Shown here: in pieces, positions 1-64,000 of the stretch
Layout of the letters: the number at the start of each line of letters is the position of its first letter
How positions within the stretch are numbered: the stretch's first letter is position 1
NCBI RefSeq assembly: GCF_000003815.2
Contig: NC_049993.1
Span: 11,121,026-11,185,025, forward strand
Reading direction: 5' to 3'
Length of the DNA stretch: 64,000 bases
Origin: Branchiostoma floridae
Taxonomy: Eukaryota; Chordata; Leptocardii; Amphioxiformes; Branchiostomatidae
Notes under the pieces: model-generated
Told to the model about the DNA's origin: nothing
The model's database searches: none
The model's input: only the letters and a program-made list of their open reading frames with translations
Made by a program: the position numbers and the translations under genes

Positions 1-1631
1 ACTTCAGAAATATTTGTAACACTGTTTCAACTTTATAAATATTTCCCTGGTCCTGTAAAACTTTGGAAATATTCATCGTGTGGAATTGGATACTTCTAAT
101 GGTTTCTAAATAATGATAACAGCATTCTACCATTATTTACCATTTTCTACCATTTTCTACTATCTTTTGTAAATGGTTCAGTGGGCTGGGAAGATAGCAA
201 TTCACACATTCTTGCAAAGTATGGTTGGGTGCCATGTAACAATGGCCCTCCACAAAGGATCCACCAGTGCCCAGCAGTGAAATCTAAAAATATACAGATG
301 CAACAATAGGGCTTACTTTTATGGGGGCAATAAACTAATTTAACCATTTGGCCAGGTTTACCATTTTTTGTAAATATTTGTAAATGTGAAATAATCACAC
401 AGAGGTTTCACAATAATTCTAAATAAAGATATTTTTGTACAGTAACTTTCAAAATGTTTCTAAAATATTCAAAGGAATTCAAATATATGCGTACTTTATC
501 AGTCAATTTTTCAAAAATAATTTAATTATTGTGGCTCAGATATTCTTTTATTCAAAATAATTCAGACTAATAACAAATATCGCCTAAAAACCCTCATGGT
601 GTCTTGGAATGGACTCTACAAAAAAAACTTTTTTTAATAATTTTGGACATACACATGGACAAAACGCTGACAAGAAATAAATTCTACCATCAAATAATAT
701 GCAATCCAACAATAATTTGACTGGTTCCTTCCTTGTTTGCAATGACTGCTAAAAGAAATCCTTAAGAACAATTGTTTCATATGAAATTCAGTTTACAAAC
801 TGAAGAATTAACCATGGTCATTGACAACCCCCATCCCAACTTTGGAACTGACTGGGCGTAGCAGCCAGAAATGTTTGCAAGTTTGGGCATGGCTTCCAAG
901 TAGGTCAGTCGACTTGTGGAGTGGCAATGTAAGAACATCTTTCCTGACACAACATGCACAGATGACTCATTCTTATCCTGCCTGTTTCCTCTCTGCCAGA
1001 AACAAACAGAGTGATACTGATAGTCACTCCACAGAGGAAAGCAGGGTCAGGAAACGCACACTCAGTGGTCTTCAGGAACTTGACTCTCCCTCCGCCCACA
1101 GTGTTCTTTAGTTAAACTGTTCTCAATATGTGAGGAACTTTTATTCTGAAGATCTAAACTTGCTTTTTAAAACAATTTCTTTGTGATACTATACCTTTGT
1201 ATACCTCTACATCCAGAATCTATAAAAATACGTCATAACAAGGGTTGATAAAAACATAGGCATGATAGCTATACCAAACGATTACTTGATAGTTGATACA
1301 GTCACTAGATTATTAATTTATTGAGACAAATTAAATGTATCTGTCTCAGACAGGAATGATTGGTGAACGTGCTTTGCATCCAGATTTGCAAATATTTGCT
1401 TGCATGTTGAGCTGTTGAACTTGGGATGCAAATATGTACAATAGTCAAGTTCAAGACTATGCAAATCATTACGTGATAAAATGCTGGATTAAAAAAGTAG
1501 TACAAAAAATTGTGCCCTTAGATTTCATAATAATACATGAAATACACTGATGCTTTTAAAGTTGTAGCTTGCAAAATGTCACCCAATATTGCTAAAAATA
1601 GATTTATGTTCTCCACTGAGGAAGATGATGA
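1..1631. other. AT-rich noncoding stretch, no gene seen
   Basis: The stretch is dominated by A/T runs. The short open frames on both strands have no recognisable motif and no pair of good splice sites. If NFI continues leftward it could be NFI intron or downstream flank. That is inference, because no later NFI exon was found. Confidence 0.5.
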
Positions 1632-2326
1632 TTGAAAATAGTGATCTTTCTATACAAAGAGCAGTCGTGCATGAAAGTTGCACACGTGTTTTCTAACAAG
1701 AATTGTTAATATTGACTTCAAATATAACTTTGAGCTTTGGATCCAAAGTAGCAAATTCAAACGTTACGGCCAAGTTCAAGAGTACCTAACCCAGATTGTA
1801 TGACATTATATTATGATAAAAAATAGTGACGTTTCTATACAAAGAACAGTTATGCACGTGTCTTCTAATAACAATTGCTAATATTGACTTCAAATATAAC
1901 TTTGAGCTTTGGATCCAAAGTAGCAAATTCAAACGTTACGGCCAAGTTCAAGAGTACCTAACCCAGATTGTATGACATTATATTATGATAAAAAAAAGTG
2001 ACTTTTCTATACAAAGAACAGTTATGCACGTGTCTTCTAATAACAATTGCTAATATTGACTTCAAATATAACTTTGAGCTTTGGATCCAAAGTAGCAAAT
2101 TCAAACGTTACGGCCAAGTTCAAGAGTACCTAACCCAGATTGTATGACATTATATTATGATAAAAAAAAGTGACTTTTCTATACAAAGAACAGTTATGCA
2201 CGTGTCTTCTAATAACAATTGCTAATATTGACTTCAAATATAACTTTGAGCTTGGGATCCAAAGTAGCAAGTTCAAACAACGGCCAAGTTCAAGAGTACC
2301 TAACCCAGATTGTGTGACAGAATACT
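1632..2326. repeat. 172-bp tandem repeat, four copies
   Basis: Four head-to-tail copies carry a shared core (starting gacttcaaatataac) at 1714, 1886, 2058 and 2230, an exact 172-bp spacing each time. Copies 2 and 3 are nearly identical. Copy 1 is diverged at its left part and copy 4 has a small deletion around 2279 (the core reads aacaacggcc rather than aaacgttacggcc). Each unit contains an inverted-looking A/T segment and the phrase ccaagttcaagagtacc. No open frame is shared by the copies, so this is noncoding satellite-like DNA. Confidence 0.85.
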
Positions 2327-5009
2327 GCATTCAAAATCCCTTCTGTGCCTGAAATACCAGTACCACGGTAATGACCTTGGACATTCTTCCTCAGGGTCAT
2401 CTCTGCAGTGCCTGTGATGTCCACTCTCTATGGGGCTGCCCTACATAGTGGACAGTCTCTATACAAACATGTTTACTCACTATCTTGTCAAGTAACTCTT
2501 TAGTTTATCAACTACAATCAAGAAAAAAAGATATTCAAAGAAGCAAGAAAAAAAGAGAAAGAAAACTCCAAATGCATTTTGATTGAATATTCAGATTTTA
2601 TGGGTTCACTTGAAAAGCTAAATTGGCCATAGCTTATGTCAAAAGTCAGTTAAAAATATAGTTGAACTTGAAGTGTGGGCCTGGCCGTGTACTTTCACCC
2701 GTTCAATTCACTCCCCTTGACTACCACAAGCAGTGATAAATGTTTAACCAACACTGAAAATGCCATCTGTTGTTTCTGGCTCTGTGCTGTTGGAAGACTG
2801 GGATCACCCAGACTGGAGAAGAAAAATCATTTCTCTCCATCAGATGAACTGTTTATGCTTTATACTTTGTTCCATTTCCAGTGTACTTCCATGTACAGAT
2901 TTAAATTGTTCAACATTAATAAAAGTTTGTGGATTGTGTTATTTTTCAGATGGTTCCCCTTTTAAAATCAGTCTTGTTAGCATTTCAAGATGATTCAATT
3001 ATGTGCAATTGTCCTTTTTCCAATCTTTGTAAACTCAGCAACCAGAAAACAGTCTTACTACCATATCAGGTACTGTGGAATCAACAGACTCATTCTGCAT
3101 TCTGGACAAGTGCCAAGTGGGAGAAAGGTGACTAAGTGACTATAGGTGGCAGGTCGCCTTTATGCTTTAGTCACTCCCTCCAAACTTCACTATTCAGGAA
3201 AGGGGCTGGGTCTAAGTTTTCAACTGCCTTGAACCGTGGTAGTGTTTCTGTCAGCCTCAAATCTCAAGTTCATTGTGACACAGAGTTCTGGGATATATAA
3301 AATGGCTTAGGGTTTAGGGTCAGAGTGCTATAAATGAGAGATAATGAAATAAACTAAATTTTCATTAACACTTATTGTGTTTTGTAAATCTTTAAACTTT
3401 TCTGGTGGTCTAATTTTTGTTATAACCATTCCATTCACAACACGGTAGGTATGCGTTTCCAATGTACCAACCTTGCTACAGAATCAGTTCAATTAAACTG
3501 AAAACAGCATTAAAATCTCTCTTTTCCCTCACATATTTGACATCTTTGCTTTACCTAATCTAAACGGTTGAGTCAGATTCAGCTTGAGTCTCAATCAAAC
3601 TTTACCTCTGGCCAACCATGACTTTCACAGTTGTTCTGTGTGCTTCAGCAGGGCTCCACCCTCCATGAGGTCAAAGTTCATACTAACCATGAACATGAAC
3701 AGGAAGCCCCTACTGGGCATGCCTGGGGTTGACGACCTGTAGGGTGTGTGTGGATAAATGGAAGCACCACATGCTCCGCTATGTTGTCCACTTAACTCAA
3801 AGGCTGTTGACATGAAAGGGAAAATTCTACGTATACCTTCTTTCCGTTTCGTTCCTTCACGTAGAGCGCTAATAACGCTAAATTAGGTGTGAATCTACTT
3901 CTTTAGACAGGCTGAACCAGGGTAGCCAGCTCACAAACTCAGTGCCCAATGTTCATGTTCAAAAAGATTTCTCATATCATTATACCATATTAGAGACTGA
4001 TTAGTCAAACCATGTCACAGACTTTCCAAACACTATCCCTTTATTCACAATAAACCCTCACAATACTTGCCAGTACCAAGAATTCCTCCATAACATCTGA
4101 AATGTACAGTATAAACATCACAAAGTGGTTCATACCCAATGCAATAGGGCTGCCTATTTTTGAGTGCTTGAACTTCATTATATCCATTTGTATCTTATAT
4201 TCAGTCAGTTCAGTTCAGTTCTGTGAGTTCATCCTCAGAGAGGTGGCATCAGCATCTCCACCTGTTTCTGTCCAGCATGATTGAATTCAGTCAAATTTAA
4301 AAAAAAAAATGATAACTAAAATGTAGAAATGTGTATGGGCTTAACAGTAACCAGGCGAAAATCTGTTTATGCCTACAAGGCTTGTTTTATCCTTGACCCA
4401 AAAATATTTTCAGTGTCCCACAAAAATGCCCAATGACTGTGACAAACAAACCTACTTTGCTCTGACTATTGTATACAAAGGTAGGATTATGGGCGTGGAG
4501 TTTTGGAGGTGTTACCAAAACTTACCTTGCACACATTGCACTCACTGACTTTCATTGTGCATTTAACTATACATAATGAGTGTACATGGCTAACAGGTAG
4601 AACAATACTCAGTGGGCTGTCCCCAATTGTTTCCTCCTAAGAGTATATCGTCTGAACCAGCCCTTGCTTCTGGCTGCGGGGAGGATTATAGGAGATGAGT
4701 TCAGCTTGAGGCTAATATCAACAATAGTCCGTCTGGCTGGTACACATGAGCAGTGTTGATGTCTGGGCAAGATTGGCTTTGACTTGGGAATGGCGGCGCG
4801 TTCCTTCTGTAGTCCTCACAACCTTTCCATCACATTTTTTCCATAATCACTGGATCATTCCGATATGAGTTAGACTTAAATGACCAATGTGTCTATAGAA
4901 GTACTCCTTAAAAGAATATCTATCATATCTTTCGTCCAACATTTTCCTGAAGGGGTTCAAACTGTAGGAAATAAGTGACAGAAATCAAAGAAGCTGTTTT
5001 CAACCACCA
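2327..5009. other. Noncoding stretch, no gene seen
   Basis: Mixed A/T-rich sequence. Short open frames near 2675-3135 and 3625-3813 lack family motifs and lie between poor splice sites. A more complex, less A/T-biased patch lies around 4650-4830 but translates to nothing recognisable in any frame. Confidence 0.45.
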
Positions 5010-5015
5010 CATTTC

Positions 5016-5245
5016 AGACCTCAAAGTTCCCAAGGATTGCCATACTCTAGAGTGTCACTCTGGCTCTTGTGACTGGAGGCTGGCATGAATGACATAGAAG
5101 TCCCCCTGCCACCCTCCCCCATGAATTTTACCAGTACATTTAAGAGAAGCCCCCTCAGTGAGAGTTCTGCCGACCTCCAAGTTCCCATGGATTACATCAG
5201 TCTCCAGCGTCTGGCGCTTGTGACTTGGGGCTGGAATGTCGCCTC
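5016..5245. repeat. Diverged direct duplication of about 65 bp
   Basis: A phrase beginning gacctcaaagttccc near 5017 and ending near 5085 recurs, diverged, beginning gacctccaagttccc near 5173 and ending near 5240, about 155 bp apart. Both copies pass through a cttgtgact...ggctgg segment. It adjoins the SINE to its right and may be part of the same composite insertion. Confidence 0.5.
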
Positions 5246-5404
5246 CTTATCTCTGACAAGTTCCTTATGGATAATGTGACCACATATATCGCCCTTGACC
5301 TATTTGCTGAAATTGCCAGCTGGCAGCAAGCATCATAGTGTTGAGCACTTCGAAAAAAGACAGCGTTAAGACCTAAGGTCCAGACCAAATCTGCCTGTTT
5401 CACA

Positions 5405-5722
5405 AAGAATCTTGAAAGGTTTGTTAGTTTGTTTGTTTTGAATACCCGGTAAACCAAATTATGGCGTAGGACCCCTACTCTTTGCAAAAAGTGCGGTGGG
5501 TTCTTTAACATGCTTGGGGTGTGGCTCTTCTCAAACATGGGACCTCCATTTAACGTCCTATCTGAGGGATGACCCTAACTGTAAGTAGGCGCTCATGTTT
5601 ACCTGAGTGAAGTGAGGAAAGTGGTGTAATGTGCCTTTCCCAAGGGCACAACATCAGAGCCACATCAAAGGATTCGAACCCAGAACCTCTGCTACCCTGC
5701 AGATTGCGCCACCTGACACCAA
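5405..5722 (-). mobile_element. tRNA-derived SINE
   Basis: Read on the minus strand, the element begins near 5722 with a tRNA-like head: an A-box-like segment (ggcgcaatctgcaggg) and a clear B box (gggttcgaatcc) near 5670-5680. A body follows with cccttgggaaaggcac and the phrase cctcacttcactcaggt, and a tail of short TTTG-type repeats lies near 5415-5445. A polymerase III head on a long non-tRNA body is the usual SINE layout. It is not a functional tRNA gene, since no acceptor stem closes around the B box. A plus-oriented fragment of the same body recurs near 33580. Confidence 0.65.
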
Positions 5723-8017
5723 TTGACTTTCATTAAAAGGATAGGACCCTCATCTATGGCATATAAAATCTTGACTGTTTTTGCAGACTTAATAAAACTT
5801 TGGGGATCTTTGGCCAGCATTGTTTGAAGGTGTATGTGCTTTGTTGCACGTTCACTGTGCATAGTCAATGAACAGCCAGTACATATCGTGCCAGCGTCTG
5901 GGTTGGATGGGACAGAGGGCATTGTATAGATATTTGGGATACAGATGACATCATCACAACAGGTTACTGACCTTAGCCAGTCACAACCAATACAAGATCT
6001 CATTTTTCAACCAACAAAACTGTCTCCATCCAAATGAAGTGAGAGAGATGATTCCTGAATACAGCTGTGTGCTTCCATTCAACTTGGTTAGAAGTTTTAC
6101 TGCAGGGGAGGCACCCATGAATAATGTAAACCTATTTCCGCCAACATCACGTGACGCTATAAAACTTTTACTCCCATCTTTATAATTCCCTTTTATAAGA
6201 TGAGACCATAAATAACTGTCCTAGACAAGATTAGTTAGCATTGATACCACACCCAACCCCTTATGCAATGTGGCCCTACTTAATTACTACCAATGGCATG
6301 ATAACTGACCTATATCCCACAGTGGAATGAACTGTCAGGCATATCCTCCCAACACTGAGTACAACTAGAAGTGCCACAAACCACATTGGACCTCTGCCCA
6401 AGAGAAAAAGTTGGCAGAAACCTCTCTCAGGGAAGCCCCTCATAACACAGTGTCTCAGGCAACAGTAAATAAATTCTTTGTCTAAAACCGCAGAGGACGT
6501 ACAACAATACATTCCTTGGCACCCTGCCTGGAACAATACCTACACACCTGAGCCCACAGGTGACAAAGGAATGCAGCTTAACATTGTAGACATTTCTCCT
6601 GCAGTGAAAAATGCAGAACTTCAGCAGCAATCTTTTAAATCTTTTTACTACAGGTTATGTAAATGATCAATACTAGCGAACACTAACATATAACATCTTA
6701 AAAGTACCCCTACTCTCTGTACATCTCATATTTATGACTGGATGTTTTTGGCACCCCAATCCATTCATACATGGTGTCAGACTTGGACATAGGCCTAGAA
6801 ATACACAACTGGGACTTGGAATAGCCCTGGAACATTCTGGCACTGAAAAGGCGGGAAATCCCCCTAAATTCTGGCACTTAGGTGGTAATGTGGAGGTAAC
6901 ATAAACAGTTCATAACAATATATAGTGCAAAATTCATAGAACAAATTTTGTGCTATCTCTTTTTTAGCAAAATAGCCCTTGAAGGAAATAGAGGTGAGCA
7001 AAAATATTGTTATATTTTTTGTCTTATAAACTGAACTATGTTATACAAAAGACATCTTTTTATCTTAAATTATGATCAATTAAGTACAATGTAAGTGAAT
7101 GAGAGTGAACGAGTGAGTGAGTGAATGAGGGACTAAGTGAATGAGAGAATGAAAAAGTGATGAGTGAGTAAGAGTGATTAGGAGTGAGTGAGTGAGTGAG
7201 TGAGTGAGTGAGTGAGTGAGTGAGTGAGTGAGTGTGCCAGCAAGTGGCTTCAAATTAAACTAAGGAAATGATATAAATCTAGACTGTTCTCTGTGAAGTC
7301 TAACACTAAAAGACATATCCTGTTTTGATAAATTGTCTGTGTTATTTCAGTAACAGTGGGTTCCTGTTTCTTTACAACACAAACTGTCCATCAAAACATC
7401 CCCACGGTTTATGTTCTTTCCACTCTATAAATTTCAGTATAAAAACTTGACTGAGCAAACTTACTTTCAAGAGTAACCACAAGAACCTAAGTCTAACATT
7501 TGTCTCACAAGAAGCTAAGTCTAACATTTACCTGAATCTCTCATAGAGTATGAGTTTGCCTGCATCCACATCTACTTCCTAGATGTTATCATCTAATTGG
7601 TCAAAACTTTGCTGAGGAACATATTCAAATTGCATGCTTATCTGCCCCATGTCTTTTTTTCTCTTTACCACAGGATCTAAATTATACAAAATTCACAATT
7701 TATCATAGCTAGGATTGTTCAGGTTTCTCCTTGAAATTAAATGAAAGGTCTTCCAAATTTTTCAAAGACTTTCCATCGGAATATCGTGGATTTTAGAAAG
7801 CTCAGTGGTTTTTGGTAACATGCTGTGGAATCAGTTGGGACCAGATAGGAGGTTTCCTTCAGCAGGTAGGTACAAGTTTCAGTCATGATAAATCCTCACT
7901 TTGCTTGATTGGAATCGATACCTAATCCAGTCTACCATCAACTTGACTTTCAGCGGCTGTTCCATCCACTGTTCTTCCTCCCCTGGATGTACCAACAATC
8001 CAAACATGTCATGATAT
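5723..8017. other. Noncoding stretch with a GAGT microsatellite
   Basis: No gene is supported. The only clear structure is the GAGT-type simple repeat at about 7090-7236. The open frames near 6276-6666 lie on opposite strands, overlap, and carry no motif. Confidence 0.5.
7090..7236. repeat. (GTGA)n microsatellite
   Basis: Degenerate gagtgaatgagtg repeats from about 7095 become a nearly pure (gtga)n run from about 7186 to 7234. Confidence 0.9.
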
Positions 8018-8186
8018 ACTGTAAATGCATTTAAGTTCACTGTGGTTTTAATTTCGCGGTAGCACCATGCACTTTAGTCTCTTACTGCCAAGGAGAAATG
8101 TTCGTGGTAGTTTTAATTTCGCGGTGAAGCAGCCACCGCAAAAACTGCGAACATTAAACCACCGCAAAAGTTTCTGCATTTACAGT
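8018..8186. mobile_element. Foldback element (MITE-like), 169 bp
   Basis: The ends are inverted: actgtaaatgca at 8018 and tgcatttacagt ending at 8186. Inside, a ttttaatttcgcggt phrase occurs twice and its complement (ccaccgcaaaa) twice, so most of the element can fold on itself. There is no coding capacity. This is typical of a non-autonomous DNA transposon or foldback. Confidence 0.75.
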
Positions 8187-9054
8187 GACCAACTTTTCAC
8201 TGTCTTTTCAAATTTTCATGGCAAGGCCAGTACGTCAAAACATGTAATATAGTTGGAACTTAACAACTGTAGATATCTATTCCATTGTAAGGAGCAATCA
8301 ACACAGTCCTTAGCTTACAGTAGCTAGCAAAATATGGGAATTTCATTCAGCTATTGTCTAAAATTCTCTTGGGGACTTAAGGGAAGATTTAGCTAGCTAA
8401 CGAACGTGCAACTTTCTGTCCGTGTTATAACTGGTGCTGTTTTGAGTTCCATACAGGCATCAATGCAACAGATTATCCAACTAGCACTGTTGAGTAAGCC
8501 ATGAGAGACCAAATTAACCTCAGCCGACCCTACCTTCGTCATAACAAAGGTATGAATTAATGGGACTGCCAAAATAACTGCTTTGTCTCTCACAACTTTC
8601 ACCCTGCCCTGCTGCAAACAATTCAAGTCTGGTACATCCAGTGAAAACACAGCAGAGAAGGGTTACAACTTGTCATAATGAATGTGAGAAATGATTGTAA
8701 ATCTTTAGCAATCTTTTAGCCATAATCAATTAGGAAAATCCCATGCTCTATAAATTATGTGTCCTCCTGCTGAGGCCCCCTCCTGACACCTTTCGGGGTC
8801 TGAATTGAATTGGGTTTTATCATCCACCCTACCAGTGGGACTCCCGGGCATAATTTATTTATGTTGCTGAGGGAACAATCAATAAATCTACCCAGTCCTA
8901 TCAACCTTGACCTTGGTTGCCATTCCTGTCACTCTACTCACCCCCCATTGGAACTGTCAGCTTCTCATCATTATAACTTCTCTGGTATGGACCATTTTTT
9001 ATAATCAGGGTTGAAATAAAGATCTGATTAGGACAATTTCAGTAAGTAGGAGGA

Positions 9055-9255
9055 TACTGTAAATGCATTCATTTTTGTAGGGATCTGCAGAAGGAAGGGA
9101 AAGGATTTTTGCAGGAGAAAATAGTAATGTAGTGGTTTAAATTCATACAAAATAGTAATGTAGTGGTTTCATACAATATTTGTGGTTTCATAATTTCATG
9201 GTGAGGTAGTCACTGCCAAAATAAAACCACCAAGAACATTTCAAGATATACAATA
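9055..9255. mobile_element. Diverged relative of the 8018 foldback
   Basis: It starts with the same actgtaaatgcatt end at about 9056 and later carries the related segment ttcatggtgaggtagtcactgcc, then complementary ccaccaagaacattt. It is A/T-shifted and has an internal duplication of about 38 bp spacing (aatagtaatgtagtggttt at about 9120 and 9151). It appears to be an older copy of the same family. Confidence 0.5.
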
Positions 9256-12200
9256 GTCATGACAAATAACTGGGAGGTTATCAAATTAAAAGGTAAGAAA
9301 AAGATCGATTCAAGACATATACAGGGCTGCCTACTTCTGAGCTTGCTATATATGAAATAGCCCCCAGGCCACAGACACACAGACACATTAATTCTTCATC
9401 ATGCAAAACTGTAAAGCAGAAAGCTGCTGGACCGACTCATTAAAATGCACACATTTCAGGCATATTTCATACTGACCATCCCATTTACTAAGCAAATACA
9501 AAAGAAACTTTTAGTATGCTCATAATTTTGACTAATTGAGACAACTGCATACAAGGCAGCTGCCACCCATGCAACTGTCTAGTACTGAAAGTATTAGACC
9601 AGTAAAAGATTATGACTAGCATAACTTCACCTCTGGACAGAATGACGAAGCCAAGAAAATTAAATGTTTTGACATTTCTACTGTAATATCTTGTGAAGAC
9701 TGAGAACTCTCCAATGCTGGCATATGAGTTGTTCATGGATGATCAGCCAAGACCACAACCACCTGTTCACATGTGACTTAAACTGTTACACCTCCTTTTT
9801 AACCAGAGGCTGTGACCAAAGAGCGACCACCAAATATTTGACAGGTTGCTCAACAAATTATATAGGCAAATAACAGTTCCTTCACATTTTGTATATTTTG
9901 TTGTCTTTCAAACCATACTTTTGCACATAATGTTCCAATGTACATCAATCACCATCCAGTTGAAATTAGGCCTTTCTAAGTTTCTTAGTGATGGTAACTT
10001 TGCCTCAAACTTTCAAATACACCAGAGATGCCCTGCGGGTGAAGCCTTTGAGCTCGCAAGTCACAAAAACAATCATAATTGGCCATTATTATATGCAATC
10101 CTAATTGGTACTTTTGAAATGCTATCATAATTGGTAGTTCAGAAATGTGTATGTCTAAAACTTTTGTTGGTGTGACTTGTGGATCAGCGGGCAATCTCGA
10201 TCAAAGCCACGAGCACGGAATTAGCGGAATCCTGCTTCGCGGCAGACGGATCAATAACCGACTTTCCACCTGGCTCTCTCTCACCATTAAATCAGCAAAT
10301 TGTACAATCAAAGCTTGCAGTCTAGACATGCTAACTTTGCTACTAGTTTTCTCGCTCTTCCAACAATATTCCCCACCCCACCCCTGTTCTTTATGAGCTG
10401 TATCTAATCCATATTCCATTTGTCATATCAGCAGTGGGAGCAGTGATGTAGCTGATGTTAGGTGAAGCATGCAGCCGGTGAATGGAAGAGCCCATCTGTA
10501 TTCCACATACATACCAGACAGACAGAGCAGGTCTATCTGTATTCCAGGCTGCGCTTTCCCTCCACGTCTCAGACTGCCACGTCTGCTCCGCTACCTGCTT
10601 GTTCAGAAAAATCTTTACCTACGCATCTGTTGGAGAGATTGGGTACCTATTAGGGAGCTCAACTTCTCTGTCTGCATTACGCCACTGCATTAGATTAGAA
10701 GCACAGTCTGACCTGCTTAGCACTTGAGAACGTGAGCATAAGTACGAACGTCAGCTTTCAACTTGAGAGAAACTTCTTCAGAGTGAACTTTGAAACTTTT
10801 GTGTAACCATACAAAAGTTGAGCAGAAAGTTATGACGATAGTACACGCACTACTTTTCTCCTGTGGCATACATCAGTGAAGTCTCTGTACTTTGTGAAAG
10901 TTTGTAGAAAAACTTTAAATGTATTGTCACTTGTTTCCTTGATTCACCAGTGATGAACATTACAATCATGGCAAATTAGGACTAAGATTAAGAATGACAT
11001 TTGTCTGTCTGTCCACCACTCATTTTGTCTGCAAGTCATATTTCTCAAGATTCAGGTGAGACCCTGACAAACACATGTTGATTTGGTGTCCTTGGATAAC
11101 CTACAGTTAAAAATGTCATCACTGACAGTTTGGGCTGTACCATTTAAGCCTTCCTTGGGGGATAGTCAGGAGAATATGTCCCTTTTTATTTCATTTAAAG
11201 CTACATCGTTTTATCATATCCTGATTGGTTCAAACATTCCTTAAGGTTACGTTAGCTTAGGGCAAAACTTAAAATTGAATGGTAGCCAATATCTTAATTT
11301 TTTTCCATTCCATACTGCCGCTTATGCCATTACTAGAAATGGTATACAACTTCAAACAACTTTGCTCCCACCACACACACACATACACAAAAGAATTTTT
11401 CTCCTTAGTAATATTCCCTCTTTGACAAGCATCTGGTTTTCTGCACTACCCCACCTCATCATACATCTGTTACAGGGCTTTGGTGTCCTCCGGACGACTA
11501 TTAAATATCTGAAGAGTACGGACAAATTGAACGATCTGTGACCTCCCCGCCATCGCTATTGTTCCCAGGTATTTTCCACGACATTTGTCTTCCATCGTCC
11601 AACCCCTGGTGACGCAAGAGTCCAATCAAACAACAGCGAGGCATAAGCCCCTGAGCCTCTCCAGAAGTCATTAACAGCAGACTTTCATTAAGTGTGCGGG
11701 CTGACATCTAACCCACTAGCCTACAGAGTCTGCGATAAACAAAACCGTAATAGGCAAAGTGGACGAGCTACGTGACGAGACATTCGTCTGCGACAATTGT
11801 CCCGCGCACGCAGATCCATGCGACACCTTGGTGACCTATCAGTGGGACAGAAGTTTGGAAGAAATTGTGACTGGGTGTTGCATAACAGAAGTACTGAACT
11901 TGACGGCATTGCCTATTAACTTTCAAGAAACACATGTAGCTGTTGGTCTTCACCTCCCTCACATGTTCTGAACAGCCAATTAACACAAAGTACACAACCT
12001 CCTTTGGTCGTTCAAGTACAACAAAGATGCAGTTGACTAGCAACTTTGTGCCTTGACACTGCTTAGCTATACACTTAAAGTGAAGAAAGTCCATGTGGCA
12101 ACAAAGATATAAATCAAACAGTTTTGCAGCTTTTCTTAGCTTTATTTCCTGTGAATACATCTGAAAGTCTCCTAACATTGTCAAAGCAAAGGAATAAACA

Positions 12201-15200
12201 AATCTTGCTTAATACTAGATTATAAACCCCTGATAATTTAAAAGCATCCATAAATTTTCAGAGATTAAACTGATCCATTTGGTCCATAACATGATTTAAA
12301 TCTATGCATTTATATTCCCACAACTGCTGATGTACCAAAATACAAAAAAAATAGATAAACGTTAAGAGGGATTTAATAAATGAATAAGATTGAATGTAAG
12401 GTTAACGCCTCTTGAAAATTATTGCCAGTTAAGCTGACAGTGAGTAAATTAACTGCGTTAAGAATCCATTCTGTTCAGCTGCAGTCAGACGTTTTTATTG
12501 CTTTCACCTGGGGCGACCTGAGATCTTCATACATTCGAGATTCTTCCAGCTGAGCTGGCCTTCCATTCATCTATCAGGGCAGCGCAGCCGCGGTGCGTAC
12601 CTCCAGTAATCATCCCGTGCACTTGATCACAATTACATCTCCCAGGCTCCCAATAGATGTCTGGCCGCTATGCTAAACAGCCGGGAATGCTGGGATTATT
12701 ATGGATGACATGACAATGCTGTCTGCATGAGAACGAGGCAGTGGCCTTCATTCCATCACCAAACCAGGCAAGACTGGACCATCGCAGGGCAGAATCTTAA
12801 ACTTCAAAGTCAGATCTCAATGGGAGATCCTTTTGTAATCTCAAACCTCTCAAATCTCATCAGACCACATATTTTCTGCTGTTGCTGTAGAAAATGTAAG
12901 AAAGCCCACTCTAAGAACCAGTGATAGAAACTGTTCAAGTTCAAAACCACAGCCAGCTTATTTTAGGACTGCAGTAGAATCTATTTTTTGCCCACATAAA
13001 TCATTAATTATTAAGTCATTTATCAAGAGGTGTCTATAGGGTGGTGCCTCTGGCGCTATGCCCATCTGAATAGATGGAGATAAAATCCAGCAGCTGAAAA
13101 TTGATTTCAACAGCTCTGATTAAATCAGTATCCCCAGGGAATATGGGTCCAACTGAGCTATCAAGTCTCCAAAGTATACTTCATATTTTTCTCATTTTGT
13201 GGAGATCAGTATCTTTGAAAATAATATTATCAATTCTGTATTGGTGATATTTTCGCATTTGCCATTCCTTCAATTCTGTATGAAAACTATTTTCCAAAAG
13301 GCAAGTATATGTATTAAGCCAGTTCTGATTTTAAAATTTTGGCTCCAAATCATGAAACAATTTTGCTTCCATCTCTCCAGAATATTTCCAGAATACCCTT
13401 TTCTGCCCTCAGCTGGGAAATATTTGACCTGTTAGGCCTACTGAAATATACAGATGTGTATTCCAATGTGTATTCCATACAGATTTCTGAACCATGACTT
13501 ATCATTCACACCTCTGATGGTCTCTCACAGCAAGAAGTTTCAAACAACCTCACGTCTTACAGCCATATACCTATAATATATGTACGACATGAGATAGCAT
13601 ATACTAGGCTTGTTATATAGGATCAAGGGGGTTAACACTTTAACCTATTTGATGGAAGGCAGACATTCATGTACATGTATAAGGTGAAGGATTCTGCCTC
13701 TCAATTTTTGTGGGTGAGACTAATAAAATCTATGGGGCAATGAAAAAATAGGACAAGAACGAACAATCATGTGTAAGAAACTTGGCAGACATAAATGAGG
13801 AAAAATATGGGAAATGTGTTGAGTGCATACTAAAAAAGAAATGCATGAATATTTCCATACCCTTGATGGTACTGTCTGTTTAGTATTCCCTACACATGAC
13901 TTTGAAGTTCAAGGGCGGCAGACATGACCGTAGTTTATGACATCATTACGCACTGGGACTTCTCCCTGTTCCACCTGGCCACATTCCAAAGCAGGTAGAC
14001 AAAACCTTCTTCAAGATTCCAACCAACTAAGACAGAAGGGCACACAAACAGCTGAACTTTGTTAATACCTCTTAAAATTTTAAGTTGGTCATCAGTTGGA
14101 ACAACTGTGCCTCGCTTGCTTTGACTTTCTCCAGAAAAAACAGCAAGATCCCCACAGGTTCCCTCAATCCTTGACCTTCTTAAGTTCCTTGAAGTTTAAT
14201 GTGAAGGTTATTTTCTTTTCTAATCAAGCTTTGGAAGGTTCCAGCCAGTAACAGGGGACTAGGATAAAATAAGTGTTGGTGTTTCAAATCCCTGATGTTT
14301 ATATCTCTGAATAGATGAGACAGGAATCTTCTCCACTGTAGTGCTTGGATCACAACCATCTTCTCTGTCATCATTAGAAACATTTACCAGTACTCAAAGG
14401 GTGCATAGTAACCATATTTTGTGAGCACAATTCCTGACAAAACCTGACATTCTTTCTGAACTTAAGCTTCTCTGTTTTTTCACTGTTTGACATATGAATC
14501 AAACAGGAATGTTTCTTAACGTCTCCTAATGGTGTGTCATGTCTTAGTTTCTTCTGACAGTTAGTGAGCACGCCTGCCACACCCCCAGGCCCGTTAGCGC
14601 CACACCCACCACTCCCTCCCAGCTAAAACAACCCTAAATGTCAGGGATGACTCACTCTCCAAATGTACTACATGTGGTGCAAAAACACTTTTCTCAGAAG
14701 GGACCGGGAAGGAAGGGTACCATCAGTCAATGTTAGCAAATCACCCATTTCCTCCCAACCCTGCTTCTAATCAGTGGATCCCTTAGGGGTTAGGTGTACA
14801 CAATACTGGACTTTCACTCCTCTTTTTACATCCTGCACACGCCCTCAGGTTCAAGGGCATCAGGTCCTGAGGGGTCACTAACTATCAGATTCTTCTCTGC
14901 TGATAAAACATAGACACTCCTACTGGGACAAAAGTTTGGGATGAATTCTTTCAACCTGAAGGAATTATTTCCTAATTAGGCTTATCTAAATTGGCAAAAT
15001 AAAGTATGGTACCTATTCTTCCTGTTTTTTCCTGATTTCTGCAGCCCCAGATGTGACAAAAAACAAGTGAAAGGAAAATGAACAGTGCTAATACCTTTGC
15101 TTTCACACCTAATTACTCATTATTGACTACCTTTGTTGTGCAAATTTCTGGAGAAAATAATGAGGTACTACAGGTAGAGAAGTCATTGTGGAGGGTCACT

Positions 15201-18200
15201 GGAAACAACTAAAATTAGAGTTTTTTACTATCCACTATACTTGTAGACTTTCTCTATACTTCTTATCTCGACTGTATCTTCCACTGCTATAAAATTAATC
15301 TGTTCCACACTGTTCCACCATGGCACAGTGAACTGTATGACTCAGACATTGGTCTTAATAAACTTCACATTCACCAAATGAAAAGCAGCTTTACAAAACC
15401 TCTCAGGACGCCAGAACATCTATCAATGACTACTCTTTTTTCACTGCCAAGTCTGACATCTGGTTACCCCATTCCATAGAGTGTATCACTGTCAAAGGTC
15501 CATCAGGGTATGGGGTACATGGACAATAGGCAATGGGGTTATCAGAGGTCGTGGTGGTTTGAAAACTGACATGTTTGTAAACATCCAAATTGGCAGGAAA
15601 CCAAGGAAGGGGGCTTGGCACAGACAAACTGATTTTGTGCCAAAGTAACAAAAGGTTATCAAACACAAAGAGACAACAAATCCGCTAAAGCTTGCATTTA
15701 CTTGAAAACTTCACGATGTATGTCCAAAAGCAAACATGTGCCAAACACTGCTGCTAAAGGCTATCTAATCTGGCATTCATAACTGTGGTCACAAATGATA
15801 TGTAGTCTATGAGTGATATCCTGTCCTGCAGGAAAAGTAAAAGTTCCAGAAACTTACAATAAGTTTTCCCCACAAGTTACAAGTTTCTACATCTTCTATT
15901 CATCTTGTTAAAATGTTCTCACCACAGCATATGTCCCAGCTCTATGGAGTAGCATCTAATCTTCCAGTTGAGTAGATATTTTATCAGCAGTACAAAAGGG
16001 CTATAGGGGATGATGCCTCAGCGTCAAGACAGAATAATGGATCCATTCTTTTCTTTTATCATAGTTTGCCAAAAAAACAGATTGAGAGATTTACCTGATA
16101 AGTAATTGGATTTGTCTGGCCTAATGACTACCTGTCAAGATCCATGCTTGTCCCTGTCACTGAGGGGAGAAGGACCCGAGGTGGGATCACTTCCCCAGAC
16201 TTGGGTTAGAAGGTAAGAAGGTTACTCCAGTTTTTTGTGACAGAAACGTTACTCTGAAGAAAACTTCCATTACTTGGCAAGGCAGCGACCAGAAGGGTAG
16301 GGTTACACTTCTGTGTGGTGAAACTTGCCAAGAGTTCTTTTCTCTGTTAAAACTCTGGCAGAGAACGCAGTCTGTTTCTCCATAGGGTTAAAACCAAGGT
16401 GGTTAAGGGTACATCATTTCTGGAACTTTATATGCCAAAGGGAGGAGATAGTCTGGCAATTTAATATGTTGCAGGCACTCGCTTTAAAACCTAGACATTA
16501 AGCTGTCAGAAATGGGAACACTTTCTTCACTAAGAGACTGTCTGGAAATTTGTGATGGAACAACAAGAAAAGTAGTTCCTTAAAAAAATTGCATTAGCTA
16601 GGCAGTCATTTAAAGCAATGTACTTTTGACTCTATCTTAGATTAAGGTACAATTCAAGTATATCTTGAGCAAATCCACTTTGTCAGACACTTGGCATAAA
16701 AGGCTTTGTGGAGAGGTATTTTTACAAAGTCTGTATTCGTCCTAATTCAGGCTGTCTGCTGTGTCTGGCTCGGGCAGCCCCCTGCTGTAACCCACCACCA
16801 CCTGAATACTGATCAACACCTGCGGGATTCTTCCTCCAACTTCCAGTCTGGAAGACTGGTCTTCTTACTTCAGTGTCTTGACCTTCCTTATATAACTGTC
16901 TTGCACGAAGTCTACGTTCACCAAGGGATTCGCCTGGCACTTCTAATAAGACTATGCATCAAGTTTCTGAACATGAAATTGAAAAAAAAAATCCAATGGT
17001 TGTGTTAAGGGACAAGCTGTGCTGTCTACAAGTAGACATCACAAGACTAATTTCCAGACAAATCTCTCAATCAATAAATATGCAAAAATTGTTGGGATAA
17101 ATCAAAATTATTGATTTCAATATGACTACCAGTCTATTTTGAACCTCCCTTACTTTCTCAGCCGATGAATTCACTTATATTATGTAACTAGTGCACATGG
17201 ATACATATCAAACATATCCAACCTGTAAATAATCATAAAATGGGTACACAAACTTGCATTTTTTTTAATCATTCTAGACTGCTATCAGCCTATCTGGCCT
17301 CACATTTCATATTTCAGTCATATTTTCAACTGTAGACTCTGCATCAATGGATTCTTTTTTAACCTTGGAAAATACATAAATCAGATATTCTTGGTAAATC
17401 TCATAAAAGAATCTTTTTGAGATTTATCTTGTTGACTTCTTGTGGTAGACATGTATGAATTGCTTAAGACAAACAGAATGTAGATTAATGTTCATCTTTC
17501 AATGTCACAGCGGCAAACTTCTTATTTACTTCCCTTCCAGCATGTCAGCATGCCTACAATCATCAGAACCTCCAGGAACCAACCTTCCATTGGACAAACA
17601 GATCCTGCCATTAGCAGACAACCCAGAAATGAGTCAAAATGGTCATTAATCACTCTTCAAGTACACAAGGGTTATGGGAGGTTACCCCTTTTGTTGTAGG
17701 GGGTTACGCCTTTTTCACAGACACCACTGTCCTTTTTCTGAGACCAATAAATGTTGGTGACGGAATCTATCTTACCATAAGCTGCACCTAGAAACCAGCT
17801 GGGTTTGAAAAGGGAAGAAATACCACCATGCTATTTGACTGGGTCAAGGCCTCGCATGGCCTTATCAATCCACAGCCAGAGAAACTAGGCCAGGGCGAAA
17901 CACAACCCACATGTTCCAAACCAGCAAGAATATCATGCTCCGCCTAAAGCCATATATGTGCTTCACTAACCTTTGACAGTCCTGTCCAACAAGTCACATC
18001 AACTATAAAATCTCTCAAAAAAAGATATGAAAAATACGAGAAAACTTGAATAACTTAATAAGGCAAAATAAGCTCTTACAAGAACTAAAATGAATACCAC
18101 AAGGCAGAGTTACTGGTCAAACAAGTCAGTTAAAATTGTCTATCATTCAATGAAACCTTGAGACTGTACTGTATAGAACCAGACAGATAATACATAGATA

Positions 18201-18889
18201 TTATCTATCATATCCATTTCTGTGATTTTCTAAAAGTTGCAGTTTAACAGCCTCACACTGCATACATGGACTGAGAGGAAACTTCCACTATCTCTAGGAA
18301 CTTACAGACAATGCCTTAGAATAGTAACATTCTCAGTTTTAACTTAAGCCCAGTGACTTTGGTCCCAAATTGTTGCATGTCAGTCAACACATGCCATCTG
18401 CAACAAGCAGATATCTACTGATAACCTAAAAGAAAACCATTGACCTTCATGGACTCAAGAATGTAAAAGGCAGTCCAGCCAGTTTGGTCTGTCACCCACA
18501 ACATCGTGACACATGTCAAATTGCTGTCTTCCAAGCTAGTGTTGAACATGGTATTTCACTGTCAAATGGGAAATGCAACAAATTTCAGTTATCACTTATC
18601 TCATACGTATCTAAAATGTCAAGGTGACAAAATCATCTCATATGTATTTAAAATGTCAAGGTGACAAAATCATATATAACAACATCAGATATGCAAAAAT
18701 GTTGACACACACGTGTGCACACACACCATACCTCTGAAGACTACAGTTGTAGAGATGGTGAGGGGGTGGGGGTAGATTATCATCATGCCTAGAAAAAATT
18801 GTAAGACTAACAGACACAGAATGGCCTTACAGTGGAAGAAAATTGTCAAATGAAAATGCTGGACTGCCCCTTCAAAATTTTACCTAACG
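9256..18889. other. Gene-free stretch left of NFI exon 2; possible regulatory DNA
   Basis: No coding exon could be supported. I looked on the minus strand for NFI exons after the 532-nt exon, including the activation-domain segment that follows it in vertebrates, and found none. Patches of complex sequence without repeats occur at about 10185-10335, 12480-12730 and 12990-13160 and differ from the surrounding A/T-rich DNA. They could be conserved enhancers, but nothing in one sequence proves this. A 37-bp direct duplication (tctaaaatgtcaaggtgac type) lies at 18600-18673. Confidence 0.4.
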
Positions 18890-18989
18890 NNNNNNNNNNN
18901 NNNNNNNNNNNNNNNNNNNNNNNNNNNNNNNNNNNNNNNNNNNNNNNNNNNNNNNNNNNNNNNNNNNNNNNNNNNNNNNNNNNNNNNNN
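18890..18989. other. Assembly gap (100 N)
   Basis: Exactly 100 N, the conventional placeholder for a gap of unknown size. It lies 144 bp from the 3' edge of NFI exon 2, so the next NFI exon or intron sequence may be missing here. Confidence 0.99.
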
Positions 18990-19133
18990 TCGTACATTAC
19001 ACACACATCCAGACTTCCAACTTTCTACACTGTCAGCCATTCCAACTATCACACCCGGCGAGCCCTGTCCAGACACGCCTGCACACCTGCGTGGGCACTG
19101 TCACTTTCACACAGACTGAGCAGGACGTCCTAC

Positions 19134-22100
19134 CGTGCTGCTGCATGTATCCGGCCACAAACAGGTCCAGCTCCCGCACCGATATGCTGATGTGGTGGGG
19201 CTGGACGCAGATGGTGGGGTGCGTGCAGTTGGCCGACTTGACCAGCCGCTCCCCGTCCGTGCTCTCCAGCGGGATGCCCTTGAACAGGATGACCATCACC
19301 AGGTCCAGCCGCCACACCTTGTCGGCCTGGCGCAGGCAGTCGATCCTCCGCATCTTCCCCTTCTGGTCGGGGTTGGACATGACGCAGCTCGGCGGCTTTT
19401 TTCCCGTCACGCTCAAGACAAAGTCCTCTCGGTACTCGGGCCGGATGTCCTTCCGCAGCTTGGCCAGGAGCCGCGACGCCCACTTCTGCTTCACCTCCGG
19501 CTTCTCGCTCAGGAGCTCCTCCTTGACTTGACGCTCCTCCTCGGGGGTCATCCTCTTCTCGTGCTTCTTGTAGTACTTGCGTTTGCGCGCCTGCAGGTTG
19601 AACCAGGTGTACGCAAACGACTTGACGTGAGGCAGCGGAGCCTCAATGAAGGGATGGAACTCGTCCTGAACAAGCAAAAGGAAGAAAAAAAGACAAAACG
19701 TCAGCCATATGTCTACATCCCTGACATGAGACACACAAGGGATTGAAATCAATATCTGTCTGAAAGACTCTTTGGTAGAGGGAAGGCGGACCTTCAGTTT
19801 GAGTTTGTGTATCCTTTGGCCATTAAGGGACCTAAACTTCCTTGCCATAAACATATCATAGAAACCTATGGATGATAAAAGCACAGGTATTTGTGTAGGA
19901 TCACCATACTCATCTGTGATAATAAATTACAGTACATGTATCACCATATACATACACTACTAAGTATATAAGTACATGAGTTTGTTTTGTTAGTTTGTAT
20001 TAGTGCAAGTTGATAGGTAGGTTCTCAAGAACAGGATTGGGCATATATCGGCCAGGACACATATAAAGAACTAAGTCATTAATGAGTAGGTTACCACAGA
20101 ATTAAGGAATTGCAAGAGAAAGTTATTTGAGTAAAAAAATACCACTGAGCGCTTATTTTCATGACATATATCGACTTCTAAAAAATGTAATAGTTTTGCA
20201 GCTATTATGCTTTTATTTGAAATCAGGATGGCGCCATATGTGATATTGATCAGTAGTACATAATCAGGACCCAGTCTAAGGCTTGACTGACTGATATTTC
20301 TGGAGTTCTTTTCTCTGCACAACATATGGGGGAAAACAATGTGGGGTCGTGCCACGTACTCAAGAGTTCCCAAAACATCCAAATTCCAAGGCGTCCCCAA
20401 GTCGTTCAAGTTACCTAAGAGGTGCTGGCATCTCGTTTAACATTTTGTGCCTCATATTTTCTGTGATCCGTGATGGCCGCGCGGGGAGGGGGCGTGTCCC
20501 GCTTTTCTCTCGCACGAGACACTTGCGATCATCTCCGGAGACAATGCTGTCTGAGTCACCGGCCGCGGGATCGCGTTACGCTTCTGGTACGGCACAGAAC
20601 CGCAGGAATTTGAGAAAATAGGAGGATGGCAGGAAGCTGGGAGGAGATGGCACCAGGGGACGGCAAACAACACAGGAAGTTTCTGAACTTGACACTGGGA
20701 GGAAACTCAACAAACGTAGGTTGAGCCACATGCCTCACTCAACAAACGTCAGTGTCGCTACGGCAACGAACAGGTTGCCATGACAGTGGAGACATGGTAG
20801 AACGTGGTACATGCATGGTTGCATCAGATTCAGGAATGGTGGATTAAGGTATAACTGTTACTTACGTAGCAGCCTGCAAGGCAAAAACTGCTTTAACTTT
20901 TCCCAGGTTTAAACGGAGTAAAAGAATATGAACATGCAAATACGATAAAGTTTAAAAAATTAGTGCTTTTCCCCTTCTCGAAAAATATGCAGGTAAGGAA
21001 TTTGTAGACTTTTCCGTACAAAGAGAAATATGCCACAAAATAATACAGATCTATAGCAGTCTTGACACACTTTCAATTTTGTAAGTAATAAATTTTTCAC
21101 ATGCGGGAGAATTGTCCCATGGGACACATTCCACTTGACACAGTGTCTGCAGTTACATCATAATGTGCCACACTTTCACTTTCAGCGTAGCTATGGCAAT
21201 CTTCCCTCTGGTTTGGAGGTCGGCCAGGTCAAGATAACTACTATGGTAAGACAGTAAACCGGGTCCTTTTGGGCTAAGGTTAGCCAAGCAGTCCAACCAA
21301 CCATGGATCCAACCCAGCATTCTGGTGACAGGAAACAATGAATAATATGCCAGAAAATCATTCTCATAATTTTGACATTTTGTGAGTTCATATTTACAGC
21401 TGCAGATTTGACATGGGCACAACTTGAAATTTTTCCCTTCAGTTTTTTTACAAATATAATTTTAAGTTGCTAACGCTACTTGTCTCAAAAAATTATTACT
21501 TCAAAATCATGCTGATGGTAAATATTTTCGACTGGTGTTTTCCTTTCATCTGTTGCTCCATTTGTATTGTATGAAGAATGACAACTGATCCTAAAGGTAG
21601 CCAATAAACAAAAACAGCTGAAAGTAAAAGGACTACACCTTAATAATTTGTTTTCATATAATATTAAACTAGAAAGTCATGATCAAGCGAATTAAGAATA
21701 TTAACGTAAACAACTTCAGAACGTAGCGTTACGTATAATCCCACAACATATAGAGCTCGATCTAAGCCTTTGCCGGTCTTCAAGGCAGAGGAAAACCGCT
21801 GACATATCGCGAGGCAGTGAAAGTAATTTTGCCCAATGAGTCAGACGCACGTCGCATTAAATGTTAGTGGTGGGGAGGGGGGCGTTGTCTCGTCACGTAC
21901 AAACCGTCGCCTACAAAAATGGCCGGTTAACACCGGGACGGTAGCACGGGACAGTCCTTGTCACGGCAGTTTCGTACCAAAAATTCACGAAAGATGACAC
22001 GCTAGACAACACATGAAGTACATATGATACGTATGGGGGTGGGGTGGGGGGTGACATGCCCACACGTAAACAACAGCACGTCGCACTGCGCACTGGTGCC

Positions 22101-22286
22101 AAGGACGAAGTTGGGCTGATCCAGCGGGACGTGCCAAGAAAGCACCGGCCTCCCCCTGCCAGTCCCATCGATCGCCGGCGCTATCGATGAAGCCCGCCGT
22201 CCTCGCCAGCGGGAAACTTTCCAACCAAAAAACACACAAAGCTTGGCCGAAATTCCACCCACTATTAGAAAACTTACCATAGTCAT
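19134..22286 (-). CDS. NFI: Nuclear factor I (NFI), coding exons 1 and 2
   Basis: NFI is a nuclear transcription factor that binds palindromic TTGGC(N5)GCCAA sites as a dimer. Exon 2 (19665 down to 19134, 532 nt) starts after a ttgttcag acceptor and ends at a G|gtagga donor. It encodes the family's DNA-binding core: DEFHPFIEA at its start, then [20 protein letters not shown], the [20 protein letters not shown] segment, [18 protein letters not shown], and [20 protein letters not shown]. The length of 532 nt is that of vertebrate NFI exon 2. Exon 1 ends at 22278 (ATG|gtaagt); its in-frame codons read Met-Thr-Met, so the start is probably 22286 (good Kozak context), giving a much shorter N-terminus than vertebrate forms. 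The frame stays open upstream but has no ATG; a 6-codon uORF lies at 22313-22333. Later exons are not in the window or fall in the gap. Other first exons may exist. Confidence 0.95.
19666..22277 (-). other. NFI intron 1
   Basis: The 2.6-kb intron between the short first coding exon and the DNA-binding exon. It has a G/C-richer patch at about 20340-20840 that could be an alternative promoter or regulatory element. Open frames there are short, overlap on both strands and resemble nothing known. Confidence 0.7.
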
Positions 22287-22700
22287 GGTCTTGGATTTGG
22301 CGCCCGTTTTGGCTAACGGACCTGCAGTCGCATGCCGTGCTGCTGTCGCTCTCTGCTCGGGTTTACCCCAGCTCCTGCCGCAGCGATCGCGGTGCAGACC
22401 GTCTGGGAAGTCAGCTGAGCGAGGCCTCAGCCGATCGATTCTGAAGGAAACCCACGATAATGCCCCAGTTGAGGACTCGTTGGTTCTGGATTCTCCCAAA
22501 CTTGTGCTGTGGCGTAGTAAAAATACTGATTCTGTGTTGTGCAATCTGTTTTGCCACCACAACGCTGTTTATTTCCGTGTCGCCACTGCTGCGCCGCCTG
22601 TCAATCAAGCTGGCATCCCGCCAATTAACGCTGAAGCGGTTTAATAGGAGGAAAGATCTATCAAACCAGAAAAATGATTAACTTTACGGGATGGATTATC
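22287..22700 (-). promoter_or_regulatory. Likely NFI 5' leader and promoter region
   Basis: G/C- and CpG-rich sequence (about 22070-22450) surrounds and precedes the first coding exon, in contrast to the A/T-rich surroundings. No TATA box is seen at a sensible distance, so initiation is probably of the dispersed CpG type. The exact start site cannot be set from the sequence. Confidence 0.45.
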
Positions 22701-25700
22701 AACGATTATATTGCATGCAGATTAGTATGATTCATGTACTGCTTACTGATCGCATATTCTATGCGGCAAAAATTCTAATATGCACCTATGGTGCGCAAAT
22801 AATGCGGGTTTAAAAACTATCTGAAAAGTTTTAAGACAGGTAATTTACATATCTCTTGCCTCCTAATACATCAACTTGAGGCGTATCCTTTCACTTTTTG
22901 GCTCCGCCTGCTTCTTCCTTATTGGAACAGAGCCAAAATTACTGACCAATCAGAGACCGTAAAAGGCGACTCACCCCCTAGGGTGATTGACATGAAGGAT
23001 GGGTGACGTTTGTCGATTCTCTGGCGAGAATACCTACTTTGATCAAAACTGTAAACATAACTTCTTTCTAGAAGTTTCGTAGCTGTGCGAAAGTAATACC
23101 AAATGATGAGGCGGGGGCCAATAGAAAATTTTTCGAGCTACTTTTTGTCCGAGGTACGTGATGTTAGCTCTAACTTTTTGACAGTAATTCCGCCCTGGGC
23201 CTTGTGACGCAGTTTCAAAGTTAGTGGCAAATCCCCCAATAGACTTGTGACGAACTTTATAAGTCGTGTGGCGACTTCTCGGACGTGACCAGAGTTGGAC
23301 ACATAAACAATCCGGTGCGGTTAGCTGAAATGGCTGTAAAGCTTAAGCGGCACCGTGAGACAATGGGCATTAAAAGTAAAAGGGCAAGACAAAGTTTTTA
23401 GGAAACGTTTACTTTTGTGGCGGGAAGTACTGCCAAAGCAGGAACTACGGTATTTTACAGTGACATCCCACATAATAAGCGCCATATGAAATCGAAAAGG
23501 TTATAGTCAAATGAAACCTCCTTGAAGCAAGTCCTTGCTTGAAGAAACCAACAGAAAGCCAAAATTGCTAATAAAACAAGATATTTTTGACAACACTGAC
23601 GCACATTTTCGGCCATTTCCGTGTCGTATTTTCAGTGACAAATTAAAACAAGCTGTCAAAGGCCATCAGTTAATTTGCCTAAATGCCAGCCGACAGAAAA
23701 TAAGACGCTCGGAAATATAAAAGTGCATTGCTTGTTTATACATTGCGTAATGGTGCATGAGACCTTCCACCCTGTTTACACATTGTTGCCATGCATTGCA
23801 CGTGCTGGCATTAGTCCAGTTTCCCGCCAAATCAACACCGCTGGCCACGCCCCTGCAATCAGTGGCCGCAAGCCGCTTTCAGCTGGTCAGTATTGGACAG
23901 TGCCAGTACGGAAAAATTGTAAGAGGAGCCTCGGGATTTCTACTATGTAACTGTTACCTAACGTTCATACTCATACGAAAGTTAGCTATAAACATGCCTA
24001 TCCTTATCATAAGTCTACAAGGAGAAATGAATGGATGTAACGTTATGTGCTGAGTGTTATCATTCAATAAACTGCATAGCTCGACAACAAAACAACCAAA
24101 AGCTTGCCTCTCGAAAAACACATTCCTTTACTCAACGTTTAAACTTGTAAAAACATGTTTACGGGTCATAAAACAAGAACGTAGTCCATTTCTACTTAAT
24201 CTATTAGCTTCTCATACATGTTCCAACTGTCACTGCTTTTAAACGGTCTATTTATATATAACGTTAACTATTTTATTCAGAAATTTAATGTTATGTGCTG
24301 TCATCATTTGATTGTATTAATGGTTTGTTCCTGTATATGTATAGCGTTATGTATATGTATTTGGTCACAATATCAGCTAGTTAGCTGCCTAGTGTACACT
24401 TTGTATTGACCCTGTTGCAACTTGAATAATTCGAATGAAAGTCAAATTTAAGTCTACTTCATGAATTTGCAACGGAGTAAACACAACGGTTAGCGAAATT
24501 GTGAGACATGTAGCTGTAGTAGCTTTGACTTTCGTATAAAGGACAATAACGTCTGCCCTCTGAGGGAAATTTACGACTAGCAAAAAACCTGCCCACGGAC
24601 ACAGAGTAAAGAAAAGCCAAGCAAGCCTGAGAAAGTCACCGGGAAATCCAAGATTGACCCTTCCCAGAAAACCGGATTTCAACGTTCTCAAACTTCCACG
24701 AAAAACGATACTTCCGCTCGCTTCGAGTGCCGCATACTACACCCTTGGAGGATGCAGATGTTTTCATTTGACAAGAGTTGGGAAACATCTGGAAGTTTTC
24801 CATTCGCATTGCGGTGACGGAGCGAACTGTAGTGCAGCTCTGGTGAACTTGAAAAAGTCAAGCTTACAGGTTTTCCGGATTCCGTTCACGTACAAGCCAC
24901 ATGCTTAGTCGGCGGCTTGTTTGCCGGAATGGTGATTTGTTTCTTCTCGTTCACCTCAATGACACAAACGTTTGTTGCAGTACCAAGGAAGTAAATTTAA
25001 CATGGATAGCATCATGATTATATGGATGAATGCAGCATATGGCCTCTAGCGACGGTGCGGTAGAATTATCATATGATTGTTACATAAACGATTTGCTAAA
25101 GTCTATATGACGTTATATAAGCTTAAGTTATGTTGTGTGTTAACGTTATCGTTCTAAAATTGGCTTTAATCGTAAACGCGTTACCATCATGCCATACATA
25201 TGCAATTCATTGTTGGTAAGTCTAGTCATTTACAATCCGATTGCGATTACATACCGGGTATGTTTAGGAAAGGTAAACTGGTGCGATAATTCAAATGAGG
25301 TTTCCTGCCTTTTCGCCCTGCATGTCATCTTTAACTCTTTTATCTATCGAAAAATGGGACTTTGTGAACAAAATGTCCCACAAAACACACACCCCTTGGT
25401 TTATGGAATGCCCTTCGTTCAAGTGTATTTTTGTGGGGAGAAAATTGCGAACAGACCGCGCGCCTTGACTTCGCCCCACGGGGCACTGTTGACGTGTATC
25501 ACCGTTTCAGTCGGTGACAGGTTGACCTAGATCTCACCTGGCCACCTGCCAACCGTACACACCTGTCCTTCAGCAACACAACACGACACGTCAGGCAACA
25601 AAAGTACTCGCCCCACCATCACGCCACGTTTGTTACCTTTGTAATTTACTACCCCTTCCACAACCCTAGCCTACGAAAAGGGCTTCCACAGTGGAAAGAA

Positions 25701-28091
25701 TACATACCATACGGATTCTGTCAATCGAGTTCGAGTTGAAAATAAGGCCTAGGCAAAATCTTGACCTACTCGATAATTGAAGACATCTGTGAGTGTCGTA
25801 CTTTTTGGACCACGTTTTGGCTTGGAATTTTGGCGGGATAAAATACCAAATCAAAACACAGTTTGATATCATGAGTGAAAATGGATATTGTTGTATGATC
25901 ACGGTAGTGCCATGCTTTCCCGTCTTTTTTTTAAATAGCATTGACTTTATGACATTTGTATTAGTTTATATGCATATGCATTGTAATAATTGACTGCATA
26001 GAGAATGTTCTGTTGTTTGCCTGATATTCTAGTGTCACAAGCCCACGTCAGTCGTCTCGGCAGAAATTATTCTACAATTTCTAGGTGTCCTGAAAGTGAC
26101 TGAACCTATACAGAAAAGCAAAAACTTGAAAACTAAATAATGAAAAATAAAACTTGTTAAACAGTCAAAAATTTGTAAAAAAAAAACCTCTGTCATGATG
26201 GATACTAGCGAGCTTACTTTAAAACCACTGTTTTTCAACTACAAATGTATTTGGAAATGCATATTTCATTATTTGTGTACACTTAAAGTTCTAAAAGTAA
26301 AATGGTAAATTTTTTCTGTTTTGATTTTCGTGTTTTTAGTCTTTGATGCAGCACGGCCCTGGAATGTCACGCGTGTGTTGTCTGTCTCTCACTGGAGCAA
26401 TGGAAGCAATACATATAAAGACTGGCTCCACTATAGTATACTAAACGGCGCGAATCATCCCATACATTATTACATAGCTGTCCTTCTTCCCAACAGCAAC
26501 TGCTCTGTTCTTCACCGTGCAGATAAAACACGCCACCGTTTGGGGCGTCACTGCCATCACAGTCGGGGAATGTCAGCTATCTCTCCCTCTCTCAACTTCG
26601 ACTCGGTTAGAGACACACAACCGTCGCTTCTTCAAGCTATCCGTCTGTTTCTCAGGCATGTCAGCACATTACTACAACCCGCTGGTTGACTTAACCAATG
26701 CTTGATTGAAGTGAAGGGAATTTCGCTTTCACTGTTGCTTATTTTGCAAGTAGTGAAACCATTTGTGGTATTCTCTCATTTCCACAGTTCGGAATGCAAG
26801 CAAAAACCACTGACAGTGCAACAAGTAAGTGGGCGTTATTATTTACACAGGCGGTAATGTATAAGCGCCGCCTAGCAGACATAATTCCAACTGCACCGAT
26901 GTATACGCGCGTGATATGTACTATTCAGTTCCATTCACTTGCTTTATCAAGCATGTCATCAATTCAACGGAGATTTGTAATGAGTCTGAGAAAGATATGA
27001 AAGCAACAGCAAGTTCATGCCTGCTGGCCGATTTGAGCTTCTCATGAATAAACTAGAGTTCCACGACCCCATACCTTCGCCAAATGATTTGATCTTTTAC
27101 TCAACTAGCAAATTGCACGCATGAACAAAGCTATTTAAGGCAATCACTTAACACCAACACGTTATACTGAAAATCAAAATACATGCATTTCATGCTCATC
27201 TTTTACAAAGTGCATTGCTCTCAATAATCTATACAATTAATTCTCCTGTAAATTTGAAGCAAATTCTATAAATTGGAAACTCAAGATAGAAAGTTAACGT
27301 TTGCTTGAAACTCAGAATTTCTTCACAGCGCATGTGCTCCACTATTATATTACAATGGTACATGATACACATCATGATTGCTGTAGTTAAATGTCCATTT
27401 CAAATATGCAAACATACAAAGATGTACCACAAGTGCAAAAATACAAAAGACCTTGTCATACTTCACCAAGAAGACTTGGCAAGAAGAGGCACAATCGCAA
27501 CCAGCTTTTCATTATTCATAATCACTTGGTAGTACCAAGTGTGCAATTAGGCCTATCACTTTCTCTTACACAGTCAGTAGTCTGAAGAAAAAAAACTGTA
27601 ACGTTACTTCTTACAAAATGACATGTCATTCTTCAAATCTCAAAAAACAATATTTCATGGTAGGACAAGAAATAAACAAAATCATTCTTTCTTAAAATTC
27701 TTCATTCTGTAGTCAAACTTCTTCTTAATAACTTATTCAACTCATAATGTAACTCTTTCCTATTTTCATGTCCTCTCATAGAGCTCTTATTCTTACTGAT
27801 TCATTTCTTCTTATATATACACCAAAGGTTTTTTTTTTACCAGTGGTAATAAATACACCCTGTTGTCCTCACACCACATTATCCTATAGTTATATATTAG
27901 CTCTTCAACTTGATTTTTATGATTGCATCAATTATAAGGAAGTGATATCCAGCAATAACAGCTTTTACAGAATATAATAGCTTCTACTTTTTTAACATAA
28001 ATGTATCAATACCTCTGTCTTATGACTATGAAAAAAGGAGCCATTCATTGTCTTATGAGAAAGAAATAGTGCAGGTAGCTTAGCTATTCTT
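22701..28091. other. Intergenic stretch between NFI and ZDHHC21
   Basis: No coding exon is supported on either strand. A patch at 26340-26700 is less A/T-rich and follows a polypyrimidine-AG at its left end, but its open frame (about 122 codons) has no motif and no donor consistent with a neighbouring exon. The rest is ordinary A/T-rich intergenic DNA. Confidence 0.45.
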
Positions 28092-28355
28092 CTATGCAGA
28101 GCCTCGCCCTCTCCCACGACCAATACAATAATGTGCTGTGTGCTGCAGAAGACTGCTGAACTGGACTTCAGTTTCCACTTTTGTGGGTGTGGCTACTAAA
28201 CAGCTGTCAGCCAATCAGAGAATGAGCTTTAGAAAACATTTAGGTTATTCTCTGATTGGCTGACAGATGGTTAGAGGCCACACCCCCAAAGGCGGAAACC
28301 TCAGCCCAGGGCCTCCCAAAGGTATATTGTATACACCAAAGCCGATGCTGCATAG
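28092..28355. mobile_element. Foldback element with long inverted arms, 264 bp
   Basis: It begins ctatgcag and ends ctgcatag. The arms pair over most of their length: gtttccacttttgtgggtgtggc on the left matches gccacacccccaaaggcgg on the right, and ctgtcagccaatcagagaat is the exact complement of attctctgattggctgacag. The loop is about 20-25 bp. It has no coding capacity and is a typical MITE or foldback. Confidence 0.8.
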
Positions 28356-28940
28356 GAGCAAGTGCTACCACAGTCTGTGGTCATGGCTGTATGGCAGTCA
28401 AGTATGGCTGGTAAACTTTTACATCTATCTATCCCCATAATGTAACCAACCTGACTTTCCATTGTCCTTAAGACCTTAATTTTGAAAAGTTATCTTGTGA
28501 CAACACTGTCTGTACAACAGCTTCATCAAGTCATTCTCTATTCTACATAATTTTTTAATGGCTAAATTGAAAAATGCATATACCCCAGTACAGCACATTC
28601 AAAAGTGTAGTATCATTAAGAAATGTAGATACAATGTTAGAGCCGTATACACACAGCCATAGTGGTCTAGTTCTGCAACTGTAGTTCATATTGCTGACAG
28701 TAATTTTCACATTTATACACATGTACGTAGTCATAGTACATTGATTACAATTAGATTAGGAAAGTCAGATTGCAAGAAAGTTTGTAGGAAAATCAGCTCC
28801 ATTTGTCTGTAGTAGGTGCACTAGTCAGGTGCACCAATAAGCTAAAATGTTGAAGTCCCTCCTGAAAACGAGGCATAGCTATAAGATTTTTTGATTCCTA
28901 GCAGCCATGGCTTCTTTATGATTAATAATTCCATCTACAT
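28356..28940. other. Noncoding stretch downstream of ZDHHC21
   Basis: A/T-rich sequence between the foldback and the minisatellite. It is probably 3' flank or 3' UTR of ZDHHC21. No convincing polyadenylation signal was picked out. Confidence 0.4.
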
Positions 28941-29510
28941 GTGCCTGTAGTAAGAGCCCCTACGTGTGCCTGTAGTAAGAGCCCCTACATGTGCCTGTAG
29001 TAAGAGCCCCTACATGTGCCTGTAGTAAGAGCCCCTAAATGTGCCTGTAGTAAGAGCCCTTACATGTGCCTGTAGTAAGAGCCCTTACATGTGCCTGTAG
29101 TAAGAGCCCTACATGTGCCTGTAGTAAGAGCCCTACATGTGCCTGTAGTAAGAGCCCCTACATGTGCCTGTAGTAAGAGCCCCTACATGTGCCTGTAGTA
29201 AGAGCCCCTACATGTGCCTGTAGTAAGAGCCCCTACATGTGCCTGTAGTAAGAGCCCCTACATGTGCCTGTAGTAAGAGCCCCTACATGTGCCTGTAGTA
29301 AGAGCCCTTACATGTGCCTGTAGTAAGAGCCCTTACATGTGCCTGTAGTAAGAGCCCTACATGTGCCTGTAGTAAGAGCCCTACATGTGCCTGTAGTAAG
29401 AGCCCCTACATGTGCCTGTAGTAAGAGCCCCTACATGTGCCTGTAGTAAGAGCCCCTACATGTGCCTGTAGTAAGAGCCCCTAAATGTGCCTGTAGTAAG
29501 AGCCCCCAGC
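28941..29510. repeat. 25-bp minisatellite, 23 copies, overlapping the ZDHHC21 stop codon
   Basis: A unit starting gtgcctgtagtaagagc is repeated 23 times from 28941 to about 29510, mostly with a 25-bp period; four units are 24 bp. Unit variants (ending ccttacat, ccctacat, cccctacat) run in the same order in copies 5-8 and 15-18, so a block of about ten units was duplicated. The copy nearest the gene (29487-29510) encodes the last residues of ZDHHC21, with the stop at 29481-29483. The remaining copies lie in the presumed 3' UTR. It is not a CRISPR: there are no unique spacers and the genome is animal. Confidence 0.95.
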
Positions 29511-32500
29511 CTGTGCTGTTATTGCCCGTCTCCTGCGCAGCGGCCACAGCCAGCACAGCACATTCTTGGTCCCACAGATATCCGAGAAGGCCTCGTGGAT
29601 TGCACGTGGACTGGGTCTATGGGTAAAAAAAAAGGCCAGCTATAAAAGTTACCCAAATGTTCGACTGAACAGCTCCAGTCCAATTTTAGTGTTGGAAATT
29701 GCAATCTAACTTTTCCAGAATGTTTCCTACCAACACAGATGAACTTTCAAGTTAAGGTATAAAAGTTGATAACCAGGCTTAATCAATGTTGATCTACTGT
29801 TAATTTCATGATTTTTTTCTATTCATTTTACCACATTTGTGGAAGGATTGACAAAGCAGGTGACCATCACCTATTGGAGAATGAATGAATGAATATTTAA
29901 CTTGATATACCAGCAATGTTTAACTTAACTCTTTGCTGTAACATTGCAATACTATATGTGGAAAAACAATGCAAGTCGATGCAGTTTGTGGAATCATAAA
30001 AAGACAGTGACTACTTACATTCCTGATCTGAAGTAAGGGTCTGCCAAGTTTTCCAGTGTTGTTCTATCCTGGAGTAGGAGAGAGAAATGTGATACGTTTA
30101 CTACTGACTGGATGAGAGGAACTATCCTCTAGATGTCCCTCGTAGGAGTGGTTATCGTATAGGTAGTATTCAGCATTTGATTATACTGCTGCTGGGATCC
30201 CTGACACAGGGGTAGGCAGCAGTCGGCTAGTCTTCACACCATGCTTTCTTGTGGCCCTGCTCTAATAAATTTCCCTCAGATCCTTTTTTGGGAAGCATTT
30301 GAGATGGCCATATGACTGAAAGTAACATATGATTTGCCTCACTGCATACACCACCAGACTTAAACAATGTTTTACTACATAAGTTGCCTGTGTTCAAAGG
30401 ACAAATTATCTATAAAAAGGTACTAAGAGTAACTAAGATGAGTAAATTTATATTTCTGCTGCTACTTACATGTATAAAAACTAGGAAAATACACATTTTT
30501 AAAATGTAACCAAAGTCCTAAACACCACAAGTCTACAATTAACTCACTATGAGGATGTTGAAGGTTTGTCCGAATACAAGACCAATAGCTGCAGGGAAGA
30601 AGAGCACACCCTGTCCGCAGGTGAACCATAGCAGGGGGCGGGTGTAACTGTACGGGAAAATGTCCTGCAATAAAAACATGATTTTTGTTGTTTAACTGTG
30701 CATTAATTATGTAAATAAGGTTTTTAACATGTGATCATTATATGTGGTCATTGATAACATCCTGCCACTCAACTGTGGACCTTCATATGGAAAAACATAA
30801 CTGCAAGACAGACCCAAAACAAAACCTCCCCGTGAATTAGTAGCCTCCTCCATTGACCCTGTGACCTGTCATGTCTGATACCTCCTGTCACTCGCGCAAG
30901 TCCGACCTTTGCAGTGGCACCTCGGACACAGGCAACAAACCATTTAAAGGGTTTGATCTGTTTTACTGGCGCATTTCCATATTACATTTCCATGGGTTCC
31001 GATATGTACTAAGTACATCATGTTTCATCAATATTTGTGTAGTTTTCATTGAAGAGGTTTATAGTTCTGTTTTTCTCCATTCAATGTTTCTTTACCTTTT
31101 TGCAGCAAACAAGATTGTTAACAAGTTTGAGAGTACTTTTTGTCCCATCCATGACAGAAAAATTAACTATAAACAAACAATGAGGTAAACATCCTAAAAG
31201 GTGACTACCGTATTGCAGTAGCTGCACGGCGGTGAGTAGTAGAGATGGAGCACTGCAAGTGCAATACTCATGGAGACCAGTATTAGGGTGTAATACAGGA
31301 GCTGCATGAAGAGCCAGTGGTTTTCCTCCCCTACACAGTTGTTAATCCTGCAAAACACAACATATGCATAAACATGACACAAATATTGAGCTAGAGAACA
31401 TTTCTTTTAAATGTTTGTCCCACAATGATATTTGGAATGGCACATGTATTTTCAATGGTTCTGAAGGATATCATTGATCACATACTCAAGAAAAGAAAAC
31501 TGAAGGAGTACGACCATGCACTGGGACCAAACTATCATACAAGGAACCGTCGAGGGAGGAAGAAAGATGGATAGACAACAAAAAATATGGGAGGATGATA
31601 TCACAGAATGGATAGGCACACGACTAAGTGAAATATTAGATAAAACAGAAAACTGGTTGCCCCAACAGTGACAAAGTTACACTAAGGGATAGATGAGATG
31701 ATGAGATGTGTACTTACCATGGACAGTGATGGTCCATTTTCCGGACACACTGCTGACATCTCCTGCAGTGGTGGGAACGGGGTGGTCTCCTGATCTGACA
31801 CACTTTGCAGATCGTCCAATCAGCAGCCTCTGTTTCAAAGACACATTTAGTTAAACACTTCCCAATTGCAGCAAACATGATTTCATTTGTGAATGGGTGA
31901 AGGAGAGGAGAAAGAAAGAGAGACAGAGAGAATGAACTGATTACATTTAGGCTCCTACATGCCATTTTGTAGTAGTAGTAGTACATAAATGTACCATTGA
32001 GAATGTGCAACACAACTCACCAATGTCTTCACCATTTTCATCATCTTTGCAAGAATAATAAGTTTGGAAAAAGAAGCAGTCAGAATAAAACCGTAGTTTG
32101 AAAGGCAGCAACCATGGAAAAGAAGACCTAAGCTAAAAATGGACTATGCCAAACTAACTGTTACATGATTACAGTACTAGTACCTTGACCATCAATAGTA
32201 ATCATACATTCCTCATCTTGAACTGTACATACACATCTAATGTCACAATTACGGATGAATGTTGTATTCTTACTAAGATGTTGTATCCACAGGAAAGGTT
32301 CTCCATAGACATTGTTATTAGGGTAAATGTTTTTTTCTTTGTTTTTTTCGCTGCTCTACTGACCAACAGCGGATGGCTGGATGTCCAGTGGCACAGTTCC
32401 AGGGTTGGTGGTCACTGATAGGTACAGACACACCACCGTCATGATGGACATCAGGAAGTAGACTAGAGATGGGACAACAAAAATTCTGTTAGTATGACTA

Positions 32501-33422
32501 TAAAGACAAGGGTTTGAAAAAATTGAAACATAGAAATACTTACATTTGTGCAGTTTATACCTGTGCAAATGTTGTGATATGTTAAGATAGAAAAGCTTAC
32601 TTTTTGACTCCTAGCTAAAACATTCAGAGTTATACAGGGCTCTAGCCAGCTCAAATTTTTTTTCCGTCAGCCAATTCCCATTGTCGCGAAAACACTATTC
32701 CAGGAGTTAGAAAGAGTCTGAACTGAGACCTTGAAAAACTGGTTTTAATGAGATTATCGTATGCGAAAGGGCGCCGACACACATCGTCAACAATAATAAC
32801 AATAGAAAAACAAACAGTGTGTGGCTTTTACGGCCATGGACAGCGTCCCCAAGCCGCCTGTAGCTTCCACCAAGGATTTTTGTCCGTCAAGGTTGACGGA
32901 TTGGTTTTAAAATTTTTCCGTCACACGCAGCAAATTTCCATCAATTGACGGAAAAACGGACGCTGGCTAGAGCCCTGGAGTTATATGTAGTATGTGTAGG
33001 TGGTTTGTATGAGGGTAGGAAGCTTGACTATCCTATATGCCAAGTTTTCTAAATGTAATGTGAAATTTTCAATAACATTTTGCATTACAATTTACATAGC
33101 AGTTACTTATAAGTTATAATTACAAATTATGCAGAATCAAAATGGCAGCTATTGGAAAAATAAGGAAAAGGTCTGCAAACTTACAGATAAGGGTTCCTAA
33201 CGGCAGCTTGCCATCATAGTACATGGGCACGATAACGAGGCTGGGGATGAACGCGGTGTTGTACGCCCAGATGAAGGAGATGACTCCGAGCGCGCACCAC
33301 CCCTGGGGGTCGTACAGGAAACGTACGCGGACCCCGCACGGCAAGCGAAGCCTGGACCCCTCCCACATGGTTCCTGGACACTCACACAGTGTAAGGAGGT
33401 TAGACAGGGAACCTGCTGGCAT
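29481..33422 (-). CDS. ZDHHC21: DHHC-type palmitoyltransferase, ZDHHC21-like
   Basis: A membrane S-acyltransferase that attaches palmitate to cysteines of target proteins. Exons run 33368 (or 33422)-33185, 32462-32364, 32044-32021, 31829-31718, 31347-31209, 30664-30548, 30068-30019 and 29616-29481; all junctions are GT-AG and in phase, giving 286 residues from ATG 33368. Seen: DPQGW near residue 20, four hydrophobic segments (about 25-45, 62-82, 150-175, 198-222), and the Cys-rich domain with CKVC, HHCRRC, then DHHC at 135-138 (Cys138 would carry the acyl group) followed by [15 protein letters not shown]. The short C-terminal tail, DPHGW-like start and neighbour NFI favour ZDHHC21. An in-frame ATG at 33422 adds 18 residues but has weak Kozak context; the ATG at 33368 has A at -3. 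A 24-nt microexon and the minisatellite-encoded C-terminus are unusual. Confidence 0.88.
31390..31710 (+). mobile_element. LINE 3'-end fragment
   Basis: It lies on the plus strand, opposite to ZDHHC21, in the intron between the DHHC exon and the next one. One frame at about 31583-31671 reads [13 protein letters not shown], then TRLSEIL, and ends in a stop. This is the pattern of the C-terminus of non-LTR retrotransposon polyproteins (WEDDI..W.G..L). Upstream frames are broken, and a short gatgagat-type tail follows near 31690. It is a dead 5'-truncated copy. Confidence 0.55.
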
Positions 33423-33769
33423 GGAGGCAGCCCAACCCACCTGCAGATGATACGGGCACTGAGAGAGATAAAGAAGATTGAGGTTACAAGGTAGTCTTGT
33501 GGTTAGGATCAACCTACAATCTAAAGGTTAACGTTGTAATAGTAAGTATCATTATACATTTGCATCCTATTTCACTGCTGTGCCCTTGGGAAACACCTAT
33601 GCCCTCACTCCATTCAGGTGAAAATAAGTTACATTACCTAGCTCCATCAGGAATGTCCTCTCATATGAGACATAATAATAAAGTCAGAAGCCCTTGTTTG
33701 AGGACAGTCACATCTCAAGCACGTTTAAGAACCCAAGAGAAGGGGTCAATTAATGCACACTGCACATGA
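33423..33769. other. ZDHHC21 5' flank with a SINE fragment
   Basis: A possible 5' UTR acceptor (ctgcag) lies at about 33441 on the minus strand, so the ZDHHC21 leader may be spliced. A plus-oriented piece at 33579-33640 (gtgcccttgggaaa, then cctcactccattcaggtg) matches the body of the SINE at 5405-5722. Confidence 0.45.
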
Positions 33770-33866
33770 CATTAAAAGTAGCCGCGTACGACTGTTGGTT
33801 ATCGATGTTGGTCGGAAGCTATATCATAAAGCGATAACCAACAGTCGTCCGCGGCTACTTTTAATG
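33770..33866. repeat. Hairpin with 35-bp arms
   Basis: Arms at 33770-33804 and 33832-33866 are reverse complements with one mismatch (t/g at the tenth base from the loop-distal CpG cluster), separated by 27 bp. The sequence is probably a foldback insertion. A young age is suggested by the near-perfect arms. Confidence 0.85.
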
Positions 33867-34446
33867 CACAGTAACTGTTGCAGTGCAAAATTGGTGTGTT
33901 ATGCCTACTTACTTGTCATGCGGTTTAAAAGTTATACACACAAAAACAAACAGATGACGGCAACATGCAACAGGACGTGATAAAGCAATAACAATAATAA
34001 TGTAAATGCACGTTAGACTGCGACTAGACTAGGTGCCGGTGCCCCCCTCCCACACCGTTACAAGATTTCAAAACATCTCATACGGTCTAGATTCTCTTAC
34101 AGTACAATTCACTGGTTTTATAGACCTTAAAGTAGAGAATTTTGCACTGAAATCGAACACTATCTTACCTTTATAACAGTTCAACAAGAGCGTTGAGGAC
34201 TTTATTGCAAGTATCAAAATTTCTTGCGGTATTTGTCCGCCATCTTTGTTTTGGTTAGTAACAATCAGCGCATCCAAACGCACATAATCTATATACATGT
34301 AACATACTGCATAGAATAAACATTTCGTGCAATATATTAAATTGTTTGGTGATGACCAATTAGACATATTATCAAAATTGGCGGAAAGTAGTCGCCCTAT
34401 TTTTATCTCACACAAAGCCAAGCATTTATTTATCTATATCACCACG

Positions 34447-34519
34447 ATGTGATGCTTTCATCATTAACTAGTTCAGTTAGTTCAGGAAGCTAGTTAATAA
34501 AGTTGAAAGCATCACATTG
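34447..34519. repeat. Hairpin with about 25-bp arms
   Basis: Left arm tgtgatgctttca...attaactag pairs with right arm ctagttaat...tgaaagcatcaca. A small bulge sits mid-stem and the loop is about 18 bp. It resembles the other foldbacks in the window, with no coding capacity. Confidence 0.7.
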
Positions 34520-35169
34520 TTCTTCGTAGTCATATAGTTATGGATTTTGTAAGGTGTCAGATAAAGATAGCGGGACGTATTTTCCACATATGTAAAATTG
34601 ATTATATGGATGACATCCGCGTGCGCATCAATTTTCTGCCGTTTCCAAATTTCAAAACTAAAAAAAGTTTTCAACCATTTTGCAACTCGTAGAAAGCAGC
34701 AAAACAAGCAAATATATACCGAGGATTTCGACAAAAAAAATCAAAAACGTATACTAATGTCATACAATATTTCAAGGTCAAAGAAGAAAAATGAAGAATC
34801 TATTGCATGATTGTTCGGTATTACTAATCCTGTGCGCTCAGTCATATGTCCAACTCCCTGACCACTTAGATTTTATAATGAAGGCAACTTTTTGGCGAGT
34901 TAAACTCTTTTATTCGCACTCTTGCTCAGGTTTTGGGGTCCCAACAGATGCCATCCATATAATCAAATCAACATGGCCTTATAAGCGTAAATATAGTCAA
35001 AGAGCCATTGTCAACCTTGTGTTTCTTTATTTAAAAGCCTACGATTGCCTTTCGACTGACTACTAGTAGCGTTATCAAGTTTACATATGGGTGGTCCATT
35101 TGAGATCGGCTTGCAGGATCACGCATAGAACTTAAACTGAACTTTTTGGTTTGTCCCTGACTGTGCTTC

Positions 35170-35370
35170 CTAGGACGTAATTGTGAGGTAATTAGTAGTA
35201 GATTTCCCCTTAAGGGATTCATATTGGCGATAATCAATCATGGGTAACATGCCCTGCATGCACCAGTCGGCAATGCATCCTTCACAGGTTTTTGAGTAAA
35301 TGGGGGTGAGGGAGATTGTTCTGAGGTTCTGTGGGCGGGGCGGATTCTCCTTTGGGATCGGCACAAAGTA
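35170..35370 (-). pseudogene. Degenerate LINE reverse-transcriptase fragment
   Basis: On the minus strand one frame reads PIPKENPPRPQNLRTISLTP, then IYSKTCEGCIADW, and later DYRQYESLKGKSTTNYL. This is the finger-palm entry of non-LTR reverse transcriptases (PK...P.DLRPISLTP..SK..E, then QYG..KG.STT..L). The frame breaks shortly after the STT motif and no flanking domains remain, so it is a dead fragment. Confidence 0.75.
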
Positions 35371-36608
35371 GGCTTTCTTACAAACTACAGGAGACGCATA
35401 CTAGTATGGGTGTAGTATATATTGATATGGGTCCCTTGCTGCAACTCCTGGTTAATAATTGATATGTATATAGATATGGACTTGTTTTCTTTAGTCGATG
35501 TGTCAATTCCACATGCTAATATAGAACATTTTTCCGCCAAAATATGGTCATTCTGCGGTTGACATATTTAACGTTATATCCCGAAGGGCGCATGTCATCT
35601 TTTTTTTTCGAAATCATTAAGAAACAAAACTGACGAATCCAACTGAAAGAGCAAATTAAGTATTTATTTGGTGACATTGTGGACATGTGGTGTGAATCGA
35701 AAATTTTAGATATTTGATCAGTGTGGCCACTAATAACTCCATACAAAAACTAAAAATAATAGGCCTGTACGATATTCTATGGTATGTACGTGAGCGGCAG
35801 AAAGTAGTTTCATTGTCTTCGGTGTAAAGGTATTCTGTACGCGATGTTTGTCTTTTATTGTACATAGAGCTTCATAGATATTAGAGAACAACGTTGCTTC
35901 TGATTACGACAGAGGAATCACATATCCCATGCATGTATCCTACTACAACGCATGCGTAATTAAGGCACTGGCATGACAACCACCACGGAGGTATTGTTGA
36001 GAATCTCCCTGCTCAACCGTCACTGTCTTTGGTACAAGAATATTGAATGATACATTGATACAGAAATGTATCTTAGAATAATAACATTCGCATGGCTCAA
36101 AGTGAAGCAAACTTTGAAAATATGTACCAACTAGCTAAACGTTTAAGGCTCCTGAGAAGTTACTAACAAGGCGGTGTCATCCTGAGATAAGTGCTTAACG
36201 CAATATTGCTTAGAGATAAGCCTAATTACAAACTTAAGATCATACCTAAAAATAACCCTGCCGAGTATATAGCTTCATCGCTAAACATGTGCATTTCATG
36301 CACTGACATTATCGTCTACACAATGGAATATATATTAATAAAAAGTTTCTTGAAACTTTATGAAAGAAGTCTTCTCCTTTTTTTTCATCCTTTCACACAA
36401 ACTAGATTCAGTGTTCAATGTGACCAATAACAGCGACAGCCCTTGCTTTACAAGCAAATAGGACAAAATTCGTGCTACAAATTCCCATTTCGTCAGAATG
36501 GCTCATTTATACCCATTCCACTAGGGCAGCGACCAAGGCTGAACGAATTTCAAAGATACAAAATCAAATCTGTTTTTCACTTTCTGTGTTTTCCTGTCTT
36601 TTTATACT

Positions 36609-36614
36609 TTTATT
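36609..36614 (-). terminator. Polyadenylation signal of the TGF-beta-family gene
   Basis: AATAAA on the minus strand about 140 nt beyond the ligand stop codon, in a sensible 3' UTR position. Confidence 0.45.
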
Positions 36615-36755
36615 GCATGACAATGTTCAGATCGTAAAATCATGGGTTACGCAGCGCGATCGCCGTCTAGTGGACTGGGTATTTCCATAGTGAGAAGTAT
36701 TTCATGCTGATTGCTGGAAGGTGCTATTTCTTCTTGAGGGGTGGTCAGGTGGTGT

Positions 36756-39700
36756 TCACAAACACCCACACGCCTCTGCACGCATGCTGTTCATCTTCTG
36801 TACGACGTACGCGCCTGTCTTCTCCCGGTACAGCACCGAGATGGGCGACAGCTTGGTCGGGGTACAGCACGGCTTGGGCACAGAATGGTGCTTTGAGGGT
36901 TTGGCCTGAAAACAAAATAAAAAATAACGAAAATTAATGAACGCACTGTAGAGTTAATTTGTCTTGTCTGTTTCAAAATACCAATGGCATTATAAATCAG
37001 GTTCTCTTTTCAATATAGTTCAGTGAAAAGATATAGTTTTCAGACATTCAGGAGTTTGCTCAGAAAGTAATTGTATTTAAAGATAAAGTATAGGACGTTC
37101 CCCTGTAGTGCCAACGGAAGTCGCTAGGTTAGCTCAAAATCAAACTCGATCTTTGTCTTCCCAAGACCATACCCACGTACCAACTATCGTCTCAATCCAG
37201 CCATGACTTATATGCTAAGTACTAAGTAAGCGGAAACAAGAAAACTGATACATACAAACACAGAGACCCAAATGCACACTGACACATCAAAGGCAGATTT
37301 AACTACATGCAGATGTACAGAGTAATGCTGACGTACCTGTCGGATGAGGTTGCGGAGGAAGGCGTGGTTACTGGCGTTGAGATGCTTGGAGATGAGTGGG
37401 GTGGGGCATGTGCCTGCGCAGTAGTTAGCTTTGTAACCGGTAGGGTGGACAATCCAACCATTCCATTGCAGGTCCGCAAAATCCACCTGCCTGCATGGAA
37501 AGAAATGTTATAATCACTTAGTGTTGAAAAAATTATTGTGCGTTTTGATCATACTCTATAATACAAACACATCACAAGCTACATTTTCAACATCACTAAA
37601 AGACGAGAAGAAGCCGAAGAAATGTATTAGAGTAGTTTTAGAACCCATGTTTTAGATTAGTACTAGAAGCCATCTCAATGTTATCATTTGTACTGTATTA
37701 CGACCTCTGTATCTACATGCCTGTATTTAGTCCGATATGTATGAATGTACAATAAATGCCTACATTATTGTTATCATTATCAAACACAATTAATAGAACA
37801 AATCTGATATCAGGCCAAATAGATCTGACTTAGAGGCTAAGGAAATGGCAGTTGTGTTACCATTCTCGCAGTCTACAGTCTCCTCTTGCGTCCCTCCTGG
37901 TCCGATGAGCGGCGTCTTTACCAGGCGTGTCCTGTCCGGTAATCTTCCCGACGTGGGGAGGGGAGTCGTCAGTAGCTGTTGGCAAGAAACAAAAGTCATG
38001 ATGTAAACTTAAAGTTCTTTTGGTGATATCGACGTAGAACTGAAAACGATTTCTCGTAAAGGATGACCAATAGAAACTGCACCAATAGCCATTGCGTGGA
38101 AGACTAAAACATCCCACGGTTTCTAATTCAAGCATCGTGACATGCATTCTAGTAAAGTCGGCAAGCCAAGTTCTGCTGTCCTATCTTTCTTTCAATAAAC
38201 AAGTAGACAATTTTATCATTAAGCTAGTCCTTCGTACAAAGAGCTTTCATTGTTCCCTTCCGCTGAAGTTCGCTGTCAACAACCCAGAAAAGGGCGTCTC
38301 CTGTCCTTGGGCGTCCATTTTAGGCAACACATAACCAAAAATATGAAATGTAAACAAATATTACTGACGGATGCAGACACGGCTTATCTTACATAGATAA
38401 TACAACTGTCTGTTTATCGTAAGTTTCATCAGCAAGTCGCCAAGAGAACCGCTGGCAGTGTACAGAGAACAAGCGATCGAGTGTAACATTGACAACAATT
38501 ATTATCGCCCATGACAAACAGACGACGTGAGACCACCCAAGCTAAGTCTGGGAATGGACAGGCCATGGTCATCCGCCACCTCTTCCGGTAAGAGCCGGAT
38601 GTTTGGAACACATGCGAGGACAAACACCTGTTGTTAGGGTTATAACGCCCAAGCGAACATCTTCCAACATGTTTTGATCTGCGTCAGAAGATTTTGTGTT
38701 TGCCCGACTTCTTCTTCTTTTGTTGTAAATGTATGTTGTTGTAGAAAAACATGTTCCTGTCCCACGGCCTCAAATTCAAAGATTCAGATACATTGTAAAT
38801 TAGTATCTAATTTTGTTTTAGGTCTACATCTAATTACATTCTAAACAGAGCCACAAAATTATTGTATCGCAGGTCACGGAGAGGGCTAGGGGTTGGGAAA
38901 ATCTGGATTCATAGACTTGAGCGTATATTCTGTGTCTTCCAGCACGGGGTTTTGTTCTTTTGTACTTTGTAAAGACGTGTTTTTATCTAATCAAAAATAG
39001 ATATGCCTGTCCTTGGTGTTGCTGACAGATGTTTTAGGCATGATGACTTTGCGTATGTCCATTTGAGCTTTCTAACTGGCGACTTGCTTGCCTCGAATTA
39101 TGCTACTGAATGCACCAAGAACTTAGTTCCCCATATGCATAATGTTACATATCAAGTCTCAATGATACATGTATATCAGTTGATGTTTAACATTATGTAC
39201 CTGTATGCAGAACTGTTTTGTATTCTATCTTGTGTTTGATGGTTCACTTGTGATTGATAGCTTAAACGGCGTTATTGTCGGAATCATCTTACCTGTAGAT
39301 GTATCTTCAAGGTGCGCCTCTGCTCCAGATGTCTGCGTTTCAGGTGTACTCCTTTCATCCCGTGAGTCCTTCTGCTTCCGGTCCTTAGACTTGCGGCGAT
39401 GCAGCAGCTCGGGTCGGTCCAGCCCGAAGTACAGCATGAGTGCCGGGCCGCGGCTGCCGGGGGACAGCTGGTACAGATCCCGCAGGACGTGCGGACCCAG
39501 GTCGCTACCGTGCCTCGTCTGTTGAACAAGAAACAACAACGTTATCATATCTGTCTTTATGTGTACAAGATTACAGACACAACAAGAGGTACTGTGTTAA
39601 TCTTGCAAGAATACAGTTGGAGGACCTGTCCTGCCGGGCCCGTATATATACGGGTTGCACATATATAAAGTATGTATTTGGTTACACTGTCTGTGTAACA

Positions 39701-40687
39701 TAAATTCTACTATTCCAATAACTAAAAAAATCAAGGATACGTCCATAGTGACTCACCGTGACTCTGATTTGAAAGCCGATGTCACTGACTTCCTGCGCAT
39801 GCGTTCTTGTCAGCCAGGTCTTGACGGACTTGGCGACTCGAAACACGTCGTAGCCGCGTTTCTTCAGCTTGGACGCTCGGAGAATCTTCCACTCAAGGGC
39901 CTGGAAAACAATACAAGGGAGTGAGGGAGGGGAAATAGATTCGAGATTTTGATCTTCAAGGTAGACCTTCCTAACGAAGGAGGAGACATAGTTGAGGTAG
40001 TAGGGGGGTTGGGGGTAGGGGCGTAATACCCTCTGATTTTAGAATTGATCTCGGAAGAATTCCTAATTTCGAAGGTTATTGAGTGAAAGTGCGATTAAAA
40101 GTAAAGGAAAGTGACTTTAATCAATGCACAATCCATATACATGTGCCGTAGCGAAGAAGCAAAGCTAAAAACACAGCGTCCACGAAAATTAGTTAACAGA
40201 TCAACGGTTGAAATTCTTTACCAGGGAAGCTAGAAATGTCCAATTTTACAAATTTCCCATCATACCAAACTGTTGTGCACAAGGCAATACCAATAGTGAG
40301 CGCTGATACTTAAAAGAAACGCTCTAGAAACTTTTGTTACCTCTTCTCTGACCTTTCCGTCCTTGTCTATTTCGTGTACAGCGACACGAAGTGGGTAATC
40401 AGGCGAACTGCGGCTGCGCCGGGTCAGCACAAGTTCAACGTAGGTCGGCATCTCTTCCAGGTCAGCCAGTCGGAAGTTCAGAAACCCGGTTTGAACCTTG
40501 GAAGTTCCTGTAAACAATAAATATCATCAGTATAATGATCTGTGCCTATAAACACTCTAATGCAAGAAGAGAGGGTTAGAAAACTATTTGCAGACTTTTG
40601 TGTTTATGTGTCGAATGAAATGTGGACATAATTCGGCTGATCTCAACAGAATGAAATCGACTCATTATTGCCAACGGACTAGTTTGC

Positions 40688-40726
<39 letters not shown>

Positions 40727-42433
40727 GTAAGAAGAAATGAAGTATCTAAACACCCTCTCTCACGCGTGATGGATTATTTTCCAAACGACACAAAACAGGC
40801 GAAGTCTCTCCTGGGACAGCTGGTATCACAGACAGGTGTACATGTGCGTGCACTTCAAGTGTCAACTATTTCCCCCCACACTGAGACAATGACATGCCTG
40901 TCGTTATCACCGGCCGGAATAGCCGCTATGGTCCCCTGAGGATGAGATAAACTTGAGCTTTGACAGACATGATGGAGTGAATCTCTGCCCCATCCTTGAT
41001 CTCCGACTGTCTAGCTAACACACAGAAAACAGCACATCGCTCGGCAACAGGTGGTTATCGTCAGGGCTCAAGACTTGTTGGTTTTTTTCGTTTTTAAAAG
41101 TTAACGCGGGACTCTCAATTTGCACAAAATGCCTTTAATTTATGAATTGTGTATACAATGATAATTTATCACAGGAGAATAATAACATAATAACATAATC
41201 GTCTGCGTATAGCAGACAGGATATTACCAAGCTATGTAAAAGTTCTGTATATATGATTGTATACATTGTATACTATAGGTGGCTGCGGGTATTATTGAGC
41301 ACTTACCGTTATCTTCCTCATTAACAATATCGTTGGTGGATGGATTAAATTGTAGGGCTTTGATTACAACACTAATACGCTTATCCATGACAAGGGTATT
41401 ATTATCATTATTGCTTACTTTTAAGAGGGGTAAGTGTAATGGTTGCCTATGATGTATACATGGCTGAGGTATCAGTAAACTGCATAAAAGCAGGTGCTGA
41501 GTAATGTTCTCAAACTTTCAGCTTCTATGCCAAATAGAAAACGGGCGGTAATATTATTAGTGCTGGGTCGCTCCTTTGTCCATGTAGCACCGACTACGAT
41601 CAAAATGTACAATTCAGACCGCGCATCCGTGACTACCATGGGCTTCAAAATACAGCGAAGAAAGTACACATGTACATCCTTCAAAGTATGACGTTCACAG
41701 TTCAAATCTTCAGAATGCTTATCGCTGATCAGATTTCTCACAAAAATGCCAAGGAAACGACTTATGATTCGACCTTATAATTCCCGGTGGTCTACACTGA
41801 TTAAAACTTCCATTAGATCATATGTGGTTTACGGGTTACGCGCGCACATTTTTCCGACGCTTTTTGTCAGCAGGATTTGCCAAATCTCCAGCTACGCAGG
41901 TTGAAAGACATTCTTTTAGACATATCAAACTAAAACAACGTCTCAAAACGTGCCCAGTATGTAATACCGTATGGCAGGTCAAAACCTCGTCAAAACACGG
42001 TACAGCCAATATAAAAAGAGTAAACTCTAACCCTTATTATAGAAAGGTACAAGCACAAATCAATGCTGAAATGTGGAGTTCTCTTACCGGGATCTGGACT
42101 GAAGGTCCGTATTCTGAAGATCGTCTGGGCGCCTTCAATGCCGGGCTGGTCGGGCTGCGGGTCGCTCTGGTCCGCCTGCAGCTCGGAGTCCTCCTCGAGC
42201 CTCTTCTCGAAGTTCTTGTAGACGTACAGCAGGTACCTCGGCGGGTTGGTGCTCCTTCTCTCCCTCGCTGGTGACTGACGGGAATTCAGATTCAAGATCT
42301 GCTCGAAGACTTGTCTCCCGTCGCCGTGGGCCAGGGCCGTAGCGACATCAGGTGCCGCCCGGGCGGTGCAAACGGCAAGGAGGGAGAAGAGCGGGAAAGC
42401 GGCGAGGAGCATTCTCCTGGTGAGTCCATACAT
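36756..42433 (-). CDS. TGF-beta superfamily ligand, divergent BMP/Vg1-like
   Basis: A secreted dimeric signal that would act through type I and II serine/threonine kinase receptors. Coding exons: 42433-42088, 40507-40341, 39900-39757, 39518-39293, 37975-37861, 37490-37337 and 36905-36756; all are in phase, giving 433 residues. Seen: signal peptide (MLLAAFPLFSLLAV at about residues 9-22), propeptide with FLNFRLADLEEMPTYVELVL, furin-type RTRR at 319-322, and a mature part of 111 residues with all seven cysteines (328, 357, 361, 397, 398, 430, 432). Mature motifs are QWNGWIVHPTGYKANYC, LNASNHAF with an N-glycosylation site, PKPCCTPTKLSPISVLY and ACGC. The 49-residue last exon and seven-exon layout resemble BMP5-8 genes. 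An RGD sits at 325-327 just before the first cysteine. Subfamily is unresolved; Nodal, ADMP and Vg1 are alternatives. Confidence 0.93.
37560..37800 (+). mobile_element. Possible retroelement 3' tail
   Basis: The phrase tacaataaatgcctacatt followed by short attgttatcattatc-type repeats resembles the 3' end of a non-LTR element or SINE. It lies in an intron of the ligand gene. No coding part remains, so the call is weak. Confidence 0.3.
40683..40727. repeat. (TTG)n microsatellite
   Basis: About 14 uninterrupted ttg/tgt triplets in the first intron of the ligand gene. Confidence 0.95.
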
Positions 42434-42542
42434 GCTGACACGGTCAGGTAAGAGCGTTTTGGCGATCACACGGGACAAGACAAGCTGTGCTTGCAAACAC
42501 TGCTGTCCGAGTTATGACTGCTGACTGCGACAACAAGCCGAG

Positions 42543-42549
42543 TTATATA
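42543..42549 (-). promoter_or_regulatory. TATA box of the TGF-beta-family gene
   Basis: TATATAA on the minus strand, 110 nt upstream of the ligand ATG (42433). This would place transcription start near 42515 and give an ~80-nt 5' UTR with no ATG ahead of the start codon. A focused TATA promoter fits a developmentally regulated ligand. Confidence 0.5.
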
Positions 42550-43038
42550 ATCAGCCATTCTCACCCCCCGTGCTAAAGCACGCGGTGTCACCATCCATTC
42601 ACCATTGTACAAGGTCACCCCGTGTTTTGTGTGCCACTCTACGTTGAGCTTGCCCACGCGCGCGTTGGACGCCATGAAAGCTGAGGCCAAGCGCTTAACT
42701 GCGGCACTCGTAAAAGAACCAAACGCTGACTAAAACAATAGTGCCCTAATTAGCTTTGTTCAAAAGAAAATATGCAAGAAAAAGAAAAGAATTTACAAAC
42801 TGGATGAGCTTGTTGTGTGAATTTATCAGTTAATCCTTGAGGGACAAATAGTTGAAGATCGTGGTAACGCCAGGTGACTAGGACACGGAAGTGTCGGTCT
42901 TATCTTCAAAGCTATAAACTATGCTTGGCGACATTCCTTAGCGATAGACCCGATTAGATAGCTGGATTACATGAAACGTTTCAGTGCAAGAGTTTAGGGA
43001 ATCAACATTCTCATAGCATTACACATAAAAATAAAACA

Positions 43039-43070
43039 TACATACATACATACATACATACATACGTTTT
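43039..43070. repeat. (CATA)n microsatellite
   Basis: About seven catacata repeats. Confidence 0.9.
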
Positions 43071-43248
43071 ACTGATCTTTACAATGCTATTTTGATATTC
43101 TAACATGCTTTATAGTTGACAGGCTATTTTTCAAGTTAATCACAAGATGTTTACCCGCTGCCGCTGGGATGAGATTATCAGAAATAAAATTAGAAAAATT
43201 GTATCTGTTCCTATAATGGCTTTTTACAAGACGCCTTCGCAAATTTTC

Positions 43249-43354
43249 CGCAGCGCTGGCTTTTATTTTGGGGGAGGAGCGCTGATTTGTGATTTGTAAT
43301 ATGGGCAATGGTTCTCTAATGCCAGGAGGGGGGGGGGGGGGGTAGCCAGCGCAG
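43249..43354. mobile_element. Foldback element with gctggct ends
   Basis: Ends are inverted: gcagcgctggct on the left and agccagcgcag on the right. The interior runs ggcttttattttggggg and then ggttctctaatgcca, and ends in a run of about 16 G. The same interior order occurs in the element at 59449-59700, and the opening phrase recurs at 47441, so these form one family. Confidence 0.6.
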
Positions 43355-45530
43355 AAAACTCTCAATTGATACCTTTTGACCAACATGCACACAAAAACGT
43401 TGTGAAATTAAAACATGGTGTAATAAAGTATATCTATCCTAACAGATAGTTTGCTAGTGCTGCTAATTTTGCCATGGCTATGAAGAAACCGAACCAATGT
43501 TCTGGGCCCAATGTGTTGAGCGCTACCATTTATTTCTAACAAATAGTCGATGGCGCGCATATATGTAACTTTTATCTGAAACTCTCAACAACAGTCATTT
43601 TCTACTCAGTTGTGTCCATTTTCTTGACTTATGTAAATCATAACATTGAAAAAAAAGACAAAAAGATTGCCTCTCGGGAAAAATCCCGGTTATCGCGCAG
43701 CTAGACCAGAGTAAAACTTGATCTTATAGGCTACGGTATACGGTAGGTAACAAACCGAGCGGAATAAAATAATGATCTAGTGACCAATCATTTGATATCT
43801 CACATTGGTCTATTGGTCAGCGGTTAAAAGACATACTTTCAAACGTTTTAAAAAGAAATGTACATGTTTGTATAATGACAACAAAGGAGGGGCTACTAGA
43901 AATAACAAGATCGTTCAGATTATCTAAAACCACATACCATGAAGTAAAAATGTCCAAGTAATGAAAATATGAGGGACAGGAATGCTGTCACAAGGATTAG
44001 GATTAGCTACCACAAACTACACATTGAACCCGGAAGACATCCGCATTATGTAAATAAATGTATTTGTAGTTCAAAGAGAATAGAGGACGTATGTTTTTTG
44101 CAATATAATCATATTATATAGCGAAGAGAGTTGAACGGTATAAGATTGTACAAAACCTATTTCCCCATTTCATTCACTTATGTTCTGTTTATAATTTCAA
44201 ATCCCTAATGCAACTAGACAAACCATCGTTCATAAAACATATGCACTATATAGCAGAAAAGTAAGGAGAAGTTTTATTTTGTTAACTGTATTTCTTTCAA
44301 CACGATTTTTGTGACCTGTACTAAGCCCTGTGTGGCAAAAATACTAGTATGCAATAAAAGCCTTTATAATTGAAAAGGTGTATGTTCATTTGTCTTTCTA
44401 TTCTAACTCAAAACGTACATAATCATTTGTGGCGGACTACATTTACATGCATGTAACAAACAACGTTGGAGCGGAAGGAGGTGGGAGGGGGGTAAGAGAA
44501 ATATTTCATGTACGCTCGTATGTATTGCACCTGTGTAGGGCAACAGTGTGAACCGACAGTTTGGTGACTCGGGTCGCTACAGGCTAGGGGGTGGTGAACT
44601 AGACAGATTTCGGATGTCCCTTTCACCCTGCTATCAAGGTCACGGCGATAACATGAGACTGACGTAACGTGACATGAAAGAAAAAAAGTTAAAAGTGACA
44701 ATACCGCAAACAGAACACTTTGTGGACGTTTGGTAACATGCATTTGATTTTCGGTAAAAAAATGATCAAGACCATGGCCAGGAAAGTACAGTAATTTGTG
44801 TAAATACGTATGGCATATGGTGAGAATACCTCCATCTAACATATATTTTGTACATGGATACTTTAACTAGGAGATATCATAATTGTATTAAATGTGGTTC
44901 TTAGTTATTTTTGACGTGGGGTTGACACAGTATGCTTCTATCCGTCTTTTTAGTATGAAATTCAGACAAAGAAGACAACTTCCGAATTGACTTATTCAAT
45001 GCAGGGCCGTTTGGCCTCTTAATTCTCGCGGTCGGCATTAAATAATATTGATGAGAGGTGGAAATTAATGTGCTACGAAATAGTGGTGAAAACTTGCAGA
45101 TTTTATACAAGAGGGAAACAGCTGTTATCAAGAAAGTCCTTTTAGATTATCCTTTTTCGGACCATTGACTTGCTTCATACATTCCACATGGTGGTATCTA
45201 AGTATTGTCTCAAAAGTAGGCGTTTTCAACACGTTTGAAGGCCGTACAAGTAAAATAGATCGCACGCCTTCCCCAAATAGCCTCCATGTTTATTATGCTC
45301 ATTCTTATTCAACATTTTCCTCACGTACTTTCCGTGACCGCATCCAAATGTTGTGAATTTTCTCGGGACATATTGACGTTCTCGCCGGATGTACTCTTTG
45401 ATACTAGAATGGTGGGAAAGTTTCATGTTTGGAGCTTACGAAGGTTAAAACATCCGGAACAAGAGTTTGTTTGAACAACATGGAAGTTTTTACTTCTGTG
45501 GTACATGCCAACATCATGTCCAACACGTGA

Positions 45531-45577
45531 TGATCACGCAGGGATACATGTAGGCTACATGTATCCCTGCGTGATCA
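45531..45577. repeat. Near-perfect 47-bp palindrome
   Basis: Two 23-bp arms (left arm starts tgatcacgcaggg, right arm ends cctgcgtgatca) are exact reverse complements around a single central base. There is essentially no loop, so it would extrude as a cruciform or give a perfect RNA hairpin if transcribed. Confidence 0.9.
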
Positions 45578-47440
45578 TATGATGTAGGACAAGAATTCCT
45601 CTGCGTGTAGCATACGAAACAGAAACCCTAAGAGAACACGTGTTAAAGTGACGCTGTTTCATAAGTTGTAAAACTTTTACGCGTATCAAACGTTCATCTG
45701 AGCAAACTACAAATGTGCATTTTCAAAATATGTAATAGAATCTACATGAAATGTTTACGTCCCGAAATACCATGTACTCCCGGCAAAACAATATCTGTCA
45801 GGTTTTGTTGACATCAATTTTAGATAGTGGACAATAGCTATCTACGTTTCATGGAATATTTAGTCTCGTGTTGGACATGATAGTCATGAAGAACTGATGT
45901 GTTGATGGCCAATGTAGCATGTCGCATCTGTATTGACGCTTTCTCTGGAACCCTATTATGGCCAATCAAACTATAACCTAACATGTGTCGTACATATCGG
46001 GTTCCGTAAGGCATCATCTTGGGCCCACTGCTACACATTTTAGATCCAGATGCTTAGGACACTCACAACTTAAGATGCCTATGGAAAGTACAAGAGTACT
46101 AAATTGTACTTTTATGCATTGACTATTATTTTATGATCTTTAGTGAACTCCCACACGTAGTTTCGCCATATTGTTGGACATTTCAACGATCCCAAACGCT
46201 TCAAGGTTTAGCGTAATACAGCTCCGGGCTGAATCTCCACTTCAGGTGCAGCCGCTATGCATCAGACTATGATGCCTGCGAATGATTGATTGATTGGTTG
46301 GTTGGTTGGTCTCTCACAGCCTAGCTTCACCTTCCTTATTTTATTTTTTTTCTAAGTGTAGCTAGCTAGAAAGGAGAGTACACGATGAGTGATAAGATTA
46401 TATGCACGGCAACGATTCCTCGCTGTGGAACGAACGACTGGAAACATTCCGCACACAATCAGCAAGGTCCTGGCACCATCAACTTGGAGACAAGCCCATC
46501 AGCCCGTACCATAACGTGAACTCAATGCTGGGCACGCCCCAGGCACGATCTGGGAACGCTACAGACATCACTGGACCTTATCTGGCGGTTCAGTTTTGGG
46601 TGCATTACGGGTGATGTCAATTGTGTAGTGTCAAAATCGATTATCCTAAAAATATACAAATTCTAGATTTTGCCACATCTTCTTTCCACATTGAAAGTAA
46701 ACTAGGTGTTCGTGATTTCCGACTGCTGTTAGCTAAGATGATTGCTTGAGTACCATTCTCCGAAGTGACCACTGGCTAAATCCTTTCGCTTGCTAACCAC
46801 GTCCTAAGATGAAGGCGACACGTGAAGAAAACCCGGTTTCCTTCACAAAAGATACATACTCGTAATTTCACAATGGTACATGTACTATCCTTAACAATCA
46901 ATGCTTTGTTTTATTGTTCCGCAAAGACATTAGATGTATTGTCTTCACATCTTTACTCCATGTTGCTCCCTATAGCTAAGAATTGTGTTGTGTCACTATG
47001 TTGTTATCAATGACCTGTTGTGTTGATGTACTCTTTTAAGATACACTGTAATGTAGTGTCGCGATATTAAACTTTTGCACTTTTGAAGAGAACAAAACAG
47101 CGCTAACACTTATAGTGGGTGTGGAGGTCAACAGTGCAAAGTCAAGGCAAGTACTTGTGCGTGGAAAACTTAGTATCACAGAGTTCAGTAGGAACAAGTG
47201 TCACAGACTCCAGGTGGTGTTACCTTAATGACTGTCCTCACCAGAGGTTGCCAAGAATTCTGGTTTCAAGAACAAATTACAAGATCTTGGAAACACCTTG
47301 TTGATTATGATAGTATGCTAAAATAGAACGGAGGACCGAAATGATTAATCCCTTGATAAACCTGTATATGAAAATATAGAGATTAACAAGCTTTTAAGCT
47401 TATTGATGAGTGGTGATATGTAGCCTTTTTTTTCGCAGAC

Positions 47441-47584
47441 TTCAAGCGAGATTGGCTTTTATTTGGAGGGGAGGGGAGTTTCGCGGAGTTTTGCATTCCA
47501 AGACAAACTCATTTTCTAGACAAACTCCCTCTCCCGAAATGAGAACGAAATTGGTTCCTATTAAAGCCAACTTCGAAACTAGCG
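47441..47584. mobile_element. Foldback element, same family as 43249 and 59449
   Basis: It starts ttcaagcgagattggctttt and ends with aaagccaacttcgaaactag, which is roughly its complement. Internal inverted pieces (gacaaactc...gagtt) can pair. It has no coding capacity. Confidence 0.55.
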
Positions 47585-47744
47585 AATCAGCTCGGTGATA
47601 CGCCCGGCGTGAGTAGGTCAAAACTAAAACACAGCCTGTACTCATACATGTTAAAAGAGAAAACTGGTGATTTTCATCTAAGAAACTGATGCAGTATAAG
47701 ATGAGCACGTTTGTCTGAAGCCAAGGCTGAAGATAACATGAGAG

Positions 47745-48110
47745 CAGGTTTGAACCGGCGCGCAGCTGGCAAGACGCACTATCAGCTAAACGTCGATTGG
47801 AAATACTTTGTTGACATGGCGTGACGTTAACGAGATGCTCGAAGGACGCAGGTGTAACCAGGGGGATCCCGTGCGAAGACAGAGGACAGCACTTTAACGG
47901 GGCTATCCCTTTTGGCACAACGGTTTAGCGCGCTGTGTTTGTGATATGGCGGCCCGGGTTCGGCGCGGGTTTGAATCCTGGGAGCCAGGAGACTTTTTCT
48001 TCTCGCCTCTTGTGTTACATTGGTTCCCATGCCGACCCTGTGAGTAATAGGCTAGAAAATGTTTGTGATCTGACGTGGCGGCCTGGGTTCGGCGCGGTTT
48101 TTACTCCTTT
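47745..48110. mobile_element. tRNA-like SINE remnants
   Basis: On the minus strand near 47747-47800 there is a tRNA-like stretch with gccggttcaaacct as a B box. On the plus strand near 47917-47985, acaacggtttagcgcgct and gggtttgaatcctggg resemble an A and B box. A diverged repeat of the latter (ggcggcctgggttcggcgc) lies near 48078. None closes a full tRNA cloverleaf, so SINE or tRNA-derived debris is the better reading. Confidence 0.4.
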
Positions 48111-48741
48111 CGGAATACATACGTACTACATAAGGGTCAATGTTGTATAAAGACTTTACCAGACTGCTCGGGAGAGTGACAGAAAAACACGATTTGTGCT
48201 AGGGTCATACCTCCAGGATGTGTTTTATTATACTTCGTTAATTTGTCTACTCATTCTGTTTGCTAAAAACTGAGAGATTCATATATGACATATGATAACA
48301 AATGATGTAATATAAGATCACTTACAGGTCTACAATTAAAAAAAAGGCAAAGTACACAAGTCAACAAAAGTATAGAACGTACTATATCTACATCTACAAC
48401 ATGGATTAATCAGAGTGCGCCGCATGGTTTCTTATAACTACACTCTTTCGTGCAGGGGCAAATTGTACAAGTGTAAGTAAATTAGCTAGTCGCAACAAGT
48501 GAGTTAGTTTAGTGGAGAAAGAACGTTATTATATATTAGCTGTAATGTGGTACATTACGAATTAATCGATTATGTCTAATATCTCCAAATGCTACTAAAG
48601 AAGACAAACCCATTTGTTGATACTGACTGACAAGTAGCAGCTTGACCACCAGACTAACCGGCCAATCAGATTGTACAGATTGTTAAAATACATTGTACTG
48701 AGTAGCCAGTCCTGTGTGGATTTCTGCATCTACGCTTCACG

Positions 48742-51700
48742 TTACTCCTTGACGTTGAGTTTCTCCAGGTTCTCTGTGGCCAGGGCTTCGTAATGCTCGT
48801 CCAGATAGTCATCTGCGAAGCCGAGAATCTGCGCCAGGGCTGACAGGGCCAGGATGTCGATCTGGTTGTCCAGGCAAGTCTGCTTAGAGTAGTTCTGCAC
48901 GGGGAAGATGTGGTACTCCGGTAGGCCCAGCTTCTCACTCACCTCTTGTACCTAGGGTCAAACAACATCGTGTTAGAGCCTCGGAGCTATAAAGTATCAG
49001 AGAATACAAACAATTTCAGCCACCCCTATACCCCTACAGAATCACAATGGACTAACCCACCTTCTCTAAGATGAACCTGCTTCGGTAAACCAAGGTGAGG
49101 TCATCGGCGACAAATTCACAAGCTTTGTCGACCTTGGTCAGCAGGACCACCGAAGGAATACCTGTGTGACAAAAAACAATGAAAAACCAATATTCAGGAA
49201 GTAAAGTTTATAAGAGAAGGCCCATTAAGGTCCCAACCGGGCAGTTCACGGGCAGTTTTTTTGGCACTTTCGGGTGTGACCTCTACGTGGCCCCGTGGAA
49301 CACCTTGCGGCTCACGGATATTTTGGGACCCGGTGGGGCACTGGTTGAATTTAAGTCGGACTTAAAATAAGCCCGGGACCCCGTCACAAATAGACACCGT
49401 GACTTACCCGTGCGAAACACCGAGGGGTACCCCCGGTATCCGACAGTCCACCGGGACATATTTGTGGCTTCGGAGCCCGACCGGGGCTACATCCCTGCCG
49501 TTCACCGGTGCACCTAAACCTAAGATAGTATATCAGGATCGTGGACTATCAAAAAGGCACATGACCTAGGCGAATTTCTCGAGAAGGTTGGTAGTCATGT
49601 CCTCTTCGCTTCTGGATAACACAAAACTGGAAAACAACATTTGCACTCATTTAACCTCCTTGCACTGACACTTCTTCTACTTCAGACATGTAATGCCACC
49701 CAGGAATATACCTATAGACCTTACCCCTCTTGAGTGCTTTGTTGTAGATGGTTTTGATCTTGTCCATGGCGCCCTGCGGCATGACGCTGATGTTACAGGT
49801 GTCCAGGGCCAGCGCCACACAGTGGGTACGGTCCTTCATACCGGCCATGTTTTTAAACCCGGGTGTGGCCGGGGAGATGTTGACGGCTGCATTGAACTGT
49901 AGAAAGCACATTTTCTTTCGTTATTCAAGCGCTTTAATACTAATTATTTCTAGTCGAAGAACCAACACAATTAGCTGCTATTTAGACTTTTTTGACCCAG
50001 ATGTAATGTTAAGAAATTGCTGCAGTGCTGATCCTAGGGGTAACGGGACAACGCTAATTTCTCGTTAACTGCAGTCGCCGTTTGAAACGATCGATGCCAT
50101 GACACATCGCAAAACGGTACCGTTGGCATAGGCCAGTCCGCAATATTGCATCGACCGTTTCAAATGGCATCGACCGTTAACGAGACGGAAACGCGCTGCG
50201 TCGACGTGCGGCAAAACCCACTGATCTACATTATACCTACCTACACTACCTTGGCCTGACCCCGATTGAACACTCCTGACATAACTTCCTACCAGAAGTC
50301 CTCTACAGTCCGCAATATAGTTGCACACTGACATTGTAGAATATCAGCTATATAAAATATCTCCCCACCTGGTACCTATCGGGCACGTTGCCGTCCAGCA
50401 GGTAGGGCAGATCGTCCAGGTCCAGCCCGGTGTTGGCGTCCTCCAGCCCCATGGTGTCACACAGGCGGAAACACAGGGTCTCACCACCGCGTTCTCCACG
50501 CACCTCGTACGTTCGGTACTAATTTAAAAATACACTTAAATTATCAAAATGTATTATTAATATTAAACATTTCACTGATGTCGATTCCCAACATTGCTTC
50601 TTCAATACTTCTTTTATAAAGCCACAGGGATACTGATATAGTTCTGAAGGAACATTTTATTACTCTCCAAGCAGAGGTTAGGCTCCGGCTGCATTTAACG
50701 CCTTGGCCGAGGCATCAACAAAATGGTACAAAATAGAAAGCCCAATAAAAACGCCTAAAATCGTCAAAATAGCCGAGGCCTAACCCCTGCTTGGAGAGTA
50801 ACGTTTAATCGCTTAAAATATCTGGAGAAATGATTTCTTTTACAATTCATATTATATTCCCCCCTTGTCCATAACTTATTTTTACTTTTCTGTTATCGTG
50901 GACAAACCAGACAAGATGTTGTACTTAATGTGAATGTATTATAGTATGCATTTGGTCTAGGATTCTAACGGAAATTTCCTAACATTTGTCAGCCTGGAAT
51001 TGCTCTTCCTGGTAGTTGAAACTGACCGTACCCTTGTAGTGAGGCTGTGCGGTTGGCTGCCCGCCATGGCCTGGCTGGACACACGGCCCTTGTAGATGGA
51101 GTTGATGGTGTTGAAGAAGCTGGATTTCCCAGAACCCACCTGGCCGACCAGCAGGACGTTGACCTGGCTAACGGACATACCGGGCCGCGGCTTGTACCCA
51201 GCCACCTGTTGCTTTAGCCGCTCTCGTTCCCTGCGTGAGCAATAACACTGAAGCACGCGTACTTAATGCAACATGAACAGGGGTCACGTTAGAAATGCCG
51301 CCATCAGCCCCAAAATCCAATCCTTACAGTTTTCTCAAAATTTGTCCGCAGCATCAACGATAATCAACTATCTAAGCGATCACACCATGCGAGAAAGATG
51401 TGCTCAATGCCAGCCACCAACACCAACAGAATAACTTTTGAAAATACTACGCAACCGGTACAGCCAAGGAAATGCTTGCACCTTTCCTGTTTTTCTTGCA
51501 AACCGCGCACAATACATAAGACTCACTACCCGAGAGTGTCACAAACATGACAAAATAATATGCAACAAAACATTGAGCAAGGTATTATACAATTAATTAA
51601 GAAAATATTTAGATCACAGCAAAAGGCTAATTATGCATGTTGAGAAATTGGAAATGAACGTACTCGTCACTCCAATGGACCTTCCTCCACTCTTTTCCTT

Positions 51701-52649
51701 CCTGCAGCATTTTGTTCTCAATGGACTCTTCTTTTGCTTCTCTCTCTGAAGAACAAGAAGTATCGAAAGAAAATGAGTCACTGCTGTGTGAGTGCTGTCT
51801 CTTCCGTATCGAATGTTTCCGCCGGAGGACATCCAACCGTTGAATCTTCTGTGAATCCCCTAATTCTTTTGATGAACAGGGTGTACATTCTACGCAATAA
51901 CGTATTCAGAACTAAATTCTAGATGTTTTCTATCCTTACTTGTCACATGAGGTAACACGCTCTGACTCTTGAGTTGATAAATGGTTGATTATCTTTATTG
52001 TATGTTCAGAAACATACATAAGGCCAATATGATCGATGTGGCTGTCACCCAATATTGTAGGCAATTATTTATCTGACAATAACTGACAATAACAGCATAC
52101 ATACTCACTTCCAATGGAGTACACCTCTACGTCGAGGTAGGTGAGATTTCCTCCACAAAAACTGTTGATGTTGTGGCCCATCCCAACGCCGTAAGTGTTA
52201 CCAATGTTGCCCTGTCCGTTTGCACTGACAAAATTGCCATTATTCGCTGGGCTCGTACCAGTGAAGGCCAGGAAGTCGTGACCAGCACCGAACATAGGGC
52301 CATAACCTTGATGGTTATACAAACAATGAGCCATGTTACCGTTAGCTGGAAACTTCAAAGGATCGAATTTGTTGGCGTTTGAAAGTCGGAAGAGAAAAGA
52401 ATCCGGGGCTTGAACCCAGTCACCCTGGCTGGCCCACGACTGGCTGGCGTACCCCCCAAAGACCCAGCCGATGGCGTTGTATGCGACCGTGACGGTGGGG
52501 CCCTTGTTGTCACAGAGCTGGTGGAAGGTGGCAGGATTGTAGCCCTGTGTGGAGGCCTTAAACAAGAGCTCAAACCCTGCGTCAGGCTTCCCCAGCCACT
52601 CCCGCAGCTGATCCTCGTCTTGTTCAGTCATTCGCTTCCTCAGAGCCAT
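48742..52649 (-). CDS. IFI44L: IFI44-like protein: TLDc domain plus GTPase domain
   Basis: Coding exons: 52649-52109, 51745-51664, 51230-51032, 50518-50369, 49896-49725, 49161-49061 and 48951-48742; all are in phase, giving 484 residues. Residues 1-180 form a TLDc domain (FHQLCDNKGPTVTVAYN, FGGYASQSW, GNIGNTYGVGMG, FCGGNLTYLDVEVYSIG). Residues 208-484 form the IFI44-type G domain, with P-loop GQVGSGKS at 237-244, DTMG at 295-298 and TKVD at 390-393. In vertebrates IFI44 and IFI44L are interferon-induced cytoplasmic proteins with antiviral or antiproliferative activity; what it does in lancelets is inference. The ATG follows an acceptor 13 nt upstream, and a 5' UTR exon probably ends at the donor at 53186. 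It diverges from the gene at 53714. Lancelets likely have several relatives, so the exact orthologue is not assigned. Confidence 0.92.
49218..49510. repeat. GC-rich structured insertion in an IFI44-like intron
   Basis: About 290 bp much richer in G/C than the intron around it, with a central 17-bp palindrome (tttaagtcggacttaaa) flanked by imperfect complementary segments (gggacccggtgggg and cccgggaccccgtc). It is likely a foldback or other nonautonomous element, though ends are not clear. Confidence 0.35.
50061..50184. mobile_element. Foldback element, 124 bp
   Basis: Begins ctcgttaac and ends gttaacgag. Arms of about 38 bp share phrases such as gtttgaaacgatcgatgc on the left and gcatcgaccgtttcaaa on the right. 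It lies in an IFI44-like intron. Confidence 0.7.
50660..50801. mobile_element. Foldback element with 31-bp arms
   Basis: The left arm ttactctccaagcagagg continues to ggctccggc. The right arm is its complement (gccgaggcctaacccctg, then cttggagagtaa), with two or three mismatches. The loop is about 80 bp and A-rich. It is a MITE-like insertion in an IFI44-like intron. Confidence 0.8.
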
Positions 52650-53186
52650 GCTGCCTATAGACCTGCTCAATGAAGGAAACAAGTCTAACGTTAGTGTCAA
52701 TAACTTAACAATTACTAAGCGGTCACGACAAGAGATCACAAGAGGTTGCTCATCAAGCAATCAAGGCCACCAACAAGGCAGCACAGATATGAAGAGCTAC
52801 GATCAGTTAAACGAATGGCGTCTGTGAAACTTGTAACTTTTTATTATTAGAGGATACCGTACCAGACAAACTGAGGACGAGGCTCAGTTTCAATCAATCC
52901 TTATAGGTTGTTCCGTTACATTTACTGAGCACGCAACTGAGGACGAAAATCCGATAGTATACCGGTATAAAATATATTTGTTACCAATAGAGGGAAATAT
53001 CGTTCGAAAATTTCACGAAGAATTAACTAAGCTTGTGTATTAGCTGCGACCAATGCACACAGAAGCATAAGTTCAACGCCCAACTGTACTTAAAAAAATA
53101 AAGCAGTTAAGGATCCTTGTTGGAAAAGCCTAATGTCAGATCCGTTACGGTCCATTGTCTGTATCTGATGATGCGCACTACTTACC

Positions 53187-53713
53187 TGATCTTTGTTCGA
53201 TTGTGTAAAGAATTCTTGACTACCAAAGCTCGACTGAGATATGAAACTCTGTGTAGAATATCGCAAGACAGCAATATACAAACGTGGAACTGAAGCGCTC
53301 CCTTTAGTTTCGATGACGTAGCAGGAAATTGTGACCTCCGCCTCAAGGCAGGGCATCATGGGACGGTGAACCCGGAAGTTAGTGGAAAGAGAGTTCTGAA
53401 GACGACACCAACTGGTGGTTTCTGCAGGGGAAAGTGGTTGGAGTCCGAAATTGTTTTTCAAAAGCCAACATACGAATCTCAATAGAACTATTTTCTTTTA
53501 CTTCTTTATTATTCTTAATATGCAATATCTAACACTTGCACTATAGGAAAATGAGTGTATACCCAATTACATGCAACATTTACTGTACATCACTCCCTGC
53601 GCCTAAATGGGATGGTATAGTCGTCAGGTTTTCGGATTTGTGTAGTTGAAAAAAGCAAGTGGTTGCCAAACTTACGTTACACGTTACAACACGAGGGATT
53701 GGAGATAGCGATC
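53187..53713. promoter_or_regulatory. Shared divergent promoter interval
   Basis: About 530 bp between the IFI44-like 5' UTR donor (53186, minus) and the start codon of the plus-strand gene (53714). It should hold both transcription starts. A phrase ctttagtttcgatgacgta at 53302-53320 contains a GAAACTAAAG on the minus strand, one base off an IRF-type element, next to a TGACGTA CRE-like site. Such short matches are common by chance, so factor binding is speculation. Confidence 0.5.
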
Positions 53714-55627
53714 ATGAGTTTTTCAGGTCTCTTCCGATGGTCCAACCATCCCAACACACGTACGGTGGCGCCGGAACGTCAGCCGTCGCCGCCAACGGGT
53801 GACGACTTGGAAGGAACACTACAGAAACTACAGGTAAGGTCTCACCTATTAAAATGAGTGTGAATATCTGCAGTGTATCATGTTCGGCCTTGCTGACTTT
53901 GAGACTAATGATCACGTGGTGAGAACACCTCACCTGTCTCAAACATTTTGGGAACATGATATTTTCATACGGGATCGGGAACTGCTCACGGTAGGGTTAG
54001 TCTTTTTCAGTTACATGCAGTCTTATACATCAGCCCTATCAATGATAGGGAACTGATTATGGTTTCAAACAGACAATGAAGATGTGAGAAAATCCTACTA
54101 ACTGGTTGATTTCGAGGGAAGATGATACTATGATGAGACGGAGACATTCACGATCACGATTTTGTTCTCATGTCTTTTTAGAAATGCAGGCATCCTAGTG
54201 AACACTTGAAGGCACTTGAAGACAGCTTCCAGCTTCAGTCCGATGCTATAGGACAGCTTTGTACAGAAAAGCAGCGTCTTGAGACGGAGAACTGCGAACT
54301 TCAGCGGCTTCTACACGACATCAAGGAATTTGTAGAGTGGAAATGTCCCTGTCCACAGACAAAACCATACCCTACAGTACCGCGACTTACCAACAGGGGG
54401 CGTTCGAGGAAAGAAACTCATGAAAGTTTTGGCGAGTCCAACTGCCCTGTTGATGGAGGGGAGCCCAGGGTTAGTGTTGAAACATGGAGGGACTGGTTTG
54501 ACTCAGTGACTCGGGAACATAGATCTCCTTGGTATCATCCTCATCCACAGGCAGTACCACAACAGCAAGAACCACGCAAAAGTAGGTACCTGATTTATAT
54601 AAAGGTTAAGAAACCAGGGTGTACAATTTTTAAAAAGATTTTATGCATTCTTGGCTGTTTTAAGTACATCCTCACAGTTAAGTCCAAGGGCAGTTATAAA
54701 GTTGATATATGTCTACATCACTTAAACTTTAAGAGTGAACCAATCAATACGTGAATCTACCATGAGGTAGGGCTGACTTCAAGCTTACCGTTTCATTGTT
54801 TCCTTCAGTAATCTGCTACCTAAAAGCCGAAGGTCCATTCCATGGCTCGGATGGACAGCTTCTGGCCAAGTTGAATGAAAGACTAGGGAAGAATAATGTT
54901 GCTATGGAAACCAGGCCATGGCAACCGTCACCACGCATCATCTCTGAACCCACCCTTGTCTTCTGTCTCAACGCCTCACGGTTGGGCACAGATGTGGACA
55001 ATGCCTTGAGGGGAACTGAAGGTAGGACAAGATAATCCTCAAAGAATTGTCCCATATGATCCAATACATTACTGTGGTAGCTGTACCATGTCTATAAATT
55101 GAGAAACATTGATATCTACTTAATCAATTTGAGGTGTTAATTTTCTAATAGATGTGGAGAAGGATTTTACAGTCTCTCTCAAAGTTTGCAAACGAAAATC
55201 TAGATTTCTTTTAAAACATAACATCTACAGTGCTGCTGCAGGTTGCATATGGCATTCAGGTATAACATGTATCATTATTTTTTGTATGATCATTATATTT
55301 GAGGCACTGTTTTGTTGCACACATGTACATGTATCTACAGAACAAAAATCACAGCTGCCACATTCAAAGACGAATGAGGATATTTGCTGTAGTGGAACTG
55401 TGATTATGATTCTTTTCTGTTCTGCAGGAAACAATATTGTTCTTATCGTGATGCATCATCGTCCTCCCCACAATGCTCGGATCTCCGTCCAATCACGGTC
55501 TGTGCTCAGAGAAGGAAACACTAAACTTATCGTTGATGCTTTATTCTTTGAGCGAGAGGGAATGTACGACTGTGACGTGAACACTGAGGCTGTGAAAGAC
55601 CTGGCTTCTTACCTGCAAGGCTGTTGA
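53714..55627 (+). CDS. Unrecognised coiled-coil protein, 310 residues
   Basis: Coding exons: 53714-53833, 54182-54581, 54809-55021 and 55428-55627; donors and acceptors are good and the frame closes through all junctions. Residues 1-40 are short and basic or Pro-rich. Residues about 46-90 are a coiled coil (LKALEDSFQLQ, then LCTEKQRLETENCELQRLL with leucines at heptad spacing). Residues 95-170 are low in hydrophobics and probably unstructured. Residues about 174-310 look like a compact alpha/beta domain with alternating hydrophobic strands: EPTLVFCLNASRLGTDVDNA, then NNIVLIVMHHRPP, then LIVDALFFE. I cannot name the family. The RxGTD segment followed by an I/V-rich strand ending in HH looks diagnostic. 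It shares a promoter interval with the IFI44-like gene and converges on ASNSD1. A cytoplasmic location is inferred, as there is no signal or membrane segment. Confidence 0.75.
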
Positions 55628-56116
55628 ATATGATGAATATGAAAAAAAGCACCACACTAGTATGGTACATTTTATAAGGAAAAAAAATGTATACTATCCA
55701 GTTTAGCCTTGGGATTCATTGGATAAGCAGCTTATCTTTCATTGGTAGCGTGTCATTCATCCGTCAGTCAACAAGGACCGCTCTGTCACCAATGTCATGA
55801 CAGAGTGTTAACAAGAAAGATATACACTATCTACAGTATGCACCATTGCATACATGCACACCATACCATCCTCAAATAACTGCAGCACTTTGTAAATGCA
55901 ACTTGGATGGGTCACAACTCTCAACCTTCTGGTGCAGAAGTAGGCTGTACCAAAAATGCTGCCACATTATGAGAAAGTTTCCTTTACAATGATCATTATT
56001 ACATAAAATCTGTACATCCCATTAAAATGTTCCAGATGCATGAGATGAGTATATTGAAAATATTTTGTGGAGGGTACCAATGTGATATCAAGAAATGTGA
56101 TGTCCAGGTCTGTATG
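55628..56116. other. Convergent 3' region
   Basis: About 490 bp between the stop codon of the plus-strand coiled-coil gene and that of ASNSD1. It presumably contains both 3' UTRs. An ATTAAA at about 56021 could serve the plus-strand gene. Confidence 0.5.
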
Positions 56117-57777
56117 TTACTCTGTTGTCAGTCTGTTGCATCTGTCTGAAGCCTTCTCTGCAGAGTTCTCCATCTTGGCTATCCTGGAGCCAAACTGAAT
56201 GGCTCTTTTTGGTAACACAGCAGCAGAGCTCAACCCAAGTTCTCTCACTGCAACTCGCAACAACAGCTTCTCCCCGATTCCTCTGGGTAGGGTTAGGTTT
56301 GCCTGGAATGCAAAAAATGATATACAAAAAAATAATACAATACATTGTAAGTATCTCAAATGTTTTAAAATTTCTGACAGCTTCTCTCTCTAGCTGATCA
56401 TGATACATGTACACCTTATTCCTCTTGGTTGGGGTAAATTCTAACAATATATATTTAAATATTCCCAAACCTTTAGATCCTCTGCATTCGTTTTGCATGT
56501 TGTACTGCTTGTAAAACAATTTTAAATATTGACTATTGAGACTTTGAGAGACAAGAAACTTCTATCTGTAACAAACCTTGTACTGAATGGGAACAGAACT
56601 GAGGAAGGAGACCACATCTTCATCAAGAAACGGGAAGCGGGATTCCTTCCCGTGGTCGGAGATGATCCTACATAAAAACAGTCAATGTGACAATCCTGTT
56701 GGTACAATAACATACACTTGGTAGAAGCAGTAGTGTTGTATCCAGTATTCATGTTATACATGTACATGTACGTACTCTGACATGGGTGGACAGCAGTCAG
56801 CATTCAAATATAAATATATACTGTACAAAAAGTGGAGAATTTTTTGTAAGACTTGAATTACATTTGTACAATTTTGTTGTGCATATTATCAGTTACCAAT
56901 TTTCTGTGGCCAAGGAGCAAAACTGAGTCAGCAAATATAATACATTTTAAAATTTGCTCTATCATAAAAGAATGATATAATTCAAACAGGTAGAAAGCCA
57001 AAATTTGGAGTCCTTCCTGCAGACATGTTCTGAGACAAGTCAGTGAGACATCAGCAAACCCCCTGTCCATGAGCTGTCCATGTAAGTAGTTCCCCACCCC
57101 GTACAGACCTGTCATCCCTGCCCAGGTTCCTGGAGGAGATCCTGTCTACCTCCATCTCCACTTCCTCCAGCAGACCTCTCCAGCCTTCTGACCTGCAGTC
57201 ATCAACACAAGGTCATTGTAAATTAAGGAACTAAACCTTACACTTTCACACATTTTCCATACAAAACATGAATAGGTTACATACACAGAACTGAATCCGT
57301 TAGAGCAAAGGCCTGACATTTGAACTAGGATCTAGGAATGAACAATTCAATTCACAAAAAGCTGTCAGTGATACAAAGGACAGTTAAGGTGGCAATTCAC
57401 TCCTGACTAGACAGGTGGTGCTGCCAGCTCATATAAGTACAACCAAGGCTGATAAAAGCTCCTTTGTACTAGCCTGGTACATGTATATAGCTCGTATTAT
57501 AGCTCCTGAGTCTCTTCTGTACTTTCCGCAAACTGAAGAGACTCTGGAGCTATAATATGGCTGGATACCAGGCTACCTTGGTACAACATACATGCTTTTT
57601 CTCTACACTGGCAGAATGTTTTGGATACTTCAAGACAAGATAAAGCAGTACAGTACATGTATGATGTTATTGAAGACTAAGGTTGAGTGTGCTGAGATCT
57701 CGTACTCACTTGAATCTGCTCCTGTGTCTGGAGTATCCTGCCAGCTGTTCATCTGCTCCCATGCCCACCAACAACAC
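56117..57777 (-). CDS. ASNSD1: Asparagine synthetase domain-containing protein 1, C-terminal exons
   Basis: Four coding exons: 57777-57710, 57192-57109, 56667-56577 and 56302-56117, the last ending in TAA. They give 142 residues of the synthetase-type domain's C-terminus: [64 protein letters not shown] and [17 protein letters not shown]. The order and spacing match ASNSD1 of other animals, which has a glutamine-amidotransferase-like N-terminus and an asparagine-synthetase-like C-terminus; its enzymatic role is not established. The first exon here starts in phase 0 after a tgttcccag acceptor. The N-terminal half is not found in the 6.2 kb upstream, so the gene continues beyond the window, across a long intron, or is incomplete. 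Confidence 0.9.
57470..57575. mobile_element. Foldback element with about 45-bp arms
   Basis: Left arm tagcctggtacatgtatata through gctcctgagtctcttc pairs with right arm gaagagactctggagc through ataccaggcta. The short loop is about 15 bp. It sits in an ASNSD1 intron. Confidence 0.75.
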
Positions 57778-58372
57778 CTGGGAACAACAAGAATAAACCT
57801 ATGATATAGACTCCATTCAAACTCAAAAAAAGTTGATCGGACTAACGTTACACTCCTCAGCAAGGCCAAACACATATGTAGCATCATAGAATTTTCAAAA
57901 GCTTTTATCTGATAACCAGTGTCTTGGACTTGAGATACATTGTATACAGTACTATATCTGCTAATACTATTCTGTGGCCACCCTTGGATATGCCTGTTTA
58001 AGGGGTTACTCAGGAGTGACCTGTCCTGCTTATCCACTTACCAAGGTAATACACAGTCACTCTGGTTGGTGGTTGTCTTCAGATTACCCCTGGTTCATCA
58101 AGTCTCTACAGACTTTTATGTCATACCTGTGATGTGAAAACGTTTCATACGGGTGTTCCGGACCGTGTGATAACTTTCCGTATCACACATGTACAGGTTC
58201 GAAAGTTGTATCACACAGACTTTCTTCAAGTAAATCGAACTATTTCGAACGGGCCGAATACGGCACGGTTGAAAATTCGAATACCGGATTCGGACGTTAG
58301 AATTGCTGTTGTTAGAATCTATCTTTTTGTTCAAGGACACAACATTTTCTCAACTTCTGGTGCATTTCTGTC

Positions 58373-58436
58373 CCAGCCCTCCCGCGGGTCGGATCACCCT
58401 CCAGCCGTCAGACGATCCGACCCACGGTCGGGCTGG
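58373..58436. repeat. Hairpin with 23-bp arms
   Basis: The left arm ccagccctcccgcgggtcgg and right arm ccgacccacggtcgggctgg are complementary with a few mismatches around an ~18-bp loop. It is GC-rich within A/T-rich DNA. Confidence 0.7.
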
Positions 58437-59448
58437 TACCTGGGGTAATACAGAATACACCGCGTTGTATTCTATATATACATGTGTAGTACATTTCGGC
58501 ATTACTGTCTTTGGTTTTGCCAAGTGCGTCAAAAAATGGACAAAATCATTTTTGCCAGTTATTCTGCAAACAAATCAGAGACTATGGAATTCACATCATG
58601 TTACTTTAGCCAAGGTCGTGCATCAAATCCCCTCCAGCTGGAATATGGAGCAATGGGCCAGTTGCTCTTGTTCTGACCATGTTTTGTCCAAATGAGAGTC
58701 TGGCATCCTATTTTACTACTATTTTTAGTCTTGGTTGTGAAACTTGAGAATGTTTCTCCAAAACAAGTAGGTGTTTTGCTCCCACCAGTGACACAGATAC
58801 AGCACGAAATGCACGGAGCAAATCAGAAGATGTTACACTTTGCCTGACTCAGGCAGATGGTGTTGACATTCCTTTAGCATTTGCAGGTGTCTATTTACTA
58901 GGCCTTAGGAATGAAGATGAGCAAGGTTGTGGGTGGGGAAGGGAGTTGCCCAAGGATAAGGTCAAGGGAAACATCCTAAATATGTCCAACAAGTGTATCA
59001 GACATCACACCTGCGTGCGTCAGATAGGGACCTCGGTAAGTAAGGAGAAGCATTGACCCTGACATGGTAACTCTTCAGGAGTTCAAACATGACTTCAGTA
59101 AAGCATAGCCCCCCTCACCCTTTCTGTTTCTATAACCTTTCAACTAGTATAGCTTTGCAGGTGGTTAACAGTTTACAGAACTATGTGGGCATGTCGGAAA
59201 TGTTTCTGTTAAGATGCTCCAGTAACAAGCAGTGGCCTCTTTCAGAAGGTTTCGTATCTACCTCCTCTAAGTCTGGAAGTGAAAATGCCACGCGCCGCGG
59301 GAACTCAAACGCAGCCGTCTATCTCATCACCAAGGACGAAAATAGCTCCCATTGCCAGTGGGAACATCACAGAGCTTGATGGGAATAGTGAGGTCATGGC
59401 CTCTGATTCACTGTTTCTTAGGGAAGGCTTGACATTTGGCAATACTTT

Positions 59449-59700
59449 GAGCAGGGATGGCTTTTTTTTGGGGGGGGGGGCGTCTGCTGGTTTGCGATTT
59501 TCAACGTTGGCTCGATTCTCTTATGCCAGGGAAGGGAGTTTGCCGAGGAAGGGAATTTGCCGAGACGGCCCGGGGCAAACTCCTTTCCACGGCAAATTCC
59601 CTTCCTCTGCAAACTCGGCAAAGGCATAAGAGAACCTACCCCATGTTGAAAATAGCGCACTAGCCCCTCCCCCTCTAAAATAAAAGGCAGCCTCGCTTGA
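59449..59700. mobile_element. Foldback element, about 250 bp
   Basis: Outer arms: agcagggatggctttt with a G-run on the left, and a C-run with aaaataaaaggcagcctcgc on the right. Inner arms: gcgattttcaacgttggctc then tctcttatgcc on the left, complementary to ggcataagaga...catgttgaaaatagcgc on the right. The core is a self-complementary gggagtttgccgagg / aaactcctttccacggc block. It is the longest of three related copies in the window. Confidence 0.75.
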
Positions 59701-60319
59701 TGTCTGCAACGGAGGCTAGCAGAGAAGGAGCTGTGAGGCAGGACGAAGGTAGGGCAGTAACTACCCCCATGGTTGGGTATATAATACACTACTCACAGAC
59801 CCCATCTTGACCCCTCTACTGCAGTGAACACAAGAGGCAACTAAAAATACCAAAGTACCCCTGAAGGACAGAGGTTGGAAGATTTGTTACTTGGCCCTAA
59901 CTCAAAGTTCTAGGACCAACTTATCTAACAAGGAGTGAAGTACGGGCAAGGCCTTCTAAGAAATATGGATGTAAAATTTAGAAAGTAGGAACCATAGGAA
60001 CTTGACAACTTATTGTCAACATTATACATGTTTTCTGGTACTTTGCCTCAACTGAAAACTGTGAGTAACTGAAAACTATGCAAAAACACTCACTGGTAAA
60101 GCTGGAGTAGCCTTACTTGATATGCCAATTTGGAAATGAAATCTGCCAAATAAGATGAAGTGTGTCGATGAAGGTTAGACATCCAGGATATATAAACCTG
60201 CTCTCCAACGAGATCTCTTTAGTGTCACTGACAAAAGGTAGTGGATTCTGCCTGTAATGTCTGACCGTTTCCAAAATCACATCCAGTTGCTTGTCGGGTA
60301 ACTTCTATTTGGCGTAAGA

Positions 60320-60500
60320 TGAAAAGTGATCTCTACAAGCAACTGTAGTCTCTGTTTTGCCATATGGAAGTAACACATGGACACTGAAGATCTGACACAT
60401 TGAAGATCTGCCCAAGGCTATGGAGGTTAGGGATGGATGAAGGGAGAGAATCATTTTCATCCATGCAACCAGCACGACCGGACGATGATGATACATCTAT
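60320..60500 (+). pseudogene. Degenerate LINE C-terminal fragment
   Basis: The plus-strand frame reads TVVSVLPYGSNTWTL, then a stop, then AMEVRDG, stop, RERIIFIHATS. These resemble the LLYGSETWTL and RDGWRERI motifs near the C-terminus of some lancelet non-LTR retrotransposons. The normal sequence between the two motifs is missing, so this is a deleted, dead copy. Confidence 0.5.
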
Positions 60501-60904
60501 AGAATTTGCTTGTAAAACAACATGTAGTGATCTTTTAAGACCTTTGTGTCGAGAACAGTGGTTTCAGCCAAGACTGTACTTGCAGCCTTAAGGCTGAAGG
60601 ACATTGAAATTACAGGCAGTAACATACATAAAGATGAAAAGTAAAGTTGCAAGATAGTCCAGACTACAGAAATTAACAGACTTTTAAAAGAGACAAACAT
60701 TCATTTCCCCATCAGAAAGTCAGGATGACAGCCAGTCAATTCGGTTTAATTGCCTTGACTGCTAGGGCCTGAACACTACCCTTGGACAGGAGCCAGTGTC
60801 ACAGTCAGAATGTTTATTGATGAAACTTAGTTTCAACAGTCACCATGTCCCCCTAAAGTCAACAGAGGATAAAAATAGCCCTGTAAAAGTGCTGACAGGG
60901 CTGT

Positions 60905-61400
60905 GAAACCCACGCCCTGTAGGACCTGTTGCATCATGCTTGGCCGGTCTTGGGCAGTTGTCATCTAGGAGAGGGCTTTTTAATATCAGTCATGTATCTG
61001 GTTCGTACCTAGCTTCTCAACTTCATCATGCATAAGATGAGACACTTAATTTACCGCACTTCTGACATTAATGCCCTGTAGGACCTGTTGCATCATGTTC
61101 TCCAAGTCTCAAGCAGCCGTTATCTTAAAGAGTCCTCTTTTTGACAGGTGGTTGTCTGGGTCGAACCTAGCTTCTCAACTTCAACAACATAAAGATAAAC
61201 GGCCTGCACTTTTCTCAAGTGCTTTTGACAGGAACGCCCTGTAGGACTTGTTGCATCATGCTCTCGATCCGAGTCTCAGGTTGCTGTCATCTTGAAGGGG
61301 TCCTCTTCTTGACAGATGGTCGTCTGGGTCGAACCTGGTGTCTCACCTTCAAAACGTGCATCAAACACTATATAAATGGCCTGTGCACCAGTGGTTTATT
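60905..61400. repeat. Diverged ~160-bp tandem repeat, three copies
   Basis: A core gccctgtaggacctgttgca followed by tcatg occurs at about 60914, 61073 and 61236 (one change in copy 3), each followed by a related ~110-bp segment with tcgaacct and ttctcaact phrases. Spacing is about 160 bp. On the minus strand the core can read MMQQVLQG in all three copies, but the surrounding frames are not conserved, so coding is doubtful. Confidence 0.7.
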
Positions 61401-64000
61401 AGAAGTTAATAAAAAGATGGCCTGGTGAATCCCATTTCCTAAATAGCCTAACCATACTAAGTAGTTGAGTGCATAAGATTAGCCCTCAGCAGAAACTGTG
61501 TAAATTTTGTAGCGGCTAAATTTTCTGAGATAACATTATTTCCGGTGTTGTTGGCAGAGGTCAACCTCTGTGCATAAAGTTATGTTTGAAAACTTGAACT
61601 TAAAAACAACAAGTGGCTGAAGGTGGATTTTGAGCATTAGGGACCAACTTTTGCTTCAAATGCAGCTTTCTTGTGCAGTACCTCTGCATCCTGCTAGAAG
61701 TCTCTTTTAAGATCAACATAATTCATGTGAGATTACTTCATCAAAGGCTTTTTATTAACAGAAAAGAGATTTTCAAAATCGTTCACATTTTGGAGGGTAA
61801 AACCAATTAATTTTTGGATGGTAAATTGATTGATTATAATCAAAGGTTTTAATTAATGAAAAAATACTGCAATGATGAAATGTGCCCCCAAAATTAAGGC
61901 ATTTAGACCACTTTCCGTGCTAGATGGACCAGATCAGACTGGATAGTGCTGGTACTGCAGCTGATATACATGTATGGAGCAGACTTCTAGTCTCTGACTG
62001 ACAGCTGTAACACAGCAGATGTAAAGTAAGACAGCCAGGGTGAATAGTTCTAGATTGTTTACAACTGTTCACACAGTGTCACAAAGACCAGTTTGGCTTC
62101 TTCGGTGCAGGATCAGATAAACACAGTACACTATGTTCACACATACAATGTAACGTTACATACCTTTCAAGTGCAAACTGCCCTGGTAATCTAATACACT
62201 GTAGTTCTGATAATGGTTTAGCAAATGTTGATTCAACAGAAGAAAAGAATGCACAGGTGCCAGAAACTGCTGAAGAAGACTACTCAGGCAACCGATAAAA
62301 TCTGGTCCATGTGGACAGGTAGTCACTCTTGACAGGATTATCAATTTGTTTGAACCTTTGTTTATTCATTAAAGCTCAAATTGGCCTGCAGGCTGTTTTC
62401 CATTGAGGTCACGAGGGAAGAGGCAAGGGTCAGACAACAGAGATTGCTTGTGTCAATGGGAAAAATTGTCCAAGGGACTACCAAAAAGTGGTCACATTGG
62501 CCAGGTGATTTTCATGTCAAGGTAATCACTTGTGTTGTAGTAGTTATACAGGTCCAACTGCACACATAATCTATGAGGATGTACCTTTTTCTCAGCCATC
62601 ATGACTCCACTGAACCAGGTTTCTGGCACTGCTCATAAGTCGTCACACTTAAGTTGTCACCCCTGCACCACAACGTTTGTTTAGAATAAAAGTGGCTGTC
62701 AGTCTAGCACTCTATCAATGTCTGCATCTACACGGCAGGCACTGGACCGAAAATGCTGACTAAACTACTGCCCATCATCAACTGAGTGAATCTTGTCGAG
62801 TGGTTTCAAAAGCTGGTCTTCATTGTTTAAACAGAGAAGTGAAAGCTCTTACAAAGACAGAAGGGAAAGCTCTTTCGAGAAGCCAACAAGTTGGTGGTTG
62901 GAGTTACATGTAGTCATGACATGCAAGTGTTTTCAGGGTTGGACAAGTTTTCTAACATTCACTTGTTCTGTGGGGCAAGTCCATTAAAAAATTGCTTGCC
63001 CAAACCAACTATTCACTTGCCCAAAATTTAAATGACATTTTCTATGTATTGTCACTTCCAGCAATGGAATTCTTTTATTATTGGCTGTTTTATTATTGGC
63101 AATATTCTGTGTTGACAGGATGCCTACTACTGTGTTGACCCATGCTTGATGCCATGACTGTATAATGTAGACATGTCCAACCCTGGTTTTAATGCAATGA
63201 AGGAAACAAAAGTGAAAGAAATTTTGACAAAATATTGAATGAATTCTTCACATAGAAACATGCTTTAGGTAAGTTACAACATGTGTAAAATAGATTGTTA
63301 TACTTCAATTCCTTTAAGTATATATGTGTTGAAGCCATGCATGTTTCTCTATTTTTGGTGTCCTTTCTCAGAAAACAGAAGAACTCCTTCAACCAAGAAC
63401 ACAAACTCTTTAAGGGTATGCCAATGTTTCTTCTCACCTCTTGAAGATAAAGCCTTGTCTCAAGGAGTGAGGTTTCCCAATGGAGGGTGCTTGTATCTAA
63501 GAATACAGTTGTACCTTGAACCCAACAAGGGACTCTTTTTTTTCTTCCATACTAGTCATTTGCCCTGTTACTACTTTTAGGCAATATTGTTTATGCTAGG
63601 CAACTTTTCTGCATTGTTTCTGTGTCTCTTTGTATTGTCTTTCTCCTTGTATTGTCTTTCTAGACAAAGTATTGAATTCCTCACCAAATTTATAAATCAT
63701 AATTACATCCTTTTTTTTAATGACAGCTAAAATACTATCTATCAGTCCTTAGAGACGTATAGAATCATTATTCCTAGATTTTGCCTTCAAAAGAATAACC
63801 AGTTCTACAGTATGACCCCTCTATATCAACAAACTTCAGAGGCTACTACTCAGATATTTTCAACCGTTTTCTGGGGAATTCGATGATGTTTACTGATGTT
63901 AGTGGAAGACCACTAAGTTGTGTCACAGGAAGTGAGGAAAGCCTGGTTTACAAATTGGGAGCTGATGAAATAACACAGGTTGGCTTCCCTCAAGCCAAGG

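What the first reader, a model, noticed from the sequence alone, without database searches (positions are those of the whole stretch)
19134..33422. NFI and ZDHHC21 neighbours, as in vertebrates
The sequence shows NFI and a ZDHHC21-like gene adjacent, both on the minus strand, with ZDHHC21 upstream of NFI. In human, NFIB and ZDHHC21 are adjacent on 9p in the same relative order and orientation. If the ZDHHC21 call holds, this pairing has survived since the chordate ancestor. Such pairs are often held by enhancers of one gene lying in or beyond the other.
Basis: partly seen in the sequence, partly recalled or inferred. Interest (0 to 1): 0.7.

Follow-up and report, generated by a model that had tools for sequence, protein, structure and literature searches.

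The report
Ancient NFI and ZDHHC21 gene neighbours
In this lancelet-like genome a developmental control gene (NFI) and a membrane enzyme gene (ZDHHC21) sit side by side, as in humans, most likely because both lineages kept the order of their last common ancestor.

Summary
The window carries the 532-bp NFI DNA-binding exon (19134-19665, minus) and an intact eight-exon DHHC palmitoyltransferase gene (33368-29481, minus), about 7 kb upstream of NFI's candidate first exon, with no Pfam domain on that strand in 20500-29400. The DHHC gene is best read as ZDHHC21: it matches human ZDHHC21 (recalled sequence) over nearly its whole length, keeps the phenylalanine lost in the mouse depilated mutant, and groups with ZDHHC21 in core-domain trees (UFBoot 93 and 90). 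The other 18 DHHC loci resemble other subfamilies by eye. NFI continues outside the window with exons in phase. A further test was also positive: a Cerberus/Dand5-like gene lies on the same chromosome and strand, 0.13 Mb from ZDHHC21. In human, CER1 shares the NFIB-ZDHHC21 interval; in mouse, Dand5 is listed next to Nfix. This points to a linkage older than the vertebrate genome duplications. The enhancer explanation is untested here; mouse data (one TAD, two enhancers correlated with both genes) are compatible. Other lancelets and outgroups could not be examined. It is a new example of a known phenomenon, ancient microsynteny.

The parts
19134..19665 (-). NFI exon 2 (DNA-binding domain), 532 bp
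22278..22286 (-). candidate coding end of NFI exon 1 (ATG ACT ATG, then GTAAGT, phase 0) in a GC-rich stretch 22.0-22.5 kb; a candidate, no transcript seen
19001..27000 (.). CpG-rich (presumed unmethylated) block over NFI exon 2, intron 1, candidate exon 1 and about 4.7 kb of DNA upstream of it: candidate NFI promoter and cis-regulatory region
   Evidence: two-state CpG segmentation; profile
27001..32750 (.). CpG-depleted (presumed methylated) block covering ZDHHC21 exons 2-8 and 2.5 kb beyond its stop codon
33185..33368 (-). ZDHHC21 coding exon 1
32364..32462 (-). ZDHHC21 exon 2
32021..32044 (-). ZDHHC21 exon 3 (24-nt microexon)
31718..31829 (-). ZDHHC21 exon 4 (DHHC zinc-finger core)
31209..31347 (-). 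ZDHHC21 exon 5 ([16 protein letters not shown])
30548..30664 (-). ZDHHC21 exon 6
30019..30068 (-). ZDHHC21 exon 7
29481..29616 (-). ZDHHC21 exon 8 and stop; carries the Phe aligned with F233
28935..29506 (.). 25-bp x 23 minisatellite whose first copy reaches into the last ZDHHC21 codons

Best explanation
The pair is an ancestral chordate gene neighbourhood kept in both lineages. Before the vertebrate genome duplications a single NFI gene, ZDHHC21 directly upstream of it on the same strand, and one Cerberus/Dand gene lay within roughly 0.1-0.2 Mb. After duplication ZDHHC21 stayed beside NFIB; the Cerberus/Dand gene stayed near ZDHHC21-NFIB (CER1) and beside NFIX (DAND5). The likeliest reason for persistence is that distal regulatory elements of NFI lie between the genes and within or beyond ZDHHC21, so that breaks there are selected against, ZDHHC21 being a passenger. 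Shown: the genes, their order, orientation and linkage in this genome. Inferred: common ancestry of the arrangement (the confidence below is for this). Hypothesis: enhancer constraint (about 0.45 on its own).
For: Intact genes, order and strand. Window protein to recalled human ZDHHC21: 98/264 identical, 200 bits; to recalled ZDHHC3: 66/270, 88.6 bits; to the lancelet paralogue L002: 72/267, 105 bits. The recalled ZDHHC21 has its DHHC Cys at 120 and Phe at 233, as printed for mouse (PMC2776530, passages). Core trees join window and ZDHHC21 at SH-aLRT/UFBoot 83.1/93 and 77.2/90. Human interval with NFIB, ZDHHC21, CER1, FREM1 (PMC3169541, passages); mouse Dand5 listed next to Nfix (PMC2265466, passages); Cerberus/Dand5-like gene at C15:11020773-11021054, minus. 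Mouse Nfib and Zdhhc21 in one TAD (PMC10291752, passages).
Against: Only one invertebrate genome was examined. Human sequences in the orthology test were recalled, not fetched. The Cerberus-like gene lies on the far (3') side of NFI with other genes between, and a BMP-like gene sits next upstream of ZDHHC21, where human has CER1, so the wider order is rearranged. The Cerberus-like domain scores slightly higher to recalled gremlin (177) than to CER1 (172) or DAND5 (167). Neighbours can persist by chance. No lancelet enhancer, contact or expression datum was seen.
Confidence: 0.72

Rival explanations
1. The adjacency is ancestral but has no functional cause: some gene pairs survive by chance. 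This shares the ancestry claim with the best explanation and differs from it in the cause only, so the two confidences overlap.
For: ZDHHC21 and most of the NFI body are CpG-depleted, as broadly expressed genes are in amphioxus, so a target/bystander contrast is not seen. Other local order has changed.
Against: The pair also stayed neighbours in human after the genome duplications; shared TAD and enhancer correlation in mouse.
Confidence: 0.4
2. The DHHC gene is not ZDHHC21 but another member of the ZDHHC3/7/21-like group, and the adjacency to NFI is coincidental.
For: The group is close: L002 on C14 shares WINNCVGE and its core scores 231 to recalled ZDHHC21, against 253 for the window gene. 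Core-tree support is moderate.
Against: Whole-length match; NHWLF.QL motif; L009 groups with ZDHHC3/7 at 94.2/98, L002 with them only weakly (83.6/57); Cerberus/Dand5-like gene on C15.
Confidence: 0.06
3. Convergence: the two genes became neighbours separately in lancelets and vertebrates.
For: No outgroup was examined.
Against: Chance about 1e-4 genome-wide (my arithmetic); same strand and side (human orientation recalled); a third linked family.
Confidence: 0.05

Closest known systems
Human 9p22 interval NFIB, ZDHHC21, CER1, FREM1
   Same: NFI and ZDHHC21 neighbours (gene list PMC3169541, passages), ZDHHC21 upstream on the same strand (recalled).
   Different: Lancelet: NFI candidate start and ZDHHC21 stop about 7 kb apart; the next upstream gene is a BMP-like ligand, not CER1; the Cerberus-like gene is on the 3' side of NFI.
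Mouse 8C3/C4 Nfix-Dand5
   Same: An NFI paralogue listed next to a Cerberus/Dand gene (PMC2265466, passages).
   Different: No ZDHHC21 among the genes named in the passages seen.
Ancient metazoan microsynteny attributed to cis-regulatory constraint (Irimia et al. 2012; seen only as a reference-list entry; paper not held)
   Same: A regulator gene paired over long times with an unrelated neighbour.
   Different: No regulatory element has been shown for this pair here.

Membership tests
NFI family | conserved DNA-binding domain (NfI pre-N plus MH1) | tested here: met
   Pfam; PDB NFIA/B/C/X
NFI family | further exons in phase with NFI-like motifs | tested here: met
   exon 3 GTVLSSDNFITSGVFGIAELQRITK, exon 4 TPIVQGGGVGNLTIGDLESPTYYSM; (human motifs recalled)
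ZDHHC21 | DHHC domain and whole-length similarity | tested here: met
   Pfam DHHC 112.3 bits; 200 bits to recalled human ZDHHC21 over residues 12-274 of 286
ZDHHC21 | groups with ZDHHC21 rather than other subfamilies | tested here: met
   recalled human sequences, core domain only, 14 recalled and 2 PDB human members, moderate support
ZDHHC21 | Phe233 (lost in mouse dep) | tested here: met
   alignment to a recalled sequence
Ancient microsyntenic pair | same order and orientation in two chordate subphyla | tested here: met
   human orientation recalled
Ancient microsyntenic pair | adjacency in other lancelets and non-chordate outgroups | not testable with these tools
   no other animal genome was on hand
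Genomic regulatory block | enhancers of one gene in or beyond the other; contacts | not testable with these tools
   mouse data only
Genomic regulatory block | bystander looks housekeeping, target looks regulated | tested here: inconclusive
   ZDHHC21 and most of the NFI body CpG-depleted; NFI 5' region and a 4.25-kb block over exons 3-4 CpG-rich

The most novel reading that the evidence does not exclude
NFI, ZDHHC21 and Cerberus/Dand form one ancestral chordate regulatory neighbourhood: elements in the 22-27 kb interval and around ZDHHC21 drive NFI and also reached the linked secreted BMP/Nodal antagonist, and the split of this landscape after genome duplication explains why CER1 stayed by ZDHHC21-NFIB and DAND5 by NFIX.
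Probability: 0.15. Interest if true: 0.65.

Novelty: new member of a known kind. Interest (0 to 1): 0.4.

Why it matters
If the pair is ancestral, it names a small, testable interval (22-33 kb of the window, with its vertebrate counterpart between NFIB and ZDHHC21) in which to look for very old NFI enhancers. With the Cerberus/Dand5 linkage it ties two vertebrate NFI paralogue regions to one pre-duplication locus.

Tried and rejected
Searches that gave nothing useful: NFI exon protein in viral contigs (6 pattern stretches, 0 relatives) and genome contigs (61 stretches, 0 relatives); DHHC protein in viral contigs (1 stretch, 0 relatives) and genome contigs (7 stretches, 1 relative, a DHHC-like match in a bacterial MAG contig); tRNA; Rfam at gathering threshold; NCBIfam (only a 0.27 hit below cut-off). 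Pfam on the minus strand of 1-18889 found no NFI exon at E<=1; exon 3 lies 13 kb outside the window. Paper searches for ZDHHC21 with amphioxus, and with microsynteny: 0 papers each. A search for recalled ZDHHC21 peptide strings: 0 papers. A regex for a DAN-type motif within the 184 kb first held: nothing; the Cerberus-like gene lies 30 kb outside that stretch. Searches for further human 9p22 neighbours (PF16184, PF12251, PF10300) and for further NFI copies did not complete.

Rejected: ZDHHC3/7 identity of the window gene. The BMP-like neighbour as the Cerberus counterpart: it is a TGF-beta ligand. The known Gdf1/3-like-Lefty pair (PMC10794066, passages): no second ligand was seen in Pfam scans of the minus strand of 33600-53300 and 54000-64000; the plus strand was not scanned.

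Full report
What is in the window. On the minus strand of 19134-19665 lies a 532-bp exon encoding the NFI DNA-binding domain: Pfam NfI_DNAbd_pre-N 9.6e-25 and MH1 5.3e-13. All 9 PDB sequences matched at E<=0.001 are NFIA, B, C or X. Outside the window, on the same chromosome, exon 3 follows in phase near C15:11,107,910 (GTVLSSDNFITSGVFGIAELQRITK) and exon 4 starts at 11,107,254 (TPIVQGGGVGNLTIGDLESPTYYSM). The first 19 kb of the window thus lie in NFI intron 2. A candidate exon 1 ends at 22278 (ATG ACT ATG, then GTAAGT), in phase 0 and in a GC-rich stretch; it was the only hit of my start-plus-donor pattern between 19.7 and 29.4 kb. No transcript was seen.

The DHHC gene. Eight exons on the minus strand from 33368 to 29481 splice with GT/AG borders into one 286-aa frame; Pfam DHHC 112.3 bits. 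The minus strand of 20500-29400 holds no Pfam match at E<=0.5. The plus strand of that stretch was not scanned by Pfam, only listed as ORFs.

Which genome. The window is G000:C15:11121026-11185025 of an unnamed assembly of 513,431,437 bases in 431 contigs.

Is it ZDHHC21? PF01529 rings at 23 places in the genome, which I group as 19 loci, the window included. I looked at exon translations of the other 18. By eye, against recalled motifs, they resemble ZDHHC3/7, 5/8, 9/14/18, 12, 13/17, 4, 6, 1/11, 16, 23, 2/15/20 and 22/24. Whole length: window to recalled ZDHHC21 98/264 identical (200 bits), to recalled ZDHHC3 66/270 (88.6 bits), to L002 on C14 72/267 (105 bits); L002 is nearer to ZDHHC3 (99/265) than to ZDHHC21 (81/260). 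The recalled ZDHHC21 agrees with two printed facts, DHHC cysteine at 120 and phenylalanine at 233 (PMC2776530, passages); the window has Phe at the aligned place. Core scores: window best to ZDHHC21 (253; next ZDHHC6, 205); ZDHHC21 best to window (253; next L002, 231) (15 of 19 lancelet loci scored, with L003, L004, L025 and L030, which look ZDHHC22/24-like, left out). Trees: window plus ZDHHC21 at SH-aLRT/UFBoot 83.1/93 with 5 of 19 lancelet loci and 77.2/90 with 10 of 19; the other nine were left out, five as short fragments and four unscored. The human side is 14 recalled plus 2 PDB members. In the second tree L009 sits with ZDHHC3/7 at 94.2/98; L002 joins them only weakly (83.6/57). Not all checks were tidy: several human cores (for example ZDHHC1, 2, 4, 16, 18) score best to L002 or L023, where other lancelet cores were fragments, and ZDHHC6 and 12 score best to the window core (205, 189). 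I judge ZDHHC21 identity very likely, not proven with database sequences.

Is the adjacency ancestral? In human the 0.65-Mb overlap of four deletions contains 4 genes, NFIB, ZDHHC21, CER1 and FREM1 (PMC3169541, passages); orientation is recalled. A mouse BAC holding only Zdhhc21 and Cer1 is described (PMC2776530). In mouse, Nfix and Dand5 are listed at consecutive positions -3 and -2 (PMC2265466, passages). This predicts a Cerberus/Dand gene near NFI before the duplications. The DAN family gives 5 places in the lancelet genome, one of them at C15:11,020,773-11,021,054, minus, about 0.13 Mb from ZDHHC21 on a 21.5-Mb chromosome. Recalled human CER1 and DAND5 both score best to it (172 against 131; 167 against 99), while gremlin scores best to L032 on C1 (346) (4 of the 5 places scored, L036 left out). 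Against this, its own best recalled score is gremlin at 177, by a small margin, and recalled NBL1 scores 144 to it against 137 to the fragment L035. None of the 8 PDB sequences it matches is a Cerberus; the best are gremlins at about 6e-17. Its place, on the 3' side of NFI with at least a Hes-like gene (my reading of an Orange-domain-like ORF) between, differs from both vertebrate loci. By my arithmetic the chance of one given gene falling within 0.13 Mb of a given place on the same chromosome is about 1 in 80, and about 1 in 2000 genome-wide.

How it may work. Amphioxus (B. lanceolatum) methylation is nearly all in gene bodies, rises with expression and runs against CpG density (PMC6292497, passages). 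A two-state segmentation of CpG against TpG+CpA finds a CpG-poor block at 27001-32750, over ZDHHC21 exons 2-8 and 2.5 kb past its stop, and another from -9999 to 19000, over NFI intron 2. A CpG-rich block lies between, 19001-27000, and CpG-rich DNA runs from 32751 to 54500; a 4.25-kb CpG-rich block also covers NFI exons 3-4 (-14249 to -10000). I read 22-27 kb as the NFI promoter and nearby control region, and both genes as broadly expressed; both readings are inference. In mouse, Nfib and Zdhhc21 lie in one TAD, and eRNAs of two of the four Nfib enhancers studied also correlate with Zdhhc21 (PMC10291752, passages). That is compatible with shared regulation in vertebrates; nothing here shows it in the lancelet.

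Is it in print? Within the held library, ZDHHC21 with amphioxus and ZDHHC21 with microsynteny gave 0 papers. A paper on amphioxus-human microsynteny around lincRNAs does not name NFI or ZDHHC in its main text (PMC6784235, term search). Irimia et al. 2012, a likely place for such a pair, is not held, so prior listing is quite possible. A single amphioxus NFI gene is in print (PMC1277823, PMC11193209, passages); my own search for further NFI copies did not complete.

Verdict. It is a new member of a known kind.

Noticed in passing
36756-36890, 37340-37507, 39225-39596, 41990-42511 (minus; borders approximate): A BMP-like TGF-beta ligand gene next upstream of ZDHHC21. The mature domain is split over two exons; best PDB hits are an activin A/BMP2 chimera, BMP6 and BMP2; the propeptide exons are tentative.
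   Followed up: partly
L018, C15:11199476-11203941 (minus): Two ORFs that look like an activin/inhibin-beta ligand (mature part and propeptide), so two TGF-beta ligands and a Cerberus-like antagonist would lie within about 0.18 Mb (read by eye).
   Followed up: no
28935-29506: 25-bp minisatellite, 23 copies at 97% match, whose first copy reaches into the last codons and stop of ZDHHC21, so the C-terminus might vary between individuals.
   Followed up: partly
32635-32977: A 343-bp MITE-like element with perfect 15-bp terminal inverted repeats in ZDHHC21 intron 1; a second copy is at C15:11084819-11085155.
   Followed up: partly
about 50957-52760 (minus): TLD domain (7.4e-18) and a P-loop GTPase-like ORF, resembling an interferon-induced protein 44-like gene (the name is recalled).
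   Followed up: no
54182-54754 (plus): Open frame with a heptad-like coiled-coil stretch; not identified.
   Followed up: no
L001:10001-10258: A contig filed as a Verrucomicrobiaceae MAG encodes a DHHC-like stretch (33% identity, 2e-15); possibly eukaryotic contamination.
   Followed up: no
1-64000 and fetched flanks: Sharp switches between CpG-poor and CpG-rich blocks seem to mark transcription units in this genome.
   Followed up: partly
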